NCBI GenBank assembly: GCA_963924555.1
Contig: OZ004584.1
Span: 7,439,001-7,503,000 of the forward strand
Direction: 5' to 3'
DNA length: 64,000 nucleotides
From: Crambe crambe
Taxonomy: Eukaryota; Porifera; Demospongiae; Poecilosclerida; Crambeidae
The translations under genes were made by a program, and so were the position numbers. Shown here in pieces: positions 1 to 64,000 of this stretch (positions within the stretch are counted from its first letter, which is position 1; each line of letters begins with the position of its first letter). Under the pieces are notes generated by a model. That model was not told where the DNA came from and did no database searches. It was given only the letters and a program-made list of their open reading frames with translations.

Positions 1-676
1 TGGCCAGATAAAATTACTCGTAGCTAGATAGCTATCTATCTTCCACATGATTATTGATACTGGTTACACCCCTTGACCCCTCATATTCATAACTTCAGCC
101 ATACCTAAAGGCTGGATAGATGATAAAGGCAACTGCAGCATGCTCTGTATGAACAGCTCATTGAAAAGGGGGGGAAAAGTACTTCATAAATTCAAACTCT
201 ATCCTTTTATTAATTAATACAGCAAACAGTATTACCTACTTGGACATGTGCCACTTTTTGTCAGGTACATGATAAAGGCACCCCCTGAAGGTCCTGCCTT
301 ATGTGCCCCCCTTGCTCTAGGCTATAATTAATCATTGACACATGCACATCCACATGCAATATAGCTAGCTAGCTTTTACTTACTGAGATCCTCAGACATG
401 TTCTGGCAGATCTTTCTACAAGGCAAGCTGAGCTGCGAGGTGTTGATAACCGTTAATAACAAGCCTTTTTACAACAAAGGCTTGTTCCACTTAACAACTC
501 CACTTGAACGTTAAATCAGCCAAGCGTGGCGCAACTATAGCAAGCTAGGCTAGCCCATGTACGTTAGGGGAGTTTTCAATGACAACATCATTATTATTAA
601 TAACGGAAGTAGGAGTGATAAGGGGGAAGTACCAGGGAATTCTCCGAGTAGTAAACAGACGATTGCTGTTTCTATT
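1..676. other. Intergenic sequence left of the first death-domain gene
   Basis: I see no coding exon here. The stretch is AT-rich with TAGCTAGC strings and short homopolymers. A minus-strand open frame at 550-753 is unsupported: it starts at a non-ATG codon and is hydrophobic low-complexity sequence. The promoter of the gene starting at 677 should lie at the right end, but I cannot point to a specific element. Confidence 0.5.
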
Positions 677-1558
677 ATGGCTGACTTCACTGACTTACCA
701 ATATGTAAGGCTAAATGGATGGTGTAAAATAGCTCATTAATTATAGCTAACACGCTGCATTTAGTAATGGATGGTGTTGATTTATCTATTCTGCAGCCTT
801 ATCAGAGCTTCTGTCAGATTTGAAGGATAAAGTAGCTGCAAAGTGGAACCCTCTGGGAATTCAGCTCAACTTCAGCTCAGCCCAGCTGAATAAAATTGAA
901 GCAGATGTGAGTGGTCGTAATGGAGTGGTGGAGTATTGCTTTCCCCGCATATTAGATGCTTGGATCACAGGGAAACCAGAGAATTACAACAAGGAGAGGC
1001 TAATAAAAGCTGTAAAGACAACTGGATTTGGTAGACTGGCTACTGAAATAGAAAATGAAGGTATGTACGCACATGACATGATGTGTTTTACAAGTGTTCC
1101 TTTGTGAGATAGAGCTGTGTAGTACTTGACCTATAGCTAGATTCTAACTTGAAGAATATCACTTCAGGTTTGGAATTACTGACCTATTAATATTCCCTTT
1201 TATATTCCAGCTGGATTTAAGATGGACTTGAAGACCTTAAGCAATAGATTAGGCCAGTGCAGAGCAAAGTATTCCCAACTTGGGGTGCACTTGGGTGTGA
1301 ATCTTGATACAATTAAAACATTTGAGTGCTGTGTTGGAAACTGTGAGCGATGTCTGCTGGAAGTATTGAAGAGTTATGTGGAAGATAAGTCACCAGATGT
1401 TAAGGAGTTGTGTGATGCATTGGCAAAAATAGGAATGAAGAGATTGAGCGATGAGCTACAGTTGAAATATCAAGGTACATGAATGCATTTAGCTATAACT
1501 ATTGAACATAACAATTTTCCCCCCTACAGGTAGAGACTTTGAAAGAAGAAACCAATAA
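677..1558 (+). CDS. Tandem death-domain protein, copy 1
   Basis: Four exons: 677-704, 797-1060, 1211-1474 and 1530-1558, giving about 194 residues. The first exon codes for MADFTDLPI and its donor is GTAAGG. The two domain exons are each 264 bases and both are phase 1 at both ends. Domain 1 has the death-domain pattern: Trp and Leu-Gly in helix 1-2 (WNPLGIQL), a conserved CFPRILDAW in helix 4-5, and Leu-Ala near the end. Domain 2 is a more divergent relative (YSQLGVHLGV, then CLLEVLKSY). The tail exon ends at TAA, and a polyadenylation signal AATAAA overlaps the stop at 1554-1559. Death domains bind other death domains to build signalling complexes, so an adaptor role in apoptosis or innate immunity is likely, but the partner is unknown. 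It lies 130 bases upstream of a second copy in the same orientation. There is no enzyme domain. Confidence 0.8.
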
Positions 1559-1689
1559 AATTATTTTGAGAATCAATTTTTATTCTTTTAGCTAATAACA
1601 ATCTTTTCTTAGTCTGAATTAAAACTTCAGAGCTAGCTAATTATTCATGGCTCCTCCTACTTTAATAATTTTGCAGTAAACTGGCGAGA

Positions 1690-3191
1690 ATGGGCGATAA
1701 TATTAATACAGATCAACAACAGTTGACAGAGAAACCTTCGTCTTCCATGGAATCGTCAGAGATAAGTACGTCCAGCCAAGCGGTTTGAGTTCACACCCAA
1801 CTAGCTAAATAGCTAAGTCCCTCTCTAGGGGCTAAAGTCGAAATTCTTGAAGATCTAGCTAGCTTGTTAACAAGAGCTAGCTGAGCTAAGAGCAGCCTGT
1901 TGGTGCATGTATAAGCTAATGCAAATGTATTATGAGACAATTCAGTTTAAATTATCTTTGTGCAGTACATGATGACTAGCTAGCTAGATTGCCTATGGCT
2001 ATAGCTAGTTTGGCTTAGGACTACATTTCCAGCAGATTAACTATTAGCTATTATTTTAGGTGCTGAATTGTTGTATAAGGATTTATTGGACATCTCGGCA
2101 AGCTGGGATACATTTGGTACAAATGTTGGAGTCAAAATGGATGATATCAGGAGGATTCGTGCCAATGTTAATGAGCGGGCCAGCTTAACTGGGTTCTGTT
2201 TCCCACTGGTTATTGACGCTTGGTTGACAGGAGGCAAGGTTGATAGGAAGACACTGGTGGATGCTGTAAGGCACCTTGGTAAAGGACGCCTTGCAGATGA
2301 GATCAATGATGATAAAGGTATGTAAGTAATGGGGTTTTACCCATGTTATTATAGTGCAGGAAGTGTGTGGTACACATGTAAGTGCATGAAAATCTTGTGT
2401 TCCCATAATATACATGTTGTAGAAAGAGTTAATGGGGAAATGCAAGCATTGTCTACTAATTGTGGGGCAAGCATAGTTCAGTTTGCCAAAGGCCACATCG
2501 AGTGGAACCTCTGAATAATGGACAGAGATGTTCCCGATCCAGCCGTCTGGGAACACCACACACTTGGGATTCAGCAGTTGCCCTCTTTTGGAGGTTATTT
2601 GTGTAGCATGTATTAAAAAAAAAAGGTAGCTAGGGAGGTTTGTTGAGTCCTTTATCAAATCGAGGTTCCACTGCATTAGCTTGAGGAAAAATTAACAATC
2701 CCAATGGATGAGCTTGCTCCACACTAGGGAGTTGAATGAAGATTTTTGAATCCTTTCCTGACTGATGCTACATGTGAGTTTTTTGTTTATTTTTTTATTT
2801 TTTTGTTTTGTTTTTCGTATGCAGTGAAACTCAAGCAGAGAGTCCTTGTATCCAAGCTGAAGCCTTTGGAACACAAATATGCTGAACTTGCTGTTCTTCT
2901 TGGAGTGGAAAACTATAGGAAGAACGAGGCATTTGCAGGCAACGTTGACAAGTGTTTGTACGAAGTGATCAAGAAGTGGTATGAACTGAAGGATGACGAT
3001 GCCCCCAGCAAAGAGCTGCTCCAAGAAGCACTGGAGAACATTGGGAAGAGAGGATTATCTAATCAGCTAATGGAAAAATATAAGGGTAAAAAGAGATTGA
3101 AGCAACTATAACCAATGATTGAGTGAATTCTATATATACTTCCACAGGTATGAACTTTCCTAATGAAGAACAAGAGAGTGATACGAGATAG
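1690..3191 (+). CDS. Tandem death-domain protein, copy 2
   Basis: Exons 1690-1765, 2060-2317, 2825-3085 and 3148-3191 give 212 residues. The ATG at 1690 opens a 25-residue polar leader (MGDNINTDQQ...). Its donor lies after a single base of the next codon, and every later junction is also phase 1. Domain 1 (about residues 27-112) keeps Trp, the FG turn, CFPLVIDAW and GKGRLADEI. Domain 2 (about 113-199) has LGVENY, CLYEVIKKWYEL and GLSNQLMEKY. The tail is MNFPNEEQESDTR. The protein should be a soluble adaptor. The third exon is preceded by a T-rich tract and the acceptor TATGCAG. The gene faces the broken kinase gene at 3777-5428 tail to tail, the same layout as at 23.6-28.4 kb. The pseudogenes at 5.7-6.7 and 15.9-17.0 kb are its closest relatives in the window. 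Confidence 0.82.
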
Positions 3192-3776
3192 AAGGACTAT
3201 TCATAGAGTAGCATAATGGTTATTATAGTCATACACAACCTTGAACATTTTTAAAATGATCATTTAATAAGACATCAGGAAATAATATTATGGTTGTGCA
3301 TGACAAGTGCCACTTGGTTTGATATGGAGAAAAGAGTAGGTAAAAGCTCTCTATGTGATCACTAGCACAAGATTATTGCCCACACTTTTCAATGGCCACC
3401 TTCTTCAATTCTATTATACTAGCTATAATAATATCATTGCATAATTTTTCATAGTTACATACATTACTACTTTCCAGAGTACTTGCTGACAATCACATGA
3501 ATACAGTTATCATAATAGCATGCTAAGTAGTTAATAGTGTACAACAATAGCTAGGGGGGATGACAAACACAAACTATAAAATTATACAAATAGGCTATAA
3601 TACTACAGGAATACCCAATCACAGTGTGTGCATATAAATAATATAAGATTATGAGTATAAATTATACTAAAGACTGTGCACAAACAATCACTATAATTTA
3701 TTATAATAATTATGGTAAGATGGAATTACCACTTCAGGGGAAAAAAAAACCCTTGCGGGTGAAAAAAAAAAAGCCC
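3192..3776. other. Spacer shared between duplicated units
   Basis: No gene seen. The same AT-rich sequence, with small differences, follows the death-domain copies at about 17,000-17,700 and in part at 24,640-24,900, so it was copied as part of the larger duplicated unit. It contains runs of A and T and the phrase CTTGCGGGTGAAAAA that marks the 3' flank of each kinase copy. Confidence 0.6.
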
Positions 3777-5428
3777 TGGAAAAGAAAGTCAGTAACTTGA
3801 TTTCAGATGGTAGATGGATGACTTGATCCCATAAGCCTGCAAATATAACAACCCAAACTACAATAGAAACTGAATTGGTTACAACTGCAATTCTTTTCTC
3901 TTTATAGCTACTTGCTCTTAGCCCCATTTTATTGCTCATGCAGTCTGAGAGTTCAAAGGTCACTGATGAAATAAACCACCAAATTAAATTTTCCATTTAC
4001 CAGTAAGTCATGCAAGTCTGAGGATGATGGCCATTCCTCTGGAGTCAACTTCAAACACGATTGTACTAATTCTTGCATAATTGGTTCTTGAGAGCTGATC
4101 TGTTAGAGATGATAATATTAATAGTAGACATGTAGTAATGAGCCATTCACCACCACCACCACCACCCACATTGCATACCACTTTATATAGTACTTCCCTG
4201 TCCCACCACTACCACTACCACCTTTACCTTAAGGTGACTATATATTAACGGGGTCAAAATTTAGCGATTTTGCATTTCTTTGTATTTAATTTTGAATGTG
4301 TGAACTACAATACACATGGACAGCTACAATACAAAAAAGCCCTGGTAAAGTATGAAGAGCTTGTTACCAAGCTCTACAAGGAACCTGAAGATGGGAAGCT
4401 TGAAGATGTAATTGATGAAGTTCTTGAAGGTTTAGACTCTGATACAGATGAAGAAGAAGAGCAAGATCAATGAAGTGCTGCACTAGTGAAGAGAAAGTAC
4501 AGAGAAGAGAGCAACACTAGCCAGCTGTGGGAAGCTTACCATGTTGTGAAAATTCTGTTTGTTATTTGTAATAATAATTATTCATAGTTATTTGTAATGA
4601 TATTCATAGTTACTTTGTGATGTAATATTTTATTAGCAAGTACAAATATTAACAAATCACTAAAATTAGTACCCATTTTTAATAGTCACCTTAAGGTATC
4701 AATCTTACCTGAGATAACCAGGAAGCCACATCGTATACCTCCTTAGAGTATTCAGGTGGGAACCACAGGGACCTTCTGTGTCATCAAATCTTAGCTTCTG
4801 GTCTTCTGATAGTCAAATGGTGCATCTTTCCCCTTGGCCATTGCATAAATAATACAGCCAAGACTCCACATGTCACATTTCAAATCATACCCATAACAAT
4901 AATAAGCACACACGACTTCAGGAGCCATATAAGGAGGGGTGCCTTCTCTTTCAAAGAACTCGTTATCTTCTTGCTCATCAAGATAGCTAGCTTCTCCATA
5001 ATCACAAATACACAGACAGTGCTTCTCTTTATCCAGTAGAATATTAGCAGCTGGAAAAAAATGGAAGGAATAATTCTATGAAAAATTAAGGTGTCTGTAC
5101 AAGCTTATCTATCTGCTATGCTTGGGGTACTGGTAAAAATAATAGCTAACATACGCTTCAAATCTCTGTGTGCAATATTCAAGCCATGAAGATGCTTAAG
5201 ACCACAGCTCATCTGTTTCATATAATCAATATTCAGATTCTCATCAAGGGGACCATGATTCAGCTCATCTTCCAATAGCATACAGTATAATTTTTTGTTA
5301 TACACATACCTGGCATTCGTTCCATGAATATGTTGAAGGTTTCTCTTGAATATTGTTGATGGCTTGTACAACCGAAGAATTTGATGACATTCTCGTGCTG
5401 TTGAATGGAATACATCACAATCCCGTGT
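3777..5428 (-). pseudogene. Broken kinase gene copy (3' half only)
   Basis: This is the third copy of the minus-strand kinase family (compare 17777-20747). Recognisable parts, in gene order, are: a 5'-truncated piece of the exon carrying NVIKFFG and FNIFMERMPG (to about 5310), the HRDLK exon (5152-5277), the activation-segment exon with DYGEAS, PPYMAPEV and CDMWSLGCIIYAM (about 4717-5053), the RPSSSDLH exon (about 3999-4099) and a remnant of the small last exon near 3800. The leader, linker and Gly-loop exons are missing. The acceptor in front of the HRDLK exon is deleted, and two insertions (6 and 8 bases) near 4775-4805 shift the frame. A 470-base DNA transposon sits in the intron after the activation-segment exon. 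The copy cannot encode a kinase. Confidence 0.8.
4227..4696. mobile_element. Tc1/mariner-type short DNA transposon (470 bp)
   Basis: The ends are inverted repeats of about 15 bases (CCTTAAGGTGACTAT on the left, its complement on the right) and the element is flanked by TA on both sides (4225-4226 and 4697-4698). The related kinase copies at 18.4 and 25.4 kb lack it and show the empty site, so this is an insertion with a TA target duplication, as known for Tc1/mariner. Inside is a plus-strand frame at 4270-4473 (67 codons, ending in an acidic DSDTDEEEEQDQ tail) that I do not recognise. It may be a transposase remnant or captured sequence. Confidence 0.8.
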
Positions 5429-5652
5429 CCGGAGGTTATAGTATCTATGCTGATACAGGCTTGTGCTTGTCTAAGCACTTAGCATTTGGTTAGTTTCAGC
5501 CAGTACAGTTTACAGCTAGCTACAAGCTACAGCTACTAGAAGCATAGAGCTAGCTACACTAAGCTGGACATCGAGCGTGGCCCCGCGCGCGCAAGTGACA
5601 GGTGGAAGACTATCAATTTCAAGGGCTAGATCCGCCCCTGCTAGCTAGCTAG

Positions 5653-6700
5653 ATTGCCTATGGCTATAGCTAGTTTGGCTCAAGGCTACATTTCCAGCAG
5701 ATTAACAATTAGCTATTATTTTAGGTGCTGAATTATTGTATAAGGATTTATTGGACATCTCGGCAAGCTGGGATACATTTGGTACAAATGTAGGATAATA
5801 TCAGTTAATGAACGGGCCAGCTTAACTGTTTCCCACTGGTTATCGGTGCTTGGTTGACAGGAGGCAAGGTTGATAGGAAGACACTGGTGGATGCTGTAAG
5901 ACATCTAGGTAAAGGATGCCTTGCAGATGAGATCAATGATGGTAAGTAATGGGGTTTTACCCGTGTTATTATAGTGCAGGAAGTGTGTGGTACACATGTT
6001 ACATAATACATGTTCTAGAAAGAGTTAATGGGAAAATGCATTGTAGCAACTAGCTAATTGTGGGGCAAGCAAGCTTAGTTTGCCAAAGGTCATCAGGAAA
6101 GGTCAGAACTATAGTAGCTATGATACAAAATCCTCCCTAGTGTGGGGCAGGCACATCTGATTAGGGATTATTAATCCAAAAATGTCCTCATCGACTCCGC
6201 AGTGGAACCTCTGATAAAGGACATCTCCCAATAAACCTCCCAACAAAAAGTAGTACCTTTTTATATACTCATACAAAATAACCTCCAAAAGAAAACAACC
6301 TCTTTTACAGATGACAAAATGCTCCACTCGATGTGTGTGTAATTCTACATGTGTAGCTAGATAGCTACATTTTCTTTTCTTTCTTTTTTTGTATGCAGTG
6401 AAACTCAAGCAGAGAGTCCTTGTATCGAAGCTGAAGCCTTTGGAGCACAAAAACTTCCTGTTCTTCTTGGAGTGAAAAACTATAGGCAGAACGAGGCATT
6501 TGCAGGCAATATTGACAAGTGTTTGTACAAAGTGATCAAGGAGCACTGGAGAACATTGGGAAGAGAAGACTATCCAATCAGCTGATGGAAAAATATAAAG
6601 GTAGTAGCTATAACCAATAAAATCATGATTGAGTGAATTCTATAATTCCACAGGTATGAACTTTCCTGATGAAGAACAAGAGAGTGATACAACATGGACG
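5653..6700 (+). pseudogene. Broken tandem death-domain gene copy
   Basis: This is a close copy of 1978-3191. The first domain exon starts near 5725 and reads LLYKDLLDISASWDTFGTNVG before a deletion brings in a stop; the central helix region is missing. The second domain exon (from about 6399) lacks the middle part coding for the residues before the LMEKY end. The tail exon (MNFPDEEQESDTT-like, about 6654-6695) is preserved. No leader exon was found. With several frame breaks it should be non-functional. Confidence 0.8.
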
Positions 6701-7724
6701 GACTACTCATATAGCATAATGGTTATTATAATTATACACAGCCTTGAACATTTTAAAAATGATCATTAAGACATCAGGAAATATTATAGTTAGCCTTATT
6801 AGCCTTGTCCCCAGGCTTTCATGCACACAAAGAGGATGTACACACTGACTGCACATGCTCAGGTTTTTCAATAATTAGCTAGAAAAGGGGGGGGGCATCT
6901 GCCCCCCCTTCGATCCTGCCCCTGTCTTGCACGGGCCTCTCTCCTGCTCATTCAGTAAACATCCTCAGGGAATTCATAGGTTTAGCTATTAGCATGTGCT
7001 CACATAATCACATCTCTTGTGCACTCCAACCCTGCCATAGGCATAGGAAGCATGGGGGCCATGGGGGCCATGGCCCCCATGCTCTTTTATTCATGGGGGC
7101 TTGGCCCCCATGCCCTCTGAGCTACCAACTATACTCACTCTGACTGCAGATTAATGTTCCCCCCATTGCCCCCAAGGTATAAATATTTTTATAGGCTACT
7201 CCCTTTGTTGACCACAGGTTATTATGTACATGTAGTCACCAAAGGGAGTAATTAAGGACCAATTTGGGATACTTCAGAGTAGTAAGCATTTTTGGCTTCG
7301 CGCCTTGCACTGGAGGGGGCACATCCCCCTCCCACGCCCTCCCCCTTGCTGTGGCCTATGGCCACGCGATTGGTGAACTTCCCCCCAAGGTGAAATTCCC
7401 TGTTATTGCATATGATTGATGCCCCCGTGCTCTAAATCATCTTCCTACGCCTATGCCTGCAATGCATAGAAGTGTCCAAAGTCCAAAGCAGCCACACCTT
7501 AACTGCATCACACTGATGCATGTTATAGATTCCTGCATCTAAATTGGTACAGTTGTTGCCAACAAAATCGGTCTTCACAGATAGCTACATGTAATATTGT
7601 TGAAAGAGAGCTATGGAAGCCAAGGTGTGTTTTTAAAAATCTTTACCATAGTGAGTGTGGGAATTCAGTTGTCCTACAGCCTATATATACAGCCATACAG
7701 CTAGACTCTGTCTAGTTATAAAGA
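6701..7724. other. Intergenic stretch with one transposon
   Basis: No coding sequence recognised. It contains the 420-base element at 7036-7455 and a GC-rich, palindromic stretch around 6885-6910 (a run of G followed by a run of C). Confidence 0.5.
7036..7455. mobile_element. Non-autonomous DNA transposon with 5-bp target repeat
   Basis: The left end CATAGGCATAGGAAG and the complement of the right end CATAGGCGTAGGAAG differ at one base. CCTGC flanks both sides (7031-7035 and 7456-7460), consistent with a 5-base target duplication. The interior is rich in GGGGGCCATGG and CCCCC strings and has no long open frame. Similar GTAGGAA ends occur at 13584-13833 and 46960-47271, so this looks like a family; a hAT5-like origin is possible but not shown. 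Confidence 0.65.
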
Positions 7725-7855
7725 TAAGTGTTCGATGGCATATTGACTTTGGAAGAAAGGGTGATCCAGGAGTTGTTTCGCCATGTGCCATTCCATCGGA
7801 TCCATGCATAAAATCTGATGCATATTGTAACCACTTCATCTCCCTCCTCACATGT
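7725..7855 (-). pseudogene. Scrap of the last exon of a NACHT-kinase gene
   Basis: On the minus strand this matches the final exon of the gene at 29989-34366 (ERHMAKELLDHPFF region, 29996-30147), with a deletion in the middle and several substitutions. No other part of that gene is present nearby. It marks an old duplication of the kinase end. Confidence 0.65.
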
Positions 7856-7934
7856 ATTTTGGGTCAATCATAAGAAATTTTGAAACTTAATATCTACACC
7901 CTTGATTTGAACACCTTATGTAGCTTATTCCAGC

Positions 7935-8612
7935 TACATGGATGGACAGAGAGAAATGTGTGATTGTAGCCATGGAGAAGCTAGCATCTCAATGAGCATG
8001 CAGGAAGATAATGAGTTCTCTGAACCCTTTCCCTGAAGAGTCGTGTGTGCTTGTTATGGTTGTGGGTATCATAGGTGGTGGAAGGTGACAGGTGGGGACA
8101 CCCGAAGTAGCACTCTTTAGTCACAAGTAATCAATTGCACAGCGTTAATGACATTGTGAGCCCCCCCCCCCCCCCCCCCCCCCCCATGCTTCCATGCTTC
8201 CATTGTGACATGTGGAGACTTGGTTGCATCAGTATGCTAGCTATGGCTAACAAGGCAACATTTGACTATCACCAGGTTTGATGAAGAGCCCTTGTGGTTC
8301 CTACAATAATGATTGTGGGTTCCTGGTTATCTTGGATGAGATTGATAAAAGGTAATGGTAGTGGAAGGGGAGTACTAGGGTTCCTCACTCAGGTGCATGG
8401 GATTGGGTTCCTGGTTGCAACACCTATCTGAACAAATTCACATAGCCACCTTTCAAAGGAGCTACTTGAAAGGAGGCTGTGTTTTGATAGATATTAAATG
8501 TTGCAAGAGATCACTGCAAGATTGGTGGCTATCAACCTATGAGCTCAGTTACAAAGAATCACTACAATTATGTCTGAAGCTGAATCCAGGAGCAGCCATC
8601 ATCATCGGTTAT
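7935..8612 (+). pseudogene. Scraps of the kinase gene family, plus strand
   Basis: Three pieces in gene order match the minus-strand kinase family: 7955-8065 (the DYGEAS to VCAYYGC part of the activation segment), about 8270-8350 (the DEDPLWF to VDSWLSQ end of that exon and its intron start) and about 8490-8610 (the ELLLSCLKLTPEERPSSSD exon). Deletions and stops break every frame, and a run of C lies at about 8161-8185. The scraps run opposite to the death-domain gene at 9210-10123, so the same tail-to-tail pair exists here as an inverted copy. Confidence 0.7.
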
Positions 8613-8867
8613 TAACTTATAGCCTCATTCCCAGGCCCTCCTTTTTAATTATGATGGTGGAGGAGGAGGGCCTGGGAGGAGGCTACTAAACTTACTGGTC
8701 AACTATCAGCATGACCTTTGAAATCTCAGTCTGAGCAATATTTCCAAACTCCACCCGATCAGAAACCAATTACACAATTTTGCTGTTCACAGTGAAAAAA
8801 AATAATAATAATAATCACTATAATTTGTCAGCATATAGCAATGAAATTACACCTTTAATCTTCAGTA

Positions 8868-9068
8868 AGGTAAAGTAGGGCTATTCTGAACAGCGGGGCT
8901 ATTCTGAAGGGTCAAATATTTTCAAAACTCCTCAAGCTTATGAGCTGTATTTATTCTACTATTATAGTAGATTATATTCTCCAACATTGAGCTCAGAAGT
9001 CTCAGTAGCTTCAGAAATATTTGAACAATACGGAATTACCTGCTGTTCAAAAAAGCCCCGCTTTACCT
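8868..9068. mobile_element. Short palindromic DNA element (201 bp)
   Basis: The left end (AGGTAAAGTAGGGCTATTCT) and the complement of the right end (AGGTAAAGCGGGGCTTTTTT) form inverted repeats that continue to a shared GAACAGC. TA stands on both sides (8866-8867 and 9069-9070). TA flanks suggest a Tc1/mariner-type short element. It has no open frame. It lies just past the 3' end of the death-domain gene on the minus strand. Confidence 0.6.
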
Positions 9069-9209
9069 TATAGCACTAAGCAGTTATAATATCATCCCCC
9101 CTCCCCCCTTAAAAAAATTTCTATTGTAGCTAGCTACACTGAGTTACTGATAGAAACAAAATAACATTTTATTACTTAGCATGTTTTATGGTAGCTGTAG
9201 CTATTCACA

Positions 9210-10123
9210 TCAGCAAATACTCTTTTTATTTGGAAACTCGAAATCTGAATGAGAATATTAAAAAGTGGCCATGAAAAAGTGTGGGAATGGATGCATACTG
9301 TACAATGTCATGTAGCTATAGTTACCTTTATATTTCTGATCCAGTTCTCGTGCCAGTCGTCCCTTTCCAATTCCTTTCAGAGCTTTTACAAGTGCCTCCC
9401 TACTAGGTGCCTTTTCTTTCTCCATATCAAACCACACTCGGATAACCTCAGATAAGCATCTGTCAGCATCTCCTGAATGTTTCTCAAAGCTTTTACAATC
9501 AACTCCAATCAGTCCAGCAAGTGAATCATATTTAGCCTCCAGTGGTTTCAAGACTGTTTGAAGGCAACCTGAATCTGTGATATTGAATTCCTCCACTCCT
9601 ACATTATAGTTATAGCAGCAAGCTATATACATAAGCACTATATCTAGCTAGCTACAGTTTATGACAGACCCAGTTTTCTGAATCTCTTTTCCCTGATATC
9701 TTGAGCAAGATTTCCCTTTCCGAGTTTCTGTACAATATCTGCCAGTTCGTTTTCATCTTTAGGAGGGTTATCACTGTCTAGCCAAGCATCTATGACCCGA
9801 ATGAAACAGTGTGATGTTAAACTATCTCTCCCTGTAGCTTCCGAACGAATTTTGTCCAACTTATCCATAGGGATTCCAACACTAGAGCCAATAACCTCCC
9901 ATTTTGCTGATAAGTCAATCAAGTCATCATACAACTTTTTTTTTAAACCTAATACAATAACAAGAATATTGAAGGAATTAGCCAATACTCTCTCTGTCCT
10001 TGCTAGCTACATGGATCATCAGTTCTAGTTAGCTAGCTAACTCAGGCCTTAGCTAGCTACGCTGATCATACTTTCTTTCTCCATGGAAGAAGTGGGTTTC
10101 TGGGAACACTGCTGATCACCCAT
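9210..10123 (-). CDS. Tandem death-domain protein, copy 4 (inverted)
   Basis: In gene order the exons are 10123-10072 (leader MGDQQCSQKPTSSMEKE), 9948-9670, 9598-9326 and 9244-9210, all phase 1, giving 212 residues. Domain 1 has AKWEVIGSSVGI, HCFIRVIDAWL and GKGNLAQDI. Domain 2 has LGV-like LIGVDCKSFEKH, CLSEVIRVWFDMEKE and RLARELDQKY. The tail is DFEFPNKKSIC. The domain 1 exon needs an unusual donor (G followed by GTCTGT at 9669). If it is not used, translation stops at a TAA 9 bases further on (9659-9661), giving a one-domain protein. The same arrangement is kept in two other copies (see findings). A soluble adaptor role is inferred from the domains. Confidence 0.78.
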
Positions 10124-11910
10124 ATTGGTTCTCGTATAATTTTGCCGGGCACGCTGCAGCAGCCTAGTCTCGGTCGTATTTAGAAAAAAAATTCTTGGGA
10201 TCGTGGGACGTGGCCGAAGCAGCGAGGGGGGAGGGGGATATGTCCCCTCCCGCGCGGAGCGCGAAACTGCCTCCATTTTACAAGTGAATGGAAAAGCTAA
10301 AAGAGGTCTACTATACTATAAGAACACTTAAAAAAATATAATTACAGGTTCATGGCAGCACAGCTGTTTAAAAAAAATCCTCTCAGCTGCCTAGCTTCAT
10401 ACCCAGGGCCCCAGGCTCTAAAGTTATGCGGAAGACCTGGTACTCACTATTTGCGCATGCGCCAAAAATTTCACGCGAAATTCCCGCTTTATGACGGTGT
10501 GTGATGTCACAACATGTAACTACGTGTATGAGCATGCGCAATAAGATAAGCTATTTTTATAGAATCCTAGTTTCCTGTCCAAGAAAACATCCACAAGTGC
10601 TTCGGGCGGAAGGTTATTGCTTCGTTGTTTCCTGTCTTCACGGGTTTTCCCAAAAAGAGCTGTTTGTGAAGCCAAACATGCGCGCTCTACTGCGCGCATG
10701 AGCAGTGGCAGTAATAATATTTTTTGATGCGGTGACATTTTCAATACGCGGGCGGTGGACAGGAAACAATCATTCTATTAATAGTGGCCTAAGAAGAGAA
10801 GATTAAGACAAGACTGGCACTTTAAAAACTATTCATAGTGGCAAGAATTTCTTTATCAATAAGCCGCTCTCCCTTAAATCCAGAGGAGATGATCATAGCC
10901 TCAGCTCTGCACTATTCCCCAACGAACTGCTGCTCCTTGTTCAGTACTAGGTGGGATTGTCCCAGCCGAGATAGGGCGTAAAATAAACACACCGTCCAGG
11001 CCTGTAGCCAGGATTTTAGAAAAGGGATGGCTCTGGAGTATTATATTGTGTTCCTCAATGTGTACGAACTAGCTAAGTGGTTTACCGTTATCAATTCAAT
11101 CAAGGGCGGAAGGGTTGAGCCGCCTGCTGGCTACAGGCCTGCCGTCCGCGAAGAAGAACAGTACTGATTCAGCAGTATTGCGTCATGCGTCAAGGAAGAT
11201 TACAGTGAATTGCAAGTTGGTTGTCTAAATGTAAAGCGCAAATTGAAGACTTGCTTCTATTGAGGAAAAGCCACACATCTATTCAGGAACAGCCTCAAGT
11301 TTACACAGCTCTTTTAGATTTTGCGTAGGCATCAAAAACAAAAATAATAGTAAAACAGCATTACTGCGTTAGTCTGAGGGTGGACATATGATTAGGTGAG
11401 AATAGCCTGATGATGTGATTGATATCAGGGTTCTCCTTCTTCAGCTCTCCCGTAATTTCCTCCTTAGTCATCCCTGGCTGGTTAGCAGGGAGGTGACATG
11501 TAAGAAAATGTTCGAAATAAGTTGCTAGGACTGTATACTCTTCACAAAAGGCACAAGGGGTTGGGCCAAACACAGGTCTGGTCATATATCATCATGTTGA
11601 ACAGAGATTGGACGGCTGTGGTGCCACGTGGACCAAAGTCAAGAGCCAGGTCCCAGATTTTGAGCTAGCAGGTAGACCCACCGGAAAATTGGCGCATGCG
11701 CAAACAGTAGGTACCCCCTGCGCTGCCCACCCCTATTAAATACGGCCCTTGAATGACGTTGAATGACATCATTACAGTCGAATCGCGATCGCCAATACAC
11801 CGGAAGTCCATTGCCGTAATACAATGTTAATTTTCCGAGAATACAAACAGTATCCGGAAAATTACTGCAAACTCAGCATAAATTACCATAAAGAATGGCA
11901 GCTGTTTTAG
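10124..11910. other. Gene-poor stretch upstream of the inverted death-domain gene
   Basis: No gene can be supported. It has several GCGCATGCGC-type strings (about 10456, 10537, 10679, 11693) and a short piece ending AATAGTGGCCTAA near 10790 that resembles one end of the Harbinger-type elements at 22475 and 49265. A minus-strand ATG frame at 11361-11585 (74 codons) has a C-x2-C and a later His/Cys cluster, but nothing else argues that it is a gene. Confidence 0.4.
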
Positions 11911-12577
11911 TAGTCTGGCGTAGCGGCGACCCTTACCAACCCAAGGGAAGGAAAAGGGTCTGCATCAACGACTTGTGACTAAGTTGTGTCTCACGTCAAG
12001 ATTTTGACGCCACCAATCAGATCGCTTGATGGATAATTATTGCATTTTTGTGACATACACGTGACGTATAATAATGAACGCGCAGCCTTAAGCTTTTCAA
12101 TGCTCAAGATTGACATGGAAGATAGGTATTGTATCGGCTGCGGTGAGCTAACGCAGAAGGGATCTAGAAGAATCATATCTGACTCCACAGACATTCTTTC
12201 TTTGTGGGAGGAAGCATTGAAGAAATTTGGAAAGAGACAAGGGCTAAGAAGATGATAGATTTATATGTAGAAAATGCTTTAATAGCTGTCAAAGTTAAGA
12301 GGTATCTAGTCAAAGTTTTAATATAGCTATCTAGTTATATTTAGCAACTTCACTACAGGTCATCCACCAAGGCTCTTGATGCGCGCAAAATTATGATTAT
12401 ACCGCGCACGTGATAATCTTGTTGTAAATTAACGTTCCTGGAATTCCAAAGTGACAAGTCGTTGATGTAGTCTGGCGTAGCCAGCCCCAGGCACTTCCGG
12501 AACTCCAGCGCAAGGGTTCCTTACTGGCGCATGGCACGATTATAGAGGTTGGTAAGGGTCGCCGCTACGCCAGACTA
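11911..12577. mobile_element. Mutator-type DNA element with 31-bp ends (667 bp)
   Basis: Inverted terminal repeats begin TAGTCTGGCGTAGCGGCGAC and run for about 31 bases at each end. A 9-base direct repeat CTGTTTTAG flanks the element (11902-11910 and 12578-12586). A 9-base target duplication with long inverted ends is the mark of Mutator-like elements. A further internal copy of the TAGTCTGGCGTAGC end lies at about 12468. The interior carries a 216-base plus-strand frame (12040-12255) whose part from 12115 reads MEDRYCIGCGELTQKG; it is too short for a transposase and may be captured host sequence. Confidence 0.78.
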
Positions 12578-12859
12578 CTGTTTTAGTGTGAGTTAAGGCT
12601 CTATTCTACAAAAGATAGTAAACGTGCATCGAAAGACATTCAAACATATGTAACCAGCACACCAACACACCTCCTTTTTTTCCATAAAAATTGTGCCCAT
12701 TACGTCACTTCCAGTTTATTATTAAAAATTGACGGTGGCGATTCGACTGATTAATTTTGTATTATAAAGCAAGTGGGCATTTCTAATTAAAACGGGCGTG
12801 GTTTTTAAAAAAATTTTCGCTCGAAGAATCCCCTTTTAAAATTCCTGGATCCGCCCCTG

Positions 12860-14358
12860 CAAGAGTCTTCAATGGATTCTTCAAGTATGATCAGCCTAGT
12901 CTAGTAACTATATAAAGGGTTAAATTCATAAATCAGCTATAGCTCGAGCTCCCCCTACCATATAATTATAGACTAGTTTTAAGCATGTAGAAAGGACAGA
13001 GAGAATTCCTTGTTATTTTAGCTTTAGGTTCTATGTTGTTTAAAGACTTGATTGATGTCTCAGCAAAATAGCACAGTTTTGGCTTAGGTGTCGGAATCTC
13101 TATGAATCAGCTTAATAAAATTTATACGGAAGTTACAGGGAGAGAGGATTTCACGTTGCACTGTTTCACTCGGGTCATAGATGCTTGGTTAAATGCTAAC
13201 CCTCCTAAAGATGAACAAGAACTGGCAAATATTGTAAACATCTTGAAAAGAAAGATCTTGCTGAAACCATCAGGAATATGAAATTCGAAAAACTGGGTCT
13301 GTCATAAACCTGTAACTAGACACTACTGCTTTATGTAGCTGCTATCACATGCAGATCTAAAATGCCTTCTAACAATCTTGAAACCATTGGAGGCTGAATA
13401 TGCTACACTTGCTGGGGTGGTTGGAGTTGATTATACAATTTTTGAGAAACAGTCTACTTAAGGTTATTCAGGCGTGGTTTGATATGGAGAACCCTAATAG
13501 GGAGACACTTGTAAAAGCTCTACATGAAATTGGACAGGAAGAACTGGCACGAAAATTGGATCAGAAATATAGAGGTAGCTAACTCAGTGGCGTAGGAACC
13601 ATGGGGGGCTCCAGGCTACAGCCCTCGTAAAATTATACCCATGGGGGCTCCTATAGATCCTATAGGCTAGAGCCCCTATAAAATTTAAGGCCACGCTAAG
13701 AGTGATCAATACTGTAACTATAAGTCTGTTGATCATGTGGTTTGTCCTTGCAGAAGGAATTCATCATAGGCCTTAGTAAAATGTAAGGTGGGTGTGGCAT
13801 TTTTCTGGAGCTCACTTACTTCCTACGCCACTGTACATCCCTTTCAACACTTTTGCATGGCCACTTTCTCATACACCACATAGCTATGCCATTGTGCAAT
13901 TGTAGCATTTGAGCCAAAAAAATTGACCGATTTTGGTAGCTGTTTTCTAACAGCCAGTGTAAACGAACTGTAGTGAATCAGGGACTGAAACTCTGGGATA
14001 CTGATCAAAAGGTCTGAATTTTACTTTATCTCTTATAGTCTAGCTAAACTGGGGCCCATGTTCGAAATAGGTTGTTTTTTGCCAAAATTAGACTTCATTT
14101 CGGGACTCGCTTTTAGCGATTGCTATATCAAGGAGGATTATTGACAGCTGCCATTTTCATAATTATGATGGTTCACTGAATGGTTGATCTTTACTACTAC
14201 GAAAATCCAGCTTGCCACTGTTGCCCATTCTCGCATCTGAAATTAAAATTGATGGCTTATTCTAGCTGTAATAATTTTTTCTTTTATTTTAATCACATGA
14301 ATGTATTATACTTCCAGGTATTAATTATTTCAGGGAAGAAAGGATGGAAGTAGACTGA
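12860..14358 (+). pseudogene. Broken tandem death-domain gene copy 5
   Basis: Related to the gene at 23617-24632. The leader exon survives only as its 3' end before GTATGATCAGCCTAG (about 12864-12888), cut off on the left by repeat sequence. In domain 1 (from 13028) the invariant Trp codon is TAG (AKW becomes AK-stop), and a deletion near 13245 shifts the frame. Domain 2 (about 13375-13575) lacks the stretch for ...SGDADRCLSE. The tail exon 14318-14358 (INYFREERMEVD) is still open. A 250-base transposon lies in the last intron. It should not make protein. Confidence 0.8.
13584..13833. mobile_element. Short element with CAGTGGCGTAGGAA ends
   Basis: The left end CAGTGGCGTAGGAA and the complement of the right end (TTCCTACGCCACTG) are perfect inverted repeats of 14 bases. 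The interior has GGGGGCTCC and GGAGCCCC strings like those at 7036-7455. No convincing target duplication is left. It sits inside the last intron of the broken death-domain copy. Confidence 0.6.
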
Positions 14359-14473
14359 ACATCATTACTAACTATAGCTAGATGAAGTTGCTAGCTAATT
14401 TGTTAAGAAATCATAATACTATAGCTATAATTATGCCTATATTCATGTGGTCGGTCTATAGCTATATTATGCT

Positions 14474-14690
14474 GGTCGGTCTCCAGTCTTGAAACTATAT
14501 TGGAGGCTAAAATATATCTTGCTGGGCTGGTTGGAGTCAATTGTAGAAGTTTTATTCAAGGTTACATACAATCTGAGTAGCTCTATATGTGGTGGGGTTT
14601 GATATGGAGAAAGAATTATGTATAGGGAAGCACCTGTAAACTCTGCATGGGAAAACTGGCTGCCTGGATGAGAAATATATATTAAGTACA
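14474..14690 (+). pseudogene. Fragment of a second death-domain exon
   Basis: The sequence from CAGTCTTGAAACTATATTGGAGGC onward resembles the domain 2 exon of the 23.6-kb gene (LKPLEAKYDILAGLIGVDC) but has lost its middle and its frame. It is a second relic just downstream of the pseudogene at 12860-14358. Confidence 0.55.
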
Positions 14691-14722
14691 CCCCCAGAGT
14701 ACTACATATAAGGAGATAAATG

Positions 14723-14760
14723 ATGTGGGTTCCTGGTTATCTCAGATAAGACTGATAAAG
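14723..14760 (+). pseudogene. Kinase exon scrap
   Basis: GTGGGTTCCTGGTTATCTCAG followed by an intron-like start matches the end of the kinase activation-segment exon (DVDSWLSQ, 18404-18430 complement). Only about 40 bases remain. Confidence 0.5.
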
Positions 14761-14772
14761 ATGCTGTATATA

Positions 14773-15096
14773 CATAGGTGCCAACTTTCAAAAATCTATT
14801 TCAGGGACAAAAGCCACACCCAACAACCACACCCATATATCAATAAAATTAATAATCAAGTTCTAGTTCATCAAGTTCATTCTCAACAGGCTGCTGAGGC
14901 TGTAGCTGATAGCTTGTGTACGTACATGAGTGGCATGCAAGTTGTGGGTTCCAAACCACAAAACCACTACTATTGCTAAGTGCTGCTGTATAAACTGAGG
15001 AGTGGCCATTAGCTGTCTGCCTAGTTTCCAGGACAGAACAGTAGTTTTCAGGGACTTGGGACTGTCCCGGATGATCCGGGACGGTTGGCACCTATG
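14773..15096. mobile_element. DNA element with CATAGGTGCCAAC ends (324 bp)
   Basis: CATAGGTGCCAAC at the left is matched by its complement GTTGGCACCTATG at the right. TATATA stands on both sides, which may be a target repeat or part of the ends. The right third contains a GC-rich imperfect hairpin (GTCCCGGATGATCCGGGAC). A rearranged relative lies at 15572. No open frame of note. Confidence 0.65.
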
Positions 15097-15109
15097 TATA
15101 TAACTTCAA

Positions 15110-15330
15110 GTTCAGATGGCTTGATCTCACAAGCCTGCGAATACAATCCTATAGGAGCAATTAAGATACCTTTTGATTGGTATGTACCTGCACACTGTGA
15201 CAGTGTCAACTATAGTATTTCCAAGAGTTAAATTCTCTCTAGCTACAGCTACTTCAGAAATTGCTCAGACTGAGAGTTCAAAAGTAATGCAGATGAAATA
15301 TCTAAACCCACCAAGCAATATTATATAGCT
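15110..15330 (-). pseudogene. Scrap of kinase gene 3' end
   Basis: This resembles the small last exon and last intron of the kinase family (compare 24950-25190): the AAGCCTGC acceptor complement near 15135 and the CTCAGACTGAGAGTTCAAA phrase near 15265 are kept. No exon is usable. Confidence 0.5.
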
Positions 15331-15571
15331 ATTAGCTACTAGGGCAATATGCAACATTAATTTTGACAGCGAGCGAGCCAACCCTGTAAGATTTTGTGCT
15401 TCAGTAATAAGATAGCAGAGAAAGAGTCATATAAGTGGTGGTTCTAACCATCTACATAGAAAGTTATAAATGTTTACCACAAGCACTTATAGTAGCTAAG
15501 CCAAGACAATCCACTTTGATAAGGCTAGGGCCCAAACAGTGTAGAAAACAAGCATGCGATATGCACAATAA

Positions 15572-15870
15572 CATAGGTGCCAACCGTCGACGTGTCCGGA
15601 TCATCCGGGACAGTCCCGAATTCATCACTATGTCACGGAGTCCCGGACTCCCAGGAAGCTACTGTTCTGTCCTGAAAACTAGGCAGACAGGCTGCAGCAC
15701 TTAACGGTAGTGGTTTTGTGGTTTGAAAGTGAAACCCATGTACAGTAGTTACAACTTGCGCATGCCCACTCATGTACACATCTGTCATTGTTAACAATGA
15801 AAAAGTAGGTGTGGCCACTGAAATTATGCGAATTTAGCATGCGAAATTTAGTTATCACCCCTCTTTCTCA
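15572..15870. repeat. Second, rearranged copy of the CATAGGTGCCAAC element
   Basis: It starts with CATAGGTGCCAACCGTC and continues, in reverse order relative to 14773-15096, through the CCGGATCATCCGGGACAGTC hairpin and the ACTGTTCTGTCCTGAAAAC segment. The right end is unclear. The two copies lie about 500 bases apart in opposite orientation. Confidence 0.55.
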
Positions 15871-15889
15871 AATCCTGGATCAGCCCCTG

Positions 15890-16990
15890 GTAATAGTGAG
15901 CTAGCTATGGTTATATCTAGTTTGGCTGCATGCCATTGTTGTATAGCTAGTTGCATAAAGATTTATTGGACATCTCAGCAAGCTGGGATACATTAGTCAC
16001 GCTAGCCAGACTCCTTTTCCCCTCACTATATCTTTGCACATACACTTACTTGCACGCACGCTGGCTAGCGAGACTAGGGATACATTTGGTACAAATGTAG
16101 GAGTCAGAAGATTCATGCCTATGTTAACGATCGGGCCAGCTTAACTGGATTCTGTTTCCCACTGGTTATTGTCGCTTGGTTGACAGGAGGCAAGGTTGAT
16201 AGGAGTGGATGCTGTAAGACACCTAAAGGACACCTTGCAGATGAGATCAATAATGATAAAGTATGTGAGTAATGGGGGTTTACCCCATGTTATTATAGTG
16301 CAGGAAGTGTGTGGTACACATGTATACTGCATGATAATCAGAAAGAGATGCAAACATACTAATTGTGGGGAAAACAAGTTCAGTTTGCCAAAGGTCGTCA
16401 GGAAAGGTCAGAACTACATGTATAGTATGATACAAAATCTGGGGCAAGCATATCCGATTTTAATATCCCCTTAAGCTAATGCAGTAGAACCTGCAATAAA
16501 GGTATACAAAATAACCTCCAAAAGAGGGCAACCTCTCTACAGACGAAAAAATTCTGGGTCTCAAGTGTGTCCACTCCACTCGATGTGGGTGTAATTCTAC
16601 ATGTGTAAAGAGTTGTTTTTTTTATTTTGTTTTTTTGTTGTTTTTTTTCAAACTCAAGCAGAGAGTCCTTGTATCAAAGCTAGCTATATAGCTAAAGCCT
16701 TAAATATGCTGACTTGCTGAGTGGAAAACTATAGGCAGAACGAGGCATTTGCAGGCAACATTGACAAGTGTATGAAGTAATCAACAAGTGCTATAGCTAT
16801 GAACTGAAGGATGATGATGCCCCCAGCAAAGAGCTGCTCCAAGAAGCGCTGGAGAACATTGGGAATCCAATCAGCTGGTGGAAAAATATAAAGGTAGTAG
16901 CTATAACCAATTAAATCATGATTGAGTGAATTCTATACTTCCACAGGTATGAACTTTCCTGATGAAGAAGAGAGTGATACAACATAGAAG
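15890..16990 (+). pseudogene. Broken tandem death-domain gene copy 6
   Basis: A copy of the 1690-3191 gene. Domain 1 pieces (about 15955-16262) are split by an 83-base insertion and lack the VKMDDI segment. Domain 2 (about 16650-16893) is missing parts coding for EHKYAELAV and RGLSNQL. The tail exon (about 16949-16987) is nearly intact. It stands tail to tail with the intact kinase gene at 17777-20747, the same layout as the other units. Confidence 0.8.
15994..16076. mobile_element. 83-bp miniature element with 9-bp target repeat
   Basis: The ends are inverted repeats (TAGTCACGCTAGCCAG on the left, complement of the right TAGTCTCGCTAGCCAG), and GGGATACAT flanks it on both sides (15985-15993, 16077-16085). 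The related copies at 2105 and 5770 show the uninterrupted site. The TAGTC start and 9-base target repeat match the 667-base element at 11911, so the two probably used the same Mutator-type enzyme. Confidence 0.75.
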
Positions 16991-17291
16991 GGCTGACTAT
17001 TCATAGAGTAGCATAGCTAGTGGTTATTATAATTATACACAGCCTTGATCATTAAAGACATCAGGAAATAATATTATTGCAGTTATATACATAGCTAGCT
17101 ATTTCAATTTTATAATATGGTTGTGCATGACAAGTGCCACTTGGTTTGATATGGAGAAAGAGCTAGGTAAAAGTTCTCCATGTACTACATTGAAAAGGGA
17201 ACTCTAGCACAAGAAATATAAGAAATATAAAGGTAATTATTATTTCCCCACACTTTTCAATGGCCACTTTCTTCAATTCTAACTATATACC

Positions 17292-17425
17292 ATTGCATAA
17301 TTTTTCATAGCATAATTTTTCATAGCTACACACATGAAAAACTATATGCCATTGCATAATTTTTCATAGCTACACACATGAAAAACTATATGCCATTGCA
17401 TAATTTTTCATAGCTACACACATTG
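17292..17425. repeat. 44-bp tandem repeat, three units
   Basis: Units of the form CCATTGCATAATTTTTCATAG followed by CTACACACATGAAAAACTATATG are repeated about three times head to tail. One unit is present at the matching place at 3432-3460, so the array grew after duplication. Confidence 0.7.
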
Positions 17426-17776
17426 TTTAATAGCTACTTTCTATATTAAAGAGTACTTGCTGACAATCACAAATAATAACTATCATAATAGCATGCTAAT
17501 AGCTAATAATTATTTCCAGTGTACAGCTAGGGGATGACAAACACAAATTATAAAATTATACAAGTATAAATAGACTATAATACTACAGCAATACCCATTA
17601 ACTATAATCACAGTGTGTGCATATAAATATAAGATTATGAGTATAAATTATACTAAAGACTGTGCACAAACAATCACTATAAAATAATTATGGTAAGATG
17701 GTATTACCACTTCAGGGGGAAAAAAACCCTTGCGGGTGAAAAAAAAGCCCTGGAAAAGAAAGTCAGTAACTTGATT

Positions 17777-20747
17777 TCAGATGGTAGGTAGCTTGATCCC
17801 ATAAGCCTGCAAATACAACAACCCAAAACTAAAAAGTCTAGCTATTAGCATTCATCTTGCCCCTTGATCATTCACTATAACTGCTATAACTTTCTCAATT
17901 CTTAACCAAATTCAAATTTCAAACATCAGCAGAGAGAGTGGACAATCGGCTCTCTGTTGATGCCTTAAACTAGAAGTTTGGTGAAGAATTAGCAGTTATA
18001 GTGAATGATCAAGGGGCAAGGTGAATGCAAATAGCATTAACCCTACAATTGGAGCAAGCTACGATAGAAACTGAATTGGTTTTGGTTGGCACCTACATGT
18101 AGCTAGCGATTATACAGCTTTAATTCTTTTCTCTCTATAGCTACTTGCTCTTAGCCCAGTTGAGAGTTCAAAGGTCACCAATGAAATGAAACCACCAAAA
18201 TAAATTTGCCACTTACCAGTAAGTTATGTAAGTCTGAGGATGATGGCCGTTCCTCTGGAGTCAACTTCAGACACGATAGTAGTAATTCTTGTATAATTGG
18301 TTCTTGACAGCTGATCTGTTAGAGATGATAATAGCTATTAATAGTAGACATGTTGTAATGAGCCATTCACCACCACCACCACCACCACCTTTATCAATCT
18401 TACCTGAGATAACCAGGAATCCACATCATATACCTCCTTATAGTATTCCGATGGGAACCACAAGGGATCTTCATCAAATCCTAGCTTCTGATAGTCAAAT
18501 GGTGCATCTTTTCCCTTGGCCATTGCATAAATGATACAGCCAAGGCTCCACATATCACATTTCAAATCGTATCCACAACCATAATAAGCACACACAACTT
18601 CAGGAGCCATATAAGGAGGGGTGCCTTCTCTTTCAAAGAACTTGTTATCTTCTTGTTCATTGAGATAGCTAGCTTCTCCATAATCACAAATACACAGACG
18701 GTGCTTCTCTTTATCCAGTAGAATATTAGCAGCTGGAAAAAATTGGAAGGAATAATCGTTATGAGTCTGTACAAGCTTAGAATACTTGCTATGACTGCCA
18801 TCTGGACCTCAAAGATTCAATGCTTGGTACTAATTGGAAGGAATAATCTTTATGAGTCTGTACAAGCTTAGCTACTACCTGCACCTCAAAGATTCAATGC
18901 TTGGGGTGTGCATACCAGCTACAGTACTGGTAAAAATAATAGCTAACATACGCTTCAAATCTCTGTGTGCAATATTCAAGCCATGAAAATGCTTAAGACC
19001 ACAGCTCATCTGTTTCGTATAATCAATAATCAGATTCTCATCAAGGGGACCATGATTCAGCTCATCTTCCAATGATCCTACAATAGCATACAATAATAAA
19101 AGTACAATTTTTGTAATACATGTACCCGGCATTCGTTCCATGAATATGTTGAAGGTTTCTTTTAAATATTGTTGATGGCTTGTCCAACCGAAGAATTTGA
19201 TGACATTCTCATGCCGTTGAATGGAATGCATAATCCTTGCCTCATTAAATGCATACTCTCTTTTGTCACTTCGGCTGGGATAATAGTAGTGCTTTAAAAA
19301 AACAACAACAAAAAAACAACAACAACAAAAAACAGTGATAAAATACCTCCACTGACAGTGATTATCCCGAAAAAGTTGTCCCAGAATGATTATAGTTCCC
19401 ACACATTAGGTGTAGGTTATGATTGAGGTGATTATAATAGAAGAGTTCCCTACCTGCTTTACTGCACATTGAGGATTCTTTCTGGTCTTGTCAATGACCA
19501 CATAAATGTTGCCTGAAGCTCCACTTCCGATCACGTCACCCTTTTCCCAATGTCTTCCTTCTTGATAACAGGGACTATCATCCTACAATATTATTTTAGT
19601 GAGCATGATGTCATAGTGATTATAGTTTTTCTTACCTCTGTACACTCCTGTGAAATAGGCAGATTTGAACTTTGATCTTTTGAATCAAAAGTTCCAACAA
19701 CCAATGAACTACTACTTTTGTTCTTCTCTTCTGCTTCCTGGATAGGTGTTAGAGAATTTTGTTCCCCTTCACTGACGATTATTTCCTCGCTGACTTCTTC
19801 AGGGGATTTGACAAAATTACTGTTTTCAGCTGCATGATCAGGAATCAAACCCAAACAAGTATCATTTTCTATTCGACGGTTTGTGTTAGGACTTGTAGGC
19901 TCAGATAGAGGACACTCATTAAATTTCATTGTCTTTCCAACTTCAATAACGGCCACTGCAGGGCCATGGGAGTGCTCTTCCTCTGGACAACTATTTACAT
20001 GCCAAAACATTGTTATAACTATAGAAGTGCTTATATAGTAAGCTAGATGCTGAAATCATAGATTTACTGTATAGCTAAACACACAATTTCTAAATTAGGA
20101 GCATGTAGCTATAACTATAATTAGCTATGTGCTGACTAGCTCTGACCCTTAGAGTCATGAATATGATAAGGGGTAAGCTAAATCATACGAATTAATACAG
20201 ACTGCATAGAACATACAATTTCTAAATTAGGAGCATGGTAATCATATTAATTACTCATGAATATGATCAGTAGCTATAGAGGTAAGCTAAATCATAGATT
20301 TAATTACGTATACAAACTAAATTAGGTAATCATGATTATGAGCTGACTCTGATCTCTACAACAGAGTCAAGTACTGAACTTTGTGTAACCCAATAATATA
20401 ATGGACATAATAAGCTTAGTTAGCTGGCTCCTTCAAAAAGTTATACACTGCGTGTTCTCCTAAATGATGCATGCATGTTCAGAGGCTGTCAGTATACTCC
20501 GAGAAATGCATTTCTCTGATTCTGAATTTGTGAATTCGTCTCCCCTCACCTAGCTAGTGGCCCTCCAGCCACACCCATGCATCTGCTAGAGTACTGCATT
20601 TATCGGCGGGAGAAAGAAAGAAAGAACAATTGGGTGTGGCTACGCGAGTAACATGTAAAGGAAGATTGCATGAGTAGCTGCTTACCTTAAATCCTGGGAA
20701 TCTTTGTCACTGCCGCGGGGGGTCCCATCATGGATCGTAATATCCAT
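17777..20747 (-). CDS. Protein kinase of the duplicated cluster, intact copy
   Basis: Exons in gene order: 20747-20686, 19990-19636, 19582-19454, 19291-19126, 19077-18952, 18732-18404, 18315-18217 and 17806-17777, giving 431 residues with all phases matching. The first 139 residues are a polar, Ser/Glu-rich linker. The kinase domain follows: Gly loop GSGASGNIYVV, Lys in CAVKQ, Glu in EARIMHSI, hinge FNIFMERMPGG, catalytic HRDLKPANILLD, metal-binding DYG in place of DFG, PPYMAPEV, DMWSLGCIIYAM and final PEERPSSSD. The closing peptide is AYGIKLPTI. All catalytic residues are present, so an active Ser/Thr kinase is likely; the GGSLEDEL-like hinge resembles MAP3K-type kinases. The start ATG at 20747 was chosen because its exon ends in phase 2, as the next one requires. 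The damaged kinase copy at 28366 has the same junction (QDL then AG). Confidence 0.85.
17848..18028. mobile_element. Short inverted-repeat element in the last kinase intron
   Basis: GCATTCATCTTGCCCCTTGA on the left is mirrored by TCAAGGGGCAAGGTGAATGC on the right, with arms of nearly 40 bases. The interior has a second inverted pair around GAGAGAGTGG and CTCTCTGTTG. The related kinase copy near 25,000 lacks it, so it is an insertion. Confidence 0.6.
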
Positions 20748-21214
20748 GGTCCCATCGGGACCCCCGCTGGCTTCGCTTCGATCTGCCCACTCTACTGGAC
20801 TTATTAAACGCTTGTCTTTGTATGATTGGTTTATCGGTTTCAGAAATTCCATAATAATGTTCTTTTAGACTCAATCAATCAATCAAGCAATGTACTCAGG
20901 TGTCATGCGCATGCGCAATCCCATTTCATTGCACTGCATTTACACAGATCTTTTCTTTTTAATAAAATCAAATTTCATCATTGTCTCATTGTCAATTTGC
21001 AATGGTGTTGCTTCTGTAGCTATGAAATTATCACATCTTTTAGGATCCATGAATCAACCATCTATTTATTCTTGATCTTGTCTCTGCATGAATTGATAAA
21101 CTTTTGATGCATGATTCAGTGTAGCAGCCTTTGTTATGTAATCATGTGGCCGAGGGAAGGTTAATCCAGGAGTGTGATCCTACAGCTTATAGAAGCCACA
21201 CAGCTAGACTCTTC
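20748..21214. other. Upstream region of the intact kinase gene
   Basis: No exon was recognised. A GGGGGTCCC/GGGACCCCC pair surrounds the ATG (20718-20764). The rest is AT-rich. Promoter elements cannot be named. Confidence 0.4.
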
Positions 21215-22199
21215 CTAGTTAAAAAGATAAGTGGCATAGTGACTCTGGAAGAAAGGGTGATCCAGGAGTTCTTTCGCCATGTGCCGTTCCATTGGATCCA
21301 CTCTCAAACAGCATTCGACAAAATCTGATACATGTCGTAACCACTTCATCTCCTTCCTCAATGTTGGTACCTGTGAATAAGAAGTTCAAATGATTCAACT
21401 AAAAATGACTGTCACCAATGAGACTAAAACATCTATGCCTGAAGCAGTAACAGTACAGTGTATTACGATGTATGGTTGAAGTTCCAAATAGAGCCCACTC
21501 AAGTCATACATATGCACAGTAAAATAAATTTTTTGTCCATATGATTGATTGAAGCTAGTACAAACCTTGAGAATCTTTTGGATCTTGGATGGCGGTATCC
21601 TGAGGGCATTTTCGACTCTTCCCTTCCACGAGATTCCGACTTTGATAGTAGTGAAGCAGTGTCATGGACAAGGACTTCTGACTCTCAGGACCTTCTTTTC
21701 CCACCATCAACCAAAGGCAGAGAACACCAAACGAAAAAACATCGCATTTCGTGGAAATTGGAGGTGAGAAGCAATCAGGGGAGCTGGATGTGATATGCAT
21801 GGAAGATTCAGGTGCTCTGAAGCCGTTGGTACCCACAGGGATGCAGTGATACTGTGGGGCCATTGCAAGCAACTGTTGTGCAGAGAGCTGAGATGAGGAA
21901 AAAGAGGCAGGGGGTAGCTGGTCGTTAGAGTCCAGCTGAATAGCAGCATCAAAGTCACAGATGACAAGCACATATTTCACTTCGCATGAGCACTCCAAAG
22001 GATGTTCGCAAGAGCAGTGGAACTTGAGGATGTTACTGGATTTCAAGTCTCTGTGGACGATATGTAAGGAATGGAGATAGGCCAGTCCTTGGAGGATGTG
22101 GGAGAGAATATAGTGCACGTTCCCTTGTATCGTTCCCATCAGATGAGGGTTGGAGCCTTTTCAGGATTAAATTTGGTGACCATATTTGCCAAATCACCT
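21215..22199 (-). pseudogene. Broken copy of the NACHT-kinase 3' end
   Basis: This matches exons 2 and 3 of the gene at 29989-34366 at high identity, including the introns: HRDLKSSNIL, the Cys-rich insert, CDFDAAIQLD and GTNGFRAPES can all be read at 21555-22139. A deletion removes the LHQAHKG stretch, one codon is lost in NILLK, and two bases are missing before the exon end, which shifts the frame. The last-exon part lies at 21215-21371. The NACHT exon is absent; at about 22300 the match stops and a death-domain scrap follows. It is a partial duplicate. Confidence 0.82.
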
Positions 22200-22299
22200 G
22201 GAAAAATTAATAGTAACAAATTAATAGTAGCCAGTAATCATTAGTCATGTACAAAGGCTATTACCAAAGGATGCATACAACCATTACCAGTTAGGTAAC

Positions 22300-22410
22300 A
22301 CACAAACTATAGGCAAAATGAGGCATTTGCAGGCAATTTTGACAGGTGTTTGTGCGAAGTGATTGAGAAGTGGTATGAGCTGAAGGATGATGATGCCCCC
22401 AGAGGACTAT
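22300..22410 (+). pseudogene. Fragment of a death-domain 2 exon
   Basis: ACTATAGGCAAAATGAGGCATTTG and the following 90 bases match the NYRKNEAFAGNVDKCLYEVIKKWYELKDDDAP part of the exon at 2825-3085. Nothing else of the gene is present. It joins directly to the kinase pseudogene on its left. Confidence 0.7.
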
Positions 22411-22474
22411 TCATAGAGGTACACAGCCTTCATTTTTTTTAATGATCAAAGACACCAGGAAATAATTGCAGTTA

Positions 22475-22721
22475 GGCCACTATTTGTTGATCATAAGTTT
22501 CTCATCAGATGGTTTTGCTCAGACTGATGCAGGCAGGCGGCATAGTTAAGTATAAGCCATTATGTCATTATTTTGATAGTTCTTTTCTTGGAAAAACCAC
22601 AGGAGTTGATACAGTCAGAAGTGATGCGGTATAGAAATCCAATTATAATGGCCAAATCCTGTAGGTAGAGTAAACTAATGCGGGCGGGGGGTGAGAAACT
22701 TGTAATCAATCAATAGTGGCC
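22475..22721. mobile_element. PIF/Harbinger-type short element, copy 1 (247 bp)
   Basis: The ends GGCCACTATTTGTTGAT and the complement of the right end GGCCACTATTGATTGAT are inverted repeats that continue imperfectly to about 30 bases. TTA stands on both sides (22472-22474 and 22722-22724). Three-base TWA target repeats are characteristic of PIF/Harbinger. A shorter copy lies at 49265-49422. Confidence 0.75.
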
Positions 22722-22724
22722 TTA

Positions 22725-23616
22725 GCTATATAACATACATGTAAGCACCGCCAGATGAATTTTTATGTCAGTGGTTGAAAAATAGCTGTAGGGCCTCCCT
22801 ATTATTTGGAGTGGGGCCTGGGGGTGGGGCCCTAACATCATGAAAAGTGACATGAATAGTGTAAGCAAATTTTTAACTCTTCCTCACCTGTGGTGTCTGA
22901 GAATGCTTTTCGATTTAATTATACAGAATTTAAAATAATTCTTAACGTAGTGGGCGGGACTTCTCTATTTAAAGGAAACTTTTGTGTCATCGATGCTTTT
23001 GTGTATATCTCTGGATTGAAGCCACCAATTCTCTTCAAATTTGAAATACAAATAAGAAATGGTGCACACTACAATATATTTGAATCTGATAGACAGAGAA
23101 TGACTATTACCTGATTTTAAGCAGCTTGGGTAGATCATTAAAATAGTTCTTTAAAGCATCTTCACTCATGCTTATATTTATGCCAGCATCAACACAGAAT
23201 GCTCCAAGACACATTTTGCTCAGCAGTAGTTAAATTGTTGCCCTGCCCATTTTTCATTTTCTCAGGTTAACTATTCGTAGATAAGGGCAAAGAATATGTG
23301 TGTTCGAGTTTTTCATCCATTCACAATTTTGATCATGCATTTTTTAATTAAGAAATGTACATAGTGCAAGCATAAAGCTATGAAATCATAGAATATAGTG
23401 CTGATATTCAAATTCTACGCTATTTTTTACCCCTGGGAGCAACTTCTTCTCGAACAGCTTATCACGGTTCCAGCTGTTTACCCTGTACACGTATCCGCCC
23501 ACGCACGACTTCCGGTTTGACATGGCTATTAAAATGCGCACGCTGGGCAGATTTATGCTTCAGTTCTTTACTGCACATTGAAGATTCTTTCTGACTACGT
23601 ATAGCTACAGCAAATA
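22725..23616. other. Intergenic stretch before the 23.6-kb death-domain gene
   Basis: No gene seen. A plus-strand frame at 22890-23114 has no support from any copy. The last 150 bases should hold the promoter and 5' untranslated region of the next gene. Confidence 0.45.
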
Positions 23617-24632
23617 ATGGCCACAGATGACCAGAAGTTAGCTGAGAAACAACCCCTGGACTCTTCGAAGAAAATAAGTATGATCAGCCTACTCTAGTAC
23701 TGTAGCTAGCTAGTACCTATAGAATTTTCCGAGCTCTCCCTGCTACTATTTGGTATATATCCTGCCATTGTACTCAGATAAGACAGAGAGTATTGGCTAG
23801 CTAATTCCCTCAATAAGTTTTTTTTGTTTATTTGTTTGTTCGTTGTTGTTTTTTTGTTTTTTGTTGTTTTTTCTAACTTACAGGTAAATCTATGCTATAT
23901 GATGACTTAATTGGTGTCTCAGCAAAATGGGAAGATATTGGCTCTAGTATTGGAATCTCTATGGATGAGCTGGAAAAAATTCGCCAGGAAGTTACAGGGA
24001 GAGTTAGTTTAACATCGTTCTGCTTCATTCGGGTCATAAATGCTTGGCTAGACAGTGATAACCCTCCTAAAGATGAAAACGAACTGGCAGATATTGTAAA
24101 GACACTTGGAAAGGGAAATCTTGCTGAAGACATCAGGGAAAAGAAAATTGAAGAACTTGGTCTGTCATAATCTGTAGCTAGTTAGTGCTTATAAGTATAG
24201 CTGCTAGCTATAACCTATTATTTTAGCTATATAAATAATGTAGGAGTGAAAGAATTTAATATCACAGATCCAAGTTGCCTTAAAAAAATCTTGAAACCAC
24301 TGGAGGCTAAATATGATATACTTGCTGGACTGATTGGAGTTGATTGTAGTCAGTTTGAGAAACATTCAGGAAATTCTGACAAATGTTTATTTGAGGTTAT
24401 CCGAGTGTGGTTTGATATGGAGAAAGAAAAGGCACCCAGTAGGGAAGTACTTGTACAGGCTCTACGTGATATTGGAAAGAGAAAACTGGCAAAAGATCTG
24501 GATGAGAAATATAAAGGTAACTACAGCCCATCTGTAATAAAGCTACGTCCTTTCCCACACCATTTTCTTTACCATTGCTTATACATTATTACTTCAGATT
24601 TGGAGTTTCCATATGAAAAGGGTACTCGCTGA
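23617..24632 (+). CDS. Tandem death-domain protein, copy 3 (intact)
   Basis: Exons 23617-23677, 23884-24159, 24244-24516 and 24598-24632 give 214 residues, all junctions phase 1. The leader is MATDDQKLAEKQPLDSSKKI. Domain 1 has AKWEDIGSSIGI, FCFIRVINAWLD and GKGNLAEDI. Domain 2 has LAGLIGVDCSQFEKH, CLFEVIRVWFDMEKE and KLAKDLDEKYKG. The tail is DLEFPYEKGTR. The last intron is open in frame, so keeping it would add residues without stopping translation. As in copy 4, the domain 1 exon runs into TAA (24168-24170) unless the GTCTGT donor at 24160 is used. The first domain exon is preceded by a long T-rich tract. It faces the damaged kinase at 24948-28366 tail to tail. Confidence 0.82.
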
Positions 24633-27600
24633 CAATCACATGACTGCAGCTATCACAATAGCATGCTATAGCAAATAAAATGTTATTTTGTTTCCAGTGT
24701 ATAATAATAGCTAGGGGGATGACAAACACAAACTATAAAACTAATTATAATAGGCTATAATACTACAGCAATACCCATTAGCTATAATCACAGTGTGTGC
24801 ATATAGATTATGAGTATAAATTACTGTACACAAACAATCACTATAAAATAATTATGGTAAGATGGTATTACCACTTCAGGGGGAAAAAAACCCTTGCGGG
24901 TGAAAAAAAAAAAAAGCCCTGGGGGAAAAAAAGTCAGTAACTTGATTTCAGATGGTAGGTGGCTTGATCCCATAAGCCTGCAAATATAAAACAACAACGA
25001 AACAATAAACATTAACCCTACAATTGGAACAAGCTACAATAGAAATTGAATTGGTTTTGGTTGGAACCTATACATGTAGCTAGCAATTATAAAACTGTTT
25101 TCTCTCTATAGCTAGCTAGCTAGCTACTTCCCCAGATATTGCTCAATCTAAGAGTTCAAAGGTCATGCCAATGAACTGATGAAATAAAATAGCCATTTAC
25201 CAGTAAGTTATGCAAGTCTGAGGATGATGGCCGTTCCTCTGGAGTCAACTTCAGACACAATTGTACTAATTCTTGTATAATAATATTGGTTCTTGAGAAC
25301 TGATCTGTTAGAGATGATAATATTAATAGTAGACATATTGTAATGAGCCATGTATCCAACCTCATCACCACCACCCACATTGCATACCACCTTTCCCTGT
25401 CCTGCCACTACTACCACCACCTTTATCAATCTTACCTGAGATAACCAGGAATCCACATCGTATACCTCCTTAGAGTATTCTGATGGGAACCACAAGGGAT
25501 CTTTATCAACTCTTAGCTTCTGATAGTCAAATGGTGCATCTTTCCCCTTGGCCATTGCATAAATGATACAGCCAAGGCTCCACATGTCACATTTCAAATC
25601 ATACCCACAACCATAATAAGCACACACGACTTCAGGAGCCATATAAGGAGGGGTGCCTTCTCTTTCAAAGAACTCGTTATCTTCTTGCTCATTGAGATAG
25701 CTAGCTTCTCCATAATCACAAATACACAGACGGTGTTTCTCTTTATCCAGTAGAATATTAGCAGCTGGAAAAATTGGAAGGGAAAAATTATGTCTGTACA
25801 AGCTTAGAATACTTGCTATGACTGCCATCTGGACCTCAAAGATTCAATGCTTGGGGTACTGGTAAAAATAATAGCTAACGTACGCTTCAAATCTTTGTGT
25901 GAAATATTGAAGCCATGAAGATGTCTAAGACCACAGCTCATCTGTTTCGTATAATCAATATTCAGATTCTCATCAAGGGGACCATGATTCAGCTCATCTT
26001 CCAATGATCCTACAATAGCATACAATAATAAAAGTATAATTTTTTATAATACATATACCTTGCATTCGTTCCATGAATATGTTGAAGGTTTCTTTTGAAT
26101 ATTGTTGATGGCTTGTACAACCGAAGAATTTGATGACATTCTCATGTTGTTGAATGGAATGCATCACCCTTGCCTCACTTAATGCATACTTTCTTTTATC
26201 ACTCCGTTTGGAATCATAGTAGTGCTGTTAAGATAAAAACATAGTGATCAATATATATGTCAATCCTTACCAACAATAGCTAATTAGTTCCTACAGGTAT
26301 GCTTCTATTAATTAAGTTAACATTTCCTACCTGCTTTACTACACATTGAAGATTCTTTCTGATATTGTCATTGACCACATAGATGTTGCCTGAAGCTCCA
26401 CTTCCAATCTTCTCACCCTTTTCCCAATCTCTTCCTTCTTGATAACAGGGACTATCATTCTACAATATTATTTTAGTGAGTATGCATGATATCATATGAT
26501 ATAATGATTATAGTTTTCCTTACCTCTAGCTCTGTATACTCCTGTGAAGTAGGCACATTTGAACTTGATCTTTTAAGTATCGCATGAAACTGGGTCCAAA
26601 AATTCCAACAACCAATAAACTTTTGTTCTTCTCTTCTGCTTCCTGGATAGGTCTTTGTTCATCTTCACTGACAATTATTTCCTTGCTGACTTCTTCAGGG
26701 GTTTTGACAAAATTACTGCTCTCAGCTGCATGATGATCAGGAACCAAACCAGTATCATTTTCTATTCGACGATTTGTGTTAGGATTTGTAGGCTCAAATA
26801 GAGGGCACTTGATTGTCTTCCCGATTTCAATTTCTGCCACTGTGGGGTCATGGGAGTATTCTTCCACTGGAGGACTATTTAATTGGAAATTATTATGTAT
26901 AGCTTATAGCTAATAAAATAAGAGGGGTATAGCTAAAAATGCTATAATCATGGTTCATAATCTGTCTCGTTCCCCCCCCCCCCCAAATGCTCATTCCTTC
27001 AATGATCATACAAGGGTTCCATGGTCCATGCACTTATAGCTTACTTGTGGTCACTGCTACTCGTTGCAATTCTAGTACAGGCACAACCACAGGGTATCAA
27101 CCCAGGAAGTGATATATATATATATATTATGATAATATCCAAATAAGAAACCTTACAGCCTATTTGAGTGCTACATCAAAGGGAAGCCACCAGTTGTAAT
27201 TCTAGTACATTGTGGCTACTTCAAAGGCCAGACAGTTGATATGAAGTGGCTACTATTATAACATGTCCAATTGAATTTTATGGTTTGTGATAGTACATCT
27301 CTATACACCGACAGTTTCCTGGAATGTATTAGGCCTGCCTGTCTAGACACTTCTATATCAGCCCTGGAAATTTATTGATGGTGCCTAAGTGTTGAGAAAT
27401 ATTGAAAAAAAATTTTTTTTAACAAGAGAAACATTAAAATTGAAGCTATAGGCCTATCAAAAAACGCAATTTACACAGAAATCTTTCAGTCCAATGCAGA
27501 ACAGTCTCAGCTACTACTATATTTAATAAAGAAGGTGATATCACCGGCAGCTTCTCAACATCAATATCGATGATACTGTCCATTTAGCCAGCTAGCTAGT

Positions 27601-27754
27601 AGTCTGGTGGTGCAGCCCCGAGCATGAATTGCTAGCTAGCTAGTAACCAAAATCTTTACAGAGGTCATTGAGTTGCCTAGTCACATAGCTACCTAGTACT
27701 TTCTAGACATGCAGCTGTAGACGCGTAGCTGTAGCTATGTAAACATTTACCAGA

Positions 27755-27863
27755 CGGCTGTAAAATAGTTATAGCAAGCCTTTACCTCGGGCAGTATGTG
27801 ATTTATCACCTTTGCCCTCGGGCTAAATCACATACAGCCCTGCTATAACTATTACATACAGCT
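27755..27863. repeat. Imperfect inverted repeat
   Basis: CGGCTGTAAAATAGTTATAGC on the left mirrors GCTATAACTATTACATACAGC on the right, and the inner parts (CCTCGGGCAGTATGTGATTTA and its near complement) also pair. It lies in the long first intron of the damaged kinase gene and resembles a fold-back element. Confidence 0.6.
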
Positions 27864-27892
27864 TTCGTGGTTGTGGAATATTAACTTATACG

Positions 27893-28110
27893 CATAGGCG
27901 GTGGAACAGGTCAGGTCAGGCCCAGGCCTGACCAATATTTTGGAAATATAAGTTAATTTATTATGTTAAATTCAGTGGCTATCAATCAATAACAAAAGAA
28001 AGTGTCCTATGATGCTCGAATAGCTATAACAAATTGTAAAGCTTCAGTGATCTGGAGGCCTGATCAATCGACTCTTGCTTCCAACACCTCTGATACGTAC
28101 AGTATAGGTA
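27893..28110. repeat. Interspersed repeat, first copy (inverted partner at 52149-52350)
   Basis: The sequence GGCGGTGGAACAGGTCAGG through GCTTCCAACACCTCTG recurs on the opposite strand at about 52149-52350. Shared phrases include CTGACCAATATTTTGG, ATCAATAACAAAAG and TCCTATGATGC. Both copies have a GTGGAACAGG-type end and a CAACACCTCTG-type end. No coding content. Confidence 0.6.
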
Positions 28111-28366
28111 CATCATACCATAGGAGAAAAATGCATGGAGCCCTTAGCTAGTGTTTACGTACCTGCCAGTAAATAGCTTACAATTGTATATACCTTAAAT
28201 CTTGATAAAAAGTCAAAGAGTGCGAATTTTCAGTAGCGGTAGGAGTAAAAGGAATAGGATCAGTAGGAGCTGCCTCGGGACCCCCCGGGCCCTCTTCGAC
28301 CTTAATGGCCGGCGCTATTGCGATATCGTTACATGGTGATTGATTGTTGGAGTTCAGAAATGACAT

Positions 28367-29988
28367 ATTATGTGAAGCGGGTGAAAAGGGCCACCTACTT
28401 TTATATGCTGAATTTTGCGCGCGCATGCGTGTGAGCATGCCGCGGTGACGTCGACGGACTAGGATATTCTCTTTGAAGATCATCACCCTTCCTGTCCATA
28501 AAGACAAGCTCTCTTGCCACATCTGTGATCATAAGTATCATCACAACTATCCTCCAGCCTCACATATTATGGAAAAACATCTCCACCTGCCCTAATTGCC
28601 CTAATTCATCTCTTCACCATCCCTGTGAAGAGACATTTGAGGTCACAGCTACTCTTAAATCAATCAGAAAACAACCACCATGTCATAGAGCTGGTTGTAG
28701 TGCTTGCGAGCTAGTACTTCTGTTCAATACCGGCCCTTTCGGGCTTTTGAACCTTTGAACATGGCCTCTCAAAGTACGTGTAGCTAGCTATAGGTCCTAA
28801 CTAGCTGTGGAATATAGGCTGTGGAAGCCTATAATGACTAGGTTGTAGGTTATTTCTATTGTGTCTATGGAAATAAGACCATACCTATATTACTATAATT
28901 GATCAGCTAGCTAGCTACAGTATACCTCATATGCTAATCTAGCTGTGAATGTCAAAGTGTAAATAGGTGCCAACTGTATGTAAGTACTGAAGGTTGTCAA
29001 AAAGGAGCATTTTAAGGGGGTCCAAAACTTGCTCACTTTACAAATGTAACTTCGCCCACTTTTTACTTCCAGTTTTAGCCCTTCCCTTCTTCCATACTAT
29101 AACCCAGATTTAAAAAATTCATTGCTTAGTTTCTATAGCTAAGTTGAAGCCAAATTTGAAGCCTCTATCACAATCATAATTAATATTTTTTTAACAACCA
29201 CTTGTGAAGGGTTAAAAGTTTGCTTCTTGGGACAATGATAATTTCATAAAAATAATTAAGATATCATTTGAATCCTCTTTAGAAGCTCTACAAAATGTGG
29301 CTCTCTGTTTCTTAGTGTGTATTGCTATGGAAAAAGGAAAGCCACATTTTGTAGCCTTTTACATAATTATTAGCAGTAATGATGAAATTTTACCACAATT
29401 TCCCCCCTGAGTTATTACTGCCCCTAACATGACAATAGTCTTCATTTTTGCTTGAACACAATATTTTGGGGCCTCCATTCTTAAGCCACACCCAATTTTT
29501 GGTTCGTAAGTACTCCAACTATTGTTGAAATAGCATACTTAATTTCATGCCAATACATATTATGGTTAATGAGTAATCCAATATTTTTAGTGCAGGACCT
29601 TTAGCCCTTAAAAATTGATTTGATATGATCTGATAGCTTATTAAACCATCTAGCTATGCTTTTAATTACTCCACCACCTCTTTGACCTGTTATACACATG
29701 CGCCAGTGTCACAGAAGTACATGCATAGGAAATAATATTGCCATGCGCATTATTTTTTGATTGAAAATTTCAGATCATAATAGAATAATGATAATTATGT
29801 TCATTTTACTATAAAGTCTCATTCAAGTCCATGTCTAATGTCTTCTCTGTATGAATCGACTGATGCATGATCCAGTGTAGCAGCCTTTGTTATGTAATCA
29901 TCTTCATCATAGTGGCTGAGGGAAGGTTAATCCAGGAGTGTGATCCTACAGCTTATAGAAGCCACATAGCTAGACTCTTCCTTTTTAG
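28367..29988. other. Intergenic region between kinase and NACHT-kinase genes
   Basis: I see no gene. A plus-strand frame at 28525-28758 starts at a non-ATG codon and has no relative in the window. At 28975 there is an ATAGGTGCCAACTG phrase like the ends of the element at 14773. The rest is AT-rich. Confidence 0.45.
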
Positions 29989-32900
29989 TTAAAGAGATAA
30001 GTGTTCAATGGCATAGTGACTCTGGAAGAAAGGGTGATCCAGGAGTTCTTTCGCCATGTGCCGTTCCATCGGATCCACTCTCAAACAGCACTCGACAAAA
30101 TCTGATGCATGTCGTAACCACTTCATCTCCCTCCTCAATGTTGGTACCTGTGAATAAGAAAGCTGATTATTTAATAATATTCAACTAGCTATGATAATTA
30201 TAGTTTAAAATGACTGTCACCAATGAGACTAAACATATCTATGCCTGAAGCAGGATGTATGGTTAAAGTTCCAAATAGAGCCCACTCAAGTCATATGTAC
30301 ATGCACAGTAAAATACTCAATTTTCGTCCATATGATTAATTGAAGCTAGTACAAACCTTGAGAATCTTTTGGACCTTGGATGGCGGTATCCTGAGGGCAT
30401 TATTTCGACTCTTCCCTTCCACGAGATTCTGAGTTTGATAGTAGTGAAGCAGTGTCATGGACAAGGATTTCTGACTCTCAGGACCTTCTCTCCCCACCAT
30501 CAACCGAAGGCAGAGAACACCAAATGAAAAAATGTCGCATTTCGTGGAAATTGGAGGTGAGAAGCAATCGGGGGAGCTGGATGTGATATGCATGGAAGAT
30601 TCAGGCGCTCTGAAGCCGTTGGTACCCACAGGGATGCAGTGATACTGTGGGGCCATTGCAAGCAACTGTTGTGCAGAGAGCCGAGATGAGGAAAAAGAGG
30701 CAGGGGGTAGCTGGTCGTTAGAGTCCAGTTGAATAGCAGCATCAAAGTCACAGATGACAAGCACATATTTCACTTCGCATGAGCACTCCAAAGGATGTTC
30801 GCAAGAGCAGTGGAACTTCAGGAGGATGTTACTGGATTTCAAGTCTCTGTGGACGATGTGTAAGGAATGGAGATACGCCAGTCCTTGGAGGATGTGGGAG
30901 AGGATATAGTGCACGTTCCCTTGTATCGTTCCCATCAGACGAGGGTTGCCCTTGTGTGCTTGATGGAGCCTTTTCAGGATTAAATTCGGATTGTTCGTGA
31001 CCATATTTGCCAAATCACCTGGAAAAATTGTATATAGCCAGTAATCATTAGTCATGTACAAAGGCTATTACCAAAGGATGTATACAAAGTAATGACAACC
31101 ATTACCAGTTAGGTATACACAATAGTGCCGATGACTTTGACGACCATTACCAATGGTGACGACCATTACCAGATTTACATAATTGAAATGGGAAAGGACC
31201 ATTGCATGCTCCACATCTGTGTGCCTACTTTATTAACCTTACACGCATGCCCATCAACTACTGTGCGCTGACCATGTACATTTAGGGGATTTTAATGTAA
31301 GCAAACTTCTAAGGATGTTATGTAGGAAATGGCAAATAAGTAAATAATCGTGTCTCATGATCACAAAAAGGATATCAGATAATTCCCTAAACCTAGACAT
31401 ATGGACTATGTTAAGGCGACATCATTAAAGGATGCAGAGTGCATGTCTACACACACTAAGAGGAAAGCATAAGGAAAAAAAAAAACACCCCTAGGTCCTT
31501 CTAGCTTCGAAAATGCCCAAAGTAAAATCTAATAACAGCAGGAGTTGTAAGACCACTTAATTTTAGTACCAAAATCAAACCAATGATAAATACTATTTTG
31601 TACCCCTGGTGACGTACATATCTATCTATCTATCTATTCACCTTCCTCCCATTTACCTGTCATTTTTGGCATGATATGGTAGCAGTGGTACCTCCTCTTG
31701 TGCAACGGGTTCTCCTTCCCCCACATGAAGGCCAAGAGAGGCATCACGTTCTTGTGCTTCAGTTTGGTCATGATGGCGTACTCCTTGGACCTGTATGCAG
31801 TCTTCTTTATTGCCACATTCACCCCACGGATGGTACCGGCAAATATTTGTCCATTCCCTCCACTGCTTATCAGGATGTCCTCATCTGGTAAAGGGTAGAT
31901 ACGATTGCAAGCTATCTTTTCAGGGATCGAAGTGAATACCACAGTGCCTGGCCTCATAGCAGTAGGAGTCCTGGATCGTTCTGTGGGACGGACAGCTGTC
32001 TCCTCCATAGGAGAATCATACTGAGTCATAATTGGGCTCTGCGTCATCAAAGATGGCCTTTGAGTCACACTTGTCTCTTGATCTCGTGGATTATATCCCA
32101 TAGAATCTTGGCTCTGAATCAGCAACGATTCTGTCACCACACCATCACTCTCAACAACAGTATCAGCAAGAGTAGTTTCAACTTGATTCTGGGCTTGCTC
32201 AGTAGTGGACGCAGTGATGGTGTTAGAAGGAAGGAATATTATTGGTGCCACTGTGACTCCAGCAACGTCACTCTCAAGAGTGGGAATAAGCATAGAAGGC
32301 AACACACTTTCGGTCTTCAATGGAATTAGCTCTTCGGCGACGTTGCACTGAACTAACTCTTCGAACTCATAGAGAGTCGATAGAAGTCGCTCGTAAACAT
32401 TGTCAGGTAAGGATTTACCACTCAAGACAATTTCAAATTCCTCAGTACTATTAGGCAATATGAATTGGATACATTTTAGATGTGGTTTGAGAAAGATCAC
32501 TAGCTCCATTGCCTTTCCATTGTGGAATTCATTCAGGTGGACCGAAGTGACATCTCTTCTTCGTGACTTTACCTTGTTTGGGTCGTTCTCCACTGGAAGA
32601 AAGTGCATCGGTACGATTGGGTTAAATGTAACACCATCCTCAAATGCTTTTTCGAAGCACTTACAGCTCAAGAAGCTGATGTATGCAGGATTGCTGGCAT
32701 CACCCTTTAGTTTGAGAGTTGAAAAAAGCTGAAGTACCCTTTGAAGAATCTCGCGTATTGCTCTGCAGTACAGCAGGTCGAGCTTGAATCTTTCGTCTTG
32801 TGATTCAAAATCACCTCGAGTAGATTGCCCTGTTGTCCGTTGGCGCCTGGAAGACACAGAAGTGATTGATCTCGGTTTTAATTGGATCGTTTGATTGCTA

Positions 32901-34366
32901 AGGCTCGTATTTTCATGCTGTATGATCGGAATACCCGTATACAAAGCAAAGTTTCTAACAAAACCAAAATTATCAGGATGAAACTCAATTATCCACTCTT
33001 TAAAGCCAGAATGATTAATCATATCAACAAGGCTAGTTATCGATTTATCCTCACCAATCAATAACTCAATATCGAAAATTTTACCGCATTTTACTCCCAA
33101 CTTCTTCCACAAAGTTGATTCTTGCGTTTCCATTAAACACTTAGAAAATACTCGCAAATGCAGTGACTCCTCTTCAAGATTTAAACAATGAACTAGCAAC
33201 TCATTGAGACTAGCCATCATCATCCTGGTCGGGTTGTACTCATCTCCCTTCTGCACAGAGAGTCCATAAAAAAATTGCAACCATCCATGGTATTCGCCAC
33301 TTAACAATTCCCGAACATGCTCAGTTAAAAAATAAAGCTGGTCAAGTGGAGGCCAGTTATGTAGAGCAAATGCGGCAAAAAAATCACGGATTGGAGGAAC
33401 CGGAAACCAATATAAGGCCTTTTTTATGTCTGCACACACAGAAGGATACTTACAAAATTCTACCATGCCTAGTTTTTCAATTTCATCGAGCGAAGATATT
33501 TGATTTTCTAAGCAGAAAGTAGACAAGAAAATCATAGAATTATGCTTAGTCTTGTCAGTCAAGTCAGCAAGAGCTAATTCTGAGATTACTTGCACTGATT
33601 TTTTATATTCTTCCGGAGATGAGTGTAAGCTATCTATTTTAACCTCACCTTCTCCGAATTTATTGCATTCTCTGGTCATAATTGCACAGATTATTTCATA
33701 CACGATTCTTGTCAGTGTTAATTGTAAGGTCCTAAATTTCTTTACCTTAAGCACATTTAATAGCTCAGTGCAAATTAGAGGAATTTTACACATCTCCCTT
33801 AAGACAGAATGCTCTTCAAGTAAGGCATTTATTTGCTGAAACTCTTCAAATTTTGTGATGATTTTAAAGAATTGCTTAATATCATCATCTTCTTCAACTG
33901 TTGCAGTAAAGAATCCTTGGATAGTATAATGTTTCATAACATCACAGAAATGATCGTAGAGATGATCAATTCCACTCGGACGTGTAGCTATTAAAACAGT
34001 CGTATTCTTTGATACCTCATCGTTAATACGAGAGTAAAATAAAGCTTTATCCCACTTACACTTTTTGTTGAATTCATTGAAACCATCAAGCAGAAAGACA
34101 AAGTGTTCTTCTGATGGGTCCTTTTTATCAAAATGTGCCATTAAATTTTCTTCGTTCTGATGGAAGTGTGTCTCCTCTAAATTTAAGTAGATCCACTTTT
34201 CCACCTTCTCATTAACATATTTTAGTAAATAAGTCTTTCCAATCCCTACATCTCCTTCAATAATAATAATTGATTGTTCGGAAAACTTGGATAGTTCATT
34301 TATTAAGTCATCACCAGATCGCGACTCGTTCTGTGATGATAAAAGATGAACTTCTTGATATGACAT
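29989..34366 (-). CDS. NACHT-kinase fusion protein, gene 1
   Basis: Three exons in gene order, 34366-31657, 31018-30357 and 30147-29989, give 1,176 residues with phases 1 and 0 matching. ATG 34366 was chosen because it aligns with the start of the divergent partner (MSYQ versus MSNY). Residues 38-45 are the Walker A GDVGIGKT, about 90-97 the Walker B FLLDGFNE, and about 126-132 ATRPSG, all as in NACHT/STAND NTPases. A middle region (about 530-680) with REILQRVLQLFS and ISFLSCKCFE is shared with the partner but is not a domain I know. The kinase starts near 840 (GGNGQIFAG, NVAIKK), then HRDLKSSN (960-967), a Cys insert (974, 976, 982, 984), DFD (994-996) and GFRAPES. It is probably an intracellular sensor with its own kinase output. 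DFG is changed to DFD, so activity is uncertain. Confidence 0.85.
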
Positions 34367-35315
34367 TATAATCTCCGTCTCCGTCTTTGCAAGTGCTGGT
34401 ACGTACTGCAACTGAAACAAAGTACAATATTATTATTCATATGAACATTGCTATCCATTCATGGAACAAGTCACGGGATTAGTATCGCACACAGAATACT
34501 GCTAGCAAATTAGTGTATTACCCTTACAATGTTCATTGATCAGTACATTAGCTCTATGTCTGATTTACTTTTGCTATAGGTAGTGGCTACAATCAGCACC
34601 ATGTGTCAGCCTCAATTCAGATGTAAGCCTCTCACATTGCATTTGTGTTTATATACCGCCAATGCCATTCATAACATAATTGTCATACTGGCATGACAAG
34701 ATCATACCATCTTAGTGTTGATTATTTGTAAAAAAAATTATAGTGGGGTGACTTCAGATATGGCGACTACAGTACTGCCTTGTATCATACTACTCATGCT
34801 CTTCATACTCTTAAAGCTTTAGGCAGAGCAGCTGAAAATTGTGCAGCTCAAAAGTTTGAATATCACAAAGATGGGCAAGTCACCTCACTTCCAAAGTTAC
34901 CCCACCTACCATAAGGTAGGTCAGGGTAATTCTGAATACAGGGTAATTATGAATACTTCATGGAGCTGCATAGCCAAACTTCAGATACAGGTAGGACCTA
35001 CCTGCAGTTTGGTAAGGTAAACGTCAAAGATATCCTGTAAAAAAAAAAAAGAAGTACCCTGATTATCTCCTGTTATTGGCAGAGGGAACTTACATGTGAT
35101 TTGGCCGATCAGGTCATATCTTGCGCGCGGTTAGCTAAGGTACTTCCGGAATTCCCCGAGGAAACTCCCTGGGGATTCCCCCCTTTTGTTTTTGCATGCA
35201 GAACCCGGCGGCCCGCGGCCGCGCATATAAAACGACTATTTCAGGGTGAAGACTATTTCAGGGTGTGTCCTTTTTCCCTTCTATACAGCTCTATGGTACA
35301 AGAAGGATCCAGAAA
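34367..35315. promoter_or_regulatory. Shared upstream region of two divergent NACHT-kinase genes
   Basis: The start codons of the two genes face away from each other across these 949 bases. There is no coding sequence in between. Possible acceptors (TTTCAG near 34412 on minus, TATACAG near 35287 on plus) hint that both genes may have an untranslated first exon. The right third is GC-richer (GCGGCCCGCGGCCGCGCATATAAAA at about 35210-35231) with a TATA-like ATATAAAA. Promoter function is inferred from position. Confidence 0.5.
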
Positions 35316-38300
35316 ATGTCAAATTACTTAGAACTAGCTCGGGTTCAGTATACTAGAACCAATTCTTGTGCACAAGTTAGATTCGATATATTCCAAATAA
35401 AGAACACCTCAGGCACTGAAGTAAGTCTATTGGACACCTTTACAGCTACCAAAACTGTCTGTATCGCTGGACATGCTGGAGTGGGAAAGTCGTATTTAGC
35501 TCGCAAATTTTTTTCTCGCTGGTTAGAGACCAATAAGCCGAAACAAGTAATGTTATATGTGGACTTGTGTCTCTACCAAACCCATGATGATTTTCAAAAC
35601 TTACTGGAAAGAAGTGTCCCTACTCTGTCTAAAAATGTAGTTGAAGATATCGCTAATGCTTTGGTCTCATCAGAAGGTGATAACTTTATAATAATACTAG
35701 ACAATATAACGAAAGAGATGCTAGAAGTGAAGACATCAATCATTCACAAATTGCTGTGCCACAAACTGTACCCAAAGGCATCGTTCATGATCACTACCCG
35801 ATTCACTGCTGTAAATGCTGTAAAGAAAGTCATGACACTGCCGTGCAGTTACATTATTCTTGAAGGAATAAAAGATGGTCATGAAAGGGAAATATTGGAT
35901 GTTCTCTGCACTGAATTTAAAGCCGATCGAATGATGGAGTACATCAGGTACAATTGCTTAGAATTGTGTAAGATTCCTGGGTTAATTACTATAATTTTAA
36001 AGGCATTTAGAACTAAATCACCAGAAACATTTACGAAAATGGTGGAGCGTTTGGTTATTATGTTAATAAATAATCACATCAAAGAATATAATTTAAGCTA
36101 CGGAGTCATTGAATCATTGAGTAACTTACCTGATGAAATATCGAGCCATTTTTCATTGGTGTGCAAACTGGCTTACCTTTTGATCGAAAATGATAGTGAT
36201 TCCTGTGGGTATATGGAATTTTCCAAATTAATAACTCTTAACACATTCTACCCGTCCATTTCTCAAGAAAACATTGGTTTAGGATTATTACAATTGGATT
36301 CTCTAGATGGTGACTCCTATAAATTCGTCCATTTAACAATTCAAGAGTTTTTAGCGACATATTATATAGCTAAAGAGCCTCTACTTGATCAAGTTCTCAT
36401 GTTAAACAAATTGTTACTAAAAAAAGAACGGACATTCTTTACTGATGCAAGATGCTCGAGGCTTTATAAATTTTATTTCGGGATGGTGCACTTACTAGAG
36501 TATAAAGATTCTTCAAATGCAGTGAAGTCGAAATTCGAAACTGTCTGTGCTATGCGAGGTTTGTTAGAAGCTATAGGCAGTAAGCTTTGCATAGATGATG
36601 AACAAGATATTCAGACAATAAAACTTACATTTCTTTATCAACTTTTGCATGAATGTCAAGATGCTAACATGGTACGTAAATTTATGAGCAAGAGAGAGAG
36701 ATACCTGAAGCTCAGTCTTGACCCAACGAAACTCCCAGAGCCTTTGATTAACATTATAACGTTTATAATACTTCATTCTGGAATCTCGAAATGGCAGATA
36801 GACACACCAGAACGAATGTTCCACTCCGTACAGTATATTTCTATGAGTATTGAAACCGAGAAACCTCAAATTGAACTACGTACAAATGTGACTGATAAAA
36901 ATCTCTTTGTATTACAACCTCTGGTGAAAGCTACAGGGAAATTGAAACCGTATGCTCCACTTTCCATATACGTGAGGTGTATGAGGGAAATATTGCATCG
37001 TATATTACAATTATACTCTCCCATTAAGTTGAAAAGTGACAGTAGCGAGCCTTCTTACATCTCTTTTCTTGGCTGTGAATGCTTGAAAGAGAAACTCGAA
37101 AAGGAGCAGATGTTGGCTATTGAGCCGATACACGCAATACATTGGTTGACGTCACCTATGAAAGAAGACGAGATTAAAAGTTTGACTTTGAAGAGAACTA
37201 AAGAAAATACAGAGTATCATAGTCACATGACCATGCACAATATGCAGCAGGTTGAGATGATTTTAATGGTATCCCCTATGCCAAATCGTATCCATTACGT
37301 AGATCCTTCGACAAAGGATAAAATACCCATACAATTGTGCAGGAATCCTTTACCTTATGATCGTGAAGGACAAATAGTCACAAGCTTAAAGCATCGCTTG
37401 ACAACTGATATCAAACAAAGCACTATAGTGACCCTTAGCGAATTGAGTAGCAACTTGGCCTCTTGTATGGTGGCTCTCCCACTTCCCATACCTAAATCTG
37501 ATAACGATCTCTTCTCACGTGTTATAACTAGTGTTGATAACCTATGGTCTAGTCAAAATCAGATTGAGGCAAGGGGGGAAAACACAGAGGCTGTAGAAGA
37601 ACCAGACCCTGATAATGAAGATGCAGGCAATGAAGGTGACTATGTTGTAGCTGATTCACCCTATATAAGCAGCTATGCCAACTTTAATAATCAGTTTTCC
37701 AGTGTTCAGCAAAGTGTTCAACAGCAAACTCAGTCGCAACAGAGACCCATAGCCTCCCATCCAGGAACTGTGGTGTACTCTACGATCCCCACTATATTCC
37801 CCATGGATCAAATACTTCAAACCCCAGATGAAGCCCACCTGATAAAGAGAGGAGGTAATGGGTCTATATATGCTGTAAGTTACGGTGGATTCGATTTTGC
37901 TGTTAAAAAAACTGCATATAGAAACCGAGAGATCCAAATTCATAAGAAACTCAAAAACCCAAATATTGTTGAGTTGAGTTGCCTAATGTTTGGGCATCAG
38001 CAACCACAATACAAAAGGAGGTATTTTTGCTATCATTTCATGCCTAGGGCCACAGGGGACTTAGCAAGAATGGTCACCGATAAAGTCGATTTAACAATGG
38101 TTAACTTGAGCAAAAGATACAGAGACAATCCTTTAACGCTTGGCTCCATGCAAGGAAACTGGAAATATATTTTGAAAGAATTGCTTAAGGGTCTCAAATA
38201 CATGCACTCAATGAATATAATACATCGCGACATGAAAGCATCGAATGTTCTCATCAAGATGGCATGTTCCTGTGACAATCCTCTTATTTGTACTTGCCAT

Positions 38301-39116
38301 ACAAAGTGTTCAGTTCAAATTGCAGACTTTGATGCGGCATTACAATTAGACATGTCGAATAATCTTCAGTCGTCACCTTACACGACACGGCAACCACTTC
38401 AACATGAGTACAATAATGTTTATCAAGTTGTTCCCGTGGGAACGGATGGTTACCGTGCGCCAGAATCAGCTCAGCAAGTTATCAGTAGTCACTTGGAAAC
38501 GATCCAGCCTCCTCTGACAGTGAAAGCTGATATTTGGGCAGTGGGTTTGATTGTCATGAGAATGCTGAATGGATACAATGGACCTATTAAACAAAGACAA
38601 GTAAGCACCTGTAGGTGACAATGAGTGCCAGCACCTCTTTTTTTTTTTTCAGGGCCATTGTGTGTATAAACCACTGTGGTCAGTTCCTGCTCCATTGGCT
38701 ATTGTTTGTGTTGGCAGTTTTGATAGCCAAATGGGTTTGTTTTTGATAAGGTCTAGACTCTATTAGAGAGGAGGGCATGTTTTTTTGTCTCTCCAAATCC
38801 CTTTATCAATATTATTGTGTGTATTAAGAACAAACTATGATTTAACCTTTTCCTCCTGTTATTATAGCTTTCAACGTTACTGCTTTATTACGAGCAAGAA
38901 AAACACAGAGAAGCCTCAGACCGCTACCTTGAGATCCCTCATTTCATGGAAGTGAAAAAAGCTGACGTGGACAGGCTGACAGGATTGGACCGATTCCATT
39001 CAATCAGGAACAATTGGATCAAGAAAGCTGTGGATTGCATTGCTGATTGTGTCCAGGTGGACCCTTTGAAGAGACCCACTGCTACAGAACTCTTAACACG
39101 TCCATTCCTCTTTTAA
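35316..39116 (+). CDS. NACHT-kinase fusion protein, gene 2
   Basis: Two exons, 35316-38600 and 38868-39116, joined in phase 0, give 1,177 residues. The upstream in-frame codon at 35265 is GTG, so ATG 35316 is preferred. Residues 52-59 are Walker A GHAGVGKS; IIILDN follows as Walker B. The shared middle region has REILHRILQLYS and YISFLGCECL. The kinase has GGNGSIYAV, FAVKK, HRDMKASN (970-977), Cys 984, 986, 992 and 994 in C-x-C-x5-C-x-C, DFD (1004-1006), GTDGYRAPES and ADIWAVGLIV, ending with KRPTATELLTRPF. Gene 1 has a second intron after ATG in the kinase that this gene lacks (GDL junction). The pair is old: the proteins align over their length but differ greatly, unlike the near-identical duplicates elsewhere in the window. 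The likely role is ligand or stress sensing coupled to phosphorylation (inference). Confidence 0.86.
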
Positions 39117-39389
39117 TCGAAATATGCTAATAATATTATCAATCGAAAGCACCTTTGAATTCAATTTGACATTGACATGTGATGATTTTCGATACAATGC
39201 AGAATAAAATTGAAAGGCTGATAACCTCGTATAAATCAACCACTTAGCTCAGTACTAAATGTACCTGGAGGTTGTGAGAGCTATAGAACTAAGTGTAGCC
39301 TCTATACATCCCAAGACCAATGGACAGTGTACTATAATTATAAAACCACAGACATGCCATTTAACTACAAAGTGGTTATTAATTAATGA
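39117..39389. other. Spacer between NACHT-kinase gene 2 and the TERT relic
   Basis: Nothing coding. It contains an AATAAAA signal near 39204 that would serve the plus-strand gene. Confidence 0.4.
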
Positions 39390-41756
39390 AGTTTGATTAT
39401 CAATGATTTCTCTTGTTAATGATTAGACTATTATTATTTCAGCACTTGATGGCAAGAATTATGGAAACATCATACACACACACACACACATGGTGGATTC
39501 ACATATCAAGGTGTTTGAAATGGTATCCAGTTTGCAGCAAAAGAGCTGGATGAGGAGATGGAGACGCTTGGGTTCATGACAATTCAGTAAAGTTTGAAGG
39601 CATGGCACCCAAGCCACAGAGAAAGACGATTTCGAATGCTTACTACGAGCATTTGTGGGACAAACTAGGTCATCACAAATAAAGAAACTGTAACATTAGA
39701 ACGTAAAGAGTACAGTACTATAGAGAGACCATAATAATAGCCATAACAATCAGCTCAGACAAGCTTGCTACAGACAGTACAAGAGTACTATTGTTATAGT
39801 GCATCAGCTGACAGATTTCTTTGTTGCATTTCCATTATGGACTGAACTGATACTATCAATCAATCCCTTGTAACCCCCCCTCCCCCCTTCAAAATTAATT
39901 GTCTCAAAGTGGACTATCAAGGGTAGTTATGGTGAGAAATGATTTCTTACATAGAGGTGAAATCTGTCGATCTCCAAAATCAATGGTATAGCTAATGAGC
40001 ACTACGAGGAATATACTAAAGAGTATGCATCGTGGGTTCGAGCCCCAAGTCAGGCGTTTTTGTTTTTGTTTTTTCCCTTTCTTTTTCGCACTCTTTTCCT
40101 TTAGTAGTACATTTAATGTATGCATCAAGCCACTCAATCTTGCTACTACTCACTAAAAAGTTGAAGAATTAGCCATAGGCTTAGCTATATCCATTTTTCC
40201 TATTCCATTGAGGCAAGGTGGTGATATGCAAGGAACTTCACCCCGGCCAGGAGCAATCCCTCGTATACATTGATCTGTATTGATTTCTCAGACACCCAAC
40301 AAAACTGGAAGACAGCGAAGTTGGAGTAAGAACATCAGCTTATGACACTACTTTAAAAGAGAAAAATAAAAAGAACAAGAACAATTAACAACAACAAAAA
40401 AAAACAAAAAAACTTGGAGCAATAAAAATTGGTATGCAAGAACTGAAGCTCTCTCTTTTATTCTTATTATGTAAACACACGTCACTAATTAGCTAAGTGA
40501 AGAATTTAAATTATTAATCTTATTAAGGCAGTAGACATGATATCATTATTTGCTATATAATAGGTAATAATTATTATAACAAGGATCACTCATACCGGTC
40601 CTTTAAGTTTATCTTTTTACAAAAGAGGGCCTGCATACTGGCTCATAGCTACATACTTATGCATGAAGGAAGTAAGGTTAAGAAGAGGTGAACTCACAAT
40701 AGTAACACTGTCTCATTCCCCATAGAGATAATGTCTATCATGTGATTGTATAGATACATCAGTGAGTACTCTATAGTAACATGTGACAGTCCCAAATTGA
40801 CAATTTCATCATCCTTGGGGCTGAAATTGGTGTACAGTAAATTTAGAGAACCTTGCATGGGACACTTCTCTTTAAAAACATGTTTATAGTGCTGCAGCAT
40901 AATTATGACACACACTGGAGTCCACAGTAAGTCAATACTCTTCACATTAAGTAGACTACACAACTCTATCGGAAGACCTTCTGTTGTTTCACTACAACAA
41001 AATGATCTAATCTGCTACGATCATACAACCAAGGATTTACTAACACTTGTGAAGAATTCTGATGCTGATCTATCTAATGGAATATCTGGTGCCTTGAGTC
41101 AATCCAGTAGACTGAGTCCAGTCCAAGTAGCCCAAAAGTGTGGGCAGGTTCATCATAATGCTGTATAATATTTCAAATTATAGTTATGATCTGATATCAG
41201 AGATTACTGTAAGAGTGTTTGCTACTGATGCTTAATAATCTCATCACCCAGCCCTTACAACAAAGTTACTTTTGCAGTGATCTTACCAGAACAGCAAAAC
41301 CAAAAATTTACATAGCCTCTTTTCAAGTAATCCAACTCCTGAAAGGAGGCTATGTAAATTTTGGTTTTGTTGTTCTGTTGCAATCTGCCCTACCAAAGAT
41401 TGGAGATAGGTAGCTACACATCTTGGCACTCTTACAACTAAACAAGGCATACCACAAGCATCACATTGCGTTAACTGTGGGACCACTGGCAAAGATTTGG
41501 TTATTGATAGCTAAGGGAATTTAGACAAATCACTTTATTAAATTATTCAGGAACCTCAGGATCAGTAGTTACAAGTTATGGAGAAATCATAATAACTGAC
41601 CACCTGCCAATAACAGATGTACACAATTCTTACATGTACCTTGACTACTGTATATGGTCAAATAAGTGCTTGTGCAATAGTTCACATACATGTAGTATAC
41701 TTTATCACAGGGTAGTTGACCTAGTGAAATATAGCTGATGAATGTTTTGATTATAA
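39390..41756 (-). pseudogene. Degraded tandem copy of part of the TERT gene
   Basis: This block repeats 41757-46560 in the same order but is shorter. Minus-strand relics: a LFRCKL-like last part at about 39512-39640, the LQLRCLPVLL exon at about 40160-40330 with a deletion that stops translation after LLGV, the exon at about 40610-40715, the SLLNVKS exon at about 40915-40965 and the VNYPVI exon at about 41640-41732 with an early stop. The exons for motifs B', C and D are missing. It lies directly downstream of the real TERT 3' end and should have no product. Confidence 0.75.
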
Positions 41757-41802
41757 AATATTCTCTCTTGTTAACAATACTATTATTAGTCTATTATTAT
41801 TA

Positions 41803-48303
<6,501 letters not shown>

Positions 48304-49264
48304 CTGCAACCAAGAATAAAATTTAATATGAACAGTACTCTACTGTATTGATGTTATATATGCTTATCTATTTAAGTAGTCTAACAGAGTGAAGAAGTTT
48401 AAGATACTGCAAGTAAATATGTAGCTATAAATGGAGTTTTTAGTCTCCAAAATAATGGTTTCCACTTCAGTTCGAACTGACCTACACACAGAGGTTGATA
48501 TAGCTTAAAATGAGTCAGAGTGACCCGCAAGCAACACCAAATTTGCCAATAGTACTGCTACTTGCACTGAGGTAGACGCAACAAAGAAGTCTCATTTTGC
48601 TGCTAAAAAAGACGATCAGCCTGAAATATTCTCAAGCATTTGGAGGTGAGGGACATTTGCTCCAAGGAATATTGAAACTACATTTGATAATCAAGTGTAT
48701 TCCATGGGCATATCAGATAACATGTATTCAAAGTTAAACAGAACAGTTGGTTTCATATAGGAATTTTGCATGTGGGTGTGCTTGTGCGAGGAATAAATAC
48801 ACTTGTAGAAATTTCGAAATTGAATTCCAAAATGGTGACCTGGTGATAACTAGCTATAAAATGTGCTACCTAACACAGCTGCCCTGAACAAAGTGAAAGA
48901 GAGTAGCTTAGAACAACAACTAAAAAATGTGTTTCATTTCAGCTATAGTATCTTGTATCAAAAACTTAATTATCCACATGAAATTCAACTTATTTCATAC
49001 ACTTTCCTGTGCTAATTCCCCAGCTATATTACATGACAAATACTTGGCCCCTGTAGCTATGCAATGTTGTTTATCATTATTGCTATTAAGTAGCAACATG
49101 TAGATAAGCATCACTTTCAGTTATTCTTAGTGACCTATAGCTACTTCGGTTTCCTCTCACTGTTGTCTGTTTGGATAACATTCTGTGTAATCATTCTCAT
49201 AATCTAACCTACACACAGAGCAAGTCAGGCACACACATGAAAACGCATGCATGAATGCACATAA
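48304..49264. other. Spacer between TERT and the lectin-like array
   Basis: It contains the lectin-like relic described at 48537-48760. I looked for TERT upstream exons on the minus strand (motif 1-2, RPI) and saw none. The rest is AT-rich intergenic sequence. Confidence 0.5.
48537..48760 (+). pseudogene. Remnant of the cytoplasmic part of a lectin-like gene
   Basis: The sequence from about 48550 matches the start of the gene at 49436 (TEVNATKKSHFAAKKDDQPEI-like, then ETTFDNQVYSMGISDNMYSKLNRTVG). There is a frame break in the middle, and the membrane and outer parts are missing. A short echo of the stalk (ISKLNSKMV) follows near 48810. Confidence 0.7.
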
Positions 49265-49422
49265 GGCCACTATTTGTTGATCATAAGTTTCTCATCAGAT
49301 GGTTTTGCTCAGACTGATGCGGGCAGGTGGTATAGTATAAGCCATTATGTCATTATTTTGATAGTAGAGTAAACTATAATGCGGACAGGGGATGAGACAC
49401 TTGTAATCAACCAATAGTGGCC
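49265..49422. mobile_element. PIF/Harbinger-type short element, copy 2 (158 bp)
   Basis: The ends GGCCACTATTTGTTGAT and the complement of ATCAACCAATAGTGGCC form inverted repeats, and TAA flanks both sides (49262-49264, 49423-49425). It is a shortened relative of 22475-22721. The right end stops 13 bases before the ATG of the next gene, so it probably supplies its 5' untranslated region. Confidence 0.78.
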
Positions 49423-49435
49423 TAAAGAAGTCGAA

Positions 49436-51367
49436 ATGAGCTCTGATAATACTGCTACTTACTCAGAGGTGAATGTAACAGAGAAGAAGAAGAGCCATCT
49501 TGTTTCTAAGAAAGGTGATCAATCTGAAATACCGGTATGCTCCAATATTCCCACGTATTCTGAGATCAATCAAGTGAGTGAGACATTTGCTCCAAGGAGT
49601 GCTGATACAGCATTTGATAATCAAGTATATTCCATGGGCACATCAGACAATACATATTCAAAGTTAAATAGAACAGTTGAACAGTCTCGTCAGGCAGATC
49701 CAGCAACTCCTCAGGGCAATGTGCTTGGGATTAAGACTGCATTTGATAATCAAGTGTATTCCATGGGCACATCAGACAACACATATTCAAAGTTAAACAG
49801 AACAGTTGAACAGTCTCGTCAGGCAGATCCAGCAACTCCTCAGGACAATGTGCTTGGGACTAAGACTGCATTTGATAATCAAGTGTATTCCATGGGCACA
49901 TCAGACAACACATATTCAAAGTTAAACAGAACAGTTGAACAATCTCGTCAGGCAGATCCAGCAACTCCTCAGGACAATGTGCTTGGGACTAAGACTGCAT
50001 TTGATAATCAAGTGTATTCCATGGGTACATCAGACAACACATACTCAAAGTTAAACAGAACGGTTGAACAGTCTCGTCAGGCAAATCCAGCAACTCCTCA
50101 TAACGATGTGCTTGAGACTAAGACTGCCCCACACAAAGAGAAGTCAAAGAAAGACCAGTGTGAAAGGAACTTAGTATGGATCGTGATCAGTGTTAATATC
50201 CTGCTACTCCTTGCAGTGGGTGTACTTGCTGTGGCTGAACTTGTCCTAGTTTCGAAGTTGAATTCCGAAATAGTTTCCCTCAGAGCATCACTCCATCTCA
50301 CACTTACAGAAGATTCAAATTTATATGATGAAATAGTCTCCCTCAGAGCATCACTCTCAAATTCCAGTGCTTCACTGAATGATGAAATAGTCTCTCTCAG
50401 AGCATCACTTTGTCTCGCACTTGCAGAAATAGAAGTATCACTCTCAAATTCCAGTGTTGTGCTGAGTCAAAAATTTTCAACACTTGAGAATGAGACACAG
50501 ATTCACTTTGATGGGTTGGATTCAAGAGTGAATGGCCTTTATACCATACACTTGACTGGAAGGAACTCTGATAATCCTGCTACTTCATGTTTCCATGTCT
50601 TGCAGTTGAATTCACCCTCCCCATCAGGTCACTACTGGATCAGGTCCTCCAATGGCTCTGCTGTGCATGTGTACTGTGACATGACCAGGTCGTGTGGTGG
50701 AGTCACTGGAGGGTGGATGAGAGTGGTTAGTCTGGACTGGAGCACTGAATCTCTTCCATGTCCTTATGGATTCAGAAAACGCGGCCATTCAAACATCCAC
50801 ACTTGTGGAATTGGATCCACATTAACTGGTTCTTGTTCTTCTTTGATCTTCAAAACATACAGCACTGTGTATAGTAGAGTCTGTGGCAAGATAAATGCTT
50901 ACCAAGTTGGTAATACTGATGCCTTTGGTGCTTATGAGCGTGGCTCAAGTATTGACTCTAATTATGTGGATGGTGTTAGTCTTACACATGGAAGCAATCC
51001 TAGGAGACACATCTGGACTTTTGCTGCTGCTATTAATGATAATCCTAATTCATCACATTCGAGTAGCCTCTGTCAGTGTGTGAAACCAGGAATCATGGCC
51101 CCTCCTTCTTTTGTTGGAGCTGACTACTTCTGCGATACAGGAAGTCGAAGTGGAGCACGTGATGGGCAGTTTTACCCTGATGATCCCCTGTGGGACGGTG
51201 CTGGGTGTGCTTCTACTAGCACGTGCTGTTCCTTCAATAACCCCCCGTGGTTCCACAAGCAACTCCCATCAGCCACCACTGACGACATAGAGATAAGGGC
51301 GTGTCGTGATGAGGGAATATACATTGAAGATATCGCCATATCAAGCATTGAACTTTATGTACAGTAG
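49436..51367 (+). CDS. Type II membrane lectin-like protein 1 (fibrinogen-like)
   Basis: A single exon of 643 residues. Residues 1-243 are cytoplasmic and polar, with Tyr-x-x-hydrophobic motifs (TYSEVN, TYSEIN, TYSKLN four times) and a 43-residue unit repeated four times. Residues about 246-271 form one membrane span (LVWIVISVNILLLL), with a basic stretch (KEKSKKDQCERN) before it, so the C terminus should be outside. Residues about 272-366 form a heptad-rich stalk (LNSEIVSLRASL). The ectodomain (about 368-643) opens as a fibrinogen C-terminal domain does (SGHYWIRSSNGSAVHVYCDM, GGWMRV), then diverges into a Cys-rich region ending IELYVQ. Such proteins may bind glycans or microbes, with the tail signalling through SH2 partners; this is inference. 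An AATAAA signal follows at about 51406. The product is complete, with no broken residues. Confidence 0.83.
   Translation: MSSDNTATYSEVNVTEKKKSHLVSKKGDQSEIPVCSNIPTYSEINQVSETFAPRSADTAFDNQVYSMGTSDNTYSKLNRTVEQSRQADPATPQGNVLGIKTAFDNQVYSMGTSDNTYSKLNRTVEQSRQADPATPQDNVLGTKTAFDNQVYSMGTSDNTYSKLNRTVEQSRQADPATPQDNVLGTKTAFDNQVYSMGTSDNTYSKLNRTVEQSRQANPATPHNDVLETKTAPHKEKSKKDQCERNLVWIVISVNILLLLAVGVLAVAELVLVSKLNSEIVSLRASLHLTLTEDSNLYDEIVSLRASLSNSSASLNDEIVSLRASLCLALAEIEVSLSNSSVVLSQKFSTLENETQIHFDGLDSRVNGLYTIHLTGRNSDNPATSCFHVLQLNSPSPSGHYWIRSSNGSAVHVYCDMTRSCGGVTGGWMRVVSLDWSTESLPCPYGFRKRGHSNIHTCGIGSTLTGSCSSLIFKTYSTVYSRVCGKINAYQVGNTDAFGAYERGSSIDSNYVDGVSLTHGSNPRRHIWTFAAAINDNPNSSHSSSLCQCVKPGIMAPPSFVGADYFCDTGSRSGARDGQFYPDDPLWDGAGCASTSTCCSFNNPPWFHKQLPSATTDDIEIRACRDEGIYIEDIAISSIELYVQ
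49610..50125 (+). repeat. 129-bp coding minisatellite, four units
   Basis: Units start at 49610, 49739, 49868 and 49997, exactly 129 bases apart, so the frame is kept. They encode TAFDNQVYSMGTSDNTYSKL and the following linker. The paralogs at 52528, 56682 and 54382 have one unit or a related single stretch, so the expansion is specific to this gene. Confidence 0.92.
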
Positions 51368-51676
51368 TGTGCTGATCATCATATTCATCATAGACTATTG
51401 TAGTTCAATAAATAATCAGTCATTTAGTCCAGTACTGTCCATTATTAATAGCCAGTTAATTTAGATGTTGCTACAGTATCATCATATTCTATGGGCAGGG
51501 TGTTGTATGTGATTTCTATAAAATTTAGGAATCTAACTACTCAGACTAGGAAAGATGGAAGTAGTAGTGTGCTGAGACCATCAATATACATAGCAGGATT
51601 CAGAGGAATGAGCATTGCACAAACAGTTGATTTGTTTTTATACAACTTATAACTGAACTGTAAGTTAGTACATGAG

Positions 51677-51772
<96 letters not shown>

Positions 51773-51785
51773 ATTAAACAAGTAT

Positions 51786-51817
<32 letters not shown>

Positions 51818-52527
51818 GATTAAACAAGTATATACTGACTCATTGACTCAATATACAATTCATTGATTTTTATGTGTCTATGGTTTCTGCTTGGGACTGT
51901 CATATCATATAGCTTAGTATGAGAATAAAATTAATAGAGTGTTGAGGTTTAGCTATGGAATTATGCAGAGAACATTAAGCTTCATAATGACTGTAAGCAA
52001 TTTCTGTAATACCTGTGTGAGGGTACCATTGGTCAATTTTTTAGTCCCATCTGGCAATATTGAACTGTAGCAATTGAAATGGGTGAAAATGAAAGCTTCT
52101 CATGGATCTGGTGATTATAAATTTCGTGCTGTACTTCCCTTCGTGTACTTCCATATCCCCTGCATAGGTGGTTAATATACAGGCCGCAGAGGTGTTGGAA
52201 GCAAGATTTGATTGGTCAGGCCTGTAATCCCCCAGTTCAACAATTTGCTATATTTGGGCATCATAGGATACTTCCTTTTGTTATTGATTGATTTTAACAT
52301 GGTATGTTAACTTTTTTTCCCCCAAAATATTGGTCAGGCCTGTTCCATGCTGTATTGGCTACCAACTAACATGGTAAGATATTGCAAGAATTAAGAAAAG
52401 CATCCTAAGAATATACCCAAATAATTAAGGAAATGTCTGAAGTGTTGCATGTACATAACTATTGCTTGACGGAGACCTTGAGAAATTAAAGGTAGACTTG
52501 ATCACACGAATGAATGCACACAAAGAA
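51368..52527. other. Spacer with GT microsatellites
   Basis: It contains (GT)n at about 51678-51770 and again at about 51793-51816, then the inverted partner (52149-52350) of the repeat at 27893-28110. Much of it recurs in shorter form at 55753-56681, showing the spacer was duplicated with the genes. Confidence 0.7.
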
Positions 52528-54052
52528 ATGAGTGCTGACTACACTGCCACTTACTCTGTGGTGGATCTAACCAAGAAGAAGAAGACTCGTCTTGCTGCTA
52601 AGAAAGACAAACCACCTGAAATACAGAGCTCTGATATTCCAATGTATTCTGAGATCAATCGAGTTAGTGAGACATCTGCTCCATGGAGTGCTGATACTGC
52701 ATTTGATAATCAAGTGTATTCCATGGGCACATCAGACAACACATATTCAGTGTTAAATAGCGAACAGACTCATCAGGCAAATCCAGCAACTCCTCATGAC
52801 AATATGCCTGGGACTAAGACTGCCTCACACAGAGAAGTCAAAGAAAGACGGAACTTAGTATGGATCGTGATCAGTGTTAATATCCTGCTATTCCTTGCAG
52901 TGAGTGCAGTTGCTGTGGTCGCACTTAAAATTGAATTCCAAAATGGTCTCCAACAATCAATCACTCCCACTTGCAGAAGTTCCAAAGCTGAATCATCACT
53001 CTCAAATTCCAGTGCTAGCTATGCTGAGTCAAAATTTTTCAGCACTTGATAACAAGATACGAAATATCTTTGAACAGTTTGAGTCAAGAGTGAACAATCT
53101 TTATGCCTTACATTTGATCGGAAGGAATTCAGATAACTCAGCCACTTCATGTTCTCATGTCTTGCAGTTGAATTCCTCCTCCCCATCAGGTCACTACTGG
53201 ATCAGGTCCTCCAATGGCTCTGCTGTGCGTGTGTACTGTGACATGACCAGGTCGTGTGGTGGAGTCACTGGAGGGTGGATGAGAGTGGTTAGTCTGGACA
53301 TGAGAGACAACAGTAGCCGATGTCCCAGTGGCCTCAGGCTGGGGACTCCCAGAAATTGTAGTCTTGAACTAAGAATATGTGAAATTAGTATGAACTCTCC
53401 TAATGGAAATTGTTCTTCAAATAGTTACACTTCACATGGTCTTCAGTATTCCCATGTATGTGGGATGATCAGAGCCTACCAGTACAGGACACTCGATGCA
53501 TTTCCTCTATAAATAGAGGTTTATATAAATTCCAACTATGTTGATGGTGTGAGCCTGACTCATGGAGTGCCTCCCTTAAGGAAGCACATTTGGACTTTTG
53601 CTGCAGGTAAATAATTATAGCTAGCTATAAAGATGTACATATATCTACTGATACAATTTTTTTTTTTTTGGGGGGGGGGGGGTGGGAGGTGGGGTAGCTA
53701 CAGGAATTGAAGTGGGAACTATTATTATTATGAGAGTAGTAATTAAAATCATGCGGAACATTGAATAGGGGAGGATTGCGACTCTAATCGACCTTCATTT
53801 CTCGAAGACAGTCATTTCATATTTTGTGGTGGAATTGTTGGTACCATTCATGATGTCTGCTATGATGAATTTCCTTTATGGGACAGGGAAGACTGTGGGT
53901 CCAATGTGGATTGCACTCTCAATGATCCTCCATGGTTCTACAGACGACTTCCAGAACTCACCTCTGACGATATAGAGATGAGAGTGTGTTGTGACCAACC
54001 TCACGATGATGAAGTCATTGGAATTGAAGCATTTGAAATTTACGTCCAGTGA
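52528..54052 (+). pseudogene. Lectin-like gene 2, two-exon type, broken
   Basis: The start (MSADYTATYSVVDLTKKKK) and the membrane span (LVWIVISVNILLFLAV) match the gene at 56682. After the span about 14 bases are missing and about 4 are inserted in the stalk, so the membrane part and the ectodomain are in different frames (52528-53049 versus about 52904-53512). The ectodomain is then cut by a stop after LDAFPL, where the paralog reads on. The second exon (from about 53768, EDCDSNRPSFLED...) ends at TGA 54052 and is open. With these breaks it is probably a pseudogene. Confidence 0.75.
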
Positions 54053-54107
54053 AGAACAAGGGAGTGGATGATCAATATTTTTAAACTTCATTCACGAAAT
54101 AACTTAG

Positions 54108-54108
<1 letters not shown>

Positions 54109-54160
<52 letters not shown>
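54109..54160. repeat. (CA)n microsatellite
   Basis: About 25 CA units, 60 bases past the stop of the broken gene. A shorter (CA)n is at the matching place after 59990. Confidence 0.9.
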
Positions 54161-54161
<1 letters not shown>

Positions 54162-54381
54162 ATACCCCATGTGATCACAATTTCATTCTTGTACACATTC
54201 CATTGGTAGTCAGCATGTTTTAGACCTTAGCTATCTATCGAGGTCACTATTGTGTTCCTCAAAATACTGTTGGGAAAATCCTGTTTGGGAAATTCTGTAT
54301 TTTCTCTAAATAACACTCAACCTCCCATAAATGGCATATACTTTGTCCTTTTGCACACTAGAGGTTCAAGCAGTCGCAAAA

Positions 54382-55752
54382 ATGAGTTCTGAGTTTGATG
54401 TTCAACCTGAGATACCCTCCGATATTCCTGTATATTCTGAAATTAATATAAAGAGGGAGTCATCCCCTCCTCATGTGGAAACATTTGAGAATCAAGCTTA
54501 CTCCATCAATACACTGGTGAACACACATTCAAAGTCATCTCAGCAGGCAAATCCAGCAACTCCTTCATATGACGATGTGCTTTGGACTAAGAATGCCCCA
54601 CACAAAGAGAAGTCAAAGAAAGACCAGTGTGAAAGGAACTTAGTATGGATCATGATTAGTGTTATTATCCTGCTACTCCTTGCAGTGGGTGCAGTTGCTG
54701 TGGTCACACTTATCCAAGTTTCAAAATTGAATACTGAAATAGTCTCCCTCAGAGCATCACTCTCAAATTCCAGTGCTGTGCTGGATTCCGAAATACTTTC
54801 CAACAGAGGATCACTCCATCTCGCACTTGCAGAAGTTTCAAATGAAATAGTCTATATTGAAGCATCACTCTCAAATTCCAGTGCTGTGCTGAGTCAAAAA
54901 TTTTCAACACTTGAGAATGAGACACAGATTCACTTTGATGTGTTGGATTCAAGAGTGAATGGCCTTTATACCATACACTTGACTGGAAGGAACTCTGATA
55001 ATCCTGCTATTTCATGTTTCCATGTCTTGCAGTTGAATTCCCCCTCCCCATCAGGTCACTACTGGATCAGGTCCTCCAATGGCTCTGCTGTGCGTGTGTA
55101 CTGTGACATGACCAGGTCGTGTGGTGGAGTCACTGGAGGGTGGATGAGAGTGGTTAGTCTGGACTGGAGCACTGAATCTCTTCCATGTCCTTATGGATTC
55201 AGAAAACGCGGCCATTCAAACATCCACACTTGTGGAATTGGATCCACATTAACTGGTTCTTGTTCTTCTTTGATCTTCAAAACATACAGCACTGTGTATA
55301 GTAGAGTCTTTGGTGCTTATGGGCGTGGCTCAAGTATTGACTCTAATTATGTGGATGGTGTTAGTCTTACACATGGAAGCAATCCTAGGAGACACATCTG
55401 GACTTTTGCTGCTGCTATTAATGATAATCCTAATTCATCACATTCGAGTAGCCTCTGTCAGTGTGTGAAACCAGGAATCATGGCCCCTCCTTCTTTTGTT
55501 GGAGCTGACTACTTCTGCGATACAGGAAGTCGAAGTGGAGCACGTGATGGGCAGCTTTACCCTGATGATCCCCTGTGGGACGGTGCTGGGTGTGCTTCTA
55601 CTAGCACGTGCTGTTCCTTCAATAACCCCCCATGATTCCACAAGCAACTCCCATCAGCCACCACTGACGACATAGAGATGAGGGTGTGTCGTGATGAGGG
55701 GGTATTCATTGAAGATATTGCCATATCAAGTATTGAACTTTATGTACAGTAG
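54382..55752 (+). pseudogene. Lectin-like gene 3, one-exon type, with a nonsense codon
   Basis: Highly similar to the gene at 49436 from the stalk onward. The tail is short (MSSEFDVQPEIPSDIPVYSEIN...) without the 43-residue repeats. The span LVWIMISVIILLLLAV and stalk are intact. In the ectodomain the NNPPW tryptophan codon is TGA at 55635, removing the last 40 or so residues, and 16 codons (CGKINAYQVGNTDAFG) are deleted near 55308. The frame after the TGA is still open to TAG 55752. The short deletion and single stop suggest recent loss; a truncated protein may still be made. An in-frame ATG at 54331 lies upstream, but 54382 matches the family. Confidence 0.72.
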
Positions 55753-56681
55753 TGTGCTGATCATCATATTCACCATAGACTATTGTAGTTCAATAACTAA
55801 CTAGTCAGTTAATCCAGTAGCTACTGTCACATTATTATTACATAGCCAGTTAATTTAGATGTTGCTATCATTATATTCTTTTACATAAAAGTGATCTTTG
55901 ATTCCTCTATGGGCAGGGTGTTGCAGGGTGTTGCAGCCTGCTCCAATATAACTTAGTGATTCCTATCAATTTTAGGAATCTAATTACTCAGACTAGGAAA
56001 GATGGAAGTAGTAGTGTGCTGAAACCATCAATATACTAGCAGGATTCAGAGGAACAAGCATTGCACAAACAATTGATTTGTTTAATACAGTTAGTAGCTA
56101 CATGAGCTGTGTGTGTGGTTTAAGTAAGTATATACTGACTTATTGACTCAAAATACAATTCATTGATTTTTATGTGTCTATGGTTTATATCATATAGCTT
56201 AGTATGAGAATAAAATTAATACAGTGTTGAGGTTTAGCTATGGAATTATGCAGAAAGCATTGTTTAAAGCTTCATAGTAACTTTAAGTAATTTCTGTATG
56301 AGGGTACCATTGGTGGCAAAATAGAACCGCAGCAATTGATACAGGTGAAAATGAAAGGTCTGATATCTACTTTCCTCTCCAGTGTGGATTTTTAAAGCTT
56401 CTTGTAGACCTAGTGATAACAAGTTTCACACTGTACCTCCTTTCTTTACTACCTACATGAGGTACTTCCATATCTCCTGTATATTAATGTTGTATTGGCT
56501 ACTGAGTAACAACATAGCAAGAAGACAAGCATCTTAAGAATAGACCCAAATAAGGAAATGTCTGGACTGTTTACTAAGTTGTATTTTTAGACTTAGTTTT
56601 ATGTACACAACTATTGCATCACACCTCGACAGAGGACCTTGAGAAATAGACTTGACCACACAAGTGAATGCACACAAAGAA
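55753..56681. other. Duplicated spacer
   Basis: A shortened copy of 51368-52527, with the same CTCAGACTAGGAAAGATGG and GACTCAAAATACAATTC phrases. The GT array is reduced to a few units (about 56107-56117), and the 28-kb-type repeat is absent. No gene. Confidence 0.65.
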
Positions 56682-57820
56682 ATGAGTTCCAAGTCTGCTG
56701 ACAGCACTGCCATTTACTCTGTGGTGGATCTAACCAAGAAGAAGACTCGTCTTGCTGCTAAGAAAGACAAACCACCTGAAATACTCTCTGATATTCCAAT
56801 GTATTCCGAGATCAATCGAGTTAGTGAGACATCTGCTCCATGGAGTGCTGATACTGCATTTGATAATCAAGTGTATTCCATGGGCACATCAGACAACACA
56901 TATTCAGTGTTAAATAGCGAACAGACTCAGGCAAATCCAGCAACTCCTCATGACGATGTGCTTGGGACTAAGACTGCCTCACACAAAGAGAAGTCAAAGG
57001 AAGACCAGTGTGAAAGGAACTTAGTATGGATCGTGATCAGTGTTAATATCCTGCTACTCCTTGCAGTGGGTGCAGTTGCTGTGGCTGCACATGTCAAAGT
57101 TTCAAAATTGAATCCAAAAATGGTCTCCAACAATCCATCACTCTCACTTGCAGAAGTTTCAAAGCTGAATGATAAAATAGCATCACTCTCAAATTCTAGT
57201 GCTATGCTGAGTCAAAATTTTTTAGCACTTGATAACAAGATACGAAATATTTTTGAACAGTTCAAGTCAAGAGTGAATGATCTTTATGCCTTACATTTGA
57301 TTGGAAGGAATTCAGATAACTCAGCCACTTCATGTTCCCATGTCTTGCAGTTGAATTCCTCCTCCCCATCAGGTCACTACTGGATCAGGTCCTCCAATGG
57401 CTCTGCTGTGCATGTGTACTGTGACATGACCAGGTCGTGTGGTGGAGTCACTGGAGGGTGGATGAGAGTGGTTAGTCTGGACATGAGAGACAACAGTAGC
57501 CAATGTCCCATTGGTCTCAGGCTGGGGATTCCCAGGAATTGTACTCCTGAACTAAGAATATGTGAAATTGGTACGAACTCTCCAACTGGAAAATGTTCTT
57601 CAAATAATTACACTTCACATGGTCTTCAGTATTCCCAAGTATGTGGGATGATCAGAGCCTACCAGTACAGGACACCCGATGGATTTCCTCCACAAACAGA
57701 GGTCTATATAAATTTCAACTACGTTGATGGTGTGAGCCTAACTCATGGAGTGCCCCCCTTAAGGAAGCACATTTGGACCTTTGTTGCAGGTAAATATAAC
57801 TAGCTATAAAGATGTACATT

Positions 57821-57851
<31 letters not shown>

Positions 57852-59924
57852 GGGGGTGAAGTGGGTATTATGATAGTAGCTATTTTTATAATTATCAGAG
57901 AGTGCGGTAGCACTCTCTAAGTAGGGATGGCAGGTCAAAGTCCATAGGACAGTATAAACTAAAAACTCTTCTTTCTCTTCTACCCTTACTCTACAGGTTC
58001 TCAGAAGGCTACAGTGAATTATTATATCTACAAAGAAGAGAGGAGAATGTTCAAAAGCCAAAAATTCATTCGCCAACATAAGAAAAAAACGAGTTCTAAA
58101 ATTGACTTTTCGTTCTTTTTCTTTATAATAATAAGGATAATAATAATAATAAGATCGACGTACCGACTTACTGGCTATAGTCATCAAAATTCTGCTTTGG
58201 CCATCTGTTAGAGCGGCACCTAGAGGCTGATCTTTTGCTATTAGTTTTGACTAAGGCTCTACTTCACTATTCGATAGCACTCGGAACACAGCTGCTAATC
58301 TTTCTCCGCCATTTTGAAGGGGGCGGGGCTTATGGGCGGAGCCACGTAAGCTTAAGTTTAGCTATAGCCAAGGTCTTCATTCATTATCTGATGATGTTCC
58401 AGTCACTCCTTGCTGAATTACAGTACAGATGCTCATCCTATAGTAGCATTATAGCCAGTACTTTGCTGTAGTGTAGTCAGCTCACTTCACCATGCCGTGT
58501 ACATGTCATTTACATTGCTGTTGCTGTAAAGTTTTATATCAACAAAACTTAAATAGCTAAACAAATTCTTCAACCAGAGACACTGTATGTACCTACAAAA
58601 GAGGTTTATGTAGAGCTGGCTTTGTATAGTACTGTACTGTAGCCTCCCTCATTCAACTTCAAACACTAAGAAAAAGGATAGAAACAAGTGAGCGTAAAAA
58701 ATAAAAAGGTTAAGTAGGGATAGCCTAAAATCTAGCTGGGCTATCTATAATGTGCTGCAGCCTCGTATGAAAAAAATCTTCGCGACATTACCTCATAAAA
58801 GGGGTGGGGCAATTAATAGCAGTTCTCCTCATATAACACCTGCACAGGATGTGGCCATTTGATGGCATCCACTATTATGATCACTACACCAAATGCATAA
58901 ACTCCCCATACTCCTCCCTCAAGCAAGACATACGTACCATCTCAATAATTATTTCAGTGATCACATATGTAACAATTAGCTAATGCTGTTCACTTTTTAA
59001 AATGTTCACTCCTTTCAGTACTCCATTACACTGCAGATGATCATCCTTCAAACTCTCCTCCCTGAACAGAATGAAATACTGATCATTAAATAAATTTAGT
59101 TCAATCAAGGAAGCCTTTAGTGTCTATCAATTTTCATAATCACAAAGAAAAAGAATGCAAACAAGTGAATGCAAAAAATTTCTTCGAAATAAAAATGTGA
59201 AGTAGGGATGCTATTATAACTGCAGCTTCATTATGAAAACCAAGTAGTGCAGCATCGAAGCAGTATGGCCCAAAAATCTAGCTGGAATATGTATTATAAC
59301 TGCATGCAAGAGAGTGAACTTAGTGAAGTGACCCTTACCCATCATCAAGTACAAGATAATATTCCTACTTCACTCCCATGATCAAGGGCCAAGGGAGTGA
59401 AGTAGGAATAGTATCTCGTACTTGATGATGGGTAAGGGTCACTTCACTAAGTTCACTCTCTTGCATGCAGTTATAATACATATTCCAGCTAGATTTTTGG
59501 GCCATACTGCTTCGATGCTGCACTACTTGGTTTTCATAATGAAGCTGCAGTTATAATAGCATCCCTACTTCACATTTTTATTTCGAAGAAATTTTTTGCA
59601 TTCACTTGTTATAATTACAATCATGCGGAACATTGAATAGGTATGGATTGCGACTCTAATCGACCTTCATTTCTTGAAGACAGTCATTTTTTATTTTGTG
59701 GTGGAATTGTTGGCACCATTCATGATATCTGCTATGAGGAATCTCCTTTATGGGACGGGGAAGACTGTGGGTCCAATGTGGATTGCACTCTCAATGATCC
59801 TCCATGGTTCTACAGACAACTTCCAGAACTCACCTCTGACGACATAGAGATGAGAGTGTGTTGTGACCAACCTCACAATGATGAAGACATTGGAATTGAA
59901 GTATTTGAAATTTATGTCCAGTGA
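56682..59924 (+). CDS. Type II membrane lectin-like protein 4, two-exon
   Basis: Exons 56682-57789 and 59641-59924 join in phase 1 and encode 463 residues. The start ATG is the MSS common to the family; the upstream frame begins with TTG. The tail has IYSVVDL, MYSEIN, VYSMGT and TYSVLN tyrosine motifs. The span is LVWIVISVNILLLLAVGAVAV, followed by a stalk (VSKLNPKMVSNN, LNDKIASL). The ectodomain has SGHYWIRSSNGSAVHVYCDM and GGWMRVVSLD, then a part different from genes 1, 3 and 5 (CPIGLRLGIPRNCTPELR) and ends, in exon 2, with CTLNDPPWFYRQLPELTSDD and FEIYVQ. The intron of 1.85 kb contains a long G run and a 217-base inverted repeat ending 31 bases before the acceptor. The gene appears whole. 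Confidence 0.8.
59161..59609. repeat. Near-perfect 217-bp inverted repeat
   Basis: Arms 59161-59377 and 59393-59609 are complementary with about two mismatches around a 15-base loop. A diverged single-arm relative lies at about 58670-58790. The matching intron of the broken paralog lacks it, so it is an insertion. The transcript of the host gene would fold into a long hairpin. Confidence 0.88.
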
Positions 59925-61300
59925 TGAACAAGGGAGTGGACGATCATTGAACATTTCAATGTTTCAAAACTTCATTCACAAAATAACTTAGTTCACACAC
60001 ACACACACAGCTAGCTACACTATGTGATCATAATGTGTGTTTTCCTTAATTAGTATAGCATCAAAAAAGTTCTAGCTACATAATTATGTGAAGCTAACTA
60101 TGATCATAACACTTTACAAAACTGTTCGACTATTGTATGTGTGTTCACCATTGTATTGGAGTAAGCTTGATTTTAAAATGTTTCCACATGAGGAGGAGGA
60201 TGACTCCCTCTTTATATTGATTTCGGAATATACAGGAATATCGGAGGGTATCTCAAGTTGATTGTCTTCGTCAACATCAAACTCAGAACTCATTTTTGTG
60301 ATTGAGTGTGCAAAAGTTTATTATGTAGCTAATAACCATTTATGGAAAATTTGAGAGGTTGAGTGTTATTAGAGAAATATAGAATTTCCCAAACAGGATT
60401 TTCCTATAATAACAAAATTTGGAGGAAATGGGAATGCACACAACAGTGACAACCAATAGAATAAGTACAAGAATGAATTTGATAATATTGAGCATGTAGA
60501 GAGAGTATGAATAATTATGATGATTTGTGTGAACAGGTAGTCAACACATTACACTGTACTTTCAGCAATATTCCTCTTAGTTATCCATATCGTGTGCATT
60601 CCCATTTCCTCCAAATACTGTGGTTATTTTCTACATTACATGAATTTCAGACATCGATCTAACGGTTCCCCCCTCCCCCCCGAAAGAAAGCTCAATATCA
60701 AGTGTCAGGAGTGTAGACACTTTGCTAGGTGTAGAATCATACCTGCTGACACACCCACTTTGAGGGTACGTCAGTGTGGTGTAGCATAATCCTACCTAGC
60801 ATACACTATAAAGAATATTAAATGAGCTGTGATCCTTATTTTGGGCTTGCATGGTCTCTCATAACTGCAAGTGTGACCATAATATTGCAGCCAGGTTACA
60901 AACTGAAGGGTACAAAATCACACATGCTGCAGTAGTTTGAAAGTTGATGCTTCGAATGTTTGTACAGCTTGGCTATAACAATATAATCTCCTACACCAAC
61001 AGCATTAACCAGTAGCCTATACAAATTCATAACTGTGAATATGATGTCATTGGTACATAAAGTGCGCTCTGACTATAGCTAAATGGCTTTACTAACTACA
61101 TTAAAGTTACTTTTACATGACTACCACCCACTTGACAGTTATTCTACTCTTGATTACTGTATAGCTAGTTTCTATAAGATTAGAGCCTGCAGTTTTTGAC
61201 CTACAGCTGTTGTACCAAGTTCTTTTGTGTCTAGCTACTCTGAGTTGTCGCAAAAAAAAAGAGTTCCAATTTTGATGCTAACAAAGATAACCAGCTTGAA
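59925..61300. other. Spacer before lectin-like gene 5
   Basis: It contains the inverted gene piece at 60145-60293. Otherwise I see no exon. A plus-strand frame at 60592-60789 has a C-x2-C-x4-C pattern but no other support. A phrase around 60720-60800 (TGCTGACACACCCACTTTGA) partly recurs near 63565-63620. Confidence 0.5.
60145..60293 (-). pseudogene. Inverted start fragment of a lectin-like gene
   Basis: The complement begins ATG at 60293 and reads MSSEFDVDEDNQLEIPSDIP, then VYSEINIKRESS, like the gene at 54382, then loses frame after an insertion of TCC-type bases. No membrane span follows. It lies opposite to the array. Confidence 0.78.
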
Positions 61301-62743
61301 ATGATCTCCAATATTCCTGTATATTCAGAAATTAATCCAAAGAGGGAATCATCCCCTCCTCATGTGGAAACATTTGAAAATCAAGCTTACTCCATCAATA
61401 CACTGGAGAACACACATTCAAAGTCATCCAAACAGGCAAATCCAGCAACTCCTCATGACAATGTGCTTGGGACTAAGACTGTCCCACACAAAGAGAAGTC
61501 AAAGAAAGACCAGTGTGAAAGGAACTTAGTGTGGATCGTGATCAGTGTTAATATCCTGCTACTCCTTGCAGTGGGTGCAGTTGCTGTGGTCGCACTTGTC
61601 CAAGTTTCAAAATTGAATACTGAAATAGTTTCCCTCAGAACATCACCCCCACTTGCAGAAGATTCGAAATTGAATGATGATGTAGTCTTCCTCAGAGCAT
61701 CTCTCTTGAATACTAGCACTTCACTGAATAATGAAATAGTTTCCCTTGGAACATCATTCTCAAATTCCAGTGCTTCACTGAATGATAAAATAGCCTCCCT
61801 TGGAAAATTGTTCTCAAATTCCAGTGCTGAGTTGAGTCAAAATTTTTCATCATTTGAGAATAAGACACAGATTCAATTAGATAGGTTGGATTCAAGAGTG
61901 AATGACCTTTATACCATACATTTGACTGGAAGGAACTCTGATAATCCTGCTACTTCCTATTCCCACGTCTTGCTGTTGAATTCCTCCTCCCCATCAGGTC
62001 ACTACTGGATCAGGTCCTCCAATGGCTCTGCTGTACGTGTGTACTGTGACACAAGGTCATGTGGTGGAGTCACTGGAGGGTGGATGAGAGTGGCTAGTCT
62101 GGACTGGAGCAATGAATCTCTTCCATGTCCTGATGGATTCAGAGAACGCAGTGATTCAAACATCCGCACTTGTGGAATCAATTCCATATCAACTGGTTCA
62201 TGTTCTTCTATAATCTTTGAAACATACAGCACTGTGTATAGTAGAGTCTGTGGCAAGATAAATGCTCATCAAGTTGGTAATCCCGATGCCTTTTCTAGAA
62301 GTGATTCAAATATAAACATTGACTCTAATTACATGGATGGTGTTAGTCTTACACATGGAAGCAATCCTAGGGGACACATCTGGACTTTTGTTGCAGCAGT
62401 TAATGATGAACCTGGTTTAATACGTTCAGATAGCCTCTGTCAGTGTGTGAGACCAGGTGATACGAGCATCATGGCCCCTCCTTCTTTTGTGGGAATGGAC
62501 TACTTCTGCGATACAGGAAGTCGAAGTGGATCACATATTGGACAGTTTTACCCTAATGATCCCCTGTGGGATGGGGCTGGGTGTGCTTCTACTAGCACAT
62601 GCTGTTCCTTCAATAACCCCCCGTGGTTCCACAAGCAACTCCCATCAGTCACCACTGACAATATAGAGATGAGGGTGTGTCGTGATGAGGGCAGAAGCAA
62701 TGAAGACATCGCCATAACAAATATTGAACTTTATGTACAGTAG
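61301..62743 (+). CDS. Type II membrane lectin-like protein 5 (fibrinogen-like)
   Basis: A single exon of 480 residues from ATG 61301. The tail has VYSEIN and AYSINT motifs and no 43-residue repeats. The span is LVWIVISVNILLLLAVGAVAV, with the basic KEKSKKDQCERN before it. The stalk is long (SKLNTEIVSLRTS, then LNNEIVSLGTS, LNDKIASLGKL). The ectodomain runs from SGHYWIRSSNGSAVRVYCDT and GGWMRVASLD to the IELYVQ end, with the Met of CDM missing. At the place where relatives start (ATG SS), this copy has AAG (61259-61261), so the next in-frame Met at 61301 is the likely start and the product loses 14 residues. All Cys of gene 1's ectodomain appear kept. Function as for gene 1, inferred. Confidence 0.78.
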   Translation: MISNIPVYSEINPKRESSPPHVETFENQAYSINTLENTHSKSSKQANPATPHDNVLGTKTVPHKEKSKKDQCERNLVWIVISVNILLLLAVGAVAVVALVQVSKLNTEIVSLRTSPPLAEDSKLNDDVVFLRASLLNTSTSLNNEIVSLGTSFSNSSASLNDKIASLGKLFSNSSAELSQNFSSFENKTQIQLDRLDSRVNDLYTIHLTGRNSDNPATSYSHVLLLNSSSPSGHYWIRSSNGSAVRVYCDTRSCGGVTGGWMRVASLDWSNESLPCPDGFRERSDSNIRTCGINSISTGSCSSIIFETYSTVYSRVCGKINAHQVGNPDAFSRSDSNINIDSNYMDGVSLTHGSNPRGHIWTFVAAVNDEPGLIRSDSLCQCVRPGDTSIMAPPSFVGMDYFCDTGSRSGSHIGQFYPNDPLWDGAGCASTSTCCSFNNPPWFHKQLPSVTTDNIEMRVCRDEGRSNEDIAITNIELYVQ

Positions 62744-63949
62744 TATTCTGAGATAAACATCATCTTCAACATAAATAGTCATTTAGAGACACTATATCAT
62801 TATGGATTGAAACATACACCATTTTGGTTGTGTAAATTTTTAACTTCTTGCTGGTATGTGAGCTGGGTGTGGTTAACATGTACCGACACATTTTCGACCT
62901 GGGAAACTGAAACATTGTATGAGGATTCTACATTGAGTCATCCATAGAGATTTAGGGTGGGAGAGCATGGATTGAAGTATGAATGCAATATGGAATATTA
63001 AATTCAATGGTGCACGGAGGCCCTGGAATGCTGGGGCATTTTAGTGCAGGAATAATCAGTGTATACCATGTAGGCATCTTTCTATTATGCTAATTTTTTT
63101 GCCTGTTTGACCCCATTATGCTCTAGATTGTGCCCATAATCTTACTGAAAAATCAAGGTTTTCTTCTTCACACACACACTTACTCACTAGCCTAATTGCA
63201 TGCATTCCAATGATACATGATTATAAATAAGGTTCATGAGATAACTAGATTGTTTACTTCCTTAACCTTAACGTTTGGAATCTATTTGCTAAAAAGAAAC
63301 AATTAACCCTAATAATAATTATGCCTGAAAATTCACCTATTATGCTAGCATTATGCCTGATGCTCAGGAGTACCTATCATACCTAAAATTATTCCGGCAT
63401 AATAGATACCAGACCCTTCCCCCCTCCAAAATAAGAAGGAAAAAAAAAGGAGTATGTAGCAAGTATGGTCATCTAGCTAGCTTAAGGCTATTGTACATTA
63501 ATTTTTCCTGAGTATGCACATCACCAATACTCAAATTATGTCATATGTCAGAGGTGGTGTGCTAGTGTAGGGCCACATCCACCCATACTGAGGGTGCATG
63601 TCGAAGTCAGTATGATGTAGCAATAAGTCTACCTATACACTGCAAAATGAAATTATTATTTTAACAAACTTGCTTAGGGCACAGGATTTATTATGTCTGA
63701 CGAACTACTGCTGAATGAATTTATAACTTGCAGTGTGTAGCCTGTCATAATGTGCAATATTAAAGTCACACTTGCAGTTATGAGAAACCATGGTCAACCG
63801 AGCCCCAAGTAAAGTTCTACACTGCAAAAACAGAATCATTATTTCAATTGTTAGGCAAGATTAATTATCGTTGAAATAACCAAACAGTTTGTTATATTCA
63901 CCAAAAATATAGTGTCATTTTGATTAATCTCACTTAACTTTGATTTTGT
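62744..63949. other. Spacer at the right edge
   Basis: No exon seen. Some phrases recur from the 60.7-kb spacer. There is no microsatellite of note. Confidence 0.45.
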
Positions 63950-64000
63950 GAATGGACTACTTCTGCAATACAGAAAGTCGAAGTGGAGAACAAAGTGGAC
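63950..64000 (+). pseudogene. Start of another lectin-like ectodomain piece, cut by the window
   Basis: GTGAATGGACTACTTCTGCAATAC and the rest match the DYFCDTGSRSG part at 62496-62540. There is no upstream part of a gene, so it is a fragment or an exon whose remainder lies beyond the window. Confidence 0.55.

Follow-up and report, generated by a model that had tools for sequence, protein, structure and literature searches.

In NLRs, the step from the nucleotide switch to a kinase usually depends on adaptors or partner chains. Two genes placed head to head in the sponge Crambe crambe raise the question of whether both parts can be joined in one animal protein and, if so, whether the kinase serves as the output and whether the two proteins work together. 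Here, these genes (gene A and gene B) were analyzed within a 64,000-base stretch of DNA (the window) and against the rest of the genome.

Translation across exons gave 1,176 residues for gene A, on the minus strand, and 1,177 residues for gene B, on the plus strand, with start codons 949 bases apart. Gene A consists of exon 1 (31657..34366), encoding the NACHT domain (residues 20-200), the winged helix/HD2 (201-480), a middle region (526-665), and the kinase N-lobe; exon 2 (30357..31018), with the HRD motif (960-962), a CxC-x5-CxC insert, DFD (994-996), and APE (1041-1043); and exon 3 (29989..30147), with the kinase end and the stop codon. In gene B, a single open exon (exon 1, 35316..38600) runs from the NACHT domain through the winged helix/HD2 and the middle region into the kinase, of which only the end, with the stop codon, is left to exon 2 (38868..39116). 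All three introns have GT...AG ends and keep the frame, and the coordinates, strands, sizes, and junctions claimed for both genes in an earlier note were reproduced exactly by translation. Exon 1 of gene B is open for 1,095 codons; given how often stops occur in the window, the probability of such a run is about 1e-30 per start. Because this exon joins the greater part of the B kinase to its NACHT domain and middle region, and one exon of A likewise holds the NACHT domain, the middle region, and the first kinase lobe, the fusion is independent of splicing guesses. Separate mRNAs for the NACHT and kinase parts of gene B are unlikely, since both are carried by one uninterrupted exon. The start of gene A is less certain than that of gene B owing to a splice acceptor just upstream of its start codon and possible 5' exons.

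The NACHT-kinase fusion that the same note had proposed for both genes was borne out by Pfam, with matches above the database's own cut-off for NACHT (A, 1.1e-6; B, 4.7e-10) and for Pkinase (A, 1.9e-25; B, 3.2e-28). Alignment with NLRs identified both cores as an NLR-type NACHT-winged helix-HD2, and a profile of A and B together matched human NLRP3 across the NACHT region. When compared with the NACHT motif consensus (PMC2323615), Walker A reads GDVGIGKT in A and GHAGVGKS in B, and sensor 1 reads ATR and TTR, respectively. The same core motifs are present in other NACHT loci of this genome. A genome-wide search with the B NACHT half gave at least 83 matches, itself included (the best 83 of 187 candidates), and a search with the NACHT family gave matches that were all over the cut-off among the best 103 of 232 candidates, with A and B absent among the matches listed.

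Downstream of the core lies the part of these proteins that is private to them. The earlier note had described a shared unknown middle region; such a region is present, without a Pfam match in either protein up to E 10, and the part preceding it aligns with the NLR winged helix/HD2. It spans about 140 to 150 amino acids (A, residues 526-665, 32372..32791 on the minus strand; B, residues 551-700, 36966..37418 on the plus strand), is 35% identical between A and B, and is followed by a poorly conserved linker. With the 151-amino-acid B region as a query, the other genome matches listed were gene A and one stop-bearing fragment on contig C14. No relative was confirmed among 57 pattern matches in viral contigs or 87 in prokaryote genomes. 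No LRR family was matched over A or B up to E 1 (Pfam), and no N-terminal death fold, CARD, PYD, or BIR was listed by Pfam; the modelled proteins begin at NACHT. Open frames of at least 40 amino acids between the genes measure 41 to 91 amino acids on the plus strand and 40 to 49 on the minus strand, and judged by open-frame length only, they offer no candidate for a hidden N-terminal domain. Given these short frames, the lack of an evident N-terminal death fold, and a TATA box 90 bases before the start codon of B, no output domain other than the kinase can be recognised.

The kinase is also the best-conserved part between the two proteins, with 42% identity. The residues common to A and B (in A numbering) are Lys854, Glu862, HRD 960-962, Asn967, Asp994, APE 1041-1043, Asp1065, and Arg1153, which include the main catalytic residues. 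The DFG motif is replaced by DFD in both kinases, so their catalytic activity may be altered, with Lys/Glu, HRD, Asn, and APE all kept. This replacement would suit a pseudokinase scaffold, in which the kinase fold would serve for binding, of partners or of ATP, and not for phosphorylation; the retention in both proteins of the Lys, the Glu, the HRD Asp, the Asn, and the metal-binding Asp argues against it, and we regard such a scaffold as very unlikely. As a single sequence, the B kinase had yeast IRE1 as its best PDB match (E 1.1e-11). IRE1 ranked first only in this search; with the A+B profile, MAPK, STE20-type kinases, and NLRP3 outranked it. In PADLOC, the B kinase matched defence kinases including mad6 (E 1.4e-25), and A had one match (E 0.0078). 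All NCBIfam matches, including that to the MADS6 kinase, were far below their cut-offs; these PADLOC and NCBIfam matches are read as general kinase likeness.

A kinase attached to an NLR can also be something other than an output. In barley, Rpg5 is an NLR with a C-terminal kinase that acts as a pair with its partner NLR, RGA1 (PMC4246468), and nine Sordariales NLRs of the T-NACHT type join NACHT to a C-terminal PKinase (PMC12258605). For both kinds of C-terminal kinase, the cited sections of these papers propose an integrated decoy, that is, a bait mimicking a kinase attacked by microbes, whose disturbance is reported by the receptor part. Thus, the earlier note was right that the kinase is an unusual domain, but NLRs with a kinase have precedents in plants and fungi, and a kinase output is a role that we infer, because these fusions have been proposed as decoys. 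The nine Sordariales proteins retain a "complete canonical tripartite architecture" with a CHK2-like kinase, whereas no N-terminal effector or repeats were found in A and B. Nor was a close parent kinase found elsewhere in the genome among the matches listed for the B kinase (E 1e-5); outside contig C6 there was a single one, of 40 amino acids at 43% identity (L042, contig C19). The matching ORFs of L042 were set aside because, on inspection by eye, they resemble an ordinary MAPK. That the kinase is the best-conserved part of A and B also speaks against a decoy, and we consider this explanation unlikely.

Among animals, no NACHT-kinase fusion was found in the open-licence PMC main text searched. 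One paper counted about 21 NACHT domain combinations in amphioxus, and in a sea anemone, kinase, Death, TIR, and Roc/COR are combined in one gene that has no NACHT (PMC5094078). The bona fide NLRs of the sponge Dysidea avara (PMC12909245) share the NACHT-type core with A and B and are described there as NACHT-LRR proteins with CARD, Death, or other N-termini; A and B, in contrast, have a kinase at the C-terminus, with no LRR and no N-terminal death fold found. The legend of Fig. 2 of that paper includes no kinase partner, and 64 other NACHT architectures are tabulated outside that legend.

The 949 bases between A and B form one compact shared control region that contains three non-overlapping kappaB-type sites within 34 bases (35148..35181; starts at 35148, 35160, and 35171) and the TATAAAA box on the plus strand (35226..35232). 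The triple was absent from all shuffles (0/300 of the window, 0/3,000 of the intergenic sequence, and 0/20,000 local), counts that are post hoc because the motif was picked after sighting by eye. A kappaB-like pair also occurs within a transposase-bearing ORF in L037. On contig C9, all three Rel-homology matches were over Pfam's cut-off; as two of them run through stop codons, which would fit introns or decay, an intact NF-kB gene in the genome is likely. In another search of this genome, aimed at silicatein, the five matches read out of 121 cathepsin-like ones all had CGSC and so gave no pointer to the species. The predicted transcription start sites lie near 35256 for B and upstream of 35000 for A, and from the sequence we infer that the kappaB sites are used. 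In line with the signalling neighbourhood that the earlier note had seen, the window holds kinase ORFs as well as death-domain-like ORFs that narrowly miss Pfam's cut-off, and immediately upstream of it there are TRAF-type MATH and caspase ORFs.

The locus is also rich in local duplicates and fragments. On the minus strand, there are an additional, broken copy of exon 2 of gene A (21566..22197, with 8, 17, 3, and 2 bases missing relative to A) and, by sequence match, an extra copy of part of exon 3 (21233..21370) and a broken copy of exon 3 (7667..7855). No other intact copy or larger gene family was found among the genome matches listed, the extras being fragments with stops or missing bases. 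Such a locus might yield the two genes as a by-product of inverted duplication, leaving two independent, adjacent NACHT-kinases with no functional pairing. Consistent with this, the NACHT parts are only 21% identical in a two-sequence alignment, and A and B have no intron position in common; the compact shared control region with its kappaB triple and the complementary switch-motif changes described below speak against it, and we judge it improbable. In a many-sequence alignment from NACHT to HD2, A and B are 17% identical, and their identities to 18 other NACHTs of the genome are 16.6 to 20.7% and 19.1 to 23.4%, respectively. They paired in a 20-row NACHT tree at 89/82, both on very long branches; without A, B joined L029 at 78/91, and without B, A lay at the drawn root. 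The pairing in this tree is no demonstration of a common origin of the NACHT halves.

Overall, we consider it somewhat probable that A and B are intracellular NLR-like receptors that are regulated together and use the C-terminal Ser/Thr-type kinase as their output. Their plan, as derived from sequence, is a NACHT-winged helix-HD2 core, a private middle region at the place of the LRRs, a linker, and a kinase with the main catalytic residues. An NF-kB-type signal would raise both genes together, and the nucleotide switch would be released once the middle region is engaged by a ligand or partner. The NACHT cores would then assemble and bring the kinase domains together for trans-phosphorylation and an onward signal, all within one chain. 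In vertebrates, clustering of separate NLR and RIPK chains brings kinases together; NOD1 and NOD2 recruit RIPK2, and IRE1-type kinases are activated by clustering. The proposed scheme would resemble these systems in that an oligomeric sensor gathers kinases. However, sensor and kinase are separate chains in NOD/RIPK2 (for the NOD-RICK link, see PMC2323615) and the sensor of IRE1 is another domain, whereas A and B carry NACHT and kinase in one chain.

The switch motifs add a further feature. Walker B is canonical in A (LLDGFNE) and degenerate in B (ILDNITK, with the Glu one place later), whereas the winged-helix patch FxHxxQEhxA is FVHLTIQEFLA in B and FPVPPIRDFFA in A, with the His replaced by Val323. 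The changes are thus complementary, A lacking the His with Walker B intact and B keeping the His with Walker B degenerate, and both features are kept in 18/18 usable paralogues compared. This complementarity suggests a division of roles between the two proteins within a single complex. In the most far-reaching reading, A, without the His that keeps NLRs ADP-bound, would be an easily triggered executor, and B, with the His and a degenerate Walker B, would be a hydrolysis-poor sensor or brake. The corresponding residue in human NLRC4 is mutated in H443P (numbering as in PMC2323615), a disease mutation that nevertheless had a smaller effect on speck formation and cytokine than other mutations did (PMC6281029), which weakens the idea that loss of the His makes a protein strongly autoactive. 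This reading would make A and B an animal counterpart of plant paired NLRs, executor and sensor or brake in one complex under NF-kB control, whose own kinases signal directly, so that a single protein would lead straight from sensor to kinase; we put it forward tentatively, as unlikely. Like Rpg5/RGA1 (PMC4246468), A and B are two STAND-type receptors in one locus with a C-terminal kinase. The barley proteins, as described there, differ in having NB-ARC and LRR and a kinase in only one partner, whereas A and B have NACHT, no LRR found, and a kinase in both. The likeness implies no common descent, and the A/B pairing is a candidate.

What goes beyond the earlier note is the description of the promoter elements, of the complementary changes in the switch motifs, and of the decayed gene copies. 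The motif changes provide a concrete, testable prediction on the division of labour between the two proteins. With both parts in one chain, A and B would form a compact system tying nucleotide switching directly to kinase activation. If this is true, animals too evolved integrated-kinase NLRs, possibly as sensor/executor pairs, as plants did.

Genes A and B, divergent neighbours on the minus and plus strands, each encode a NACHT domain, a middle region and a C-terminal kinase in one protein. The junctions proposed in the earlier note were correct: gene A consists of exons 34366-31657, 31018-30357 and 30147-29989 (1,176 residues) and gene B of exons 35316-38600 and 38868-39116 (1,177 residues), with stop-free translations and GT-AG borders in all three introns. 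Its claim of a NACHT-kinase fusion also held, with Pfam matches above the cut-offs for both domains in both genes. In gene B, a single open exon of 1,095 codons holds the NACHT and a nearly complete kinase; given the stop frequency of the window, the chance of such a frame is about 1e-30 per start. In gene A, one exon holds the NACHT and the kinase N-lobe. No intron position is common to the two genes.

When the NACHT half of gene B was used as a genome query, at least 83 matches were obtained, B itself among them. The best 19 non-B matches, minus one that was cut short (L022), served as 18 comparison NLRs. Alignment with these revealed a standard NLR core (NACHT, winged helix and HD2) in A and B, and in a search with an A+B profile the NACHT part matched human NLRP3 (E 1.5e-11). 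In some comparison NLRs, LRR-like sequence, as judged by eye, follows the core; at this place A and B carry a private region of ~150 amino acids, followed by a poorly conserved linker and then the kinase. As the earlier note had claimed, this middle region is common to both genes (35% identity) and unassigned; searched to E 10, Pfam gave nothing for it. A genome search with the region from B (E up to 1) gave three matches among four candidates: the two genes themselves and, on contig C14, a fragment containing stops. Because A/B identity was 21% in the NACHT, 18% in the winged helix and 22% in HD2 vs 35% in the middle region and 42% in the kinase, the C-terminal half is the better conserved cassette. 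The NACHT tree paired A with B at 89/82, but both sit on very long branches, and this pairing may not reflect a single origin of the two NACHT halves.

The switch motifs were compared with the consensus in PMC2323615. Both the winged-helix His and the extended Walker B (DGxDE, n=15; EGWDE, n=3) were kept in 18/18 comparison NLRs, which were chosen by likeness to B and are not a random sample; L032 was counted as His-bearing from YSFLHLSMQEF, read directly outside the automated motif pattern. In gene A the Walker B, LLDGFNE, is of canonical type, with the DGxNE form that human Ipaf/NLRC4 also has (PMC2323615), but Val323 occupies the expected His position. Gene B has the His (His339), and its Walker B reads ILDNITK, with the paired acids replaced and a Glu one place further on. 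His loss alone is not unique, since PMC2323615 also lists NALP6, NALP8, NOD5, CIITA and NAIP as human NLRs without it. For human NLRC4 H443P, a change of this His, PMC6281029 gives mixed results. In plant pairs, one partner can hold an altered switch motif: RGA4 has an unusual MHD motif and is autoactive, and RRS1 functions with a mutated P-loop (PMC4246468). By this analogy A and B may act as a pair, which is a lead rather than proof.

The kinases of A and B have in common (A numbering) Lys854, Glu862, HRD 960-962, Asn967, Asp994, APE 1041-1043, Asp1065 and Arg1153, residues with standard roles in protein kinases. Both have DFD instead of DFG and, between the catalytic loop and DFD, a CxC-x5-CxC insert that is possibly metal-binding. 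The top PDB match of the B kinase was yeast IRE1 (E 1.1e-11), and the A+B profile search placed MAPK and STE20-type kinases above IRE1. PADLOC matched the B kinase to the defence kinase mad6 (E 1.4e-25); the score of the NCBIfam MADS6 model was far below its cut-off. A genome search with the B kinase (E up to 1e-5) found ten places, nine of them at or near the locus on the same contig (C6) and one on C19; the latter looks by eye like an ordinary MAPK. No effector domain other than the kinase was found in A or B by Pfam scan or, by length, among the between-gene open frames. Chiefly for this reason, the kinase is more likely the output than a decoy; the nine fungal NLR-kinase fusions, in contrast, keep the full tripartite architecture (PMC12258605).

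Copies of the kinase exons lie nearby: a close copy of those of A at 22197-21233, with several stretches missing, a further A-type fragment at 7855-7667, and, at 7,411-7,412 kb of the contig, ~27 kb before the window, B-type fragments in scrambled order that include a tandem repeat of 374 bases. In locus L035 (2418-3291), the 374-base unit, present 2.3 times, consists of part of a B-type kinase exon and contains stops. Death-domain-like and kinase ORFs recur within the window. Two Death matches fell just below the Pfam cut-off (E 0.00035 and 0.0011), with a third at E 0.084; kinase ORFs at 25208-25843, 18338-18808 and 18875-19405 exceeded it. A repeated unit that combines death-domain-like ORFs and kinase exons occupies 2.8-5.5, 16.6-20 and 23.9-26.9 kb, with pieces 77-95% identical. 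Within 10 kb upstream of the window, locus L037 carries a TRAF-type MATH domain (655-1173, plus strand, E 1.4e-40) and a caspase domain (6646-7659, minus strand, E 6.8e-57). Given these ORFs, the suggestion of a signalling cluster was fair. Elsewhere, 49418-62751 holds a tandem array of related ORFs that continues into L038-L040. By eye, these resemble type II membrane receptors whose C-terminal part is fibrinogen-like and whose tail has the tyrosine motifs YSEI and YSKL; one has a 129-base (43-amino-acid) tail module four times (49610-50127), and the single ORF scanned with Pfam gave weak matches only.

The between-gene stretch scanned (34430-35315, 886 bases) contains three non-overlapping kappaB-type sites (GGRRNNYYCC; starts 35148, 35160 and 35171), spaced about one helical turn apart, and a TATAAAA at 35226. 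The stricter GGGRNNYYCC occurred 16 times in the window vs 6.2 expected, palindromic sites being scored on both strands, and 16 was reached in 0/100 shuffles. Shuffling never brought three sites within 40 bases of sequence (0/300 window, 0/3,000 intergenic and 0/20,000 local 200-base shuffles). The 39 loci outside the window (190,071 bases, partly overlapping; 8 loci within it not counted) contained 14 sites, among them one pair but no triple. The motif was picked after its sighting in the sequence, and the counts cover the window and these loci rather than the genome. Caution is also warranted because kappaB-like sites occur near mobile elements: a pair in L037 (4295-4318) lies within the stop-to-stop frame of a DDE_3 transposase-domain ORF. 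On contig C9, 3/3 Rel-homology matches within ~5 kb exceeded the cut-off; two span stop codons, read as introns or decay. An out-of-frame ATG at 35293 opens a short frame, MVQEGSRKCQIT, which overlaps the B start codon and might act as a translational brake on B. The start sites of both genes, any 5' exons that A may have and the binding of NF-kB to the kappaB sites are predictions from sequence.

From the fusion, arrangement and motifs observed in A and B, we infer each functional step of the likeliest mechanism. NF-kB-linked induction would raise A and B, their NACHT cores would assemble under nucleotide control, and the attached kinases would be switched on by proximity. The NACHT, Rel, TRAF-type and caspase matches make an animal source likely. 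No animal NLR-kinase case was found in a limited search of passages from open-licence PMC papers, including those on sponges, amphioxus, ctenophores and sea anemones. Kinase-bearing NLRs have been described from plants (PMC4759884) and fungi (PMC12258605), and within the literature covered by this limited search, A and B would be a new instance, in an animal.
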